Source of the DNA: Bryoerythrophyllum caledonicum
Lineage: Eukaryota > Streptophyta > Bryopsida > Pottiales > Pottiaceae
Direction of reading: 5' to 3'
DNA length: 64,000 nucleotides
NCBI GenBank assembly: GCA_963971425.1
Contig: OZ020519.1
Location: 2,992,028-3,056,027 of the forward strand
Part shown: positions 1-64,000 of the stretch, one piece after another
How positions within the stretch are numbered: position 1 is the stretch's first letter
How the letters are laid out: the number at the start of each line of letters is the position of its first letter
Position numbers and translations under genes: made by a program
Notes under the pieces: generated by a model
The model's input: the letters and a program-made list of their open reading frames with translations, nothing else
What the model was told of the DNA's origin: nothing
The model's database searches: none

Positions 1-312
1 CGCCTTCCCGTCCTTGGTCTTGTAATTCTTATGCACATTCTCGAATTTCTTCTTGCACTTCTTCGCCGTGCGGCTGTATCCTTGCTCCGCCAGCTTCTTG
101 CAGTCCCACCCCCAAAACCAAGAAATAAATATGACACCAGTCTCAACCAAGAATTCTCACTCAATACTAAGAGCATTAAGAATCACCACCGCTTACCGCA
201 ACACCTCCTCCCACAACGGCCACTTCAGTACCGAATCCCAAAACGTCAAATCCATCTCGGACCGGATCTTGATGAGCGCCAATGTTTCGTGCCGCGGCCA
301 CCGATTGCCGCC
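1..312 (-). pseudogene. GT-2-like trihelix transcription factor, partial and probably broken
   Basis: Read on the minus strand, 312 to 197 encodes the start of a GT-2 type trihelix DNA-binding domain, with RWPRHETLALIKIRSEMD and then LWEEVLR. A donor GTAAGC follows at 196-191. The domain resumes at 97 and runs off the left edge as KLAEQGYSRTAKKCKKKFEN followed by VHKNYKTKDGK. The family binds GT elements in plant promoters in the nucleus. The intron splits the Arg codon before KLAE, but at the required acceptor the sequence reads CAA|G instead of CAG|G, so no canonical AG keeps the frame. In the same frame a TAG lies a few codons upstream of GGNRWPR. Seen: domain halves, donor, wrong acceptor, upstream stop. 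Inferred: a decayed gene, unless a non-canonical site or another upstream exon is used. Confidence 0.75.
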
Positions 313-1250
313 ACTCGTCCTCTATCCCATCGTGGAGAAGGGCAAACGTTGCTCCTCATCGCGGATCCCTCCAACAACCCGGCTCGCCTGTCACCGAGAA
401 GCAGCACCCCTTCTTGGTGTCGCAGTACGATCCCGGCCACTACCACCACCATTCAGGGGTTAATCCAATTCCAACGAGCAATGGAAGAAGCTCAATCGCC
501 TTACGTAGGGTTTTGACTGAGCGGATCAGTACCTGTTGCACCATAAGAAAGTAGTCAAAGCTGTTGTTGTTGTCGGATTTGCGTCAAGAAGCGCGGTCTC
601 TTCTACGAAACGACTTGGATTTGGCATCGTCTCCTAACTCTGCAACAATTAGAAGAAACGCGAGCGCCAGCAGCTTCAAATCCATGGTCCACGAGACGGC
701 AGTACTACTGCTGACGCAAGTGAAATCAACGGCAATGTTGAAACCCTAATGTTGCTGCAAGAAGTCATCCATGAGCACACTAATTGCCACGCACACGTCG
801 TACTACTGCAGTTTCTCAGGGATAAAGATGACATACAGCCTTCACGCCGCTTCTGGATGCGCAATGCGCTTCTGTTTTACAAGCACGTCACATTGACCGC
901 ACTCCTGTGCAAATTCGTCAACAAGGAGGTCAGGGCCACAAACGACGACGATGATGATGCTCCAAAAGCCCTTCTAGAGTGCCAAAATCCTCCAACCAAA
1001 AAAAAAAAAAAAAACAAAACATTGTAAATCCCTTCCCTCATGTCGCGATCCCATCCGATTCCAAAACCCTAACCTGAAGTGCCGAGGAGATCTGGTCAAC
1101 AACCGAAGCCGATAATCGGAAGAAGAGTGGGGAAAAGGGCAAACGTCCAAGCTCTGGCCTAAAGAGAGACGTTGAGGCCAAGATCTGCCCGCCTGCCCAA
1201 AATTTCAAATTCATCAACTCACCCCTCCCTCTCGGATCTCAAAGATGAAA
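313..1250. other. Flank of the trihelix fragment, no supported gene
   Basis: Short open frames on both strands show no recognisable domain and overlap one another. The stretch may hold the 5' part and promoter of the trihelix gene. It has a 16-base A tract near 1000 and an AAACCCTAA at about 1063. Confidence 0.4.
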
Positions 1251-2416
1251 ATAGCTATGGAGTAGGTAAACAATGGTCGAGGTGCGAAAGCATTCATTCC
1301 TACCACACCTTACAGCAATGGATGGAAACAACTCAACCCAACTCTTAGTTAGCCAGTGTGAATAGATTTGCGACTTTTGAGATATTATGAAAATAGGGAC
1401 CACAAGTGGCAGGTACGTATCTCTGAGTGCGAATAGACCTTACTATGGAAATAGAGAGCTTTGTTTGTCGAGAATGGGTCATAGCTTACTATCTACTTTG
1501 AAAATTTGTAGCAATTTCAATATGAAGAAATAAATGGTCACGACAATTGCAATATTCATGAAATCCTATTTTGAATTCCCATAAAAAGTCTTACCATGTA
1601 TACAAACGCTATAAATAGGTCAGCAAGCTTAAGTTGGTGGTTATAGGTCATCCAACGTTAATTGCACTTGCAGAAGTTGACCTGGGTGTCGATCAGATGC
1701 GATGAGTTCAGCGCACTGCTAGTAATAGAATACCACGTTATATCTGACACGTCGCGTTAATCCCCCCCATCAAACTTCTATTTTTGGGGGCCACCGCTGC
1801 CCGTGGCTTGCTGCCCGATGACGGGTCCCTCTCCTCGACAATGGACCCGGGGTCTGGAGCTGGGTTTGGACGGTTGACCCGTTAAAGGGTCTGGATGTCA
1901 GGCCGGGTCCCTTTTTGTACCCGATATCCAAATGATGGGTCCATCCTCGACCATGGACGATATTTTTGTGACAGATGCAATGGATGATATTTGTTGCACT
2001 ACCCAACATAGAGAATATGCTTAGTGGACCCTTTCACCCTAGTGTAGTGCAACTGTAGCTGTAGTGCAAATTGTCATGTTTGTAGGATTGTACTGCGTAG
2101 CGTAGGATTGGGCCCTTTGGGCTATTATGATGTATTGTATAACAATTTCTCCTACAAACAAAGGTGGATATGTAGTGCAACGACAATTTTGTGCTGCCTA
2201 AAATTTCGGATCTGAGAATTTTGAAACTGGTACTACATCCTCCACCTAATGAAGGGATAAATTGATGCTTCGGGCCACTTATTCCACGGTCCTCCATGTT
2301 TCCTAAATCCTGGGGTTTGTCTGAAGCGTAGAGATTCGTTCCTACTGAATGTTCTAGTTTGTAGAGGAGAGGTTGCTAGTTTTCTTTGTTGACATGGTTG
2401 ACGTTTAAGGGTGAAT
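1251..2416. other. Left flank of the MULE-like unit A
   Basis: No gene is supported. The stretch holds one copy of a dispersed repeat (about 1654-1760, related to 20922-21012), a GC-rich patch (1770-1930), and three exact GTAGTGCA motifs at 2044, 2061 and 2172 just upstream of the transposase. I could not identify a terminal inverted repeat for unit A here. Confidence 0.5.
1654..1760 (+). repeat. Dispersed repeat, copy 1
   Basis: The stretch TTAATTGCACTTGCAGAAG ... GATGCGATGAGTTCAGC ... CTGCTAGTAATAGAATACC recurs in the same orientation at about 20922-21012 with point differences. The two copies bracket units A and B as direct repeats about 19 kb apart. I cannot assign them to a family. Confidence 0.6.
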
Positions 2417-5400
2417 ATGGCAACAGAGGGGTCCTCGGTGGTCGAGTTTAGCAGTAGTTGTTCTGGTGAGGATGATACACACTTCGATTCCTTCTATGAG
2501 CGAAACAAAGAATGTTGCATACCATCTCTAATGCGTCACCAGGTACCTGATTTCATTGATCTTACACGCCCTTCCAACTATGAGAGGAAGAATGCCCTAG
2601 GTAGAACTGCGTCAGAAACGCATGAAAGTACAACATTATCAGCCCATAAGCTTAACTATGTCGATCTTGAGGACGAGAGTGACTGTCATGTGCTCCTAGG
2701 TCGATGGAAGCAGAGTCTTCATAACAGAGCGTCATATGTTGATATAAGTTGTGAGAGAGATCCTCTTCCACTCCGAGTAGTTCTGCCAACAGGACCAGAT
2801 CATCACTCTCCTGAGGACGTGCAATCCGTCCGTAGTGTGACAAGTGCTCCAGACCCATCACTACTTGGCGCAATGTTTCCTCTTGAGCATCCTGGGCATA
2901 GTGACTCAATCCGAACTGCGACCTCCCTTGCTTCCACGGGGTCTGAGGATGGAGGTTTAGACTTTCCTGCAGATATATCGTCGTGTTCTACAGAATTGTC
3001 CCAGACAAGTTCAGTTACGTCTACCGATGTATCCTTGGGAGCTCAGTGTCCTCCAACGGCAAGCACGCAACCACTGTATTTTGACCTTTCCTCTAGCAAT
3101 TGTACATCATGTTCATCTTATTGTGACAAACATAAATTAGACGATCCCAGAGGTAGTGAGTATGAAGTAACCTCAAATTCAAACCCTTCCTTCAATCCGA
3201 GAGGGCATGCTGTTGAAGACGTTGTACTGTCAAGCCCTCAGCACAGCCACAAAGAATTCTCTAACGTGAGTAGTGATAGGAATGTCACATTTGTTGAGGG
3301 GAAAACCGTCCCTAAGGGAAAGGCTAGGATCAGTAGAAGTGATAAACCAACAACCAGGCCGCCGTTGAAGAAGGAAAACCAAAAAAAGAGCAAAACCATG
3401 CGGCATATCTTGTCAGAGGATTGGGAGGAGGAGGACATTCCATACCAGGGGCTCGAGCGTGAAGAAGAGTTGGTTAGAGGGCTTCGAGAGATGAAGCAAA
3501 CTCCTCGACCTGGTCCATTTTGTAGGGAGGATCTCACGTGGGAACCAATTTGTATCCAGGGCGGAGGCCGTCATTACATACACGAGGTCGCAGTCATCCC
3601 TTGGAAGAGACTTTCAGACTTCAGGGAGGGCGAGGGACAGGACAAATCGTATCCTTGTAGATTCAACAAGGAGACAGTCTCGAAGAATAAGCCAGGGAGC
3701 TTGGTACTACCAAGGGCTAACAGTGCTGCCAAGGTTATTAAGTAAGTCCCTAGCTTTACCTGAATCTGCTCCTTCGTTGTTTTTGGTTGTAGTGCAACAT
3801 TGTGTATACTGTGTGTCCGGGAATGGATTTAGGGCACCGGGTGTAGTACATCCATTGTATACGTTCAACTCAGAATAGGCTATGTCCTTTCTGTGTAGTG
3901 CATGTAGATCTACTAGTCTTACTAATTGTTTGAACTTGAGCAGGTTCAGCTGTAATTTTGGACCTGAAGATAATTCCCATATTTACATTAAAGACTTGAA
4001 GGGCCTTCTTCAAGCGGAACAGCAAAGGAGGAAGAAGAGGGTTACAATTGCATTAGAGAAGAAGCGCAAAGGGAAGAAGGTTATCCCGGATTTCAATGCA
4101 ATGTCTACTAATAGAAGCACATGGCAGAAGAAGCCACGCATAGGTCAGAAGGCTGCTGGCATGTCCATGAAGCGAGTATGCCAGCGCCATTTCCTGGCAA
4201 AGCAGAACTATATGGACACTACGTTGTGTTAGTTGGTGTACAAGGTTACTGAGCACGTAAACGTGCGTGGTGAGCAGTGCCACGGTGTCACGGTGCCTGG
4301 ATTCAAGCACTCCATGGGAACATCGTTGTCGGATAATATAAAGAACAAACTGGGCAGTATGTTAGACATGGGATTGACTTCTACTCAAGTTATGATCCAA
4401 CACAAGGCATGGGTGATGGAGATGGCGCTGTCGAACGCCCCAGTGAGTAGAGATAAGTTTGTCCAGGCACACGACGTCCGGAACATAGCAAACAAGCGTG
4501 CACAAGAGACTTGGATGAAGCACAAGAAGGAGACCGTTAGCATCAAGCTCTGGAAGGACAAAAACATCAAGGAGGTTTTCTTTTATCAAGAACACGGTCT
4601 GCTCGATATTAACAAGAAGGAACAGGACGATGCCCCCTTCACCCTCGGATTTCAGACAGCCTGGTAGAAGACTATGCTTGTGAAATTTGGCCATCAAAGT
4701 GCTATTTCCATAGACGCCACGTTTGGTACAAGTCACTCCCGGGTAAGCAGAGTTTTAAATAACTTGAGTACCTAGAAATGTTAGTTGGTATATGTGTAGT
4801 GCGAGAAGAGTAGGTGATTACTTACTGTGACTTGTACCTAAACCTTGCTCTGATACCAAACTCCTTGTGCGTTATGATTTAATGCAGTATCCATTGTATA
4901 CCGTTATGGTGTTTGACGAATGGCAGAATGGTATACCGGTTGCTTATTTCATTATCTCTAGTTCCACCGAGAACGCCTTGAAACCTGTGCTACAGGCACT
5001 GAAGGACAAAGCCTTATCTGTCAAACCTGACTGGGAGCCCTCGTCGGTAATTGTGGACAATGCTCAAGCTGAATTCAACGTCCGAGAGTAAGTAAATGTC
5101 TCTCTTTTCATTTCTTTTGAATTTGAAGGATGTGTATTTACTCAATGATCACGTGTAGTGCATCTTTCTCACGACCATACTGCACTACAGGGAGTTGTGG
5201 CCGAGGTCCAAGATCCTACTCTATTTCTCGCATGTTAAGAAGGCATGGGCAGAAAATGCGAAGAGCAAGATAAGTCGGATAGAGGATAGGGCGAATACAC
5301 TGAAGGAGGTTGGAGAAGTTCTGTACGGCAAGAGGTATGTTGTTGGGACAGATCCTGTGGCGTTGGCTAACAAGGAGCTCGACAAGATCAAGGAGCGACG

Positions 5401-6445
5401 CCCTTCGGCTGCTAAGTTCATGAAATACATCGACAAGCACTGGAGAAAGAAGATTGGGATGTGGTGTGCCGCAAATCGGAACGTCCCTCATGCTGGACAG
5501 AACACAAATGCTGGTATTGAGTCTTTCCATGCTAATTTGAAGAGGATTCTGTTGCTGGAGAAGCAAAGATTCGTAGGGCGCCGGTTGGATTGGTTAGCTG
5601 ATGATCTCAAGAATAAAGTTACAGGACACTATTGGTATGCCCGAGCCTTGAAGGAGTTCGGTTTTATTCGCAATATCAAACAGGAGTTTCTCATTGCCAA
5701 TGCAATCCTCCTTGCCTATGGGATCCCGGACTCGTATGTTTACATGAATCCAGAGGGGGAAGATATTATGTTGGTGGTTTCTATTGAGAATTATCCCAAA
5801 ATTTGGACAGTATATGGAACCGACACTGAGTGGGCACAATGTGACTATTTTATTGGACAACAGAACACTATGTGCAAGCATGTTATGAAGGTTTTTCTTA
5901 TGAAACATCCTGAAATTGATGAAGGACTGATTCTTAGGGAAGCTGGGACAAGGTGTGGGATTGAGAGGACCATTCCAATGGTGGATGCGTTTCGATCCAA
6001 GGGAGACTACATTGACGATGAGGAGGAGGATCTGCCAAGCCTCCCGGAGGAGGACAAAGCCTGTGCTGCGTGTCTGTTAGATAGAGGCCATGCCGGGCTG
6101 CACAGCAATCAAGCGGGTCTTGGAACGGAGTCTAATCCAATTGTTCCCCGAGATGTATCTCAGCCACAGGAGTACAAGTCTAAAGAGATACTGTGGAAAT
6201 GCTTTGGTACTAAAGAAAATCCAATTGTCCTAAACCCCGTTCCCCAGCCACATAGCGAAAAAGCTAAACAGGACGACCCTGTGGAACTGATAAAGGATCT
6301 CCTTTGCACAGCAGGGAAGCACACTGGAATTCACCACCACTTGGTAGCTGATTTGAAGAACATACGTGGAAAGTACAGGAAGATGATAGCACTTGGAATT
6401 GCATGCAACGAGGTGAAGGACACCACCCCAACATTCCCCCTGTGA
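2417..6445 (+). pseudogene. MULE (Mutator-like) transposase with SWIM finger, two in-frame TAG stops
   Basis: Four exons can be read: 2417-3741, 3944-4742, 4888-5087 and 5191-6445, all with GT/AG borders (donors GTAAGT, GTAAGC, GTAAGT; the last acceptor is within TGCACTACAG). Exon 1 encodes a Ser- and charge-rich, probably disordered leader of about 440 residues. The MULE catalytic triad is visible: Asp in SIDATFGTS (codon 4712), Asp in IVDNAQAEF (codon 5055) and Glu in NAGIESFHANLKR (codon 5519). A SWIM-type zinc site (CDYFIGQQNTMCKHVMK) lies at about 5840-5890. MULE transposases cut and paste DNA in the nucleus. Two TAG codons (4230-4232 and 4665-4667) interrupt exon 2 in frame, so this copy probably makes no full protein. 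It converges on the Ulp1-type gene at 6817-10747. GTAGTGCA motifs lie in its leader and introns. Confidence 0.85.
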
Positions 6446-6816
6446 GAAGGTGATTGGTCGTTGAAAAGGAAACCGGGTAGACTAGAATTACCTAGGGCCG
6501 GTAAGCGTCGCAGAGGTTAGAAGGCAACCCTCAGTGACTAGAAACCGGATTCTTGTAGTGCGATACAATGTAGTGCGAGTAATATTTTACACTACATAAA
6601 AGTACATGCAATTTACTATAACAGAGGCATAGAGTCAGATGAAGTAGAAGGTGGTCACTGCTCAGACTTCCACATTTTTTTAACATTGCGTGGAAAATAA
6701 ATACATGACAGAGTATCATTGTTGTCTGTGCATCCTTCCCCCCTAGCTATCGTGAAGACATCCCACTAAGACTTTAAAACCAATCTCAGATGTTGTGTAC
6801 GCATGAAACCTCTGAC
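6446..6816. other. Spacer between convergent genes of unit A
   Basis: There is no coding signal. Two close variants of the GTAGTGCA motif (GTAGTGCG) lie near 6555 and 6573. The spacer presumably holds the 3' ends of both convergent genes. Confidence 0.4.
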
Positions 6817-9800
6817 TTACAGGCACACACTCTTGATGTAAGATCCTCGTCTGAACATAAGCCCATGTAGCTTACGACCTCCATGGAAAGTGGATGTGTC
6901 TGCGACACCTGAGTCAAACTTGAGGAATCCACAGCTTGACAATATAGCTAAGCTCCAGTGCGTGCTGTCGACGATGGGAACTATGACCGTTCTAGCCTTC
7001 ATCCGTTTAAATCCCGATTTCTTACTATAAAATCTTTGTAGTGCGTCAGTTGAGTTACTTCCGTTGATGAAGGTACGAAGGCTAGTTCCTATCAGAGAAT
7101 TGCATAGCAAAACCTCGTCATGAAGGTATGCCTGAAACCAAATACAAAAGAAATCCATGAGAGGCGTAGTGAGCAATCCCTCTTAAGAATCTAGGACTTC
7201 CATGTCTGGTATTGGGCGTAGGATTGTACTGCCCAAATCAAAAAGGAACTCCAAATGTCCCCTACTTGTGTCGCCATGCGCAAGTCTTATACGGTCCATC
7301 ATCAGTTTATGGCAGATGAATCCATTGGGGTCATAAATAGTGCTATTGCTGTGCTCCCGGGGGGGGTCTTGTCCAGCAATGTCATTGATCTCTGCTCCTC
7401 GCACACGTCATTGGATGAAACTAGATTCAATGCACGAATAGGGGAGAGCATTGAACGCCCACGGCGTGGACCCAACCTAAAATCAATATGGGTTGGAGTC
7501 TTCCTAAACCAGCCTGATCCAGCCCCCATGATTGGCGGCGATGGGTTTCTTATATGTAAGGAAAGAAGCTCTCTCTCCCTCACACCTTGGTCCTCGTCTG
7601 GGTGCCTCGTCTTAGGTATGCTGGAAAGTGTTCATGCGACTACCAATGTAACCATATCTAAGGACGTGGACTGTTGTTGACCAGCAAGTCTATCCACGGT
7701 CTTCTCCCTTGGGTCCACAACTTCCAGCGGTATGACATTGGCAGTAAGGATGGTTGGTGAGAGAGGCGTTTCATCCTGTCATGGGAAATCCAACTCTGTG
7801 AAAGTGCGTTGGAGCTCCTTGTCACGAAGCTCCAGAAGCAACTGTACCATGCAACATACGGGCTCCCTCAACTCCTCAGGGACTGGTTCTTGATTGTCCA
7901 AGCCCAGCATCAACCATCCGATGTCCACATCCTCGTGTATACATAACATCTTCAACATCACCTGTAGTGCAAGAACAATCACATTATACGCTATGTAAAT
8001 ATCCACTGCAGGGAAGCTCTTACTGTATGCTATGTAAATGATAACCAAATATCCTAGAAGGTGTTCTTACCTCGTTGCAATGAAGGCGCAGAGTTGTAGG
8101 ATCGTCTAGTCTACAAACCCACCACATGGCGGCAAGCTCAGCAGAACTTCTTCCCGTTCTGTGCAGATCTACTATTGCTCGGCGTGCAACACGGTTAAGA
8201 AACTGCTCTATCACCTGGAGTACATCGTCCTGGTTCCACCCTTCAAAGCCCATTAGTCCTAGCATGTCTCCCCAACAGCGACGAAGTGGAGCGTAGAAAC
8301 CACCGAAAATACATGGGAAAAGTGCCCAGCCAATGTCAACAACATCTTGGGCACATGCCGAGAGGCGTTTCGACTCTACTTCATCCTTGGCTATAGCAAG
8401 TATATTTGCTCTTGTCATGCCCGTAACTGGATGAGAAATTGGCGCTCGCCGTCCAAGTGAAATGCGGCCGTATAACTTGAGGGCACGGAAAATATGGGGA
8501 CAATCCAGCTCCAGCGACATAGGCTCCACCTTCACATCCGACTGTAGTGCAGCAAGTATACAGTCTAACTCTTCCTGCGTATGAGACCAAGGACGTGGCG
8601 GCAGTCCTGGAGATCCTTCCTTGCATAAAATTCGAAACATGGGGGACCATCCCCAGTCCCTGTCCTCCAAACACATTTCTCTTTCGCAGTCGTACAGCCG
8701 GAGCTGGCCTAGAATATGTGACTTGCGTCGATCCTGTAGTGCAATTTCCGCATTGAGTCGTTTGGAGACATACAACGCCTTGTCCTTGAGATACTTCAGG
8801 TACTGCTCCAGCTTGGTAAGTTCATTGTTTCTTCCATCGTGGTTTATCAACTCAATGTAAGGATTCCAGGGCTTCACAGACATCATGATGAAGTTCACTT
8901 CTTCTTCATGTAGTGCGTCACGTTCCCCCGAAGCCTGCAATACATAAAGCGTCACAATCCAGACATTCTTGCTTGCACTATAGGACTGTGAGATTAAGAA
9001 AGTGAAATGAAACCAAAGTCAAGGTGGGTCCTACACGCGCGTACATGTGCTTCTTTCCATGCTACCCATGGGCCTATAGAGGCAAGTATGCGGCCTCCCA
9101 GCTCGTCTCGTGATTCTAGTATTCGAAGCTCGACCATGCCTTCTTCATGGTTGTATAGGAGCCTACGATCAATGATAGTGCTAGCTGGTGATTCCTGGAT
9201 CAGGTGATATAGCCCGAGAGTGCTCTGTACCTGGGGAGGGGGGCCAATATTCGGATACGTGTTCTCCACCGTCAGAGAGGCTGCGTAACGTTGGGCTTCT
9301 TCCAGTACTTCTTCTCGCGTAGAATCAACAAAAAACGTATACGACGATATAGGCGCATCTTTATGCACTACATCGGACTGAAGGGCTCCCTTTTGCGGCC
9401 CAACCCATGCAAAGGTATGAAATCGGGATGTGTACTCAGGATCTTCTGAATGTAGATTAGTGGAGTTGGGATTCTCTCGCATCCGTGAGAGCACCTCTTC
9501 TTCAGCCTCTTGGTCCTTTTTCCTCTTGCGTGCGCCTGCCAACGAAGTACTCTTCTTCCTGGCAGGACCTTTAAGATCTCCTTTAGGATGTGCAGAAGCA
9601 CGCGGCGACTCATCGCGATCTCGTTTGGAATACCTAACCTGAAAAACCGGCTCCCCCGTATCAGAAGATTCTCGGTCGGCCTGCACTACAGTCTTGCTAT
9701 CCCTAGTGAACTTGTCCTGCACTACCGTGGTCCTCTCCCTCTCAACCGGAGCCTTTACTACGCAATCTTTCTTCTTGTACACCTTTGTCACCTGTGGCTG

Positions 9801-10747
9801 TTGAGTAGTGCAAGGTCCCTCCTTCCGTGGCCTCTCCTTGGAAAGAACTACATCCTTACATGTCCCCCGACTGGTTTCCTTAAGAGACTCTTTAACCTTT
9901 TTGGTCTTCGGCTGCACTACAGGGGGTAGTTGTACCCTCGGGTTCCATGGACGGCGTCCTTCTTTCTCTGGGAATTTCAAACCTACTTCCTGCAGGATAT
10001 CTTTAAGCACGTGCTGTTCACTCTGAGTAAACGTTGGATACATTTTCAACACTCCAGTTCCAACTTCCCTACACTTATCACACTGATCCTTATAACGATG
10101 ATACGAAATTGCATTCTTGTCGCTAAAGTCTTCATGACAATACTTGCACCAATAGTAATAGCGCTTCTCGTGCCCAGGGTTCTCATAGAAGTGATAACGG
10201 CATGTGTAGTGCGCTTCGACTACCAGACTTTTGTATTCCTGTTCAGTATAAAGACATGCGCATGGAACTCTACCCTACTTCAGCTCTGCTCTATAGACCC
10301 TCTCGCCTCCAATTGTATACCCCTGCAACATGGAACGCAGCCCCTCAGAGACCCACACCAAATTTTAGTACAACATTGAGTGCAAACTACAATGACGTGC
10401 TACAGGTTATTCTGCTAATTGTGACATACCTCTTGCAAACCTTGCACTCCGTTTAGCAGTAGCATCTTCCACGTCGCAAGTCTCAGCCCATCTATAAGGC
10501 GCCTGTCCTCGTTGACAACCAATTTTTCATCCTCATGGAAATGAATTCTGGGACCTGACACACCAACACCTAGGAAAGATATGGAGCCAGTGCTTATGGC
10601 TAGGGGCAATTGTGGTCTACTGTCAACTGTAGCCCCGCTACATCTTCCGCCCTGTTTGGACCGTCCCGGCACAGGTTCTTCAAATACAAGGTCCGTATAT
10701 GTAGAAGCATCGCTGTCTTCTCCAACACTGTTTCGCAGCCCCAACAA
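6817..10747 (-). pseudogene. Zinc-finger/Ulp1 (C48 protease)-like gene of unit A, decayed
   Basis: Exon-sized blocks on the minus strand run 10747-~10429, ~10380-8994, 8955-8020, ~7970-7779, 7404-7183 and 7176-6817. Order: an acidic leader; a zinc-finger-like CKYC...HRYKDQCDKC segment near 10100; a basic, proline-rich stretch (about 9990-9500); a conserved unknown region containing HPVTGMTRANIL and SACAQDVVDIGW; and an Ulp1-type protease end with HWSLAIL and FLKFDSG. It is collinear with the gene at 13854-18791. An in-frame TAG lies at 10277-10275, where the B copy has CAA/CAG-type Gln. The protease ends at 6817 before the Gln/Cys box, so the nucleophile is missing. Ulp1-like domains are known cargo of some plant MULEs (Kaonashi type). 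Cleavage of SUMO or a similar modifier would be the family role, but this copy should be inactive. Exon borders are approximate. Confidence 0.7.
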
Positions 10748-11760
10748 TGGTTCAATCGTTGCATCAATACTAGTTTCTCCTACAGCGAACTGTTGTGACC
10801 TTGCCCTTGTAACTCTACGGTTGTTATCTACGGTACATCAGAAAAAGAGAGAAGACCCACATTCAGCAAAGAGCTGTTCTGGAGCAAAACAACAATGAAG
10901 AACCCTGCTGAAGCAAAACGATCTCATTGCAACCCAGACAACGCTGTTAAAACTTTCTGCAACTCCATTCGGACCTCCTCCTCCCTGCCTCAACGGGAGG
11001 CCCCAACATTCACTAGTAACCCTAACCCAATACAAGAAGAAACTCATCTGCAAGCTCCGGTGACGAATCACAATACCCAACACTTAAATTCTTGGCGCAA
11101 CACCTGTCTACCCAAATCAGACATTCAACATGCCTTACCTCAACAACCCACCTGCAAGAAATGAAGCTACACAAAAGGAAAATACAAAGGCGCACTCATC
11201 CCTAACCCCTGCTTCTGGAATTTCTATCACTCACCTGATTCCATCCCGTCGTCTTAATCTTCACAGAGAACTCCGCGACAACCATCGCCGCGCCTCTGTC
11301 CCCTCTACAACGATGCTACCTGAGGGATTACACCTAGGATTGTAGGATCGCGCTAAGGTCCCCGCCCCCCGCGCCAGCGCTGCTCCAAAACGAGGTCGCC
11401 CCACATCCTGCTTGGCAAAGGTGCGACTCATGTCTCCAATGAAGAGACCACCTCCGTTGGAGCTAAGCAGGCCTTCCTGCGAGGAGCAGCACAAGGCAGG
11501 GCTATAAAGGCGAATGACTATATCAAGTAGCCATCCGCCGAGACAGGTGGTGGCTTTTATAATTTTCCGAAGTCACGGTTGGATGTCTCCCAGCCTTGTA
11601 GGGAAATCCCTGATTCTCACTGACACTTCCACACCCTTCACGCTTTTAAAGAAAATAACCACCGCCAAGATTCCAATAAAAAGTAGGCCTCCAGACTTTG
11701 GAAACCATATGTTCATATGTTTAAATTTCTGCAATTGCCCAAGGTCATGAGAGTACATAT
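10748..11760. other. 5' flank of the unit A Ulp1-type gene
   Basis: No recognisable domain on either strand. The sequence is CA-rich up to 11200, GC-rich around 11360-11400, and has a TATA-like CTATAAAG at 11502 on the plus strand. The right end of unit A is probably within or just beyond this stretch, but no terminal inverted repeat was found. Confidence 0.35.
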
Positions 11761-13360
11761 GAGGAAACGATCATTAAAACCTATGCATGCTATATATTAT
11801 TTACCAAAAATAATGTCATTTTCAATTAGATGTTTCCAAAAAATATATATATATATAAATATAATCATATTAAGCTTCTAACTAGATTGTAAAGTTAATC
11901 AAGTAACACATGTTCGTTCATATATTGATATATTGTTGATAATTCATCTGTAATTTATGGAATACCAATTGTTGTTGAATTCTCTTGACTTCCTATTGGT
12001 TTTTTTTATTTCACCCTTTTAATTTTGGGTATTTTATGTTGTCTGGTATTCTTTCTTAGGTACTTGCGCAATTCCGTTACTATTTACTATTTTCTTAGTG
12101 TCCTCAATTATTATTCTTGTCTATGTTCTCATTTGTTGTCTTGCAAAGCTTAAGATTAGTCATTGATTTGTTTATCCATCTATATATATACGACTATATA
12201 TATATGATATATATATAGTATAGAATTTTTTTTTCATGAAATAAATTGCTTGTGTATTATATTTATTAAGTATATTATTTTATATTGTACTTCTTTATTT
12301 ATTGTTTTACTTGTATTATTTTTTGTTATCCGTTATGATTTTCTAGTTTATTTACTTCCTTATATAGCCACTTATCTTTTATCCAAGGTATCTCTTTATT
12401 TTTTTATCATCTCAAGTTTATATCTTGTTTTTGTAGTAGTCCATTATCTTATCTTTAAGAACGTTCATAAATAAATGTTATACTTTTCAATCCTTTTAAT
12501 TGCCTTCAATTTATCTTTTAAAAATTTTATTCCTGTTATTTGTTTCTTATTAGTTTTTATTTACTTCTCCATTTTACCCTTCTTTTTAATGCTTTATCTT
12601 TGTCTTTGTGTCATCTGAAGTTTCCCTTTTTTTTTAAAAACCCATTATCTAACCTTTATCTTTACTTATAATTTAACGATTTTTTTTTAATCTTTAAATT
12701 GCGACCGATTTATCCCTTTGAGTTTTTTTTTCTCGTACTTCTTATTTAACTTATCTATTCTCAAGTTTCTCCTCTATTACTTTCCCTACTTTCTCTTTTT
12801 TTTTTTGCTATTTTTTTTATCCTTTATCATCTGAAGTTTACATCTTATGTTTAAAGTTTTTATTTCAATCTACTTTCTTATGATTCAAATTTTTGTTTTT
12901 GCTTACGTCATTTGAATCTTCTCTTTGATGATATTCCTTGGTTTACATATATTCTCATATAATTTGTTTTGTATTTTCTTATTCATTTATTGGTGTTTTC
13001 TAGACTGTGTCTTTCATATTTCTTTCTTCTTCTTGCTATTCTTTTAATCTTTTATCTTTTAATTTTGTATTCTGCATTTGTTTTTTTTTTCAATTCTCTC
13101 TAATTCAAATCCTTTTACTTCTAATTTTCTTTTCTCAACATTCATCCAGTCAAATTTTCCTTCTAATTTATCCTTTGTAATTGTTTTCCTCCTTTTTTTG
13201 ATTTCTTTCCCTCTTATGTCCTGATATAGTCCCATAATATTTTTTTTCATTTTTCATATGTTTTCTAATGTGGTTATTTGTTTGCACCAAAGTCTTTAAC
13301 GTTAGTAACCATATAGTTTTTTTTTTTTAAATCATTCTTTTTTATTTGTGAAATTATAAT
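11761..13360. repeat. AT-rich, T-biased low-complexity tract
   Basis: The plus strand is strongly T/pyrimidine-rich for about 1.4 kb (from about 11990), with many T runs and short words such as TTTATCTTTTAA. It is preceded by TATATA runs at 11845 and 12181-12225. Short open frames here are compositional artefacts. It separates units A and B. Confidence 0.7.
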
Positions 13361-13853
13361 GTTTTCATCATGGACCGATTGCAGAAATGTATATAAATAT
13401 CCTGAAAGGTATAGACAAAAATGTACATTTAAAATTTTTTACAAAAATGTACAAATCAAAATATACAACCGAACCCAGAAAATGGCAGCAAAACATGATT
13501 TACCGCATCTAAGCACTACACCAATTTTCCCTGCTATGATGAGGGGCTTGCATCACCATCCTTGTAAAAGCCAACAGAAACACTACAACTGCGGCGACCT
13601 GCCATTCCGCTCCGTACTGTAGATACTATAGCTTCCTTCAATCCCTTCCGTAATACAAAGATCTCGTTGTGCTCAAAACACTCCGACATCTGCACACATC
13701 ATGGAAACATTCATATTATGTTAAAAATTAAATGAAGAGAACCTTAATCCTAAGCCCTGGTCTTGGTAAACAGACAAATACCACTTGCACTACAGTCACT
13801 ACAGCACAATACACGATCTACACTACAGCACTAAAGTCACTACAGCACTACAA
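13361..13853. other. 3' flank of the unit B gene
   Basis: No gene is supported. One exact GTAGTGCA motif (minus sense, 13786) and several CACTACAGCAC-like variants cluster at 13780-13850 next to the end of the protease exon. Confidence 0.4.
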
Positions 13854-14504
13854 TCATCCAAGTAGCCCATAGAGCAGAATACTTACAGCATCCTCCCAGT
13901 CCCTCTCGTTGGCGGTGGTTTCCTTCAAGTACGAACTCAGTATCACAATGTAGCACGCCACATAGAATCCACACGTCCAATTGTCTGGTTGTTGTGGACA
14001 ATTGGCATGGACCCATGATTGAATAGAGGCCGCCCTCTTCCACTCATGAGTACCCGGTCCATGTCCATTGGCCATGCACCACAACTTCGCCATTGCCTCG
14101 TGGAGACGCTGTGGGCCATAGAAGTTCGGATTCGTGTGATAACCAGAATCAAACTTGAAGAAGCCCTCATCTGATATCACTGCCAAACTCCAGTGCCTGC
14201 ACTCAAATACAGGAATGAACAGCATCTTGTCCTGGAAATTAGCAATGTAAGAGTTGTCCTCATAATACCCACATAGTGCATGTAGTGAAACAGAGCGATC
14301 AGTACGGGCCCTTAGTAACACTGCAAACTCTGACTTGCAGATAAGTGTGCCAGGAGGTATATCACCCTCAAACCACTTAGCAAACCAATCCATCAATGGA
14401 GGACTCAATCCCATCCCAAAAGAATCCATAATCTCCATGTCTCCCTCCAGAGTCAGCCTGATCTTCTCTTCGCCAAAAGAGAAGTCCAAGTACCCTTCTG
14501 TCAC
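13854..14504 (-). CDS. Ulp1-like cysteine protease (peptidase C48) exon
   Basis: This terminal exon of the unit B gene encodes about 216 residues with the full Ulp1 signature. It has His in RHWSLAVI, Asp in FFKFDSG, an upstream Gln in CPQQPDNW and the nucleophile Cys in NWTCGFYV (codon 13971-13973, minus strand). Ulp1-family enzymes process SUMO or related modifiers and remove them from targets. The order His-Asp-Gln-Cys and the spacing match the family. Copy A lost the Gln/Cys part, so this is the only potentially active protease in the pair. Its upstream exons are interrupted (see the entry for 13854-18791), so whether it is expressed is unknown. Confidence 0.8.
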   Translation of the reverse strand: MTEGYLDFSFGEEKIRLTLEGDMEIMDSFGMGLSPPLMDWFAKWFEGDIPPGTLICKSEFAVLLRARTDRSVSLHALCGYYEDNSYIANFQDKMLFIPVFECRHWSLAVISDEGFFKFDSGYHTNPNFYGPQRLHEAMAKLWCMANGHGPGTHEWKRAASIQSWVHANCPQQPDNWTCGFYVACYIVILSSYLKETTANERDWEDAVSILLYGLLG

Positions 14505-16916
14505 ACGGCCACCTTCTAAGGAGATTCAATCCGTTGAGATATTGAGTGAACTGCAATAATAGAAAGCCTTTATTTATATCATGCGCATGTCCAAGTTCAG
14601 GTCAATGCTATAGTGAGCACAATGCTACATGAACTCTACGCACTACAGACTACCTTGGCACCAATTGGCATGATCAAACAACGACGGAAGCAGTGCATAC
14701 TATGCTATTCCTCATGAAGTAACAAACATGGGAATTGTAGGGCTACACTACCTACTAGGTGTGTGGAACTCCTCCGTAGCGGTCCGTGCACTACATCAGC
14801 GCCACCTGCAGCATCCTAGTTGGTAGGGTCCTCCTCGCCTGTGTGATCTTGTTGGCTTGTCAATGCTGCACCTTGGATGTCCCCTTCCACCAAAGCAGTG
14901 GCAGCGCCTTCAAAGGAACCCTCCCCTCCATGATCAAAGTCCAATAGCCGTATGGGAGTAGAGCATATTGTTGATCCCTGACCGAGCCTCAACTGAAGGT
15001 GATATGGAGTCTTATGGTGCCACTGGTTACAACCATCCTCCATAACCACCAGAGCTGGCATCTTGATGTGCTCGTAGAGAAGACGTCTCTCCGTCTCCCC
15101 TGACACTACATCTGGAGAGATATCAATCTGAGTCCAGTCCAATTGTAGTTGAAACCGAGTACCCACAATCTGGGACATCTGAGGAATCTCCAGATGATCC
15201 AAGTTTACAGGACTACTCATCGACCTTGACTCCGGAGAACCTCCATCAGGATATCCAAGAATCTTGAAGGCTAAATCATGTTCCCTACAGTGCAACTCTG
15301 TAAGTGCATCCACGACCTTCTCTACATAGGGTCTTAGATTCTCTGATGGTGGCTCTTGATTCTCCAACCCAAGCATAGCCCAGCCAAGGTCGACGTTTTC
15401 TCGCAAGATACACACCCTTGAAAACACCTGAAACATCCAACCCAACACAATATACATGTGAGCTGCAAACTCATGGAGAACTCAACTGCACTACAGCTAT
15501 GTCATATACTAAGGAAGATGCGCAGTCTACGCAGTAGAAAGCACTTAGGAGACTCAATACAATAACACATTGTAACAAAATAAGTGAGCCAAATGTCGAG
15601 TGTAGCACACCTCCTCACACTGGAGTCGTAGTGCAGCTGGATCCTTGGGAGGGGGGGTGTACCACATTGCCGCCACTTCGAGTTTGTGCTCCTCGATCCA
15701 ATACAGGTCTACAAGGGCACGTCGAGCTACCCTTCGAAGAAAATGTTCTACCTCCTCCACCACAAGATCCTGACGCCACCCTTGGAATCTCATCAATGCA
15801 ACCATGTCGGAGCACGATGTATACGTCGGTTCCCTAGTTTTTTTAAACCTGCATGGGAAATAAACAAAGCCAATGTCAACGAGATCTTGGGCACATATGG
15901 ACAACCGCCGTGACTCCACTCCATCCACAACAATCTCCAGGAGCTTCGCCCTGGTCATACCCTTCACTGGGTGTGCCAGTGGTACACCGCGTCTCTCTGT
16001 CATCTTGGTGTATAATTTTAGAGCACACATTACATGTGGGCACTCTGACTCAAGACTAGACCTGTTAGTCCCTACCTCCTCCCCTAAAATCCGCATGATC
16101 TCATGTAGCTCGCCCTCGGTGTGCTTCCAAGGGCGCTGTGGTCCGGTACCTGGAGGGTCCCTAATAAGTGCCTGATAGAGAGGCGACCACGACCACAGCC
16201 TCTCCTCAGCTGCATAGGCTAGCTCCTCCGACTCCAATTCCTCCAAGGCTTTTTGTATGTGCAAGTCTCGTGCCTCCTGTAGTGCACCATCTACATATAC
16301 CTGGTACTCCCGAAACTGCTGAGTGTAGTGCAAATACAGCTCAAGCTTCCTTAGTTCACTCTCTCTGCCCACCCTATCTTCCGCCGCGGTGTATGGGTTC
16401 TAGCACCTTGTAGCACGGTGTACAAAGGACTAGATATGCTCCTCATTGGAGAACGTGGTGGTTGGACCCTGCACAGCACGAGGAACGGTCTCCAAGCAAC
16501 TCCATTAGTCAACTACCACAAATTGCGTTGCACTACATCAACTCAGTATCCACCGGAGCTTCATTAGTTAGAAAGTTAGTGTCGTGCTTACCACTTTTGC
16601 TAGGCGCCAATGTATCCAGTGACCGAGCGTTGGGAGCACCTTCTCCGACAGTTGCCCATTACGTTCCATGCTGGTTAGCCGCTCCATGCATTCGACGGGC
16701 TGCGTCAGCAACTCCTTCTCCACGACAGGGACATGTCCTTCACTAAGTAGGTAGTATAGGCCCGGTGTGGGCACGGACTCTGGAGAATCACGAAGATCCT
16801 TAACATCCTGGATAGTAAGTAAGGTTGCTTCGCGCTGAGCCTCCCGAAGTACTTCATCGCGTCTCGACCCTGAAATGTGCGATACTGGAGAGCAGTAGGC
16901 GCTGAGTAAATGGAGG

Positions 16917-18277
16917 CACTACAAGAAACCCGTGTTTTTTGTGACAGGGCAACTAACGTGCAATTATGTTTTGTGCAGCATCCGGCACGTCAACGTTGAC
17001 GTCCAAAAAAATCCGTTAGAATTGACATGCAAAAAATATGCCAAAATCTCAAAAAACAGGCCCACGTTTTTTAAAACGTCACAAAAACTTGGGGGTTGAA
17101 GGTGTTAAAAATCTGCCATGTGGCTACCACATCGCGTCCACATCATCGCCACATGGACGGGCAGTGCCACATCCCCAAATTTTTCATCCGGGCCCTTGGT
17201 AATGTGGCCCATGATGTGGCGCATGACGTGGCATACGATTGTGACTAGGCTTGCATACGTGGACCCGCCATTTTATGACGTGGCACCTTTAAAATATAAC
17301 GTGTCACTTTTTAAAATATGACGTGGCATGTCCAATCAGCATAGTTTAATGCAATAATTAATTGTGGACAGTGTAAATTGGGACGTCATTTCTAACACGG
17401 TATATTTTCTGTGACGTTCGCTATGACGTTTTCTGTGACGTTCGTTGAGATGGAGGTCACCAAAAGCAAGCACCAAGTCAGCAAAAGCAAGTGCCATGTC
17501 ACCAAAAAGAAGCGCCATGTCATCAAAAAGTACTGTATCACTTTAAGTTTCAAGGGTAATTCAAATTCATCCAAATAGATGGATGAAAGTGAATCACTCT
17601 TGATTCAAGTGTGATGAGATAGGAGAGAAGGCCTTACATATATATACAATGGGATATACAAGTGGTGACAATCCATATGGGATTTTTGGATTTGTCATGG
17701 TGTTAGCATAAACATTCAAATGTCACAGTAGACGTCCATCCAGACGTCTGTTCCAACATCCTCTTTGCCTACGTGGCAGCTGATTTCAACCTTGCCTACG
17801 TGGCACAAACATTTAAAAAAGAATCCAATTTCTACCTTGCCTACGTGGCTCAAACATGTTTTTTGTGATGTCAGTAAGGACATCCACGTTTTTTGTGATG
17901 TCAGTAACGACATCCACGTTTTTATTTTTGTAGGGGTCAGCCCATCTCCACTGTATTTTAACCGTTGGGCAGTGTTTTACAGGAGGTTGCAGTAACAATC
18001 TCGAAGTTACTCACAGTGAAGCTGAAACCCCCCTGCCGACGTGGCATTGTCACCTTTCTGAGGACGTTGTCTAAAACATGACTATGTTCACTAGGACGTC
18101 TCGCAAAACAAATACGTTTATGCTAACATCTCTGCATTCTTCCGCCAATTTTTCCATGTTTGGTGCAACATCCACCAGAATCCGAGAGCCCAAGGCTCGG
18201 CCCGTTCGCAAAAACATGTTTTGAAAAACACACTTGATCACAGCTAACGTCACAAAAATCACGGGTTTCTTATAGTG
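16917..18277. mobile_element. Non-autonomous CACTA element
   Basis: The ends are CACTACAAGAAACCCGTG at 16917 and, read inward from the right, CACTATAAGAAACCCGTG at 18277. The inverted match continues to 29 bp (16917-16945 / 18249-18277) with two mismatches. The interior is full of ACGTGGCA and TTTTGTGAC-type subterminal words in both orientations and has no transposase. CACTA elements normally leave a 3-bp target duplication. Here the flanks are AGG and TTA, so either the target duplication is lost or one flank was deleted after insertion. It sits within the unit B Ulp1-type gene. Confidence 0.88.
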
Positions 18278-18791
18278 TTATCGTCATTCAGCCTTCTCCA
18301 TTCTTTGCATTGGTTTTGTGGCGATGATAGGATAGTGCATTTTTGTCGGAGAAGTCTTCTTTGCAGTACCTGCACCAGTACCATCTTCTCATGTCCTTCC
18401 CCTCGATATCACGGTAGATGTGATAGCGGCAGTTGTAATGTGCTTCTACTATTAGCTCTTTGTACTCCTGCTCCGTATACAAGCACACACATGGCACACG
18501 TCCTTGAGTTAGGGTGGACCGGTACAGATTCTCTCCTTTCACGCTCGTCCCCTGTACTAATCCCACGGGCCCATTCAGCACTATATCCCACCACTTCTCA
18601 AATCCTAGCTCCGCAATGAGCCTAAGATCCTCGTTCACCAAGATGCTACTACCCGAGTTGTCCCGTTCAAACTTTCCCCCGGTGATCCCAATACCGTACC
18701 CCTCAATCCCTGCTTCGGAAGATGTTCCCACTATGCGCCTATTTGTGCTGCCCTGTCCATCGCTGACCCTTTCTTGACTTGCTTCCTCCAT

Positions 18792-20489
18792 TGTCTCTCT
18801 GACTTTAGCTGTAGCATGTATCTTCCGAGTTTAGATGCCTTACTGCTACCCGGTTGCCATTCCTAGGTCGTTGTTGCTACATGTCCCTGCCAGTCTGAAA
18901 TCAATCACTTAGAACAACCACAAATCCATCCCTACTGTATACTTTCGATTAGCTAATTCTAAGCTTTACATCTTTCCATTGTCTCTAAACCCTTAATCTT
19001 ATTTGAAGTTGAAAGCAATTAAATAAGTAGAAAATCAAATATGCGCTATTCCTAAACGAGGGGAGCACAGGACAACACAATATGCGAGCAAGACACATAA
19101 TATAGTGCTAGCGAAATCCAATGTAACTCTAAATCTTTAATCCAAATACATTCATCTTTTGTGAAACATTACCTTTTCAATGTTTGTTGCCGTGTCCCGA
19201 CGTCTACACCCTTGCAAGTGTACATCCCTTAGACCTAAAACAGGAATCAAACATTCCAGCGTATTAGATAGGAGCAAATGAAACATGTCAATAAAAATTA
19301 ACAATAGGATTCAAGGACAACACGGACATGCGAAACAAACAAAGAGGACCATGTGCGCACCCTAAACAGTACCCCTAAACCCTAATGAACAACAATTACC
19401 GAATTTAATCATCAAGTGTGAAACTTTACCTTACCAATATCTGCTGTGGAATCCAGACTTCTACAGCTTTGCAGGTGTACAAACCCTAAACCCTAAACCC
19501 TAAACTAGATTCAAACTTGCAAACATATTACATACGAGCAAACGAAAAATGCAATAAAAGAAAAACCATACATAACAAGCACAACACACATATGCAAGGA
19601 CTACAAAAACGACCATGTGAGCACCATAAACAGTATTTCGCAATCCTAATCAACCCTAAACAACCAAATACAATCATTTTTTGTGAAACCTTACCTTCTC
19701 AATGTCTGTTGTCAAATCCCGACTTCTACAGCTTTGCACGTGTACTACCTTTAAACCCTAAACCAGATTCAAACATGAAAACATATTACATACCATCAAA
19801 TTAAACATGCGAAAAAAATTTTACTACAAGAGCAAAACATCAGCCTAAACCTAGGAAGACAAACACAACAATGCGAGCACAATAAACAGAACCCTAAACC
19901 CTAAACATAAACACCTCGCACATACAACCACATAAGCTTGAAAAGGTACCTGGAAACCCTAATCAGTAAACAAAAAGACAAGAAAATACAACCATTCCAG
20001 CAGTGACCTAAGCACGAAGAAGAAGCAAGTTCAACTATGTGAGGAAACGAAACTTTACCTGAAAACCCTGAAATGAGTTTGCCGAGAGATCCTTTGTTTC
20101 TTTCCACGCAGCCAGTCCCACGAATTCAACACTCCAGCACAGATCTCTTCGCCTCATGGTCCTGCTCTCTCGGATTGCTCAACGCCCTAAACCCTTAGCA
20201 ACACCTTCTCTATACTTCTCCACCTTCAACCCAGAACCCAACATCGACGACGTCTCCCCCCTTCCATATTGCTACAACGATTGATAGTACCATCAAAATC
20301 CTCTCAATCCTAAAACCCTAACCCCACGCATAACTACCTAAACCTAGACACCATCTTCGTTGCCATCGATGTGCAGTACTAGCAGCACAGTTGGTGACGC
20401 AGCACAAAAATACACTCCTCTCCCCGAACGGAACACAACTCCAAATGCAGCACAACTTGTGATGAATGCCGGATGACAACGACAACCGA
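18792..20489. repeat. Tandem array of about 260-bp units upstream of the unit B gene
   Basis: About three diverged copies occur. Matching anchors (TGTGAAACNTTACC...TCTACANC...TGCANGTGTAC) start near 19160, 19417 and 19681. The units contain AAACCCTAAA words. No gene is supported. The array lies directly 5' of the minus-strand gene starting at 18791 and could be its promoter or a subterminal repeat of the parent element. 20100-20490 has no recognisable gene. Confidence 0.65.
19481..19505 (+). repeat. Interstitial telomere-type repeat
   Basis: There are just over three perfect units of CCCTAAA, the Arabidopsis-type plant telomere repeat, inside the 260-bp array. Shorter AACCCTAAACC pieces lie at 19374, 19753 and 19890. 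Confidence 0.8.
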
Positions 20490-20710
20490 GACCCGTCACA
20501 TCGTGGTTGACCTAAACCGGGCTGGGCGGACGGGGACGGGCCCGCTGGCCATGACCCGGGCTGGGCGGCGGGGCCAGGCCGGGTGGGCCCTCGACAAGGG
20601 TTGACCCAAGGACCCGCTATGGCCTCCACTGGCGACATTTGGCGGGCAGGGATGGGGTGCCCGGATTTCTATAAAACCAGGGTTCGAGGGGGTCCGTAAC
20701 GTGACGCATA

Positions 20711-20868
20711 TCTGACCTGACTTGTGCGTCACAACATTAACATTTCTGGGTTAGTGCAGGAAGGACAGAACCATCACGACTGATTTAATTCACCCACGTG
20801 AAGAGTGCAACAAGCCTGCTAGGATTACATTACATCTCATCCGTTCCCTGACTCAGTTACCAACTATA
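20711..20868 (+). repeat. Duplicated block, copy 1 (empty site for two insertions)
   Basis: This block (CTGACCTGACTTGTGCGTCAC ... GTTACCAACTA in outline) is repeated 300 bp downstream from 21011. It includes uninterrupted GGATTACATTACATC and CATCCGTTCCCTGACTC, which are the pre-insertion states of the two small elements in copy 2. Confidence 0.8.
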
Positions 20869-21128
20869 CATATCGTACTAATTTGGGATGAGCAACTGAC
20901 AGACGAAAAATATATACATATATAATTGCACTTCTAGAAGTTGACCGGACTACCATCAGATGCAATGAGTTCAGCATACTGCTGGTAATAGAGTACTGTA
21001 CCACGTTTTGTCTAACCTGACTTGTGCGTCACATTATAAACATTTCTAGGTTGGCTGCAGGAAGGACAAAACCATCACGACTGGCTTTATTCACCCACGT
21101 GAAGACTGCAACAAGCCTGCTAGGATTA

Positions 21129-21282
21129 AGGTAAGGGTCTCTTGAACCGACCCTGTTTCTTAAACCGTCCCCTCTTGAAATGTACACTGTAGGTACACTG
21201 TAGGTACACTGTAGGTACACTGTAGGTACTCTGAGTTAGAGGACGGTTTAAGAAACAGGGTCGGTTCAAGAGACCCTTACCT
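21129..21282. mobile_element. MITE with perfect inverted arms and 2-bp (TA) target duplication
   Basis: 154 bp, starting AGGTAAGGGTCTCTTGAACC and ending in its reverse complement. The arms match perfectly over about 42 bp. The centre is a tandem array of an 11-bp GTACACTGTAG unit (about four copies). It is flanked by TA on both sides (21127-21128 and 21283-21284), and the empty site in copy 1 has a single TA. This suggests a Tc1/mariner-type mobilised MITE, though the ends do not match the classical Stowaway consensus. Confidence 0.88.
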
Positions 21283-21307
21283 TACATTACATCTCATCCG
21301 TTCCCTG

Positions 21308-21587
21308 GGCGTGGACAGGACATCCCCACGCTCAGACTTACCCGAGGTGGGCCCCCGTCTTAATTGCATGGGCTCATTTTTCTGGCCCTCCCATTTTGGG
21401 GGGGTCAGAGGCTTCTATTGGCTTTTTTTTTTACAAAATGTGGCCTACGGCCCCAATTCAGTCTTCAAGTTTCCTTTTGACTAAATTTAGGGCGTCATTC
21501 AAAAACAAAATATGGGCCAGGTTTTGGCCCCACCACCTCGTCCCCCACCCAGTAAGTCTGAACGTGGAGGGTGTCCTGTCAAATCGC
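21308..21587. mobile_element. Small non-autonomous hAT- or MULE-type element
   Basis: 280 bp between direct copies of GTTCCCTG (21300-21307 and 21588-21595; a ninth base C also matches). The inverted ends share GACAGGACA and TCAGACTTAC over about 35 bp with several mismatches. The empty site is preserved in copy 1 of the surrounding block. An 8-bp duplication favours hAT, 9 bp would favour MULE. Confidence 0.8.
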
Positions 21588-21612
21588 GTTCCCTGACTCA
21601 GTTACCAACTAA

Positions 21613-22130
21613 CCACTGTTGCCATGTGATTAGTGCTGACGTGTCTGAGAATTATAGCCAATAATCGGTGGATGATGTTGTTTTATGATTTTGAGACCAA
21701 TCAATTACTATATCACTATATCACTCAACAATGCTGCTATTCATTCACATGTCACTATTCAATCACAACAAGATCACTATTCAATTACAAAAGTGCCACG
21801 ATCCTCACATTTGCTACCATCTTCCTCTCAAGATTGTTTTGAATTGTTTTAAAACACTTATTGAGCTTTTCAACCATCCAACTTGTCTACAAACAGGGTT
21901 CAAGAGGGCAAACTCAAGTCGGCATGGCCATATGACATTTTCACATGCCACCTGACGTGGCACTTGATGCTAGGCCAATTTTAGGAAATGACAGTAGGTG
22001 GATGGAGATGAAATTGTGCTCAAGTTACCAAGTCCTCTACTAAAACCACCATTAACTTTTGACCTCCACTAAGTTCTTACCACCTCCATTAACCGGCACT
22101 AGATTTGGCTATAACTTGTGGAAGGGGTAA
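21613..22130 (+). repeat. Dispersed repeat family, copy 1
   Basis: CCATGTGATTAGTGCTGACG ... GGCACTTGATGCTAGGCC ... is repeated at about 23951-24420 with roughly 10-15 percent differences and small indels (estimated by eye). It is AT-rich and non-coding. Confidence 0.7.
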
Positions 22131-22748
22131 GTGTACCTATTTTCCCCCTTCTTCATCACAAATTTAAAGTTCAATACTCAGCATCATCTCACTCTACTAA
22201 TATTTATTTATTTTCCTCTTTCTTTATGAAATCAAAGCTTGTCATTGAGTATCAATTTTAAATAATGAAACAAGAATGGAAGAGATTGTAAAAGTATGAA
22301 GTAATTTCAAAGAAGACATGGAATTCTAAAGTTTTGGCTTATCAATTGCTCCACTTTTTATTATTTATGATAAGTATACATTCTTTGAGTCAGATCTGAT
22401 TTCGATGTGGTGAGAAAAATGTACTAATAACATACATGAGCCTTGTTTGTTTTTGAAGTCATCCGTACTAGCTAGACTTTCAAATTTGTACTTGACTTGT
22501 TTAATCAAATTGAAGAAAAATTCCTCATTTATTCAAGTTCTAAATTGGTATATTTCAATGGTCTTGGATTGTACTTATTTCAAATGAAGTTTAGGTACCA
22601 ACTGGCAGTCACATTCTGTTTGCTTACAATGTGAGCAGTCATTGCACCCGTTTTGTTAGAGTTCAAAACCGCATTGTAGATGCTTCCCTGCTACAGACAC
22701 ACGCAGGTTATTCCGGAAGCAACACATTTCACGTGAATTCCTGCTTGT
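22131..22748. other. AT-rich spacer
   Basis: I see no gene, repeat or element boundary here. Confidence 0.4.
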
Positions 22749-23190
22749 TTTAAGATCCCACGTGCAGGCCAGCTCATTTAAGATCCCACGTGCAGGCCAA
22801 CTCGTTTCAGATCCCACGTGCAAGCCAGCTCGTTTCAGATCCCGCGTGCAAGCCAGCTCGTTTCAGATCCCACGTGCAAGCCAACTCGTTTCAGTTTCCA
22901 CGTGCAGGCCAACTCGTTTCATATCCCACGTACAGGCCAGCTCGTTTCATATCCCGCCTGCAGGCCAGCTTGTTTCAGATTCCACATGCAGGCCAACTCG
23001 TTTCCTATCCCACGTGCAGGCGAGCTCGTTTCAGATCCCACGTGCAGGCCAGCTCGTTTCAGATCCCACGTACAGGCCAGCTCGTTTCAGAACCCACGTT
23101 TCGGATCCCACGTGCATGCCAGCTCGTTTCAGAACCCACGTTTCGGATCCCACGTGCATGCCAGCTCGTTTCAGATCCCGCGTACACCTG
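22749..23190 (+). repeat. 28-bp minisatellite containing CACGTG
   Basis: About 15-16 copies of a 28-bp unit of the form GATCCCACGTGCAGGCCAGC plus TCGTTTCA. Most copies keep the palindrome CACGTG. Because 28 is not a multiple of three, all three frames read the same repetitive peptide (QASSFQIPRA-like), so the long open frames here are not evidence for a protein. Towards the right end the unit becomes 20+28 bp through an extra ACCCACGTTTCGG piece. Confidence 0.92.
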
Positions 23191-23735
23191 AAAGTCCACT
23201 TGTTTTTTAAAAACATGGTGGTTTGGTTAACTTTGGGGTTTATTCCATAAATTATGGTTCTTCGTCAACCAACCAACATGCTCCAGGGTTAATCATCTAG
23301 GCACAGTCACCGTCCAAACATAGATGCAAGGTGGCATTGGTGACTCCAAATTACTAATTTGGTTACATTAGCTTGTTCCATGCGCGTGGCCCATAAAATA
23401 TGGAGGGTCAGAACTTTCACCCTGCAAATATTGCCGTATTTAAATCTCACCCTGCTTTGGTGAATAGAGAAAGACACAAGGTCCTTAAAGGATGCTGCAC
23501 CAAGTCTCCTTGTCTAACACAAAGTAGCCACCCTTTAAAACTCAGACTTTTAGGAAAATTCTACGGTTTGGAAGGGTTCTTGGTACCGAATCTAGCGTTG
23601 ACAAATGCGGCTTTGGCAACTGAAGCGCATATGTTACAATCATCCCTCCCATAAGTTATACCTCTCCTAGGTTATAATGCCACTAACTTATAACCTTTGC
23701 TAATAATAACTTCAACTAAGTTCTAACTACAAAAT
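23191..23735. other. Spacer without supported gene
   Basis: An open frame at 23400-23654 has no recognisable domain and no supporting signals. Confidence 0.4.
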
Positions 23736-23942
23736 ATTTTGATGTTTAGTGTTATGGGCAGTAAATGACTTGTAAATGCTATAATTTTTCACTCTTGATG
23801 AATATTTTTACCAACCATGTCCACTATGATCCCCCTCTTTGAGTAGTATAAATTGTTGTGCTCTTAGTAAAAATTTATATCAAAAATAAAAACTTACAGC
23901 ATTTACAAGTCATTTACTGCCCATGACACTAAACATCAAAAT
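23736..23942. repeat. Long inverted repeat (hairpin, MITE-like)
   Basis: Arms 23736-23780 and 23898-23942 (45 bp) are inverted copies with one mismatch, with a 117-bp AT-rich loop. Outside the arms, ACTACA (left) and TGTAGT (right) extend the symmetry weakly. It could be a MITE or the source of a hairpin RNA. Confidence 0.8.
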
Positions 23943-23950
23943 CAGTGTAG

Positions 23951-24420
23951 TGGTGCCATGTGACTAGTGCTGACGTTTTTGAAAATTATAGCATAGAATT
24001 GGTGAATGATGTTGTTGTTTTATGTTTTTGAGACCAATCAATTACTGACTCAACAGTGCTACTATTCCTTCACATGTCACTATTCAATCACAATGGTGCC
24101 ACAATCCTCACATGTGCTGCCATCTTCATGTCAAGATTGTTTTGAATGGTTTTAAAACATTTTTTGAGCTTTTCAACCATCCAACTTGCCTAAGAATATG
24201 TCAAGTCAGCATGGTCATGTGACATTTTCACATGCCATCTGACATGGCACTTGATGCTAGGCCAATCTTAGGAAATGACAGTTGGAGGATGGAGATGAAA
24301 TTGTGCTGAAGTTACCAAGTCCTCTACTAAAGCTACCACTAACTTTTGACCTCTACTAAGTTCTTACCACCTCCATCCATTATACTAGATTTAGCTATAA
24401 CTAATGGATTATAGGAGGGA
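23951..24420 (+). repeat. Dispersed repeat family, copy 2
   Basis: Homologous to 21613-22130 (see that entry). It lies just left of the Tc1-type element. Confidence 0.7.
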
Positions 24421-24718
24421 TGAGTGTAGATCAATCCTTAGAAAAAACACACGATAGGTTGAGTGGAGAAAACATTGTTTTCTTCAAGAAGAGGAGATTG
24501 GAAAGAGATAGCATTGTTTATGGTTGTAGGAATAAGTAGCAATGAACGACCTAGAGGTGACACCGAGAGTGTTCATTCATTCCCACTCATCATTCCCACT
24601 CGTTTGGTTTCGATCCATTAAAGGTCTGCCTTAATTATAAAGAGTATAGTCAGGTACAGTTCATTTACGAATTCTGGCCCTCAGCCTTCCCTGCTCCTCA
24701 CAGTTTCCAAAATTTTCA

Positions 24719-25216
24719 CCATTTGCCAGCATTGGTAGAGATGGCTTTTGACTTCCAAAATTTGCGACCTGGTCCCACTGCTAGACCTACTCCAAAGGCT
24801 TTATTCTCCGCCGTCAAATGCATTACCATTGGCCTCGCCGCCACCTCATACTTATTGCCTTCGTTCTCCCAATTGAGGGGTATACCATTTGCCAGCATTG
24901 GTAGAGATGGCTTTTGACTTCCAAAATTTGCGACCTGGTCCCACTGCTAGACCTACTCCAAAGGCTTTATTCTCCGCCGTCAAATGCATTACCATTGGCC
25001 TCGCCGCCACCTCATACTTATTGCCTTCGTTCTCCCAATTGAGGGGTATACCATTTGCCAGCATTGGTAGAGATGGCTTTTGACTTCCAAAATTTGCGAC
25101 CTGGTCCCACTGCTAGACCTACTCCAAAGGCTTTATTCTCCGCCGTCAAATGCATTACCATTGGCCTCGCCGCCACCTCATACTTATTGCCTTCGTTCTC
25201 CCAATTGAGGGGTATA
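24719..25216 (+). repeat. Three tandem 166-bp units inside the Tc1 element
   Basis: Three near-identical copies starting at 24719, 24885 and 25051. Each begins CCATTTGCCAGCATTGG (the first CCATTTGCC after ACC) and ends GAGGGGTATA. 166 is not a multiple of three, so a frame does not continue across copies. The near identity suggests recent amplification. The unit is GC-richer than the rest of the element and may be captured host sequence or a binding region. Confidence 0.9.
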
Positions 25217-25808
25217 TCAAGTACAGATCCTTAATACAGGTTTGCTCCCCATGCACTTAGAATCAACTTTCCGTGTGATTGAAATTCTGCACTGCTCCCT
25301 CGCCTTGCATTTTCCGACATCGTTGGGCTGCACCCAGAAGTTGAATGCTCACTGATTCTGTTCAATTGTGCCCAACATCTTGAGGAGGGGGTACTTATAA
25401 CTGTCTGATTGCAGAGCGCCGATGCTTATGGGATAATCCGTTTGGACTTCTTCATCATTGATCTGTTCTAGCCATGATCTAGCCATATGAAGCTCCGACC
25501 ACTTTGAGTGCATGTTGAGCTCATTTTGAGTGCATGTTGAGTTCATTTGACCTCATGTAGCCTTCATCTTTAAATCAGTTCATCTCCATTTCAGATCATG
25601 GATGAGTCAAGATGAGCTGTTTTAGCTTCTTCTGAGCTCAGCTTCTTCACAGTTGAACTCCACTTCAATCGTTTCTTCTCGATTCCACATCATCTTCAAA
25701 TCTATACTTGGTGAGTTTTATATCCATATCTCCTTTGGTCTAATGTTACAATAAATTTTCAATTTTTTCTTCAATTCTCATTAACTTAATTGCAATCTAT
25801 AGATTATC
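25217..25808. other. 5' leader of the Tc1 transposase
   Basis: No second gene is visible. The stretch lies inside the element, between the tandem repeats and the transposase start. TTTTGAGTGCATGTTGAG is duplicated near 25500-25540. Confidence 0.5.
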
Positions 25809-26822
25809 ATGGGCACACGAACATTGAGCAATCATGAGAGGGGTCTAATCATAGAAATGAGAAATGGTGTGATAAAATCTGGACGAATTGCAGAAATACT
25901 AGGAATGCCTCGTTCTACCATTTCCACAGTTTTGACAAAGTGGAAGAAATTTGGGTTGAATACCACTCAAAAACCTAAACCGCGACCACCAAAGCTATCT
26001 GATCGTACAGTTAGGGATCTAGCACGCCTCATTCATGGAGATCGTCGATTAAATTTAGTATCACTTGCAGAGACTTTTGGAGTTCATAGAAACACCATCC
26101 GCAAGCACATCCGACGACTTGGATTTGGAAGTCGAGTAGCTGTAAGGAAACCCTACCTTAGTGTAATTCATAGAAAAAAGAGATTAGCCTTTGCTCGTAG
26201 ATACAGGCATTGGACAATCGAGGATTGGTCAAAGATTATCTGGACCGATGAATGTTCTTTTGAATTGGGTAAAGATTCTCGACGGATTCGAGTTTGGAGA
26301 AAAAGTCATGAAAGATATGCTGACCAATGTCTTGCGCCAACATTCAAATCAGGGAGAACATCCGTTATGGTGTGGGGAGCATTCACAGGCTTCGACAAGA
26401 GTCCTCTCGTTTTTTTGCCAGAAGGGGAGCGAACAACAATTGCTTTTGTGAAACATGTCTATGATAGTGTTCTCTGTGGCTTTTATTTCATGCACGATGC
26501 ATCACATGAACTTCTCCTAATGGAAGATGGCGCTCCTGTGCATTGTGCTAAGCCTTCTGAACTTTGGAGACAGGCACATGGCATGCAGAAATTGCAATGG
26601 CCTGCAAATTCACCCGACTTGAACCCCATTGAGAACGTTTGGAAAACCATGAAAGACAAGGTTCGTTATTACAAGAGACCGAGCAACAAGGAGGAAATGA
26701 GTGCACTCATTCAAGTCATTTGGAATAACATTTCTCTTGAACAACTCCAACGGCTGATTCAAACCATGCCTAAACGAATGCAAGCCGTGATTTCAGCAAG
26801 GGGGGGTAGCACTCGATGGTAG
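25809..26822 (+). CDS. Tc1-type transposase, DD34E
   Basis: An intact 337-residue frame from ATG 25809, the usual Tc1 length. The N-terminal part has two helix-turn-helix modules: residues about 8-60, with GRIAEILGMPRSTISTVL, and about 65-115, with SLAETFGVHRNTIRKHI. The catalytic domain shows Asp in IWTDECSFEL, Asp in LLMEDGAPVHC and Glu in DLNPIENVWK. There are 34 residues between the second Asp and the Glu, which defines the Tc1 DD34E clade. GRTSVMVWGAFTG is the typical central motif. It acts in the nucleus, excising and inserting at TA. There is no nonsense codon or frameshift, so the protein could be functional. In plants the usual relatives are DD39D mariner-like elements; the text here looks closer to fungal and animal Tc1 proteins, which I infer from memory of those families. 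Confidence 0.95.
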   Translation: MGTRTLSNHERGLIIEMRNGVIKSGRIAEILGMPRSTISTVLTKWKKFGLNTTQKPKPRPPKLSDRTVRDLARLIHGDRRLNLVSLAETFGVHRNTIRKHIRRLGFGSRVAVRKPYLSVIHRKKRLAFARRYRHWTIEDWSKIIWTDECSFELGKDSRRIRVWRKSHERYADQCLAPTFKSGRTSVMVWGAFTGFDKSPLVFLPEGERTTIAFVKHVYDSVLCGFYFMHDASHELLLMEDGAPVHCAKPSELWRQAHGMQKLQWPANSPDLNPIENVWKTMKDKVRYYKRPSNKEEMSALIQVIWNNISLEQLQRLIQTMPKRMQAVISARGGSTRW

Positions 26823-27152
26823 GCAGTTTGCACATTCATTGTACAATGCTTCATTATTTTGAAGTTTTCATGTACATATTTCTTGTGTAAATAAAGTACT
26901 CCTCACTAGGAACCCACAGCAACTTTCGGTTTGAAAATCGGACTGTTTTTGAGCATGATACAGCTTTGCCTGTTTTTCATGAACTTCCCTGTGCATTACT
27001 GCTGCAGTCAAGAATTCGTAAATGAAGTGTACCTGACTGTACACTAACATGATTCACAACGTATGCCTTATTAAAACAGAGTATGCTAGCATATGTGGCG
27101 TGAGTGGGGTGTGTGTGACTAAATTGCACGCCCATCCCTCGAACGATCGCTC

Positions 27153-27160
27153 TATAAATA
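27153..27160 (+). promoter_or_regulatory. TATA box of the TolB-like gene
   Basis: TATAAATA lies 72 bases before the chosen ATG at 27225. It puts transcription start near 27185-27190, which is why the ATG at 27180 was not taken as the start. Confidence 0.75.
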
Positions 27161-27224
27161 TTCCATCTCAACGTGTGGTATGCAAGTAGTAATCTGCAGG
27201 TTGCTAGCTAGCGAAGTAGCGAAA

Positions 27225-29491
27225 ATGCGGGGAGAGAGCCGCGGCAGCATTGCCTTCTTCGCTACCTACAGGCCGCCGGTGCCGCTCGACATCTTCTGCT
27301 GCCCCGTCCCGCCCTCCTCCACCCGCGACGAGCTCCACCTCACCGACGGCGTCTCCTACAACTACAACTGCCGCCCCATCCCTCCCGCGGCGCTCAAGGT
27401 CCTCCTCCAGCGCCCCAAGCTCGCAACCGAGGGCGGCGCCACCGACGCTGACGTCGATGCCAATCGCGTCTCCGGCTTCGTCTTCGTCTCCGAGAGAGAC
27501 GACAGCCTAGAGACGCTCCGCATCGCCCTGCGGTTCAATGCCGACAAGAAGGTGAAGGTGTTCAGCCTGGCCGACATCTACGGCGCCACCGAGTTCGGCG
27601 GCACGCGCCTGGAGGACAGCGGCTGCATCGGCGGCGGCTACAAGGTGGGCTCTCGCACCGTCGACCACTCGCTCGTCTACGTCTCCACCAAGGAGCCGGT
27701 GCAAGAACACCGCAGCCCCTGGACCGTCGTCTACAAGACCAACCTAAGAACCGGCAAGACCGAACGCCTCACTCCCAAAGGTAATTTCTTTCTCTGGTCG
27801 TTAATTGAGTAATCTCATCTACTTAATTGCACTGTGTATGTGTGCTATATGCAGGGGTCTTTGATTTGAGCCCGGCCGTGTCGACGTCGGGGAAGAAGGT
27901 GGCGGTGGCGTCGTTCCAAAGGAAGGGCTGGGAGGGCGAGATCGAGGACCTGCAGACCGACATCTACGTGATGAACGTGGAGAATCCGCTGGAACGCGTG
28001 CGGCTGATCAAGAACGGCGGGTGGCCCGCGTGGGCCAGCGATAACGTCATCTTCTTCCACAAGAAAGTCGGTAAGACGTGGGGCGTCTTCCGGTTCACCA
28101 TCAGCACCGGGGAGACCGTCCGAGTGACACCGGAGAAATTCGACGCAGTGACTCCGGCGGCCATCAGCGAGACCAAAGTGGCGGTGGCCACCATCCGCAA
28201 GAAGTCCGAGTTCAGCGACGACCGTGAGGAGGCTCAGTACCGCCACATCGAGATCTTCGACGTGGCGCCGGGGAATCCGCCGGTGCAGATCACCCAGAAG
28301 ACAACGCCTAAAGGCGACCACTACAACCCCTTCGTGCTGGACGATGGCGGCCGCGTCGGGTACCATCGCTGCAGGAGTGACCTTCTGCAGCACGGCGATG
28401 ACGTCCCTCGTAACTACTACAAGCTGGAGTCCCCTGTGAAGGACGTCGGGCTGTTCCGGGTGTCCGGCGTGTTCCCGACCATCTCCAAGGACGGCTCGAA
28501 GATGGCCTTCGTGGACAACGAGTTCAAGGCCGTGTGGGTCGCCGACAGCCAGGGGCTGCGCATCGTGTACGATACCCAGGGCCCCGACAACATCTTCTGC
28601 CCGATGTGGAACCAGAACCCCAGCAAGGACATCCTCTACGTCTGCTTGGGCCACTCCTTCAACGCCGCCAAGCCGGTGGAGATCTTTGCCATTTCCAACG
28701 TCTCCAGCGGCGTCTCCAGCGGCGTGCGGCAGCGCCGGATGCTCACCAAGGGCGCGTTCAACAACGCGTTCCCGTCGAGCAGCCCGGACGGGAAAAAGTT
28801 CGTGTTCCGGTCGACGAGAGACGGCGGGGAGAAGAAGTACAAGAACCTGTATATCATGGAGGACGCGGAGGTCGGGGAGTACGGTGACGGGACGGTGACG
28901 CGGCTGACCAACGGGGAGTGGACCGATACCCAATGCGGGTGGTCTCCGAGCGGGGACTGGATCGTCTTCTCGTCGACGCGCGACAAGCCCAAGGATGCAC
29001 CGGAGCGGGACAACGGCCTGGACCCGGGTTTCTTCGCCGTGTTCCTGGTGAAGGTGAGCGACCCGACGGTGGTGATCCGGGTGCTGAAGAGCGGGGACGA
29101 CGTGGCCGGGCACGTGAACCACCCGGTGTTCAGTCCGGATGGGAGGAGTATCGTGGTGACGGCGGACCTGGCGGCGGTGACCGCGGAGCCGATCTCGCTG
29201 CCGCATTTCCTGCACTCGGTGAGGCCGTACGGGGACATCTTCGCGGTGGACATCAACACGGAGGACATAACGAAGAACAGGGACGTGAAGAAGTTTCATC
29301 GCATTACGCACAGCCGGTACGAGTACTCGACGCCGGTGTGGACGGTGTTAGCGATGGACGATCCGAACGCGCAGTGGAACGTGCTGGTGAAGAAGGACTC
29401 ATACACGCCGGCGTGCCCGCACGCGTACCCGGACGGTGGCGAGAGCTTGCACATGACTGGGCACCTCTGCATCCCCAGGAGGCAGTGGTGA
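27225..29491 (+). CDS. TolB/DPP6-like WD40-type beta-propeller protein, C-terminus altered by a hAT insertion
   Basis: Two exons, 27225-27780 and 27855-29491, with a GT...AG intron of 74 bp, give 730 residues. The GC-rich frame encodes a plant protein with TolB-type PD40 propeller blades: SGKKVAVAS (about residue 200), SSPDGKKFVFRSTRDGG (about 490), WSPSGDWIVFSSTRDK (about 547) and FSPDGRSIVVTA (about 611). Such propellers are binding scaffolds; the family has no established enzymatic role that I know of. The start MRGESRGSIAFF fits the TATA position. The last residues and stop (CAG TGG TGA) lie in a hAT element that begins at 29483; the displaced host sequence resumes at 33035. The first 728 residues are host-encoded. 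GC content contrasts sharply with the AT-rich transposons around it. It is the best candidate for a living host gene in the window. Confidence 0.9.
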
Positions 29492-32400
29492 TTTTTCACA
29501 AGGTCCCTAACATGTCCCGGGACATGTTCTGAAAAAAAAAACATTTCCAGTGGACGGGTTCTCTGAAAATGAACCGGTTTTTGGACGTGTCAAATTCACT
29601 TTGGACGGGTTCTAAAAATAAAAATTTTTTTGACAATTTTTCCCCAAATAAATGAATGATGCAAATATCAATTACATTATGTCATATATGACATGTGAAT
29701 GTAAACATAATGGAGTCAAACCACTAATACCAAATCAAAATACCAATCTTCAAAAGGCTGGATTCACCTGCACACATTGATTCATCAACCACAATATTTA
29801 GAACTTTTTTAACACAATGTCAAAGATTTAAATTGAAGGTAAACTAAGCAATTGTATAAAAATTTAGTTAATATAAACATGTTCAATTTTTACAAAAAAA
29901 AAAAGAACTTACCATTCAAACAAGTGGATGAATTCTCCTATCCTTCATGTTTCTCCAGACAAGCATCACTGCATTCCAATTGATGTTTTCAACTAGAATA
30001 TTTGTACATGAAATGCACATCAAAGCATCTAAAGCCTCCAACTTCAACCTAGTACGGAGATGACTCTTGATCAGGTTTTGTTTGGAAAAACCCCTCTCAC
30101 ATATTGCAGTGCTCACATGAATCACCATAACTCTCCTCCACAAGTTACTCAAACCAGGCCAATTGATGGACCACTCTGGAGTTGTACCTGCAAACTCCCA
30201 TGCTTCAAATAAAGACTTATTTGGGATCATCTCTCTCATGGTCTCTACCATCTCCAAGCACTCACCTCGACACCGATCTTGTTCTTCTTTAGAACTCTGG
30301 AACTTCACAAACAACCTCTCCAACCACTCTTCAGTAATACGAGTCCTCTCATCATCATTTGCAGGATAGAGATTGGGGCTGAAGAGCTTGCATGCATTGA
30401 AGATGCCTAAGTCTGGAAACTTGTTATTCAATGCATCCACCACCTTCTGCACATACTCTGCCCCAATGAGTTTGCACTCCTCAATAGTACCGACTCTCCC
30501 AGTAACACTCTCCAAATGCATTGGATAGGTTCTTAGGCCACCATCTGCAACTGGATACTCCATCTCCATAGAAGTTGCACAGGTCTCCAAAAATGGCCGC
30601 AATGCCCTTGAACCTTTTCCAAATGCTGCACCTCTAGCTGCTAGAAAATGTCTAGTACTCAATACTGTGATACAAATGTTTAAATGACCTCCAATCTGAG
30701 TAATATCCACATGGTCACTCTGAAATAGCTTATTGAGTTTATTCAACTCAGTAAGAATATCCACAAGTAACCGTAGAAGGAATTGAAACTGAAAGGATGT
30801 GAGTTTACGATACCACATTGCTTCTTCTTCACGGAAAAGCTCCAGAAACGAGGGCATACAATCCAAAATCCGTTGCATCACTTGTCCACGGGATAACCAT
30901 CGAACTCCATGTATGTGGAGAACAACCAATGGATCCATCGCAAACTCCAACATCAACTCATCAAGCTGTGTCCACCGCAATGATGACCTGCCCACCCACG
31001 TGTATGCAAAGTTGGAGAAATCATCCAAAACCTGTAGCTCCGGTGATGCCTCAGCTGCATCGCTGGCTGCCAGTGCATCTCTAAACAAACACGGGAATTA
31101 ATTAGTGAATATATTACATTCTAGAAAATAATGAAATTCAATAAAAAAAAACTTAAAATTAAAGACTCACCTATGTGCAATGCAATGCACATTAACAAGT
31201 GTTGGTACATCTGCCCGAAGTCTGCCTGCTAGTCCTTGTCTCACCCCAGTCATAGAAGCCGCTCCATCAGTAGCTAAAGCCACTAATTTGTCAAGAGGCC
31301 ACTGTAACTCCTCCAATAAATCCACCACATTCCTATAGAACACCTTTCCTGTGGCTCGTGGAACACCAGACAAACCAACATACTGCGTACGTAGAGGGCC
31401 TAAGCCACCACGAGATAGACTGCAAACATACACAATCAAATGCTGCTCTAGACTACGATTGGTTGATTCATCTATAAGAAGAGAGATCACCGATGAATCT
31501 CTAACTTCAAAAAGATCAACATCCCTCAAATGCTGTGAAATGGCCCACAAAAAATCATATGCAGATTGTCTACTAGTGTAAGCACCATACTCATCATTGA
31601 CAGGCATGTCTGGAGCCCTGAGGTGTCTAATTATCTGACACATATCCTCATACTGGTTGATAGCTCTATCATTAACTACCAAATGGTATAAAATCTTCAT
31701 ACAACAAACAATTCTAGCACTCTCTGCATCAATAGCATTTACCACATATCTAGCCATGGCAAGTGCCTCACGGTTATCTCTCACCGGTCTCCACCTGAGC
31801 ATGGCATGAGCATGAAGGGTTGATCCTTCATGCTCCTTCACAGCTGAAAGTTGCAATGACTCACAACCGTCTTCTCTGGTCCCCCATCGTGAGTTTTGAC
31901 CAGCTGCTTGACATGTTGCACACTTCATATAGGGCTTCTGTCTAGGGAGAGCAATGTGCATCAACCAGGGCCTTCCCTGACGCCATACGGGCATAAACTT
32001 CCTCCTTCTTGGAGGCCGCCCTCCACCACCATGAGCTGGAACCTGTACTCCTACACTATCCTCCTCATGTGCACTATCATCAAAATCATTATCCTCCCCC
32101 ATCTCATTCTCTTCCCCCATCTCAATGTCCTCTCTGATCTGATCATGACCTTGAAAGCCACCTTGCTCTACCTCAACATCAGGAATACCACGTGGAGAAC
32201 CCCTAATAGAAGATTCTGACAACTCAGGCACTTCATTCCTCCCATCACTCAAAGTTTGAGAAGAAGAAGATGCCCTAAACATATGAAGAATGCTCTGTTG
32301 CCGAGCATCTCTCCTTTGCCTGGGTACTCCAGACACTGGCAAAGACATAACTGCAATACATATTCAAAACAGATCAATCACCACACACATGAAATACAAT

Positions 32401-33026
32401 AACCCTAAATGTGTGACTTACCCTAAATCTAGACTCTATGTTGATTTCTTGTATACATTACTTCTCTATCACTTGAAAAAAATAAGAAATATCAAAGTAA
32501 ACAAACATACCTAGGTCATGAAGCTTTAGTCCACCTCAAAAATCACAACCAGGCTGAAAACGCACCACTGAGCCGTGCAAGAGCTGGACCCAAAAAAATG
32601 AGCCAAAAACTGAACCTCGCAATTTCTGCAGCCTGTGCAGCCTTGTAGTCTGTGTAGCCTGTGCAGCCTCAGCCTTGACCTGAGCTGCAGAGCTTGGCCG
32701 GGCCAGGCTTCAGAGCCGGGCCAAGCCAAGCTATGCAGCGGCCAGGCTCTGCAGCTGCCGCCTGCAGGCTCTGCCTATTTTTTTTTTGTATTTTTTTTTA
32801 GGTTTTTTTTTTTTGGTTTTTTTTTAATATAATTTTTTTTATAAACATACGGGACGGGTATTTCTTTTTTGAACCGGTTTTGGGACGGGTTGTTTTTTTT
32901 TTAACCTTTCCATGGACGGGTTGGTTTTGAGATTACCGGTTTTGGGACGGGTTGCAATTCTTTTTGCCTTTCAATTCAAGGTTTTTGGACATGGACGGGT
33001 TAAAACTTTGTGAAAAATCAACCCTG
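29483..33026 (-). mobile_element. Complete hAT element inserted in the end of the TolB-like gene
   Basis: 3544 bp. The left end CAGTGGTGATTTTTCACAAG and the inverted right end CAGGGTTGATTTTTCACAAA share a 13-bp perfect core within a longer imperfect inverted repeat. Flanks CCAGGAGG (29475-29482) and GCAGGAGG (33027-33034) match in 7 of 8 bases, as expected for a hAT 8-bp duplication. Subterminal GGACGGGTT and ACCGGTTTT words repeat at both ends (29553-29610, 32846-33000). It encodes a two-exon transposase on the minus strand. Confidence 0.9.
29916..32348 (-). CDS. hAT transposase with TTF-type zinc finger (ZNF862-like)
   Basis: Exons on the minus strand are 32348-about 31168 and about 31088-29916, joined over a short GT...AG intron that splits the HR/LALA region after VHCIAHR. 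The N-terminal 100 residues are acidic and disordered. Then comes a TTF-type finger with RQGRPWLMHI, CATC and HEGSTLHAHA. The RNase-H-like core shows Asp in LLIDESTNRS, Asp in LATDGAASMTG, RWLSRGQVMQR, and the dimerisation end with CERGFSKQNLIKSHLRTRL. No stop interrupts either exon, so a full protein is possible. The architecture resembles the KIAA1586/ZNF862-type hAT proteins best known from animals rather than Ac-type plant enzymes (memory-based judgement). Confidence 0.88.
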
Positions 33027-33220
33027 GCAGGAGGTGTTGCTGCCGTCCTTACGTTGGTCGATGAATATAACGAGCAAGTAATGTTGTTGCAAAAAAAATT
33101 CTCTGGTGAAAAATACCATAATCCAAGTATAAACGTTTTTTCGGATGTGTGTGCTAGTAAATCTTTATTATCATCCTCGAAGGTTCACGAAAATATAACA
33201 ATCGGGAGTGTGCGAACATC
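33027..33220 (+). other. Displaced 3' end of the TolB-like gene
   Basis: After the target duplication the host frame would continue as AGG AGG TGT TGC TGC and reach a TGA at about 33060. This is probably the original C-terminus and 3' UTR, now 3.5 kb away from the gene. Confidence 0.7.
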
Positions 33221-33292
33221 CACCCCTTGCACAATTGTTTCGGAATACACTACACCCCTTGCACAATTGTTTCGGAATACACTACACCCCTT
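33221..33292 (+). repeat. 32-bp tandem duplication
   Basis: Two exact 32-bp copies (starting CACCCCTTGCACAATTG) at 33221 and 33253 plus 8 bp of a third. Confidence 0.9.
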
Positions 33293-36200
33293 CCTCACCT
33301 CTAAAATTTGGTGTACTAAAAATTCTAAATCGTACTCGACATGGTGGCATCGAATTTAACCCCCTGGTTCAAAAATTCCACACCAAGTGTTGTGTACCAA
33401 GAAGCCGACACGAAATAGAAGTTTGGATGTTCTCCCTTGCTCATTGCACTAAAACAACCGGTTTGGATGTGTTTGCTACCGTGGAATGGTCATGAGAATG
33501 TCAGCCCTTAAGCGTTGGACCTGAACCCGTGTTTAATTGAGAACGATAGACCTGTAACCCTTGGTTGTGTTTCAAAGATCTGTGGTGGCATGGAAAATGT
33601 CAAATTTGAAGAAGGATTGTGCTAGCATAAGAGAGAGGGGAGTTAGCTAAGACACAGTCGAGTTTTAGTACAACAGAATAGAAAAATTGGGTGGAAAATG
33701 GTGATTTTGGTGCAGAAACTGCATTTTGTAGAGCTAGGCCAGGTGATGAGTAAATGATTTTTAAAAAAATAAGAAAATTGGATCACGGATTTAAGAGATT
33801 CATCATTACAAATCAAGCTCAGAAATAGGTTGAGGAGCTGTAAGCATGAACAAGAAAAGGAAGAAATTGAAGGAAAATTGGCTTGAGAAGTGATCAGCTA
33901 TAGAGGTGGCTGGAAAAGTGTAGAGAAGGGCAGTTGTATGGGTGGTGTAGCCGTGCACAACCTGCAGCCCGCCATGAGCATGCCAAAATCAGCCCGGAGT
34001 CCGACATTACCTGCCCGACATTACTTGACAATTTTGATCACATCACCATTGATTGATCAAGTCAAGGTCAAGGTCATGTTCTGATGGGCAATGACGTGGG
34101 TTTTTCAATGAAACATTACATCAAACACATGTGTGTCAAATTCTGATTGGCAATGATGTGGCTGGAGAGATGAATGGATGGATTGGGGGCTACTGGTTGT
34201 GGGATCGGCCAACATGTTTGAGGGTCAGTTTCGGTTTCTTTACTTTTTTGACACTCAGTTATGTTTGGTATAATAAGTGATTCTTGGTGTAGTTGCAGCC
34301 CTTTTCCACTACACTACTGTAATTCAGAACTCACAAGTTGTGGTATAACACCGCCAAATTGGATCACCCTTCTCTTATAAAAAGATATATTCAAAATAAT
34401 CTTTTGCATATTGGCATTAGTTGATTGGCAAAATTTTTTACCAATGTAGCAAATTACTAAATTCATTATCTTCCTTACCTCAACTAGCAAAACAATGGAA
34501 TTTGAACCCAAGTCAAGGTCATATTCCTTTTGGATTTCACAAGTAACTCAAAGATTTCACTTTGTATATAATAAGACCTAAATTATTCACATACTTTGTG
34601 GAATAACATAGACTACTTCTATCTCTTAGCATCAGTATAATTCTATATATATAGAAATACCATATATATGGTGATGATAATTTAATTGAATGAGTACATT
34701 AATTATTCCTAATTCCGACATCATTTTTTTTTCTGCAAAATCTCAAAATTAGTATTGGGACTAAATTTTACTACTAGAAGCTACTTTCTTCTAGCTAATG
34801 TTCTAACTAAACATATCCTATGAGTAGACACATGTCACCCAAAAGCCCTTGACCTCCAAATCTCTCATCACACTACTTTTACATTAACAATACTTAGTAT
34901 CATCTTCATTAAATTCCCTTCCCATTATTAACCAATGACCATCCTCTATCAAAAATGCTTATTATAGTTTTTCTATAATGAATTTTTTAGAGTAAAGCTC
35001 CATATGAATGAAATTTATTGGAGAGGTAGAAAGAGCTTGAAATATTTGCAATCATAGGATTGGATAAGCAAGATCGTCTTTAGATAGGATATGGAGATTC
35101 CAAGAAGCCAAAGTTATTGCCCCTATAACCATGCAACCTATGTTGTCCATGGTCACAAACCGCCCTTATAACCTTGCAGTTTTTGAAACCATTTATGAAA
35201 TTTGTGAATATTTGAAATCATTTTTGTTTCCCTTATTCAATTTATACTTTCCTTTTTACAGATTTATCTGATATGATTTGTATGAAATCAAATTATTATA
35301 CAAATTTTTCTTTGTATAAAATTTAAACTATCTTCTAAAGATAAATCTTATCCACACTTGATTTGTTCATTGATTTATGATATTTATAAAAAATTACTTA
35401 TAATGATCAAATTTATTTTATGATTATGATCCAAGTTTACATTTCTAATTCACCTTCACTGTTCGACTTTGGCTTCATATTTCATAGTCCAATTTTTTTT
35501 GCTTCTCAGTATTCGACTTTTCCACTGACTTTGCTAGAAAAGTAAAATATAACACCTGGATAAGTTGTGCAACACATTCTTCACTCACCATATACTACGA
35601 GCGCTTGAGAGGTTGGCTGAGTAGTTTTGGTCACAAACTCCCAAAAATGGGCCCGATTGTAAGCATGCGCATATGGTTGAGGACGGGGTGCCCGTCAGGT
35701 TGTGGCAATCCATGGCGGGACCCACCCAGCAGGGCCCGGATCGTGAACCTATGCGCGCACATGCATTGGGACTAGTTACAAACCCCTCTATTTGAAAATA
35801 GTGCAAAAAAATGAAAAAAATGAAAAAGTGAAAAAGTGAAATAGTTCTCTTGAACTGGGGCCCTGGCGAGGGTTCCTCCTTGGTTTGGAGGGCTTGCCCC
35901 ATCTGAGCAGCCAAGCCCTAACTTAGGAAACCTAGAGCCAGATGGGTGCCGCATGGCAGCCGTATGGGTCCTATGTGCGGCTGCTTTGTATAGGGATAGG
36001 CCCGGCCGGGAGGGCCTCTTCTTGCATAAGGCCTCATCTTTTTTCAATGCATGCCGAGGCTTTTCGTGGTGGCACGCTTTAGGTTGTGAGATCTCTTAAT
36101 GCTCGAATGCCACGAATATTCCGCAATGTGAGGTTTTCCGAATTGTACAGGGAGAAAAACAGCTCGGCCGTTACGAACATGAGCATCACCCAAAGAAGTT

Positions 36201-38436
36201 AGTCAAGATGATAATGACATACCCATTGTAATTTCAGTTTTGTGACTTTCAATGCAGTAGTTTTACATTGTAATTATGACCGTAAAGCCGTGAAAGTCTC
36301 AATGTTATTCTAAAGACTTTGTCTTGAAATTGGACGAGATTTAGCCAAGGTGTCACATAGTTAGAATTTGGTGAAGTAGGCTTGAGGTTTGGTGTGACAG
36401 ACTTAGGGTTTGGTGTGGTAGACTTGGGCTTTGGGGTGGAGGTGTGGCAAGCGTATTGAATTGTTAATTGATCTGCATATGCGAAGATATTTGAGTTTCA
36501 AACTTGCTGTACAAACAACAGATAAACTCATGCATAGAGTGATCACCATACAATCTTGTTGCCTCCTCATGTGCCAGGCTCAGCATACACCAGAAACAAC
36601 AGAAACAACATAAACAAGTCACAGTGACTATAAAAAAGATGACTTACAATTGCAGAGAACGAAAAAATTAAAAATTGAAAAGCCACTGTAGAGATCAGCA
36701 ATGACAGAGTTGGATGACTTTTAGATTTCACTTTTTATTGCCTGAATTACGTTGATCTGTCGAGGCAAAAACGAGTAAATACGATGATTTGGGTAGCAAC
36801 AATATTGAGTGCAGTAGAGCTTTCACAATGCTCGAAACTGCACGAGACAAGCATTTCAGTGCAAATCATAGCCTTTAGTATACATTTGGCAGCAGTGTAA
36901 AATCCCACTTGTGAATTATGATTGCATGCACAAATCCGCTTCCGGGGTCTTGATGCAAATCTCAGCGGAAACCTCGGCATTATTCCATTACAAAACCACA
37001 CTTGTACCCATATGGAACAACTACTCAGTCGCAAAGGGTGGCAGGGCCATGACTCCATGGAAAACTGATCAGCACTCTTATACGATTACACAACAGTCCA
37101 TTCACATCCCACAGTTACTGTCGAGTTCACTGTATTGATTTCCCAAATGGCCGAAACAATAGGCTTTGAGATGTTCCAGGAATCATTTGGGCTCTCCGAA
37201 TTACACAACGACCACAACACGTACAGTTCTCCGGAGACTAGTGTTACAATTCCATTCTTCCGGGACTCTACATGGCTTGATCGTCTTCCGTAAAAGGCTA
37301 CAATTTTTGTTTTTATCTATCTCTTTCTTTCTCTGTGTCCAGGGCCAACTCCTTCGACTATAGTCGTTCAACGGATGACAAACTCTCTCTCGCTTGTTCT
37401 CGTTTTCATAACCTCCTTGAAAATTCTCCTAGCTGTAAGAAGCAAGCAAAACGCCATGAGGAACTGATATTTGTTATCCTTGGCGGAGTTTTCAAGTTGG
37501 AGAAATAACTTCCGGGGAAGCAAGACTTGCGGTCTACCGAGAGGAGCAGGTGGGAACGGATCTCCTTTAGATTTTGGAAACGAGGAACTACATCTAGACT
37601 TCCCATGAAGTAGAGCATAAAAAAAAGGATTCTAGATTGAACAGGTGAAAATCTCCTTAGACTCCCGCACGAAGCGCCTCTCTAATGCTCTTAGAACACA
37701 ACAAAGTAAGAAGATGGTAAAATTGGAGTCCCTCGACCATAAGGACGTAGAGTAATGACCGTAGGCACCGTCGTCATGTCCATGAGTAAGCATGCCAAGA
37801 CCAAGGTTGTTCATAGGACCTCTCCGTCTGAAGGACCGTCTGGTCCGCATGTCCATTTGTTAGGGCCAGGGAAGGTCCGTTATAGATCAATTTAGGGTTG
37901 ATTATCCGAAGGGTTAAAATAGTGTTACCTTGTCCACCTAAAATGCCACGCGTCTGACACGTCAGTGTATATTCTAAGGAATTCAGCTGACATGGAGGGG
38001 CTCAAACAGATGAGAGGCTCAACAATGTCTAAAAATGTTTGAACCACATTAAAATGATTTTTTCACCAAAGATAATATCTCTTTTACACTTTTGAATGAA
38101 ACAAAATTGTTAATAGAAGCTTGTAACAAAAATCTAGTAAATTTTACTTAAAATAATATACTTGATAAAAATCAGGCCTTATGGTGATGGCCAATGGTCC
38201 AATAAGCTTACTAACCCATACTAAAAGTTTTTACTTCAATTCATTGCGGATTTGGTTGAAGATGTCACTAGAAAAGTAGACAGTGATAATATGACTTTTG
38301 CTAGAAAAAAAAACCATAGCTTAGACATAGCTTGGCTTTGGAGCAATTGGCTTACCAAGATATTGCTCTAAAGTGTCAACTATATTCTAAAGGAGTACAA
38401 GTGCCACAATTACCTACAACAAATTACTATAGAATG
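33293..38436. other. AT-rich gene-poor stretch
   Basis: I find no frame with a recognisable domain. Noted: a GC-richer patch 35600-36070 without coding signal, an imperfect tandem array of a roughly 24-bp unit of the form GTAGACTTGGGNTTTGGTGT at about 36370-36450, and a possible decayed hAT end at about 37780-37960. Confidence 0.5.
37780..37960 (+). repeat. Possible relic of the left end of a hAT like that at 40712
   Basis: CCAAGGTTGTTCATAGGAC, CCGTCTGAAGGACCGTCTGG and TTTAGGGTTGATTATCCG parallel, in order, CCAGGGTTGTCATACGGGAC, the CCGTCCGG words and AAAGGGTTGATTTACCCG at the left end of the 12-kb hAT. The similarity is patchy. Confidence 0.4.
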
Positions 38437-38597
38437 TGACATCAATACGAACGAAGGAGTGGTGCAGGTGCACACTGCCGAGATAGGCAAGAAGCATGGA
38501 TAATATACTCTCGAGATAGACAGAGAGGATGAAAGTACAAGGATGAAAGGACGAAGACAATGAAGATCATCGGAGGAAAGGGTGCCCAGTTTCAACA
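38437..38597 (-). repeat. 3' LTR of the copia element
   Basis: 161 bp, starts TGACATC and ends TTTCAACA on the plus strand. It matches 60407-60567 with scattered substitutions. The adjacent inner bases read GAGAGCGAGGAAGGG on the minus strand, a polypurine tract. Confidence 0.9.
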
Positions 38598-40703
38598 CCC
38601 TTCCTCGCTCTCTACTTCGCGTCAAAGATGATCTTCAGGAGTAAGTGGGGGCGATGGCGCGCGTCCAAGAGGAGCTGCGGGATGCAATGAAACAGACGTG
38701 TGAGCATGTTGAGCAATTGTACCTGGTGAGTATTAGGGTTTCCTTGAAGTAGATTTAAGGCGATTGCAGTTGATGGGAGGATGTGAGGGTTTTGAGCAGG
38801 TGGAGCTTTCGTGAAAGGGTTGTGGGTTTTTAGATTGTTGATCCGTGGAGGCTTTAACGCTTTGTTGGAGTTGTATTTTTGTCTGGCAGTCTTGGTGGGC
38901 GAGGAAAGGTCCATAAGAAGTTGTAGGAATTGATGAAGCGTGAAGGCGGGAGAGGGGGGGGTCAGTGGAAGACAGTTGTAGTACACCGGAGTAGGTTAGA
39001 GACATGTTTAGATCATGAGTTTTGAAAGTCCTACATTGTCTCTGTTAGGAATGAACTTGCTAAACCCTAAGGATATTGTGAGGAAATTTGCTTGTTGAGA
39101 ATGAGTGGGAGTGAAGAGGATCTGTACTTTGCCGTTTTAGGCGCTCTTCCTAATAAAATGGTGTTGGATAAGACAAGGGTGGCAGCAGAGGTTTCTATGC
39201 CAATTTCATTTAGTAGCCTGCGGAAGTACAAGATGTCCTTGGAGACCTCGGTGAGGACCCAATATTCGGCCTCGATGCTCAAGAGTGAGACTGTGGGCTG
39301 TAGCTTGCTTGTCCAGAATATGGGAGCTTTTCCAAGTTTGTGAAGGATGTCGGAGGTTGAGTGTTTGGAATCTAGGTTGCGGCCCCAATCATCATCTGTG
39401 AAGGTATGGCAGCTTGATGAATTTCCAGATGGCAGCAGTAGGCCATGGTCTATTGTTCCCTTTAAAGTAGCACAAGATCCTTTTAGCTACCTAAAAGTGT
39501 GCATTTTCAGGAGCTGCCATGTATCGTGCTACACTACTGATTGTAAAATATATATTTGGTCTTGTGTCCGTGAGATAAATTAGACTTTCGACGAGGGATC
39601 TATAGAATTCCGAGTCTACTAAAGGTGTGCTCATTGATTTTTATAGTTGCAGGTTCGGATCCATAGGGAGCTGACTAGGGTTGCAGCTGGCTAGTCCATA
39701 CTTCTGAAGGGATTTTCGTATGTAATTGGATTGGGTAAGTAGAATCCCCTCCCTGCTTTGTCATATTTCTGCACATAGGTTGGTGTCTGCAATTTCAAGA
39801 TCCGTCATCATGAATTCTTGTTTTAAGGCAGCTTTGAGGCTTGCAATCCGCTTATGATTGTTGCGAGTGATTAGTAAATCATTGACATATAGGAGTATGA
39901 ATACTCGTTTGCCTTTGTGAGTAGAAAAGTATAGGTTTGGATCATATTGGCTGGAGGTGTATCCCTGTGATTTGAGCCATGTGTCAATACGAGAGTACTA
40001 AGCTTTAGGAGCTTTTTTTACTCCATAGAGAGCGCCTCATATGCGGCAGACTTTGAATGGATTTCCTACTGTTAGAAATCCCTCATGGATTTCCATAACT
40101 ACGTCTTCATTTAGAGTCCCATACAGGAAGGCCGTTATAACATTGAGCTGATATAATGGCCAATTGTTCTTTGCTGCAAGTGCTAAAAGGATCCTAATGG
40201 TTGATCACTGAACAACGGGAGCAAACACATCCTGGTAATCTATTCCGGCTCTTTGCTGAAAGCCTCGGGCTACCAGCCTTGCCTTTAGCTTGGTCTTGTC
40301 ACCGGTTTGTTTTGTTTTGAAGAGCCATTTGGCGGTGATGGGTTTGCAATTTGTAGGCATGTCAATGATGTCCCAGGTTTGGTTCTAGATGATGGAATCC
40401 ACTTTGCTCTTGATGGCATCACGCTGTCTTGGTTGAGTGATAGCCTTCGCGTATGTGAAAGGATCCTCCATCTCTTCTGTTGAGAGCAGCCATAAGTCTT
40501 AAAAGCAAGTAGAAGGCTTCCTGGAACGAGTACTAGGATATTGACTAGGTGCAGGGGCTCCAACATTGGCTGCACACCATCCTGATCTTGGCTTGCTTCA
40601 ATCTGCATGTTGATGGAGTTGCTTGCTCCGTCGTTATATGACTCCTCTAGTCGGTTAACTGTGGTTGTGATGTCGGAGCAGCTGGCAGCTTGCAGTTGTG
40701 ATG
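38598..40703 (-). pseudogene. copia reverse transcriptase and RNase H region
   Basis: On the minus strand the pieces KLKARLVARGFQQRAGIDY, YQLNVITAFLYGTL, LLYVNDLLITRN and, near the left end, MSIEAEYWVLTEVSKDILY appear in copia order, in several frames. The polymerase motif YVDD reads YVND, and stops and frameshifts interrupt all parts. The upstream end is cut by the hAT at 40712; the rest of the polyprotein resumes at 52813. Confidence 0.88.
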
Positions 40704-40711
40704 ACAAGGAC
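40704..40711 (+). repeat. 8-bp target duplication, left copy
   Basis: ACAAGGAC, identical to 52805-52812. It defines the left border of the 12.1-kb hAT. Confidence 0.92.
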
Positions 40712-40884
40712 CAGGGTTGTCATACGGGACAGACGTCCGGTTCGCCCGTCCGGTAGAGCTCTCGCCCGTCCGATACAGTCAACAAAGGGTTGATTTACCC
40801 GCAAGGTAAAAAACAGGCGACGTGGCAGCCATGTTGGCACCACATCGTTGCCACGCAGAACATGGACATGTTTAAGTAGAGGCG

Positions 40885-40970
40885 GGGACTAAAGGGAAGA
40901 GGGAGGTAGTGCGGAGACTTCCCGGCCCTACTCATAAAGGGGGGGGGACGTCCCCGCCCCTTCATGGGTT
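40885..40970 (+). promoter_or_regulatory. GC box cluster with GGGGACGTCCCC, left end
   Basis: The perfect palindrome GGGGACGTCCCC lies at 40944-40955 beside CCGCCCC. It is about 230 bp inside the left terminus. Confidence 0.7.
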
Positions 40971-41432
40971 AGATTATAGTGTTTAAAGTTATCATATATT
41001 GGTAGTGAAAACTGTGGAATTTGGAGGGTGTACTACTTTAACTATCAATAGAGTCTTGCAAGAATTTTTTTACTTTGAATTAGAGCGGTTCACATGTGCA
41101 CTAGGTTGATAGCCTCGCATTGACATATTATATGTGAAGAAAATATTTATACCCAATTATTGGTGCTTGAAGAAATGCAAATCTCAGACTGAAAATTTAA
41201 AAATTGGACGCATACAAAATTGATTAAATGAGACCTATGGCAATTGCCAAGTACACATACTCTTCTACGAAGATGCCGTATTCTCTACTTAACCACCACA
41301 TGCGAAACTAATGCAACTAATAAACCAAAAACTATTGTCGGTAACAACATAGAGGCATAGTCCAACCGTGGGGGGGGGTTTCATTAATGTGTCTATAACA
41401 TCTGGTATAGAAGACCGTTCACTCACATCTTT
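40971..41432. other. AT-rich subterminal region of the giant hAT
   Basis: No gene; it presumably includes the 3' end of the kinase-like gene. Confidence 0.5.
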
Positions 41433-42914
41433 TTATAGGCCTTCCGATTGTAGCTTTAGGTGTACATATTGCTCCGTGTTTTTGGCGGTGAAATACTGCG
41501 TGTCCCATTCTTTTTGCCAAATGCGAGAACAAATCCAACCCACCGCAAATGCATCTGCTGCCTTGGAGTAGAGGTGTGACCGTTGCATGACTTCAAGCGA
41601 GTTGGTGGAGCCCTGCGGCCAAAAAACATAGAACAGTTCTGGTGCCACAAACCGTCGCCGCTCTCTCTCATCTCGAAGTTGCTCCATGAATTGATAACCA
41701 TACCTTGATGGTTCATTCTCCACAACCTGATTAGAAAGCCCCCAATTGCAAATTCCTACGTACACCGTATCGGGTTTCCACTCATCAAAATGGAGCAAAA
41801 CATTCGATGGAGAGAGGTCATTGTGTATATAATTTGCGTCGTTGCATTTCCCCACAATGACAAGCAACGATAGCGCGAGGTTCAGTCGATTTTTGCGGTA
41901 AGTTTTTACCCACCAAAGCTCTTCGATCGACAACCCGATATTTGGATGCATCTCAATTTGTTCAAACGGCAATGATTCGTCCACTTTCGAGTCATACTTG
42001 GACCAAAAAGAAGCCAAAGATCCCCTATTCCACCAGAGCGTGTACCCTTCCATAGTTTTCGGGTGGATGTACGCAAGTCTAATGATCCCTGGATGCACCA
42101 CCGGACACCCTCCAGCCTCGTTGATGATGTCTCGGCGCTTCTCCCTCTCGTTGGTGTTGGTCAGAGTCTTTCCAGCAAAGCAAATCCAACTTGGAATGTT
42201 TTCCAATTTTGTTATCATCACCTTCCGTACAGCCCCATAGCCACCCACCGCTTTCTGCCCTGGCATTGGAATCACATCAGCGCAACTTTCAAGCCACTTG
42301 AATGTTCCACCAAAGTAGTAAGCCAAAATTTGCTCCTCAATAGTCGCTTTCCAAGGAGCCAGTTTCTTCTTACGAGAAGAAGAGTACTGTTGAACGAAGC
42401 TCTGGATCATCTTCATCTTCGCTACAAGTGAGTTGTCCTCAATATTGTTCCAGTTGCTTCCATCCTCTTTCTTTCCCATGACGTAACACCAATTTGCAAC
42501 AATATTGGTGGTTAGTGGGGTCACTTGTGTGTCCAACCACTCCGTATACAACCAATAATCTGAGAAATTATTAAATCTCTCAGATTTATCAAGGTTTGAC
42601 ATTATTTCGTGTCGCATATCAACGGTCAACTTACGGTATCCCTCTTCGTTGTGCGCCAAATAGCTCTTCATCAATGCCTGTCTCGTTCGGCCGTTGTAAT
42701 ACTTGACGGCAATCCCTCTACATTCAACCATGTATTCATGCGGGGGCATGTCCGGATTTGGTGTCTTCTTCCGCCTCTTCCCGCTCGATGATGACAGATT
42801 CAATGATCCCGACGTCAACTCCGTGTTGGTGGACGGAAGCACCATCTCACCAACATCATCCAAATTTATAAATTGGGGGCGCTTCTCCATCAACCTACTT
42901 CCTTCTCCCGCCAT
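41433..42914 (-). CDS. Protein-kinase-like protein carried by the giant hAT
   Basis: An intact 493-residue frame from ATG 42914. Residues 1-215 are a leader without a known domain, with a basic GKRRKK patch at 45-50 that could be a nuclear signal. Residues 220-493 look like a kinase fold: GGYGAVRKV glycine loop (223-231), FAGK (246-249) in the place of the VAIK lysine, YIHNDLSPSNVLL (362-374) as catalytic loop with Asp366 and Asn371 but HND for HRD, CNWG (389-392) in place of DFG, RFVAPELFY (421-429) for the APE motif and DAFAVG (454-459). The metal-binding Asp of DFG is Asn, so it may be a pseudokinase or an atypical enzyme. It is divergent from the RING gene at 43377 across a 460-bp spacer, suggesting a shared promoter. 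I know no kinase as a normal part of hAT elements; it is probably captured cargo. Confidence 0.8.
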   Translation of the reverse strand: MAGEGSRLMEKRPQFINLDDVGEMVLPSTNTELTSGSLNLSSSSGKRRKKTPNPDMPPHEYMVECRGIAVKYYNGRTRQALMKSYLAHNEEGYRKLTVDMRHEIMSNLDKSERFNNFSDYWLYTEWLDTQVTPLTTNIVANWCYVMGKKEDGSNWNNIEDNSLVAKMKMIQSFVQQYSSSRKKKLAPWKATIEEQILAYYFGGTFKWLESCADVIPMPGQKAVGGYGAVRKVMITKLENIPSWICFAGKTLTNTNEREKRRDIINEAGGCPVVHPGIIRLAYIHPKTMEGYTLWWNRGSLASFWSKYDSKVDESLPFEQIEMHPNIGLSIEELWWVKTYRKNRLNLALSLLVIVGKCNDANYIHNDLSPSNVLLHFDEWKPDTVYVGICNWGLSNQVVENEPSRYGYQFMEQLRDERERRRFVAPELFYVFWPQGSTNSLEVMQRSHLYSKAADAFAVGWICSRIWQKEWDTQYFTAKNTEQYVHLKLQSEGL

Positions 42915-43376
42915 ACGTGATAGTCAACTCCCTACTGTGGTTGAAATTCCAAAATGATGGTTTTAAAAAAAACCGCAAAGAGTCTGAATGCAATAAATGA
43001 GCCAAGCCCGACCACCCACCAAACTCACTTTCAGGCTGCAAAACAAACAAACACGTGAGGCCTAGGGAGTCGACTTGGCAGAGAATAAGGACAAAAGTCC
43101 GCTATTTATGTGGTTTACTGGATTTTAGCGAAGACGTCCCCGCCTCTACTTGGGCAGGGGCGGGGACGTCTCTACGGGAGGGGCGGACCTGTCCCCGCCC
43201 CAGCCCGGGGACCCTGGACCAGTGCTTTGTTTATCGGCTATATAATATCGTGCACGCCCCTAATTGTCCCTGCCTCACATACTACCTCTTCATCCACCTC
43301 TTAATTGAGTTGATTGTGGGCGTCGTGTGAGGACTTCATCCATTCACATCACACATTATTCAGATTTTTCCCACCT
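42915..43376. promoter_or_regulatory. Divergent promoter region with GC palindromes
   Basis: The spacer between the kinase-like and RING genes. It contains GACGTCCCCGCC (43132) and GGGGACGTCTCT (43162-43173), GGGCGG boxes and CCCCGCCCC near 43195, followed by TATATAATA at about 43240, a plausible TATA element for the plus-strand gene. Confidence 0.6.
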
Positions 43377-45661
43377 ATGGCCACGCCGGTAAAAATGAGT
43401 AAAGAAGAATGAGACAAGAGTCGACTAGGATTGGGAAACAAACATCCAAAGAGGTTGCATGTGCTTCGAAATCCAGTGAAACTGACTTTTAAAGGTTGGG
43501 AAGAACTTCCGAAGCCATGGAGTTTCAAGGATTGCGCAAACTTCGTCGAGTGGTGCCATATCGACAAGGCTCTCCCAAAGGAGCGACTCAATTATCACCG
43601 ACGCTTTTGCAAGGCAAATTTATGGAAGTGCACCGACGAGGCGTTCAAAAATCGGTGCATTGAAGTATATCAGGTGTTGTACGACATCCTTTATATCAAA
43701 TGCACTGAAGTAAATCTCTTCCTTGCGCAAGGTGTCCACGCGGAGGTAAAGTTGGGCAAGAGGGTGGATTGGTCCACCTTGAAAGCCATGGGTGATAGCA
43801 TAAAAGCTCCTTCTCCGGCAAATGTATTGAATCCAATGGGGACACGGAGGTATCCAAATGGCCGATTGTGCAAATTGATGGCGAAGACTAAACCGGTCGA
43901 CACGGACGAGTCCGATCCCTCAAACACGGATACAGACTCTAACGGATCCCATGTTCCAATCACAACGAGCCGAAGGACACAAGCGCGCACCAGACGAAGG
44001 AGGGTGGAACAAACGGTTAATGTAGTCGTTAACGATACCATTAATGAAGTTGTAGCTCAGGTGCAATCCCGCGCGGTTCTTGATCGAACGTTCAAAGCCT
44101 CTATTGGTGCTATTTTTGCCAACACTATCCAAACCTTGCTGAAACAATTGGAAGGGAAAAGGAGAGAACTATTGTCATTGCATGATGCGGTTTGCAAGTT
44201 GAGAGTTGAACTCCATGACAAAAACATTGTTATCGACCAGCAACGACATAATATGGAGGAGCTCCGACTTGCCCTACAAGCTAGTACAATGACCGCAAAA
44301 GATCGGAATCCACGACTGGAGGAGGAAGTGCTTGTACACGCGTCAACCCAAGACGATTCATTGTCGTTTGACGAGGCCTCTATCAACGCAGACAAAGCTG
44401 TGGTCAACAAAGAAGAGGGTGCGGCGGGTGGCGGCGGCAAAGAGCTCGCTAAAGTGCTTGAAGAGAATTCAAGACTACAAATTTGCTTGGATGTGTTGGT
44501 AGAACATTACTATCAATGGAAGTTGGCATGCATCTTCACGGTCGATCAGTCCCGACAATTGGTGGCCAAATCCCATAAAACCGACAACAACTATACCAAA
44601 AACAACCAAGAGAGGGTGTTTGGTTTGACGTCGTGGGCCCTCGTAGATGATCTTTTCAAGATGGATGAAATGGCAATGGTGAAAACCGCCGGTGGGCAAA
44701 CAACCATCGATTGGTCCCGTTACAATTGGAATTTCAAAACAGAGGTTCATCTACCCTCGACCATCGGGGCAACCCCATTTTATTGTGGCCACAACCTTCG
44801 AGCTTTGTATCCGACGGTACGACTTGCTCAATTTGTCTAAACCCATTTGGTCCAGAAGGTGGGATGCATCTAGGCACTTGTGAGCACTTGTACCATCCAT
44901 TTTGCTTGATTAGCTTGATGGTTGTACGCCGGCGGTGCTTATTGTGCAAGGCCCCTTTTCATGAGCGATTGTACAAACTTTTTGGATTAGTTCCATACAT
45001 GCCCCCGCATTAGGAGTTCAATGTGATGAACACCTCTAATCAGTCACAGATGTGGGGAAAGGATTTGGTGTGGAGCTGGAAACTAAAGATGCACTCGTTG
45101 GATATGATGCACCTCTCAAACGAGTGGGATTGGGAAAGGGACCCGGAGCAGATTGTCCGGGGGTGGAAGAATTTGATCCCGTTAAAGGACAAATACGGTC
45201 AAGGAAAACGAAATTTCTTCTACCAATGCTTTAATGGCCATTGGGACGAGAACGGGGAGCAATTTCGTTTCGGTCCTCATCCACGGCAATGGTTGTGGGC
45301 TGTTGACGGAGTTCGCATCACAGGCGACAACAGGGATCGCATTTCTCACGACGTTGACCCACCGGACCCGCAAGAACTAAGGAAATTATCGGAATCAGAG
45401 TGGAAAGAAATTTTCCGAAATGACGGAACCGACTTCTTGCTTGATGAGCACAGTCCAGGGACACGGCAAGCGCTCGACCACCTCATGCAATCCCAAATCC
45501 TAAGGGCCGTGTTGGATGAAGATGGACGAGCGAGGAGAACACGATCGGCGTCTCATAGACTTGTCTTAGGCTCAGATGAAGACCTCCCGATGCATGTAGG
45601 GGCACACAACAACGAGGCAGGGGCGAGTGGTACTACTAATAGCCCGATGAATATTGACTAG
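43377..45661 (+). pseudogene. Coiled-coil plus RING-finger gene carried by the giant hAT, broken
   Basis: The start is ATG 43377, by comparison with the paralogue at 47147. Codon 12 is TGA (43410-43412), where the paralogue has CGA. The frame then runs to 44840, and a change of frame near 44800 is needed to reach a C3HC4 RING (CSICL...CEHLYHPFCL...CLLC, about 44830-44970). A TAG (45011-45013) separates the RING from a C-terminal part that ends at 45661. The order is an unknown conserved N-terminal domain (KRLHVLRNPVKL, CHIDKAL, CIEVYQVLYD), an acidic linker, a coiled coil (about 44110-44290, LEGKRRELLSLHDAVCKLR), the RING, and a tail rich in charged residues. RING proteins are typically ubiquitin ligases; a transposon-borne one is unexpected. 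Three lesions make this copy unlikely to function. Confidence 0.75.
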
Positions 45662-46804
45662 GTGTATTTTTTGTTTTTGCGGTACCAAAAGACATTTTCC
45701 TTACAATGCTGTATCTTTTAGCGTTTAATGTATTTTCCCATTTTTGTACTACATTATGCATAGTAAAAAAATATGAATAGTAGTGTCTACTTTACTTGAT
45801 GATAGTGGTGTGATTATGGATGTACTTAAGCCTCATAAGGATTTGTGCGTTTGTATAAATAAAAATGATATGGACCAATTTTGAAACCTCCAAACATTTT
45901 TAACCACTAAAGGATCAAGGCATTTTTGCACCAAAAACACTTCAAAACTGCTCGGCTCTAGTATAATGCCTAAGAAGGGAGACAAAACCTTTTTATTTCT
46001 ACATCTAACCATAGGATCTCAATAAATACTTCTTTGTTAATGTCCCCACTAAATTTCATAAATTTTGACCGCACGGATTGAAAGATTATAGTGTTTGAAG
46101 TCAATAAAATGGTTCATTTTCTTCCCTGCGCTTGGTGGATCAGGAGACTTTGACTTCACTTCGTATCAAATTTATGCACTACATAAGGTCTAAATCCATT
46201 ACTATTGTGTTTAGGATGATGTTAGTTCTTTATACACCAATTGTTAGAGAATGCAAAAGGGTGTAGCTTATTCAAGTCAACTATGCTAGTAGTGGAAGCT
46301 CAAAATTGGCCAATTAACGTTTTAATTTTTAGATACTTGATATGTTTTAGATTGATGATCCAAACGGTCAATATGAAGGTCTACACCACATATTGTTGTG
46401 GAGAAAATCAAAAGTATAAAAAGTTAAAATCTCTAAGTTTTATGTGGTAAGACGTTTTTGTTTTTGGTACCTTGCCTGACAATGTGTGGCAATATGTGAA
46501 AATCTTTGACTTGGGTTGAAGCGTTATTTTCCACTAAAGTCAAGATTTTTTTATTAATAATATGAAAGGAAATAATCTTCTACACTCTTATATTCGCTCC
46601 AAAATTAATAGGGAGCTAATAAAGGTGTTCCTTATTGAAGAGCATGCCGTCAAAGGACAAAAGTTGTACTTTCCATTTCGCCTTCCTCCCTAGAACTAGG
46701 GAAAGACAAAATCTGCGTGTTATTTTAAGTGCAACGCGATCTTGTCGGTACCAAAAATAAGGCACCCCATATTTAATTGTGCACCCGCCTCATGGAGATG
46801 AGGA
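45662..46804. other. AT-rich spacer in the giant hAT
   Basis: No gene. Its right part (46590-46840) is repeated at 48270-48490 (shared TAATAGGGAGCTA, AAAGGTGTTCCTTATTG, GATGCCGTCAAAGGACAAAA), showing that the upstream regions of the paralogue and of the transposase come from one ancestral sequence. Confidence 0.75.
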
Positions 46805-47146
46805 GTGCCCCGGCCAAGTAATAATGGGCCTCAAACGCCTCCTTCTGGAGTTAGGTGGGGACGTCCCCCCCCAATTTTTTCAAGCAAACGTCCCTGCCAC
46901 TGCCCAGTAGGGGCGGAGACGTCTTCGCCCTGCCCGGGCAGGGGCAGGGATGTCCACGCCACTACCTCGGTAGGGGCTGAGATGTATCCGCCCCTACCAA
47001 GTGACTATTTTAATGGTTTTTGGCCACATTTGTCCTCGCCTCGCATACTCCTCTCCATCCATCTCTTCATTGAGCTGGATGTTGGCGTCATGGGGGGTCT
47101 TCATTCATTCATTCACACCAAATTTTGGCAAGAACACGTGCAAACC
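46805..47146 (+). promoter_or_regulatory. GC-palindrome cluster upstream of the RING-gene paralogue
   Basis: GGGGACGTCCCC at 46857-46868, then GGGGCGGAGACGTCTTCGCC and further GGGGC/GCCCC pairs to 47000. The stretch is 150-290 bp before the ATG at 47147. Confidence 0.65.
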
Positions 47147-47807
47147 ATGGCTTCACCTGGACAATTGGCCATCGAGGAGCGAGACAAGACCCGCGCACGA
47201 GCGGGGAACGCCCATCGAAAGCGGTTGCACGTTCTTTGTAATCTCGTGAAATTGGCCTTTTGAGGTTGGGAAGACGTACAAGAGCCATGGAGTTTTGATG
47301 ATTGCGCAAACTTCATCGAGTGGTGCCACATCGACAAGGTTTTTCTTAGAGGAGCGACACAACTTTCACCGACGCTTCCACAAGGCAAACCTGAAACATT
47401 GCGTCGACGAGGCGTTTAAAAATCGGTGTATTGAAGTTTACCAGGTGTTGTACGACGTCCCATTCGTCAAACGCAATGAAGTAAATCTCTTCATTGCGCG
47501 GGGTGTTCATGCGGAGGTGAAGTTGAACAAGAGAGTGGATTGGTCCACTTTGAAGTCGATGCCAGGGAAGATAGAAATTCCTCGCCCAAAATATGGAATA
47601 ATTCCAATGGGATGGTGCAAGTATCAGGAAGGTGGATTGGGCAAATTCATGACTGTGATGGACGACACACACAACTACGATACCGACACGTCGAGTTCAG
47701 ATGCAAACTTCGACGGAATCCACGTCCAAGTCGCAAGCGAAAAGGCACAAGCACGTGGTAGGCTGAGGAGGACCGAACGAGCCCTTCACCACAGTACTAC
47801 TGACTAG
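47147..47807 (+). pseudogene. Truncated paralogue of the RING-associated gene
   Basis: It starts ATG 47147 (MASPGQLAIEERDK) and follows the N-terminal domain of the gene at 43377: KRLHVL, WSFDDCANFIEWCHIDK, FHRRFHKANL, CIEVYQVLYD, GVHAEVKLNKRVDWSTLK. A TGA at 47261-47263 sits where the other copy has Lys, and a frame change is needed near 47345. It stops at 47805-47807, before any coiled coil or RING. It therefore represents only the first domain. Either it is a decayed tandem duplicate or the first domain alone was once a separate protein. Confidence 0.8.
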
Positions 47808-48520
47808 GAGTATTTAAAGGTTTAGGACGTAGCAAAAAATAATTTGAACAATACTTTTGCTTTAAACATGATATGATTTTAAAATATCATTTTTGTTTGT
47901 AACGGTACGTTTTATTTAGAGAACTTGCACATTACATTCTACTAGAAGCTTATACTACCCCTTATGGATGGGGACTTGCATAGCTCCCTTGCTATTCAAC
48001 ACTCGATATATTATTTTCTTTAATGGTATGTGGTACATTCCTAATCTTTTGTGGGGCACTTGTGTTAAAGTTTTTATTTAGAGAACTTGCACATTACATT
48101 CTACTAGAAGCTTATACTACCCCTTATGAATGGGGACTTGCATAGCTCCTTTGCTATTCAACACTTGATTTATCAAATTCTTACGAAACTTGAAAAATCT
48201 CTTATTTTAATCTCATTAATCATTTCAATATTTTTCCAATTTCCTATGTCAAGTGGTGCATTCATTTCTAGTCTCTTATGTCCGCCCCAAAACTAATAGG
48301 GAGCTATTAAAGGTGTTCCTTATTGGAGAGGATGCCGTCAAAGGACAAAAGTCGTACTTTCCATTTAGCCTTCCTTTCTAGACATAATCTGCTTGTTATT
48401 TTAAGTGCATCGCAATCTTGTCGGAACCAAAAATAAGGCATCCTACATTAAAACCTCCACACGCCCCATGGAGAGGAGGAGTGCCTAAGCATCCAAAATG
48501 CCCCAAAGACCTCTTTCTTC
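47808..48520. repeat. Spacer with internal duplication
   Basis: ATTTAGAGAACTTGCACATT with the following TTCTACTAGAAGCTTATACT is duplicated (about 47915-47990 and 48075-48150), giving a direct repeat of about 75 bp. The right part is homologous to 46590-46840. No gene. Confidence 0.75.
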
Positions 48521-48961
48521 TAGATTGGAGGGACATCCCCGCCCCTGCCTTGGTGGGGCGGAGACGTCCCCATCCCACTATGGCAGGGGCGGGGACGTCC
48601 CCGTCCTTGCCCGGGTCGGGGTAGGGACGTCTCGGCCCCTTCATGGGGACGTCCTCGCCCTTGGCGCGTGAGGTCCCACCCATTTTTGGTTCGTATATAA
48701 AAGGATCGGGGAGGGCGGTTTGTCCTTACGTTTGTCACCTTGGCCTCTATCCCTTGGACCTCAATTCAGTTTGAGCTCCTTGCGAGTCTACTTGGGTGGC
48801 AAGCGACACTGGTGTGCAGCTGAGGTGATGTAAAAATTGGTTCAAGCAGTGCACCAGCACTATCAAAACTCATATTTTTACCCAATTCTATACTATATCT
48901 GGCCCCGTATTTTGGCTTAGACGGGAGAAGCCGGGGGTATTTGGCATAAGCCGTGAATGCA
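48521..48961 (+). promoter_or_regulatory. GC-palindrome cluster upstream of the hAT transposase
   Basis: Several GACGTCCCC/GGGGACGTC units lie at 48525-48670, including GGGGACGTCCCC at 48591-48602. A TATATAAAAGG TATA-like element follows at about 48694. Confidence 0.7.
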
Positions 48962-51900
48962 ATGGGAAGTCAAAAGGAGCAAACAAAGGAATGGGAACCT
49001 TGGTACAATTTTGGTGACAACGGGGGCAAAGTGAGTTGTGTTTTCTGCAACTTTACTTTTAGCTACAAACGTGAGTGTGCGTTCGCTCACTTTGGATATG
49101 GCGCCAAGTCAGAGAGGTCGATTTGTCGTAGCCTACCTCTCCATGTGCGACATCGGTTTGTCAACTGTGGAAACATTGTTCCGCAAAGAGTGACAGGCGG
49201 GGACATGTATGGCGGAGATTCAGGTCCAAGTGGTCCATCGACGGCACCAACTGTTGACACTTCAAGCCAATCCGACACTCAAAATAATGTGGCGGGTAGG
49301 GTAACAAGTGGGCCTTGGGAAGGAGTGCCTAATCTCTCTGAAGGAAACAACAAGAGGAAAGAACTTGATGAGAAGTGGACGACCTTTTTCTATCTCGCAA
49401 ATGTGCCTTTTAATGTGGAGCGAAATCTGGCGTTCATTGATGCGGTGAGGGCAACATCCGTGGGAAAGTTTGAGTACACTCCTCCTTCATATCACCAGTT
49501 GAGGACTAAATTGATTGAATCTAAAAGGTTGCAAATTGAGAAAGAGATTGAAGCCAAAGTTGGTTTTGCAATCAAGAATTATGGAGTGTCGATATGTACG
49601 GATGGTTGGGATGATGTCAACCGGAGGCCCCTCATGAATTTAATGATGTCGTGCCCCACTGGTGGCATATTTTTGGGCAGCATAGACACCAGTGGTCAAA
49701 AGAAACCCATGCGGTACATAGCGGACCAAGTGAAAGTTTACATTGAGAAGGTGGGTTCGAAGAATGTGACACAGATTTGTACAGACAATGCTGCCAACAT
49801 GCTTGGAGCGATGGATGATATTATTCTCACATACCCGCACATTCACAAGCAGGGGTGCATGGCACATGCATTGGATCTCATGTTGGAAGATTGGGCGAAG
49901 GTCCAAGAATTTAAAGATTTAATAGAGAGGGTAAAGAAATTGTGCCAGTATATTAGAAACCATCATGCGACAATGGGGACACTTCATGAATTGAGTCCAA
50001 ACCTGCATATTGTAGTGCCGAGTGAAACCTGCTTTGCTTGTAATTTCTTTATATTGGATCGATTGATGAGACTCAAAGGAGTGTCGGAGCAGTTGAAAGA
50101 CCACCTCCATGTTGTAAACTACTTTGCAACCCTACGGAATAGACAGAATGGAGAGCAAGCAGCAACCGCTTCGCGTAATGTGGTGCAAACCATCGAAGAT
50201 GTCGCCTTTTGGCAACAATGTCAGAATTACGTGCACATGACTAGGGATGTTTTTAAGGCATTGCATGTGTTTGATGGCCGGGAACCAGCCATGGGTCGTG
50301 CGTGGCTCGCGATGCATAATTTGCGAGAATACGTGTACTCTTTGAAAGAGTCACCCTTTACTCTACGAGCTGACAAAGCATCCACTTTTGAGCAATCTTT
50401 TGATGCCCGGTGGCAAATGGTTTTTAGCGATGTTCACTACACCGCGACTCTTTTGAATCCGTACCTCAAGGATAATGTGGCGCTTAGGGCTGACGGAATT
50501 GTACAAAGAGCATTGAATCGGGTTGTTTGCAAAATGATGGAGGTATTGGACATCTCTTGTGACGACGTCCAATATGAGTTAACACAGTACAAGGAGGGCA
50601 CAAGACCATATGGCCCTACTGAGGCATCTAACATCCGCCAGACAAAGCTTCAACTTCACCAATGGTGGGCCAGGATCGCAGACACGGCATTGTCTAAAAT
50701 AGTTGTTCGTATTCTAGCCGTTATTTGTTCACCTAGCTCTTACGAACAAAATTGGAGTATGTATTCTTCTGTCCACAACAAGAGCCGAAATCGATTAGTG
50801 CCGGATAAGGCTACGTCATTGGTGTATATTTATACCAATAGCCGATGCCTTGAACAAAGACTTGGGGCCGATCCCGTTTGATGGTACGATGCAAATATTC
50901 ACTCAGAGGATTCCAACCCAGATGCCCTGGGGCCGGTTCCGGTGGGTGAACATAATTGTGAATTTGATGTGTTGATAGCTGAGGAAGAGGAGGAGTACAA
51001 TATGGAAGCTCCCCGCTCTCCGCTAGAGTACCGGGGGAACCCTAATCTTTGGGCGGAAGGCGGTGATCACCTTGAGGAAACGGGAAACTATTACGGAGAT
51101 AATGACGACGTGGAAGAAGAATTGGCTCAAGGTCGTTGGGGACCTTGGAATCGAAGTCCTCGTTGCAGTCCTTCGCCTCATCTTCCTCAAAATGAAGGCA
51201 TTCATGAAGTGCATCCTTTGTCTACTTCCTCAGAGAGCGACATCCCAAATGTGACTAACCTTAAAGAGCCTTCAACGGGGAGGGCAATGTCGGGAACGTT
51301 CACGACGATGACAATTCCCCATCAGATTATGGAGGTGGAAATGGAGACGCCGACAACAACGGAGCCAGAGAGAACGCAGTAAATACTGCAACTCGAAACA
51401 ACCAAGGATCGGTTGAAAACCGATATGGCCAGGGAAGCTCTATTGGAATTGGTGCATCATTTCGTAGCACTGGAGTCGTTCAAGGAGACTCTGACGTAAA
51501 TGTTGAAAACACAACAATTGTAGGGACGGCTCCAAGAAATGAAAGGGTTGTAAATGAGCGAAGGCGTTTTGACTCGAAATATGTAGACTCCTCTAATGCT
51601 TTTGCATTCACAGAGGACCTTGAGCCACAACCATCTCCGGTTGTGGTGTTGCCTACTGATATTAATGACCAGAATACACCAACGCGGCCTTCCCGGGATT
51701 CCTCTCTTCCTAGAACGGCGAATGCCATGTATGGACTTTTCCAACAAAGTATTGGCGTTGAGGGGACGGGTCTAAACACTTCCGCTACTACTGCCAAAAT
51801 AGCAAACCCCCTTTGGCCGCTAGAGCGGGGCCAATTCTTCCAATGGGTCAATATCAACAAGGCAGTGAAAGGACTAATGCCCGTGGAGGGTCTAGAGGCC

Positions 51901-52400
51901 ATGGAGCGGCTAGAGGCCGTGGAGGAAGAAACAACGGCGAAGCATCATCCTCAAGGCCTCGTAGACGTCCCCTCATTGGAATAGGGGCACGAGATCCGAA
52001 CGTGGTTGTACAACCATTTTTGGACACGTATGTTCCAGGACGCTCTTCATCAACTCCGGCGTTTGTTATTCCGAGTCGAGCAATTCGTCCTACTAGCGGT
52101 CCAACCATAAATTCCGACGGCGATGATCCTCACGCACATCGACAAAAGAGATTCAGACGCTCGCGTTGCGATGGTGAAACAGTCGTAGAGCTTCGCAATG
52201 ACAACTCTGAAGTAGAGGGCTTTTGGATTACGGATGGTAGCAATAGAGAATACAAAGATGAGAGCGATGAAGGTGCTAATGATGAAAACCGTCTAGATTG
52301 CGATGAGGCACCAAATGATGATGATATCGTCCTTCGAGATTCAGTTATGGGTGGCCCGTCCACCGAAGGAGTGCGCAGATCGGGTCGGTTGAATAATTAA
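48962..52400 (+). pseudogene. BED-finger/DUF659 hAT transposase with long C-terminal extension, broken
   Basis: ATG 48962 (the in-frame GTG at 48953 is not needed). Residues 10-70 form a BED-type finger (CVFC ... AHFGYG). A DUF659/RNase-H-like core follows with VSICTDGWDD, ICTDNAANMLG and GCMAHALDLML, then the hATC dimerisation part (WWARIADTALSKIV, SSYEQNWSMYS, RNRLVPDKATSLVYIY). TGA at 50879-50881 ends the first frame, but the same frame continues with WYDANIHSEDSNPDALG, typical of this C-terminus, so the stop is probably a mutated CGA. From 50942 an acidic tail, then (after frame changes near 51382 and 51820) a region with ARGRGG-type Arg/Gly clusters and a polyacidic end, runs to the stop at 52400. 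The roughly 500-residue extension is unusual for hAT enzymes. This copy needs frame repair to be functional. Confidence 0.85.
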
Positions 52401-52804
52401 GGGACAAGAAAAGTAGCTACGTATATGTATGCGAAATCAAGAGAGTTGTGATAATTCATAGAAGAAGCTAGGAGATTAAAAAGTTTCTTAGATAACTAGT
52501 GCCGATATTACTTTGATTGGAAGTATGAAATTAGGACATTGTTGTTATATCGTGAAATGATTTAATGTAATAAACATATTTTTCTTTCAGACATTAAGGT
52601 CCGCTAGGTGAATGATGCAGGGGCGGGGACGTCCCTGCCCTAGCACCACCGTGGCGTGACACATCTGAACGTGACGTGTCTTTCACAGTAAAAAATTCCT
52701 ACCTGCAAAAAATTACTAGGCGCACTTCAGGCAATCCGTCCGAACCGTTCGCCCGTCCGATTGTCCCATCCGATCACCTCCACCCGTCCGTTATGACAAC
52801 TCTG
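52401..52804. other. Right subterminal region of the giant hAT
   Basis: It contains GGGGACGTCCCT (52625-52636) and four CCGTCCG words at 52735-52800, mirroring the left end. Confidence 0.7.
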
Positions 52805-52812
52805 ACAAGGAC
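52805..52812 (+). repeat. 8-bp target duplication, right copy
   Basis: ACAAGGAC, identical to 40704-40711. Confidence 0.92.
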
Positions 52813-53744
52813 TGTTGGGCGTTGCCGATGCTGACAGCAGGTCATGGAAGATTGTTGACTCTATTGTGCCTTGGAAACTCCGTTGATGATGACGTCCTAA
52901 GGCGTGAAGGATAAGGCCAATGCTGTCTCGTGAGATATGTTGGCATGGTCACCCGGGGTGCTATTATGAGGAACTGGGGTGCTCTCGCGGAGAGAAATAA
53001 GGGTGCTAAACATATGTACGTTGTTTATATCAAGGTGGTTTGAGGTTTTTAAGGTTTGCAATCCCATGTATTGCTCGTCAAAGACTTCATCCCTTGAGAT
53101 GGTGATTTTCCGATTGGTGGGTTCATAGATTCTATTGGCTTTAGATTCAAGATCATATCCAACAAAGATCCCTTTTCTAGTTTTGTGATCCAGTATTTGA
53201 CAAGTTTCGTCAAGGACATGGACGTATGTGGTACTGCCGGAAATTTTCGAATTGGTAAGATCGAGAGACTTACTAGTGAAGCTCGCTTCGAGTGGTACGC
53301 CAAAATTGCTCCGTGTGAGGCTGCGATTCACTAGAAATGTTGCCATAGCTACGGCCTCCGTCTATAAGTAAGTTAGAAGATTGCAGTCTGCGGCTATGCT
53401 CCGTGCTCATTCTAATAATGTTCTATTTCTCCTTTTTGCAACTTTGTTTTGCTGGGAGTTCTTGTTTGTGTCAATTCTCTGATAATTCCATGTTTTGCGC
53501 AGTAAGAAATGAACTGAGAAGACATATGTTCGGCCCGCTGTCGAATCGTAAAAAATTTGAGTGAGTTTTCTATTTTTGTCTCTAGTTTTACTTAAAATTT
53601 TTTAAAGCGGTCAAAAGTCTCATTCTTGTGTTTAAGAAAGAGAGTCCAACTTGTGCGAGAGAAATCGTCAGCGAATACTAGTATGTAATGTGAATCTCCA
53701 AGTGAGGGGCGTTGTATTGGTCCAATGATGTTGGTGTGGATGCG
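52813..53744 (-). pseudogene. copia integrase region (middle part)
   Basis: On the minus strand from 53744: RIHTNIIGPIQRPSLGDSHY and ILVFADDFSRTSWTLFLKHK (integrase core), then the C-terminal part ATFLVNRSLTRSNFGVP and GIFVGYDLESKANRIY with the DEVFDE linker toward reverse transcriptase. Stops and frame changes occur around 53340-53590. The upstream part is at 58495-58776, separated by the LTR element. Confidence 0.9.
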
Positions 53745-54233
53745 TGTTAAAGGGAGATTGACCTACAAACTCACTTTCACATAAACCCTAGAAACCCTAA
53801 TGAAACCCTGATTTACTCAAAACTCCTCATAAAACCTCAAATCACGTCGGATTTTATTGGTTAAGTCATAGTTTGTACATGGCAAAGTCTCTCCAACTCA
53901 AAGTGACCTCAAAACCTCTACCAAATCCTCAAACCCTAATTGTATCTAAGCTCTAGCTCTAAGTTGCAAGTGTGTGAGAGAGAGAGAGAGAGAGAGCTCC
54001 AAGCTCCCCCTCCATGTGCACCAAACCCTAACGGAAGTCATCCGGCGGATGAACACTGGGCTGGATGGAAGTCATCCAGCTGCCCAGGTTCATCCAAATG
54101 GCGGATGAAACTGGTCAGGACGGAAATCATCCGCCTGGCCAGGTTCATCCACTGGAGAGCCCAAAAACTCAACCGGCTTCAAAAAGAAATATAATACTAC
54201 CTTGGTCCTCTAATCATGGTTCTCCGTTTAACA
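53745..54233 (-). repeat. 3' LTR of the non-coding LTR element
   Basis: 489 bp. Contains a (GA)n run near 53977, and CATCCGGCGGATGAAC-like inverted GGATGA/TCATCC words. It lacks an approximately 61-bp tandem copy present in the other LTR. Confidence 0.92.
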
Positions 54234-55180
54234 TTATCCCCCTTCTAAACTACATCGGCCCTCCGATGTGTTTTTTTTTTCAGTTGAAGGGCATCTATGA
54301 CTCCTTCTGGTGTTGCCTTCGAGTATGCCCCCAGCGTGTTTTCTCACTAGCTGCTCCAGTTATCAAGCCATCTCCGTGGCCGGGTAATGATCGTGGATCT
54401 CCTCGTCCTCCGTCTCTCCTCAGTCCGTCCGGGTGCCGATACCCTGTCCAAGTCTCAAAATCTCCGCCTTGACACCCACTTCCAAGCTTCACCTCGGAGC
54501 TAATATGTGGTCTGCCCATGACCGTGTGAACCTCCAATTTATCCGGCTGCAGTACTAGCCGGGTTGTACGCGGTTGCTGGAATTGACTCCCTACATCTTC
54601 TAGACCTCCTCCTCCCTGGTCACCATCCATGCTGAGTGAATTGTCTTCTACTTCCGGTGACTAACTTCCGGTGTTGGCCTAGTCGAGTTGTCTTGCCAGC
54701 ACTTCAGTATCCGGTCTTCCCTGGGTGCCCGGGTAGTGATCGGGGATCTCCTTTGTCCTCCGTCCCTCCTGTGGTCCTCCCTTTCCGGGTGCCGGTATAC
54801 TGCCCTGGTCATGCAATCCCGCCAACCATCCATTGTCTTTCCTCCTTTCCGGTTAGCAGTGCATTCCTCTAGTCCAGGCGTTGCCTAGTGAGTAGTGTCC
54901 GCATATTGTAGCTGGAATTTTCCTTTGCAATTATTACCTCCTAACATAACATCGATTAATCTTCTTCTTTTAAAATTTTTTTTAAAAAAAATTTAATTTT
55001 TAATTTTTTTTTTCTCCCCTCTGTATTTCTTTTTTAATTTTTAGTTTTTAACTTGAAAGATGTGTTTCCAGAAACTTACCTGGTCCGGGTGCACCATCTC
55101 CCTTCTAGAGTGGAACAGTCCCCTGGTCCGGGTGGTATGCCGGTGTTGACTGCAGCTAGAAGACTGCCGGGTCTCCAGTG
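54234..55180. other. Interior of the non-coding LTR element, left part
   Basis: Pyrimidine-rich and without recognisable domain on either strand. A poly-T/A tract lies at about 54965-55015. The minus-strand open frame 54630-54295 resembles nothing that I know. Confidence 0.5.
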
Positions 55181-55189
55181 TTCATCGAA

Positions 55190-57025
55190 CATATTCGAGT
55201 ATCCGGTCTGGAACCTCCGGGTTGAGTTGAAGCTTGAAGGCCTCCGACCTTCGAGTGTCGCCGGGTCTCCGGGTGTCATCGGAAGTGATCGGATGTCCAG
55301 GTTGGGACTCCGGGTGGACTGCAGCTGAAAGGCCTCCGGGTCTCCGGGTGTCATTGGAAATGATCGGATGTCCGGGTAAGGACTCCGGGTTGGCAGCAGC
55401 TGGAAGTCCTCCGAGTGTCACCGGAAGTGCTTGGATGTCCGGGTTGGGACTCCGGGTTGATGACAGCTGGAAGGTCTCCGGGTCTTTGGGTGTCACTGGA
55501 AATAATTGGATGGCCGGGTAGGGACTCCGGGCTGGCTGCAGCTAGAAGCCTCCGGGTCGCCGGGTGTCACTAGAAGTTATTAGATGGCCATGTTGGAACT
55601 CCGGGCTGGCTGCAGCTGGAAGCCTCCGGGTCGCCAGGTATCACTTGAAATAATCGGATGGCCGGGTTGGGACTCCGGGCTGGCTGCAGCTAGAAGCCTC
55701 CGGGTCGCCGGATGTCACTGGAAGTGATCGGTTGGCCGGGTTAGAACTCCGGGCTGGCGGCACCTGGAAGCCCTCCGGGTGTCATTGGAAGTGCTCGGAT
55801 GTCCAGGTTGGAACTCCGGGTTGACGTCAGTTGGAAGCCTCCGGGTCGCCGGGTGTCACTAGAAGTGATCAGATGGCCAGATTGGAACTCTGGGTTGGCT
55901 GCAGCTGGAAGCCTCCGGGTCGCCGGGTGTCACTTGAAATAATCGGATGGCTGGGTTGGGACTCCGGGCTGGCTGCAGCTAGAAGCCTCCAGGTCGCCGG
56001 GTGTCACTGGAAGTGATCGGTTGGCCGGGTTAGAACTCCGGGCTGGCGGCACCTGGAAGCCCTCCGGGTGTCATCGGAAGTGCTCGGATGTCCAGGTTGG
56101 GACTCCGGGTTGACGTCAGTTGGAAGCCTCCGGGTTGCCGGGTGTCACTAGAAGTGATCAGATGGCCGGGTTGGAACTCCGGGCTGGCTGCAGCTGGAAG
56201 CCTCCGGGTCGCCGGGTGTCACTTGAAATAATCGGATGGCCGGGTTGGGACTCCGGGCTGGCTGCAGCTAGAAGCCTCCGGGTCGCCGGGTGTCATTGGA
56301 AGTGATCGGTTGGCCGGGTTAGAATTCCGGACTGGCGGCACCTGGAAGCCCTCCGGGTGTCATTGGAAGTGCTTGGATGTGCAGGTTGAGACTCCGGGTT
56401 GACGTCAGTTGGAAGCCTCCGTGTCGCCGGGTGTCACTAGAAGTGATCGGTTGGCCGGGTTAGAACTCTGGGCTGGCGTCAGCTGGAAGCCCTCTGGGTG
56501 TTACTGGAAGTGCTTGGATGTCCGGGTTGGGACTCCGGGTTGACGTCAGCTGGAAGCCTTTAGGTTGCCGGGTGTCACTAGAAGTGATCAGATGGCCGTG
56601 TTGGAACTCCGGGCTGGCTGCAGCTAGAAGCCTCCGGGTCGCCGGGTATCACTAGAAGTGATCGGTTGGCCGGGTTAGAACTCCGGGCTGGCGGCAGCTG
56701 GAAGCCCTTCGGGTGTCACCGGAAGTGCTTGGATGTCCGGGTTGGGACTCCGGGTTGACGTCAGCTGGAAGACTCCGGGTCGTCGAGTGTCACTAGAAGT
56801 GATCACATGGCCGGGTTGGAACCCCGGGTTGGCTGCAGCTGGAAGCCTCCGGGTCTCGACTCTCCGGGTGTCGTTGGAAGTGCTCGGATGGCTGGGTTGG
56901 AACTCCGGGCTGGCTGCAGCTGGAAGCCTCCGGGTCGCCGGGTGTCACCGGAAGTGATCTGATGGCCGGGTTGGGACTCCGGGCTCGCTGTAGCTGGAAG
57001 CCTCCGGGTCTCGACTCTCCGAGTT
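55190..57025 (+). repeat. Array of about 74-bp units
   Basis: Roughly 24 units containing GAAGCCTCCGGGTCGCCGGG and TGTCACTNGAAGTGATCGGN followed by TGGCCGGGTTGGAACTCCGGGC in shorter pieces. Unit spacing is 74 bp (for example at 55548, 55622 and 55696), with shorter variants where TCGCCGGG is missing. Higher-order similarity exists: 55690-55990 resembles 55990-56290 nearly base for base. Confidence 0.92.
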
Positions 57026-57210
57026 GACTTCAGCCAAAACTACCTCAAAAATGACCTCTAAAAATGTCTCTAAAACGGCTTCTAAAACAGCCTCCAAGAC
57101 TACCTCGAAAATTGCCTTAAAACGGCCTCTAAAATGGCCTCTAAAACTGCCGCTAAACGTCTAGAAAAGTTCGCTAAACGTCTAGAAAGTTCCGCTAAAC
57201 GTCTACACCA
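57026..57210 (+). repeat. Short tandem arrays (15-bp and about 20-bp)
   Basis: CCTCTAAAANNGNCT-type 15-bp units run from about 57045 to 57150, followed by three GCTAAACGTCTAGAAA-type units to 57205. Confidence 0.8.
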
Positions 57211-57329
57211 ATTACGATGGTGTGACCGGGAGCAAAAAAAATTAAAAATCAATAATTTGAAATGGGAAGGAGGAAAACTTTCCTTGGGATTTGTTGTTGG
57301 CTGCCGGCTATTGCTGGCTCCCAAGGAAC

Positions 57330-57700
57330 TGCTGCCCAGCCTGCTCCAGCTCCTGGTTACCTTTGCCTCCTGCTCCTGGGCACCGGGGCGGGCTGGACTG
57401 CTGCCTGGACCTGGCCTGGACTGCGGCTCAGACTGATCCTAGGCTGCTGCCTGGACCTAGCCTGAACTGCGGTTGGGACTGGTCCTGATTGCTGCCTCGA
57501 CCTGGCCTGGACTGCGGCTGGGGCTGATCCTGGACTGTTGGCTGGGACTGGTCTTGGGCTGCTGCCTGGACTTGGCTTGGACTACGGCTGGGGCTGGTTC
57601 TGGACTGCTAGCTGGGACTGGTCCTGGGCTGCTGCCTGGACCTGGCCTGGACTGCGGCTGGGACTGATCTGGGACTGCTGGCTGCTAGCTCCAAGACGCC
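57330..57700 (+). repeat. Gly/Leu/Trp-like tandem array, non-coding
   Basis: CTGCTGCCTGGACCTGGCCT plus GGACTGCGGCTGGGACTG repeats about five times with a period of about 60-90 bp, in the interior of the LTR element. Confidence 0.75.
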
Positions 57701-57939
57701 AGAAACCCTAATTTCGCATTTTCTCAAAAAATACAAATGTTGGGGTTTTTGCAAAAACCCACAAAACCCTAGTAGTGCAATGAGTAGAGAAACACTCTAA
57801 ACCTAGGATACAACTCAAAAACAACCAAAATTTTCACAAACAAGCTTCCAAAACCCTAGATCTAGATCTCAAAGCTTCAAACCCTAGTTGCCTCCTTGTA
57901 GCAAGAGCCACATGATTTGAACTTGTGCATGGTCGCCAC

Positions 57940-58489
57940 TGTTAAAGGAAGATTGACCTACAAACTCACTTTCATATAAACCCTAGAAACCCTAATGAAA
58001 CCCTGATTTACTCAAAACTCCTCATAAAACCTCAAATCACGTCGGATTTTATTGGTTAAGTCATAGTTTGTACATGGCAAAGTCTCTCCAACTCAATGTG
58101 ATCTCAAAACCTCTACCAAATCCTCAAACCCTAATTGTGTCTAAGCTCTAGCTCTAAGTTGCAAGTGTGTGAGAGAGAGAGAGAGAGAGCTCCAAGCTCC
58201 CCCTCCATGTGCACCAAACCCTAACAGAAGTCATCCGGCGGATGAACACTGGGCTGGATGGAAGTCATCCAGCTGCCCAGGTTCATCCAAATGGCGGATG
58301 AAACTGGTCAGGACGGAAATCATCCGCCTGGCCAGGTTCCATCCGGCCAGCCCAGTGGATGAAATACTGTCCAGGACGGAAATCATCCGCCTGGCCAGGT
58401 TCATCCACTGGAGAGCCCAAAAACTCAACCGGCTTCAAAAAGAAATATAATACTACCTTGGTCCTCTAATCCTGGTTCTCCGTTTAACA
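57940..58489 (-). repeat. 5' LTR of the non-coding LTR element
   Basis: 550 bp, nearly identical to 53745-54233 apart from about 61 bp of additional sequence near 58337-58400, a local duplication of the GGAAATCATCCGCCTGGCCA segment. Confidence 0.92.
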
Positions 58490-58494
58490 ATGCG

Positions 58495-59560
58495 TTCGCC
58501 GGGGAATTTGGTGCACATCTCAGATTTCTTCGGAAATTGCTCGCGGTGTTGATTGCCTGCAAGACTGCGCGCGCAAACTTGATGATTGATGTATATTTGT
58601 GGAAGCCCTTGTATGTGTTGAGACTTAGACAAGAAGCTTAGTCCGTTGTAGCTAATGTGGTCAAGGCGCCGGTGCCAAACTTCTACTTCATCACGTTCCT
58701 CCGTTAATAGAGCTTCTGTAGTTGACTCTTGGAAGTAATAGAGTCCGTTTGATGAGTCTCTGTTGTTTGTTGCCACTATCGTGTGATTTCAAAAGATCCA
58801 ACAATGTTTGCTATCAAATGTTACTGTGTGACCTAATTAATCTGTGATGGATCCAACTGATAGAAGATTTCTCTTCATGCTAGGAACATACCAAACATTG
58901 TCCAACTTTATTTCGCTCGTGTTGGTGCAAAGTGTTGAAGTGCCCGTCCCTTGGATAGGATGAGATTCGCCTCCTTCGGTTTTTACATCCTCTTGATAAC
59001 CGGAGGGGTTTGGTGCCTCATCAAATCTAGTGACATCTCATGCTATGTGCAAGGTCACACCGCTATCGAGGTACCATGGGTTCTGATCTACAGAATAGTA
59101 GAGATTTGGATGGTAATATCCATGGTACGGATCATAGTACTGTGCACTAGGCAATTCAATAGGGAATGCAGACTCGTTACCTCCTTATGAATCTACCGGA
59201 TAGTAGGATTCGTAGTATTGATCATAGAATAGTGCGCCGATCAATTCACCAGAGTTGGCATATTTGCTTCCTCATGTTTGGTGTGGTTGTGCGTGGCTAT
59301 CACGCGCCATGTGACTTGGTTTCCGCAATTATAGCAGATGATCTAAGGTTGATGATAGTGCGCCGTCATGGATGCATGTGTAGGTACAGTTGGTCGCGGC
59401 CGTTCGTATGATGGGCGGTAGTTCGGTGGAGCAGGTGGCGTCCACTACCAGTGCATTCTGCCGCTGGGGTAGTTGGGATATCCTAGGGGGCCTCTAGCAT
59501 GTGTCCAACGTCTTGTCCGTAACCTCTTCCTTATGTGTTGTTGCTTGTTGTGGAAATGTG
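58495..59560 (-). pseudogene. copia zinc knuckle, protease and GAG-pre-integrase region
   Basis: On the minus strand: a degenerate zinc knuckle (CYNCGN, frame change, HMARDS, about 59290-59330), protease NPWYLDSGVTLHI (about 59060-59090, DSG motif kept), NVWYVPSMKRNLLSVGS (about 58870-58910), and VWHRRLDHISYNGLSFLSK (about 58680), the HH site of the pre-integrase domain. Stops break the frame repeatedly. Confidence 0.88.
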
Positions 59561-59564
59561 ACTG

Positions 59565-60119
59565 CTAGGGCTTTGTCATCCCCCAAGCACTGATCTCGTT
59601 GTTGTCGTCAATTGTTTCAGCAATCAGCTTGTTGGATACCTTGTCAAAAGTCAGCTTCGTTGAGTTGAGATTTGTCAGTGTTTGTATGGTGCTATCGTAC
59701 GATCTTGGTAGTCCGTTGAGTACAGATTGAGCAAGGTGTCGTTCGTTGATCTCTTCTCCTATGCTCTCTAGCTCATCACACATATCTCTTACTTGATTAA
59801 GGAATTCTTCCACAGGGTAGCTTTCAACCATCATCATTGAATGTAGATCGTTTAGCAAGGACAAGATCTGTGAGTTGTCACTTGCAAAGAAGCGTTCCAC
59901 GAGTGCCGTCCAAGCAAGCGCTGGATCTGTGCATATGGCAATAGTGGAAATAAGATGGTCAGCTGTAAAGCTAAGAAGGAAGTGACATGCAAGAAATTTC
60001 TTCTTTTGGAGATTTATAGCTGAGATCAGCTCTCCATTGATTGTGACTCGATAAATATATGGTTTGTGCTCTGTTTCGGATATGGTCCATAATCCTTCTG
60101 CTCTAAGGATTCCTCTCAA
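59565..60119 (-). pseudogene. copia GAG (UBN2-type) fragment
   Basis: A 184-residue open frame with ALAWTALVERFFASDNSQ, LLNDLHSMMMVESYPVEEF, LNQVRDMCDELESIGEEI and VLNGLPRSYDS, the typical order of the copia GAG domain. Its upstream part towards the 5' LTR (60120-60406) is damaged by stops. It forms the particle capsid in active elements. Confidence 0.9.
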
Positions 60120-60384
60120 CTTGAAACTTCAACTGTAGTAGTTTACTAGACCTTTCAACTTCTCTCCCTCTCAAACCATTGTGAAGTCTGCCATCTTGTC
60201 TAGAGCTATGATGTACTTAGTATTGTGATCTGTGATTTGTTTTGGTGAGCAGTGAAGGCGGCAGTGCCGGCCAACGACCCTCCTACTTCAAGTGTGAAGA
60301 TCTGAACCTCTCACTCTCTTTCCTCGTGTAATGTCGTACTAGTTGTGCTCTCACTATTCTGTGTTCACTCCATTCTCTAGCCAG

Positions 60385-60402
60385 TGCTCTAATACCATGT
60401 AG
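60385..60402 (-). other. Primer binding site of the copia element
   Basis: Just inside the 5' LTR the minus strand reads TGGTATTAGAGCACTGG, matching the initiator tRNA-Met primer site TGGTATCAGAGC used by most plant copia elements, with one change. Confidence 0.85.
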
Positions 60403-60406
60403 AAAA

Positions 60407-60567
60407 TGACATCTATACAAACCGAGGAGTGGTGCAAGTGCACACTGCCGATACGGGCAGGAAGTATGGGTAATATATTGTTGAGATAGATAGAGAGGAT
60501 GAAAGTACAGGGATGAAAAGATGGAGACGATGAAGATCATCGGGGGAAAGAGCGCCCAATTTCAACA
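60407..60567 (-). repeat. 5' LTR of the copia element
   Basis: 161 bp, TGACATC...TTTCAACA, the partner of 38437-38597. Confidence 0.9.
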
Positions 60568-60805
60568 ATTATTGTATGCTAATCATTATTGATTCTCACG
60601 AAGCTGCAATATACCTTCCCTTCCATATACAAGTAATTTTTTTTTATCAAACTTGCAATCACAAAAGACTAATCTTCTCAATGTACCTTGGACCATCTAA
60701 ATAGCGTACATTCGGGTCAATTACAGCACCTATGCAATGTATGGATGTCATCTAGACAATACACGGCTCTCACACCTTATCAGGATGGGAGAATGACGTG
60801 CCTAG
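60568..60805. other. Spacer
   Basis: No feature recognised. Confidence 0.4.
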
Positions 60806-62570
60806 TCAGAAAAAATGCAATGGCAGACGCGGCCTCGCAACCACGAGCAACAGGTCACGTTTCTGCAGCACAAAGGTCGCCTTCTCCGACATATCCAGCT
60901 TCTCAATGTCACCAGCACAACTCAAATCAAAGGTGTGAAAAAAGCTCGCTACCTGCAGGTTCACCGATGTCACCGCCAAGGACGCCCAAGGACACAACCT
61001 CCGCCCGGATCCAAACGGCAACATGCCGAACTATTGCTGATCTTGGGACTCCATGCCCGAGTACAACCCGCCCTCTAGAAATCGCTTTGGCTGAAACTCC
61101 AAGGGACTCTTCTACAACTTCGGGTCGCGCCCAATCCCCTAAGTGTTCACAAATAGGCGCGTCTTCTCCAAGATGTTGTACCCGAAGGCTTTTGTGTCGT
61201 ACAGGCTTTGGCACTGGATTAGTAAGCAGATGGGCGGGTGTAGGCGCAACACCTCTTTCACTACCGCTTGCATGTACGGGAGGTGGGGCACGTTGGATTT
61301 CGTGACGACGCGGTTGCTCCCCACCTTGTGGTCTAGCTCGGAGAGGACCTCCTTGAGGATGCTCGGGTTGCGCAGAATCTTGGTCACTACCCACTCGCTT
61401 GTCACCATCGGCGTGTCGGTCTCCGCGAGAAACACGTCCAATACGTCATGGACGTACACATTTTAGTGGCCATTGTTGGAATGCAAGAATGTTTTGAGGT
61501 GTAGTAAGAGATTTGAGCCGTGAGGATCTCACCCAGATGAGGTAGGAGACGTGTTCTTGGTAACGTCAACGTCCGGATTATCAAGCTCTTATAGAAGCAC
61601 ATCCAAGAAGCTCTTGTTGTCATCGGAGACGGGGTTCATCTTCCGGTGCTCCTTGTGCTCGTTGATGAGCTTTGTGTAGAAGTTGTGCATGCTCTGCGCT
61701 TGCTTGCGGAACCTGAGTTCGAGGCGCTGCGGGTCTAACCACTCGGGTAGGAAGTTGAAATAGTCCTGCACGTGGATGGCGCTCAAAAGGCGCACCATGT
61801 CCTCCGTGATGGCGATGAACTCAAACGCGTCGGAGTCCATCACGACGGACATGGCGTCGCCCGTGTGGTCGCTCTTGCCCAGCAATCGCTTGCCGAGCAC
61901 CATGCAAGAGATGATGTTTGTGGTGACGACGTGGAAGTGGGTATTGATGCGGATGGGGCCTTTCTCGCGGGATACCACGAGGAGCATGTAGGCAAGCTCC
62001 TCCGCACGGATGTCCTTGGAGGCCTCTTGGCGCTTTGCGAATGTGAGCTAGCTCACAAAGATCTTCCGCAGGTGGCGATTTACTGGCGTGAGGTCGTGGA
62101 GCACGATGTCTGCACTCAAGTTTTCCAATATTGTTTTTATGTCATGACAAGAAATACTATTGTGTAATTGCAGCAGGGTGTGTTAGATTCAGCACAAGAG
62201 TGCAGATGAAAAAAAAATTATCTAGCTTAAAAAGAGATTCTTACCTTTTGGAGACGATGACCTCGGCGGCGCGGCACGGGGGTTAGAAGGAGAGGTTGGC
62301 GTCCTGCACCTTGAGAAAATCCTTGGCGGTTTTCGAGGACGTGGCGACGATAAAGAGCTTCCGGCCGAGGTGCACGGGCATGAGAGGGCCATATGTCTTA
62401 GCGAGATCCGCCAGGTTCTTATGCGGCAGCGTGCCGAGCAGGTGCAGCGAGCCTATGATGGGCAGCGGCGACGCCCCCGAGGTAAGTCCAATTTCTATTG
62501 CGAGCCTGATAACAACCTCCGGGTCACAAAGATAACCAACAACGCCACTACTACAACCTGCACATGAAGA
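60806..62570 (-). pseudogene. Cytochrome P450 pseudogene (CYP71-clan type)
   Basis: Read on the minus strand in order: N-terminal PLPIIGSLHLLGTLPHKNLA and YGPLMPVHLG (about 62490-62350); a C-helix-like HLRKIFVS (about 62080); an IINTHF-type middle (about 61950-61590); the I-helix AETDTP (about 61420); K-helix VVKEVLRLHPPI (ExxR kept, about 61250); and the heme loop PFGSGRRLCPW (about 61000), where the Gly after CP is Trp. A stop at about 61140 follows RLFVNT. TAG/TGA codons and frame changes separate the parts (ANLSF*, FVS*LTF). P450s of this clan oxidise plant secondary metabolites at the ER membrane. The substrate cannot be inferred. Not functional as it stands. Confidence 0.88.
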
Positions 62571-62599
62571 GCAGATCATAAACAAAACACGGTCGCAGA

Positions 62600-64000
62600 C
62601 AGCTCATGTTATATGATCTAGCGTTCAACTAGAGTTCCATGAGGTCTTGAGTCTCAAAATTCATGTCTAGATCTGAGGACTCCATAATCTGTGAATCCAG
62701 TCAGAAGAAGGTCTCATAATCTTAATATCAGCTTACACAGCTGTGCTTACTAGATGATGTAACTAGAGAGGAAACCAATAGTATTTTCCAATCGTAGCCA
62801 AACCGAGGTTCTTGGTCTAAGAAATCATCAGAGGCAATGCGACAACTGTCAATTTCCATTACACCAATCCCTGACACTAAAGTCCTGATAGGAGCATGTG
62901 CGAAGCGTACTGAGAGAGCCTCAGTGATTGGAGCCATGGTAGTAATAATGCACAAGTTTGTCCCCGCAGCCACTATCTCATCAAAACATCTCTTTGGAGA
63001 CATAGAAGTAGCACGTTGTCCATTTGACTGCTTCGACTACCAATCCACGCCGTGCTGCAGCGGTCGAATGTGCTCTACGTGGTATCTAGAATTGGTCCTA
63101 GCTCTTGCATCAGAATGTGTACAATGCATTGGCATCTATCGCCGTTGCTGACCAATCATATGCCAATTAGTGTGGCTATTTGATGCTCATATGTAGCTAT
63201 TTGATGGTCTTTTGTGATTTTCACTATTTCTTTGATTCCCGCAAAGATATGATTCTTTATTTGATTGGATTGTGAGTCAAGGAGATTTTTATTTTGGAAT
63301 TTGACATCTTATAATGTCATAGGCGATTCAAATTGGGCCTTAAGTACATGCGCCGTACAATTCCTTGATATTCAATCCTTGATTTATTCAATTGTTGATT
63401 TGATTCCACACCAACTTTGAGGGTGGTGGATGGACGCATCATACCTTCTTCTGGATTGACTGCTTTGAGAGTCTCTATATTTGGGTAGGCATTTAAAGGT
63501 GTATTATGTGTACACTTTTGTATGTGTGGTGTTTGTTTACTTAGTGATGATTATTGCACTTGATTTGTTGTGTATGATAATCTCTATTTACACAACAAGT
63601 GTCACAATATGTGGCATTGAGTACCGAATACTATTGGCTAGATGGTTGAGGAGTAGCTCCGCAAAACCTGGTGAGGTTAGGCTTGGTGCTAGTCACATTT
63701 GCATCATGTTTGTAGTGAGAGTTGTTGGGCCTCACCACCAACCCCAAACATGTTTGCTCTGTGATAGATGGTGTTTCTAGTGGCATTGTGTGTTGGAGAG
63801 GGGTTGTTTAGATCTAGATCTAGATTATGAATTGTACAAGGAGATGTTTTTGGATCCAACATAAAGAGGTGAGGTAAAACTGAGGCGAGTACCGTGTGTT
63901 GGACCATAATCTGCTAGATCCAACTCAAACTTGTATATTGACATCTTCTAGATCTAGAGCTAGTGTTGGAAGCTGACTAGAAACATTGAAACCAACGCCT
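62600..64000. other. Right end of the window, no recognised gene
   Basis: Overlapping open frames on both strands at 62728-63151 show no domain that I know. The rest is AT-rich. A CTAGATCTAGATC-type palindromic cluster lies near 63810-63825 and 63948-63960. Confidence 0.4.

Follow-up and report, generated by a model that had tools for sequence, protein, structure and literature searches.

A decayed 12-kb hAT transposon with a kinase gene and two companion genes that may serve the element by counteracting host silencing

Autonomous hAT elements such as Ac, Tam3, Tol2, and Hermes are normally a few kilobases long and encode a transposase only. They have in common with the element described here an 8-bp target-site duplication, CAG...GTTG-type ends, subterminal repeats, and a DDE transposase with a hAT dimerisation domain, but the present element is 12 kb long and carries a kinase gene and two companion genes in addition. 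Helper proteins besides the transposase are encoded by En/Spm (TnpA) and MuDR (mudrB), which belong to other superfamilies than hAT and lack a kinase or RING protein; their likeness to the present element lies in the helper protein and in the binding-site arrays near their ends. The VANDALs, the elements to which VANC belongs, are Mutator-like. The sections of PMC5735166 concerned with the targets of Arabidopsis VANC describe short motifs forming dense arrays in the non-coding parts of the elements and differing between families. VANDAL21 and its VANC, as portrayed in PMC5735166 and PMC10398659, resemble the present element in combining extra genes with family-specific short-motif arrays in non-coding parts, although the latter belongs to the hAT superfamily and encodes kinase and RING proteins. 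VANC was the one plant anti-silencing case found in the literature searched. Accessory genes carried by the element are likewise a feature of the giant eukaryotic transposons reviewed in PMC6431247, portions of which mention a giant planarian retroelement with a RING motif; neither “hAT” nor “kinase” occurs as a whole word in the review's main text. Such a multi-gene hAT was not described in the open-access literature searched.

The window, being the whole stretch of 64 kb analysed, contains a hAT element of 12,093 bp on the forward strand (40712..52804), delimited by its terminal inverted repeats (TIRs) and target-site duplication. The perfect 8-bp duplication noted in the original prediction was confirmed, with ACAAGGAC matching at 8/8 bases on the left (40704..40711) and right (52805..52812) and occurring nowhere else on the forward strand of the 64 kb. 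The matching hAT termini were also upheld, in that CAGgGTTGTCATA and CAGaGTTGTCATA agree in 12 of the first 13 bases compared; the left repeat is CAGGGTTGTCATA (40712..40724, forward strand) and the right one CAGAGTTGTCATA (52792..52804, reverse strand). Subterminal CGTCCG repeats lie at 40734..40772 and 52737..52790, in the same (forward) orientation at both ends. The genes are arranged as kinase (reverse strand), long companion, short companion, and DUF659 transposase (all three forward). The kinase-like gene, the RING, and the companion with its duplicate that had been proposed are all present, except that the RING is not a gene of its own but part of the long companion, which an in-frame stop and a frameshift split in this copy. 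In the relative P0039, a single 761-aa protein holds both the companion and the RING parts; hence the gene count is four. Every gene is broken by stops or frameshifts, and the window copy is a dead, decayed copy of a 12-kb multi-gene hAT transposon. The genes of the window outside the element give a plant-like impression.

The kinase gene (41373..42914, reverse strand) was delineated by its 66% identity to the relative P0001. It contains one in-frame stop, its alignment to P0001 stops 12 residues early, and a frame break was noticed by eye near the C-terminus. A search of 5.8 billion proteins returned 38 kinase relatives at E up to 1e-3. The Pfam Pkinase match of the window copy (1.3e-05) falls below the cut-off; the domain is present in 30/30 relatives, which retain the catalytic Lys (30/30), the HxD Asp (29/30), the Asn (30/30), and the DFG-type Asp (28/30). 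The DWG motif of the window copy has become NWG through a D-to-N change, and among 20 copies of the same lineage, hereafter family A, this position is D in 15 and N in five, the window copy included, which is read as probable decay. By sequence, the nearest solved chains are those of VRK1 (E 1.5e-05). In the model of P0001, the N-terminal part is helical and is followed by a kinase domain with a recognisable kinase fold, for which the VIA comparison gave BRI1, EphB1, Syk, and Raf as nearest, with Z differences below 1; therefore, no closer kinase family is claimed.

The long companion gene (43377..45661, forward strand, start codon placed by eye) encodes, in order, an N-terminal domain, a coiled coil, a RING-H2 finger, and a C-terminal domain, and is damaged by stops at 43410 and 45011 and by a frameshift between 44657 and 44729. 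Its RING-H2 finger (44822..44950, forward strand) matches zf-RING_2 at 7.5e-06, just below the cut-off, and retains all eight zinc ligands. Among the 11 relatives covering this region, the eight C3H2C3 ligands are exact in eight, the exceptions being P0042 and P0047 at one His and P0048 at several positions. The short companion gene (47147..47807, forward strand) consists of the N-terminal domain only, without coiled coil and RING; it carries one stop and one frameshift, and open 218-aa versions exist in other copies. The two companions are 65% identical with dS of about 1.0 and a dN/dS ratio of 0.22, figures which point to an old pair that has been maintained. The same protein search yielded 28 companion relatives at E up to 1e-3, in which Pfam recognised the RING and weak coiled-coil-like matches and nothing more; the N-terminal domain corresponded to no recognised fold, the whole-protein model being poor (mean pLDDT 49).

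The transposase gene (48962..52400, forward strand) has a long C-terminal tail and is 56% identical to P0067, a relative of 1093 aa; it is interrupted by a stop at 50879 and at least two frameshifts after 51178. The predicted “BED/DUF659” transposase was borne out for DUF659 (49484..49939, forward strand, E 8.6e-37); for BED, Pfam gave no match in the window transposase or its relatives, and by eye the N-terminus appears rich in C..C/H residues. The hAT C-terminal dimerisation region (50645..50839, forward strand) scores slightly below the Pfam cut-off in the window copy (E 4e-04, 20.5 vs 21.4 bits) and above it in P0067 (36.9 bits). The 5.8-billion-protein search returned 33 transposase relatives at E up to 1e-20, the 12 longest of which measure 1007-1106 aa. 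Dimer_Tnp_hAT was detected in 14/14 relatives at E up to 0.01, and the DDE and associated residues are preserved throughout: the first D in 13/13 (one relative lacking the region), the second D in 14/14, C and H in 14/14, and E in 14/14. VANDAL identity was rejected, since the transposase is by its domain matches a hAT and not a Mutator-like enzyme.

The unit recurs in the 437-Mb source genome. The kinase search produced 2,229 first-look candidates, and since only the best were scored, all counts given here are lower bounds: at least 87 kinase matches including that of the window (the other 86 at 83-88% identity, many open over about 529 aa and others with stops), at least 150 matches to the C-terminal piece of the companion, and at least 69 transposase candidates. 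Some of the kinase matches on small contigs may be assembly duplicates. Among the matches listed, a companion lies within 7 kb of 41/87 kinases and within 9 kb of 35/69 transposases, where uniform placement would give 0.4 in either case; 14/87 kinases have both a companion and a transposase nearby.

Ten copies outside the window (c1-c10) were chosen by hand, mostly from high in the kinase list, and six more were drawn from it at random, two on short contigs being passed over. The four-gene order of the window was found in c1, c3, c8, c9 (transposase cut short), and c10. In c2, c5, and c6, insertions or rearrangement affect the stretch with the companions, and a transposase of this kind is missing from what was read; c4 keeps a scrap of companion, and c7 has no companion and, on the opposite strand, a different type of transposase (76% to P0071). 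The search for additional copies bearing duplications of their own, which the original prediction had proposed, was successful: both ends with a 7/8 duplication were present in three of the ten hand-chosen copies (c1, 12,364 bp; c3, 12,243 bp; c8, 12,253 bp), and in the remaining seven no pair of ends was flanked by a matching duplication, at most one mismatch being allowed among 0-16 end pairs per copy. The six random copies, read over 10 kb, contained the left TIR in 6/6, the long and short companions in 5/6, and the transposase in 3/6, with a 20-residue trace in one more. Altogether, a substantial piece of the transposase is in place in eight of the 16 non-window copies read.

Selection was gauged against copies that are stop-free in the part compared. 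The window kinase gave dN/dS values of 0.42-0.48 (six of ten stop-free copies), the long companion 0.48-0.54 (four of five, the fifth being partial), the short companion 0.25-0.30 (four of eight, two of the eight matching the long gene), and the transposase 0.41-0.46 (two of two); for each of the 16 window pairs, the bootstrap interval lay below 1. When copies with stops were admitted, the ranges, which then include neutral decay after insertion, were 0.40-0.54 for the kinase (19 pairs), 0.48-0.69 for the long companion (15), and 0.41-0.57 for the transposase (8). Between the copies themselves, 5/28 pairs, all of them close (e.g., the c8-c9 kinase), were compatible with dN/dS = 1. The accessory genes are under purifying constraint similar to that on the transposase.

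Two distant lineages, termed families B and C, also combine a kinase, two companions, and a DUF659 transposase, in orders other than that of family A. A family-B element adjoins c8, which has inserted into it; its ends are CAGGGTTGTCT, the duplication CGCGCAAC stands on both sides (8/8), and its length without the c8 insert is 10.1 kb. Besides a kinase resembling P0037, it contains a long companion and the beginning of a second one, and the copy as read gave no transposase match. Its kinase is 36% identical to P0001 over 320 residues, and P0037 is 28% identical to the window kinase. With P0037 as query, the matches listed in the source genome comprised 68 kinases, divided by kinase identity into 47 of family B (79% or more) and 21 of family C (67-71%). 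Companions lie on the same strand, mostly about 1.6 kb upstream of the kinase, in 34/47 B loci (plus one elsewhere), and on the opposite strand, 2.7-4.1 kb from the kinase, in 16/21 C loci. Transposases of the P0080 type have a listed companion within 30 kb in 33/44 cases and a B or C kinase within 30 kb in 11/44; eight of these 11 loci show a recurring layout (five C, three B) and three another orientation. The five C loci share the order transposase, companion 2, companion 1, kinase, and the B four-gene set was seen as overlapping triples, no single listed B locus having all four genes. To judge from the gene spacing, full B and C elements would measure at least about 17 kb. In kinase and companion, families B and C resemble each other more closely than either resembles A, and they have a common transposase type, which fits co-divergence of the genes.

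Linkage, constraint, and recurrence in three lineages together show the kinase and the companions to be genes of the transposon. The cargo-bearing hAT lineage of the original prediction is thereby substantiated, through the recurring order with separate duplications and the two distant lineages, as is its proposal of long co-residence, given the recurrence of the four-gene order and the transposase-like constraint on the accessory genes. The converse possibility was that the cargo had been captured by accident or formed an element of its own inside a short hAT, and nested insertions do occur (c2, c6, and c8 inside the family-B element). It is nevertheless contradicted by purifying selection, by an internal order found again in copies that are nearly equal in length and have their own duplications, and by the recurrence of these kinds of genes, in other orders, in two more lineages; the cargo of the window element is not such a nested element, and this explanation is regarded as extremely improbable. 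The element might otherwise spread a useful kinase/ubiquitin module for its host, in the manner of the Starships, with the host-beneficial genes attributed to them. Both kinases and RING ligases are widespread in signalling, and relatives occur in several public data sets; however, the genes decay together with the element, the copies examined are multi-copy and mostly sit beside TIRs, companions, or transposases, and no single-copy host version was seen among the best-scoring genome candidates, a scope from which a divergent host version could have escaped. Host cargo is considered improbable. As the same kinds of genes stay together in three families, they likely serve the transposon itself.

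What they may act upon is suggested by GC-rich palindromic motifs with a GGGGACGTCCCC core. Upstream sequence shared with the transposase had been predicted, and it is present, its nature being that of an array of GGGGACGTCCCC-like palindromes. Motifs occur near the left end (40938..40960) and right end (52619..52641), with arrays between the divergent kinase and companion genes (43130..43201), upstream of the short companion (46851..46994), and upstream of the transposase (48523..48663). Allowing up to two mismatches, the window has 12 such sites, ten of them within the element, where 1.5 per window are expected by chance; at one mismatch, the window, c1, c3, and c8 have 6, 14, 6, and 17 (shuffle mean 0.02) and their flanks 0, 0, 2, and 0. 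Copy c8 has 25 sites at up to two mismatches, 24 of them non-coding (eight near the ends, 16 between genes), and 15/24 of the gaps measure 29-35 bp. Over the 8.9 kb scanned, the family-B copy has no GGGGACGTCCCC site and 23 AGTCCGCGGACT-like sites, with 16/22 gaps being multiples of 11 bp. The arrays are family-specific and lie in non-coding parts of the element, the contrast between A and B resting on one copy of each and the site count on four A copies. Tandem duplication might account for their regular spacing just as the needs of a protein might, and a role as subterminal repeats bound by the transposase, or as promoters, is equally possible.

The reading given about an even chance here is that of a decayed multi-gene hAT whose extra genes serve the transposon by counteracting host silencing, a mechanism that is the best-supported guess from anatomy and precedent. 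The N-terminal domain common to both companions would bind the family-specific palindromic arrays, and in this way the long companion would carry its RING to the element, where, as a predicted E3 ubiquitin ligase, it would tag silencing factors or chromatin for removal. The kinase, predicted to be active in intact copies, might act as a switch by phosphorylating either the companion or the transposase, or else a host factor; the short companion, without coiled coil and RING, could tune the system by competing for the same sites. The transposase would mobilise the element by cut and paste into 8-bp target sites, like its counterparts in other hAT elements. In its fullest and more doubtful form, the proposal is of a hAT clade with its own signalling and ubiquitin module, in which DNA-binding companions deliver a RING ligase to phased arrays of their own family under kinase control and strip silencing factors, the motif having evolved per lineage. 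It is also possible, albeit rather unlikely, that the extra genes act in transposition itself, the companions joining the distant ends via arrays or subterminal repeats and the kinase and RING setting transposase activity or turnover. The placement of arrays towards both ends in addition to the intergenic ones, their regular spacing suited to a protein scaffold, and the retention of the genes with DUF659 transposases across lineages under transposase-like constraint all speak for such a role; set against it are the mostly internal position of the c8 sites (16 of 25) and a RING ligase with no obvious part in the chemistry. Moreover, Hermes, Tol2, and hAT transposases of their kind are not known to require a partner protein encoded by the element.

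The anti-silencing proposal gives a testable model of how a transposon might manipulate ubiquitin and phosphorylation signalling in its host. Simple cut-and-paste elements can evidently become multi-gene entities: here a kinase and two companions travel with the transposase in many copies of three lineages, for one of which purifying selection was measured. The copies also display an excess of C-to-T changes at CpG, as methylated DNA would show.

Other DNA transposons and element-like regions also populate the window, including an open Tc1/mariner-type transposase on the forward strand (25803-26822), recognised by its DDE_3 and HTH_Tnp_Tc3_2 domain matches. A second hAT-type transposase region, carrying Dimer_Tnp_hAT and zf-C17orf113 in two frames, occupies 29916-32363 on the reverse strand and gave no match to relatives of the 40712-52804 hAT element at E values of up to 1e-6. 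Long ORFs related to one another were seen by eye on the reverse strand at 8020-18830, an element-like region within which a domain match revealed a Ulp1-type peptidase (13854-14525, reverse strand). Copia-type retrotransposon pieces were located on the reverse strand at 52897-53361 and 59565-60128 (SH3_retrovirus, gag). ORFs and domain matches identified a PD40 beta-propeller protein (27123-29491, forward strand) and a cytochrome P450 piece (61589-62047, reverse strand), both of which are likely to be host genes.

In the source genome, an additional DUF659 transposase family, represented by P0089 and P0094, is present in at least 43 copies. Among the listed kinases and companions of the two distant lineages, families B and C, none lay within 20 kb of these transposases in that assembly. 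The kinase relative P0003 is labelled in public data as a protein of a “Bacilli bacterium” MAG, in which it is probably a eukaryotic contaminant. Lastly, c5, a rearranged copy of the 40712-52804 element (G000:C10:1980446-1999000, G000 being the source assembly), has its kinase-companion half duplicated in inverted orientation, with this duplication, rather than a transposase, on the far side.
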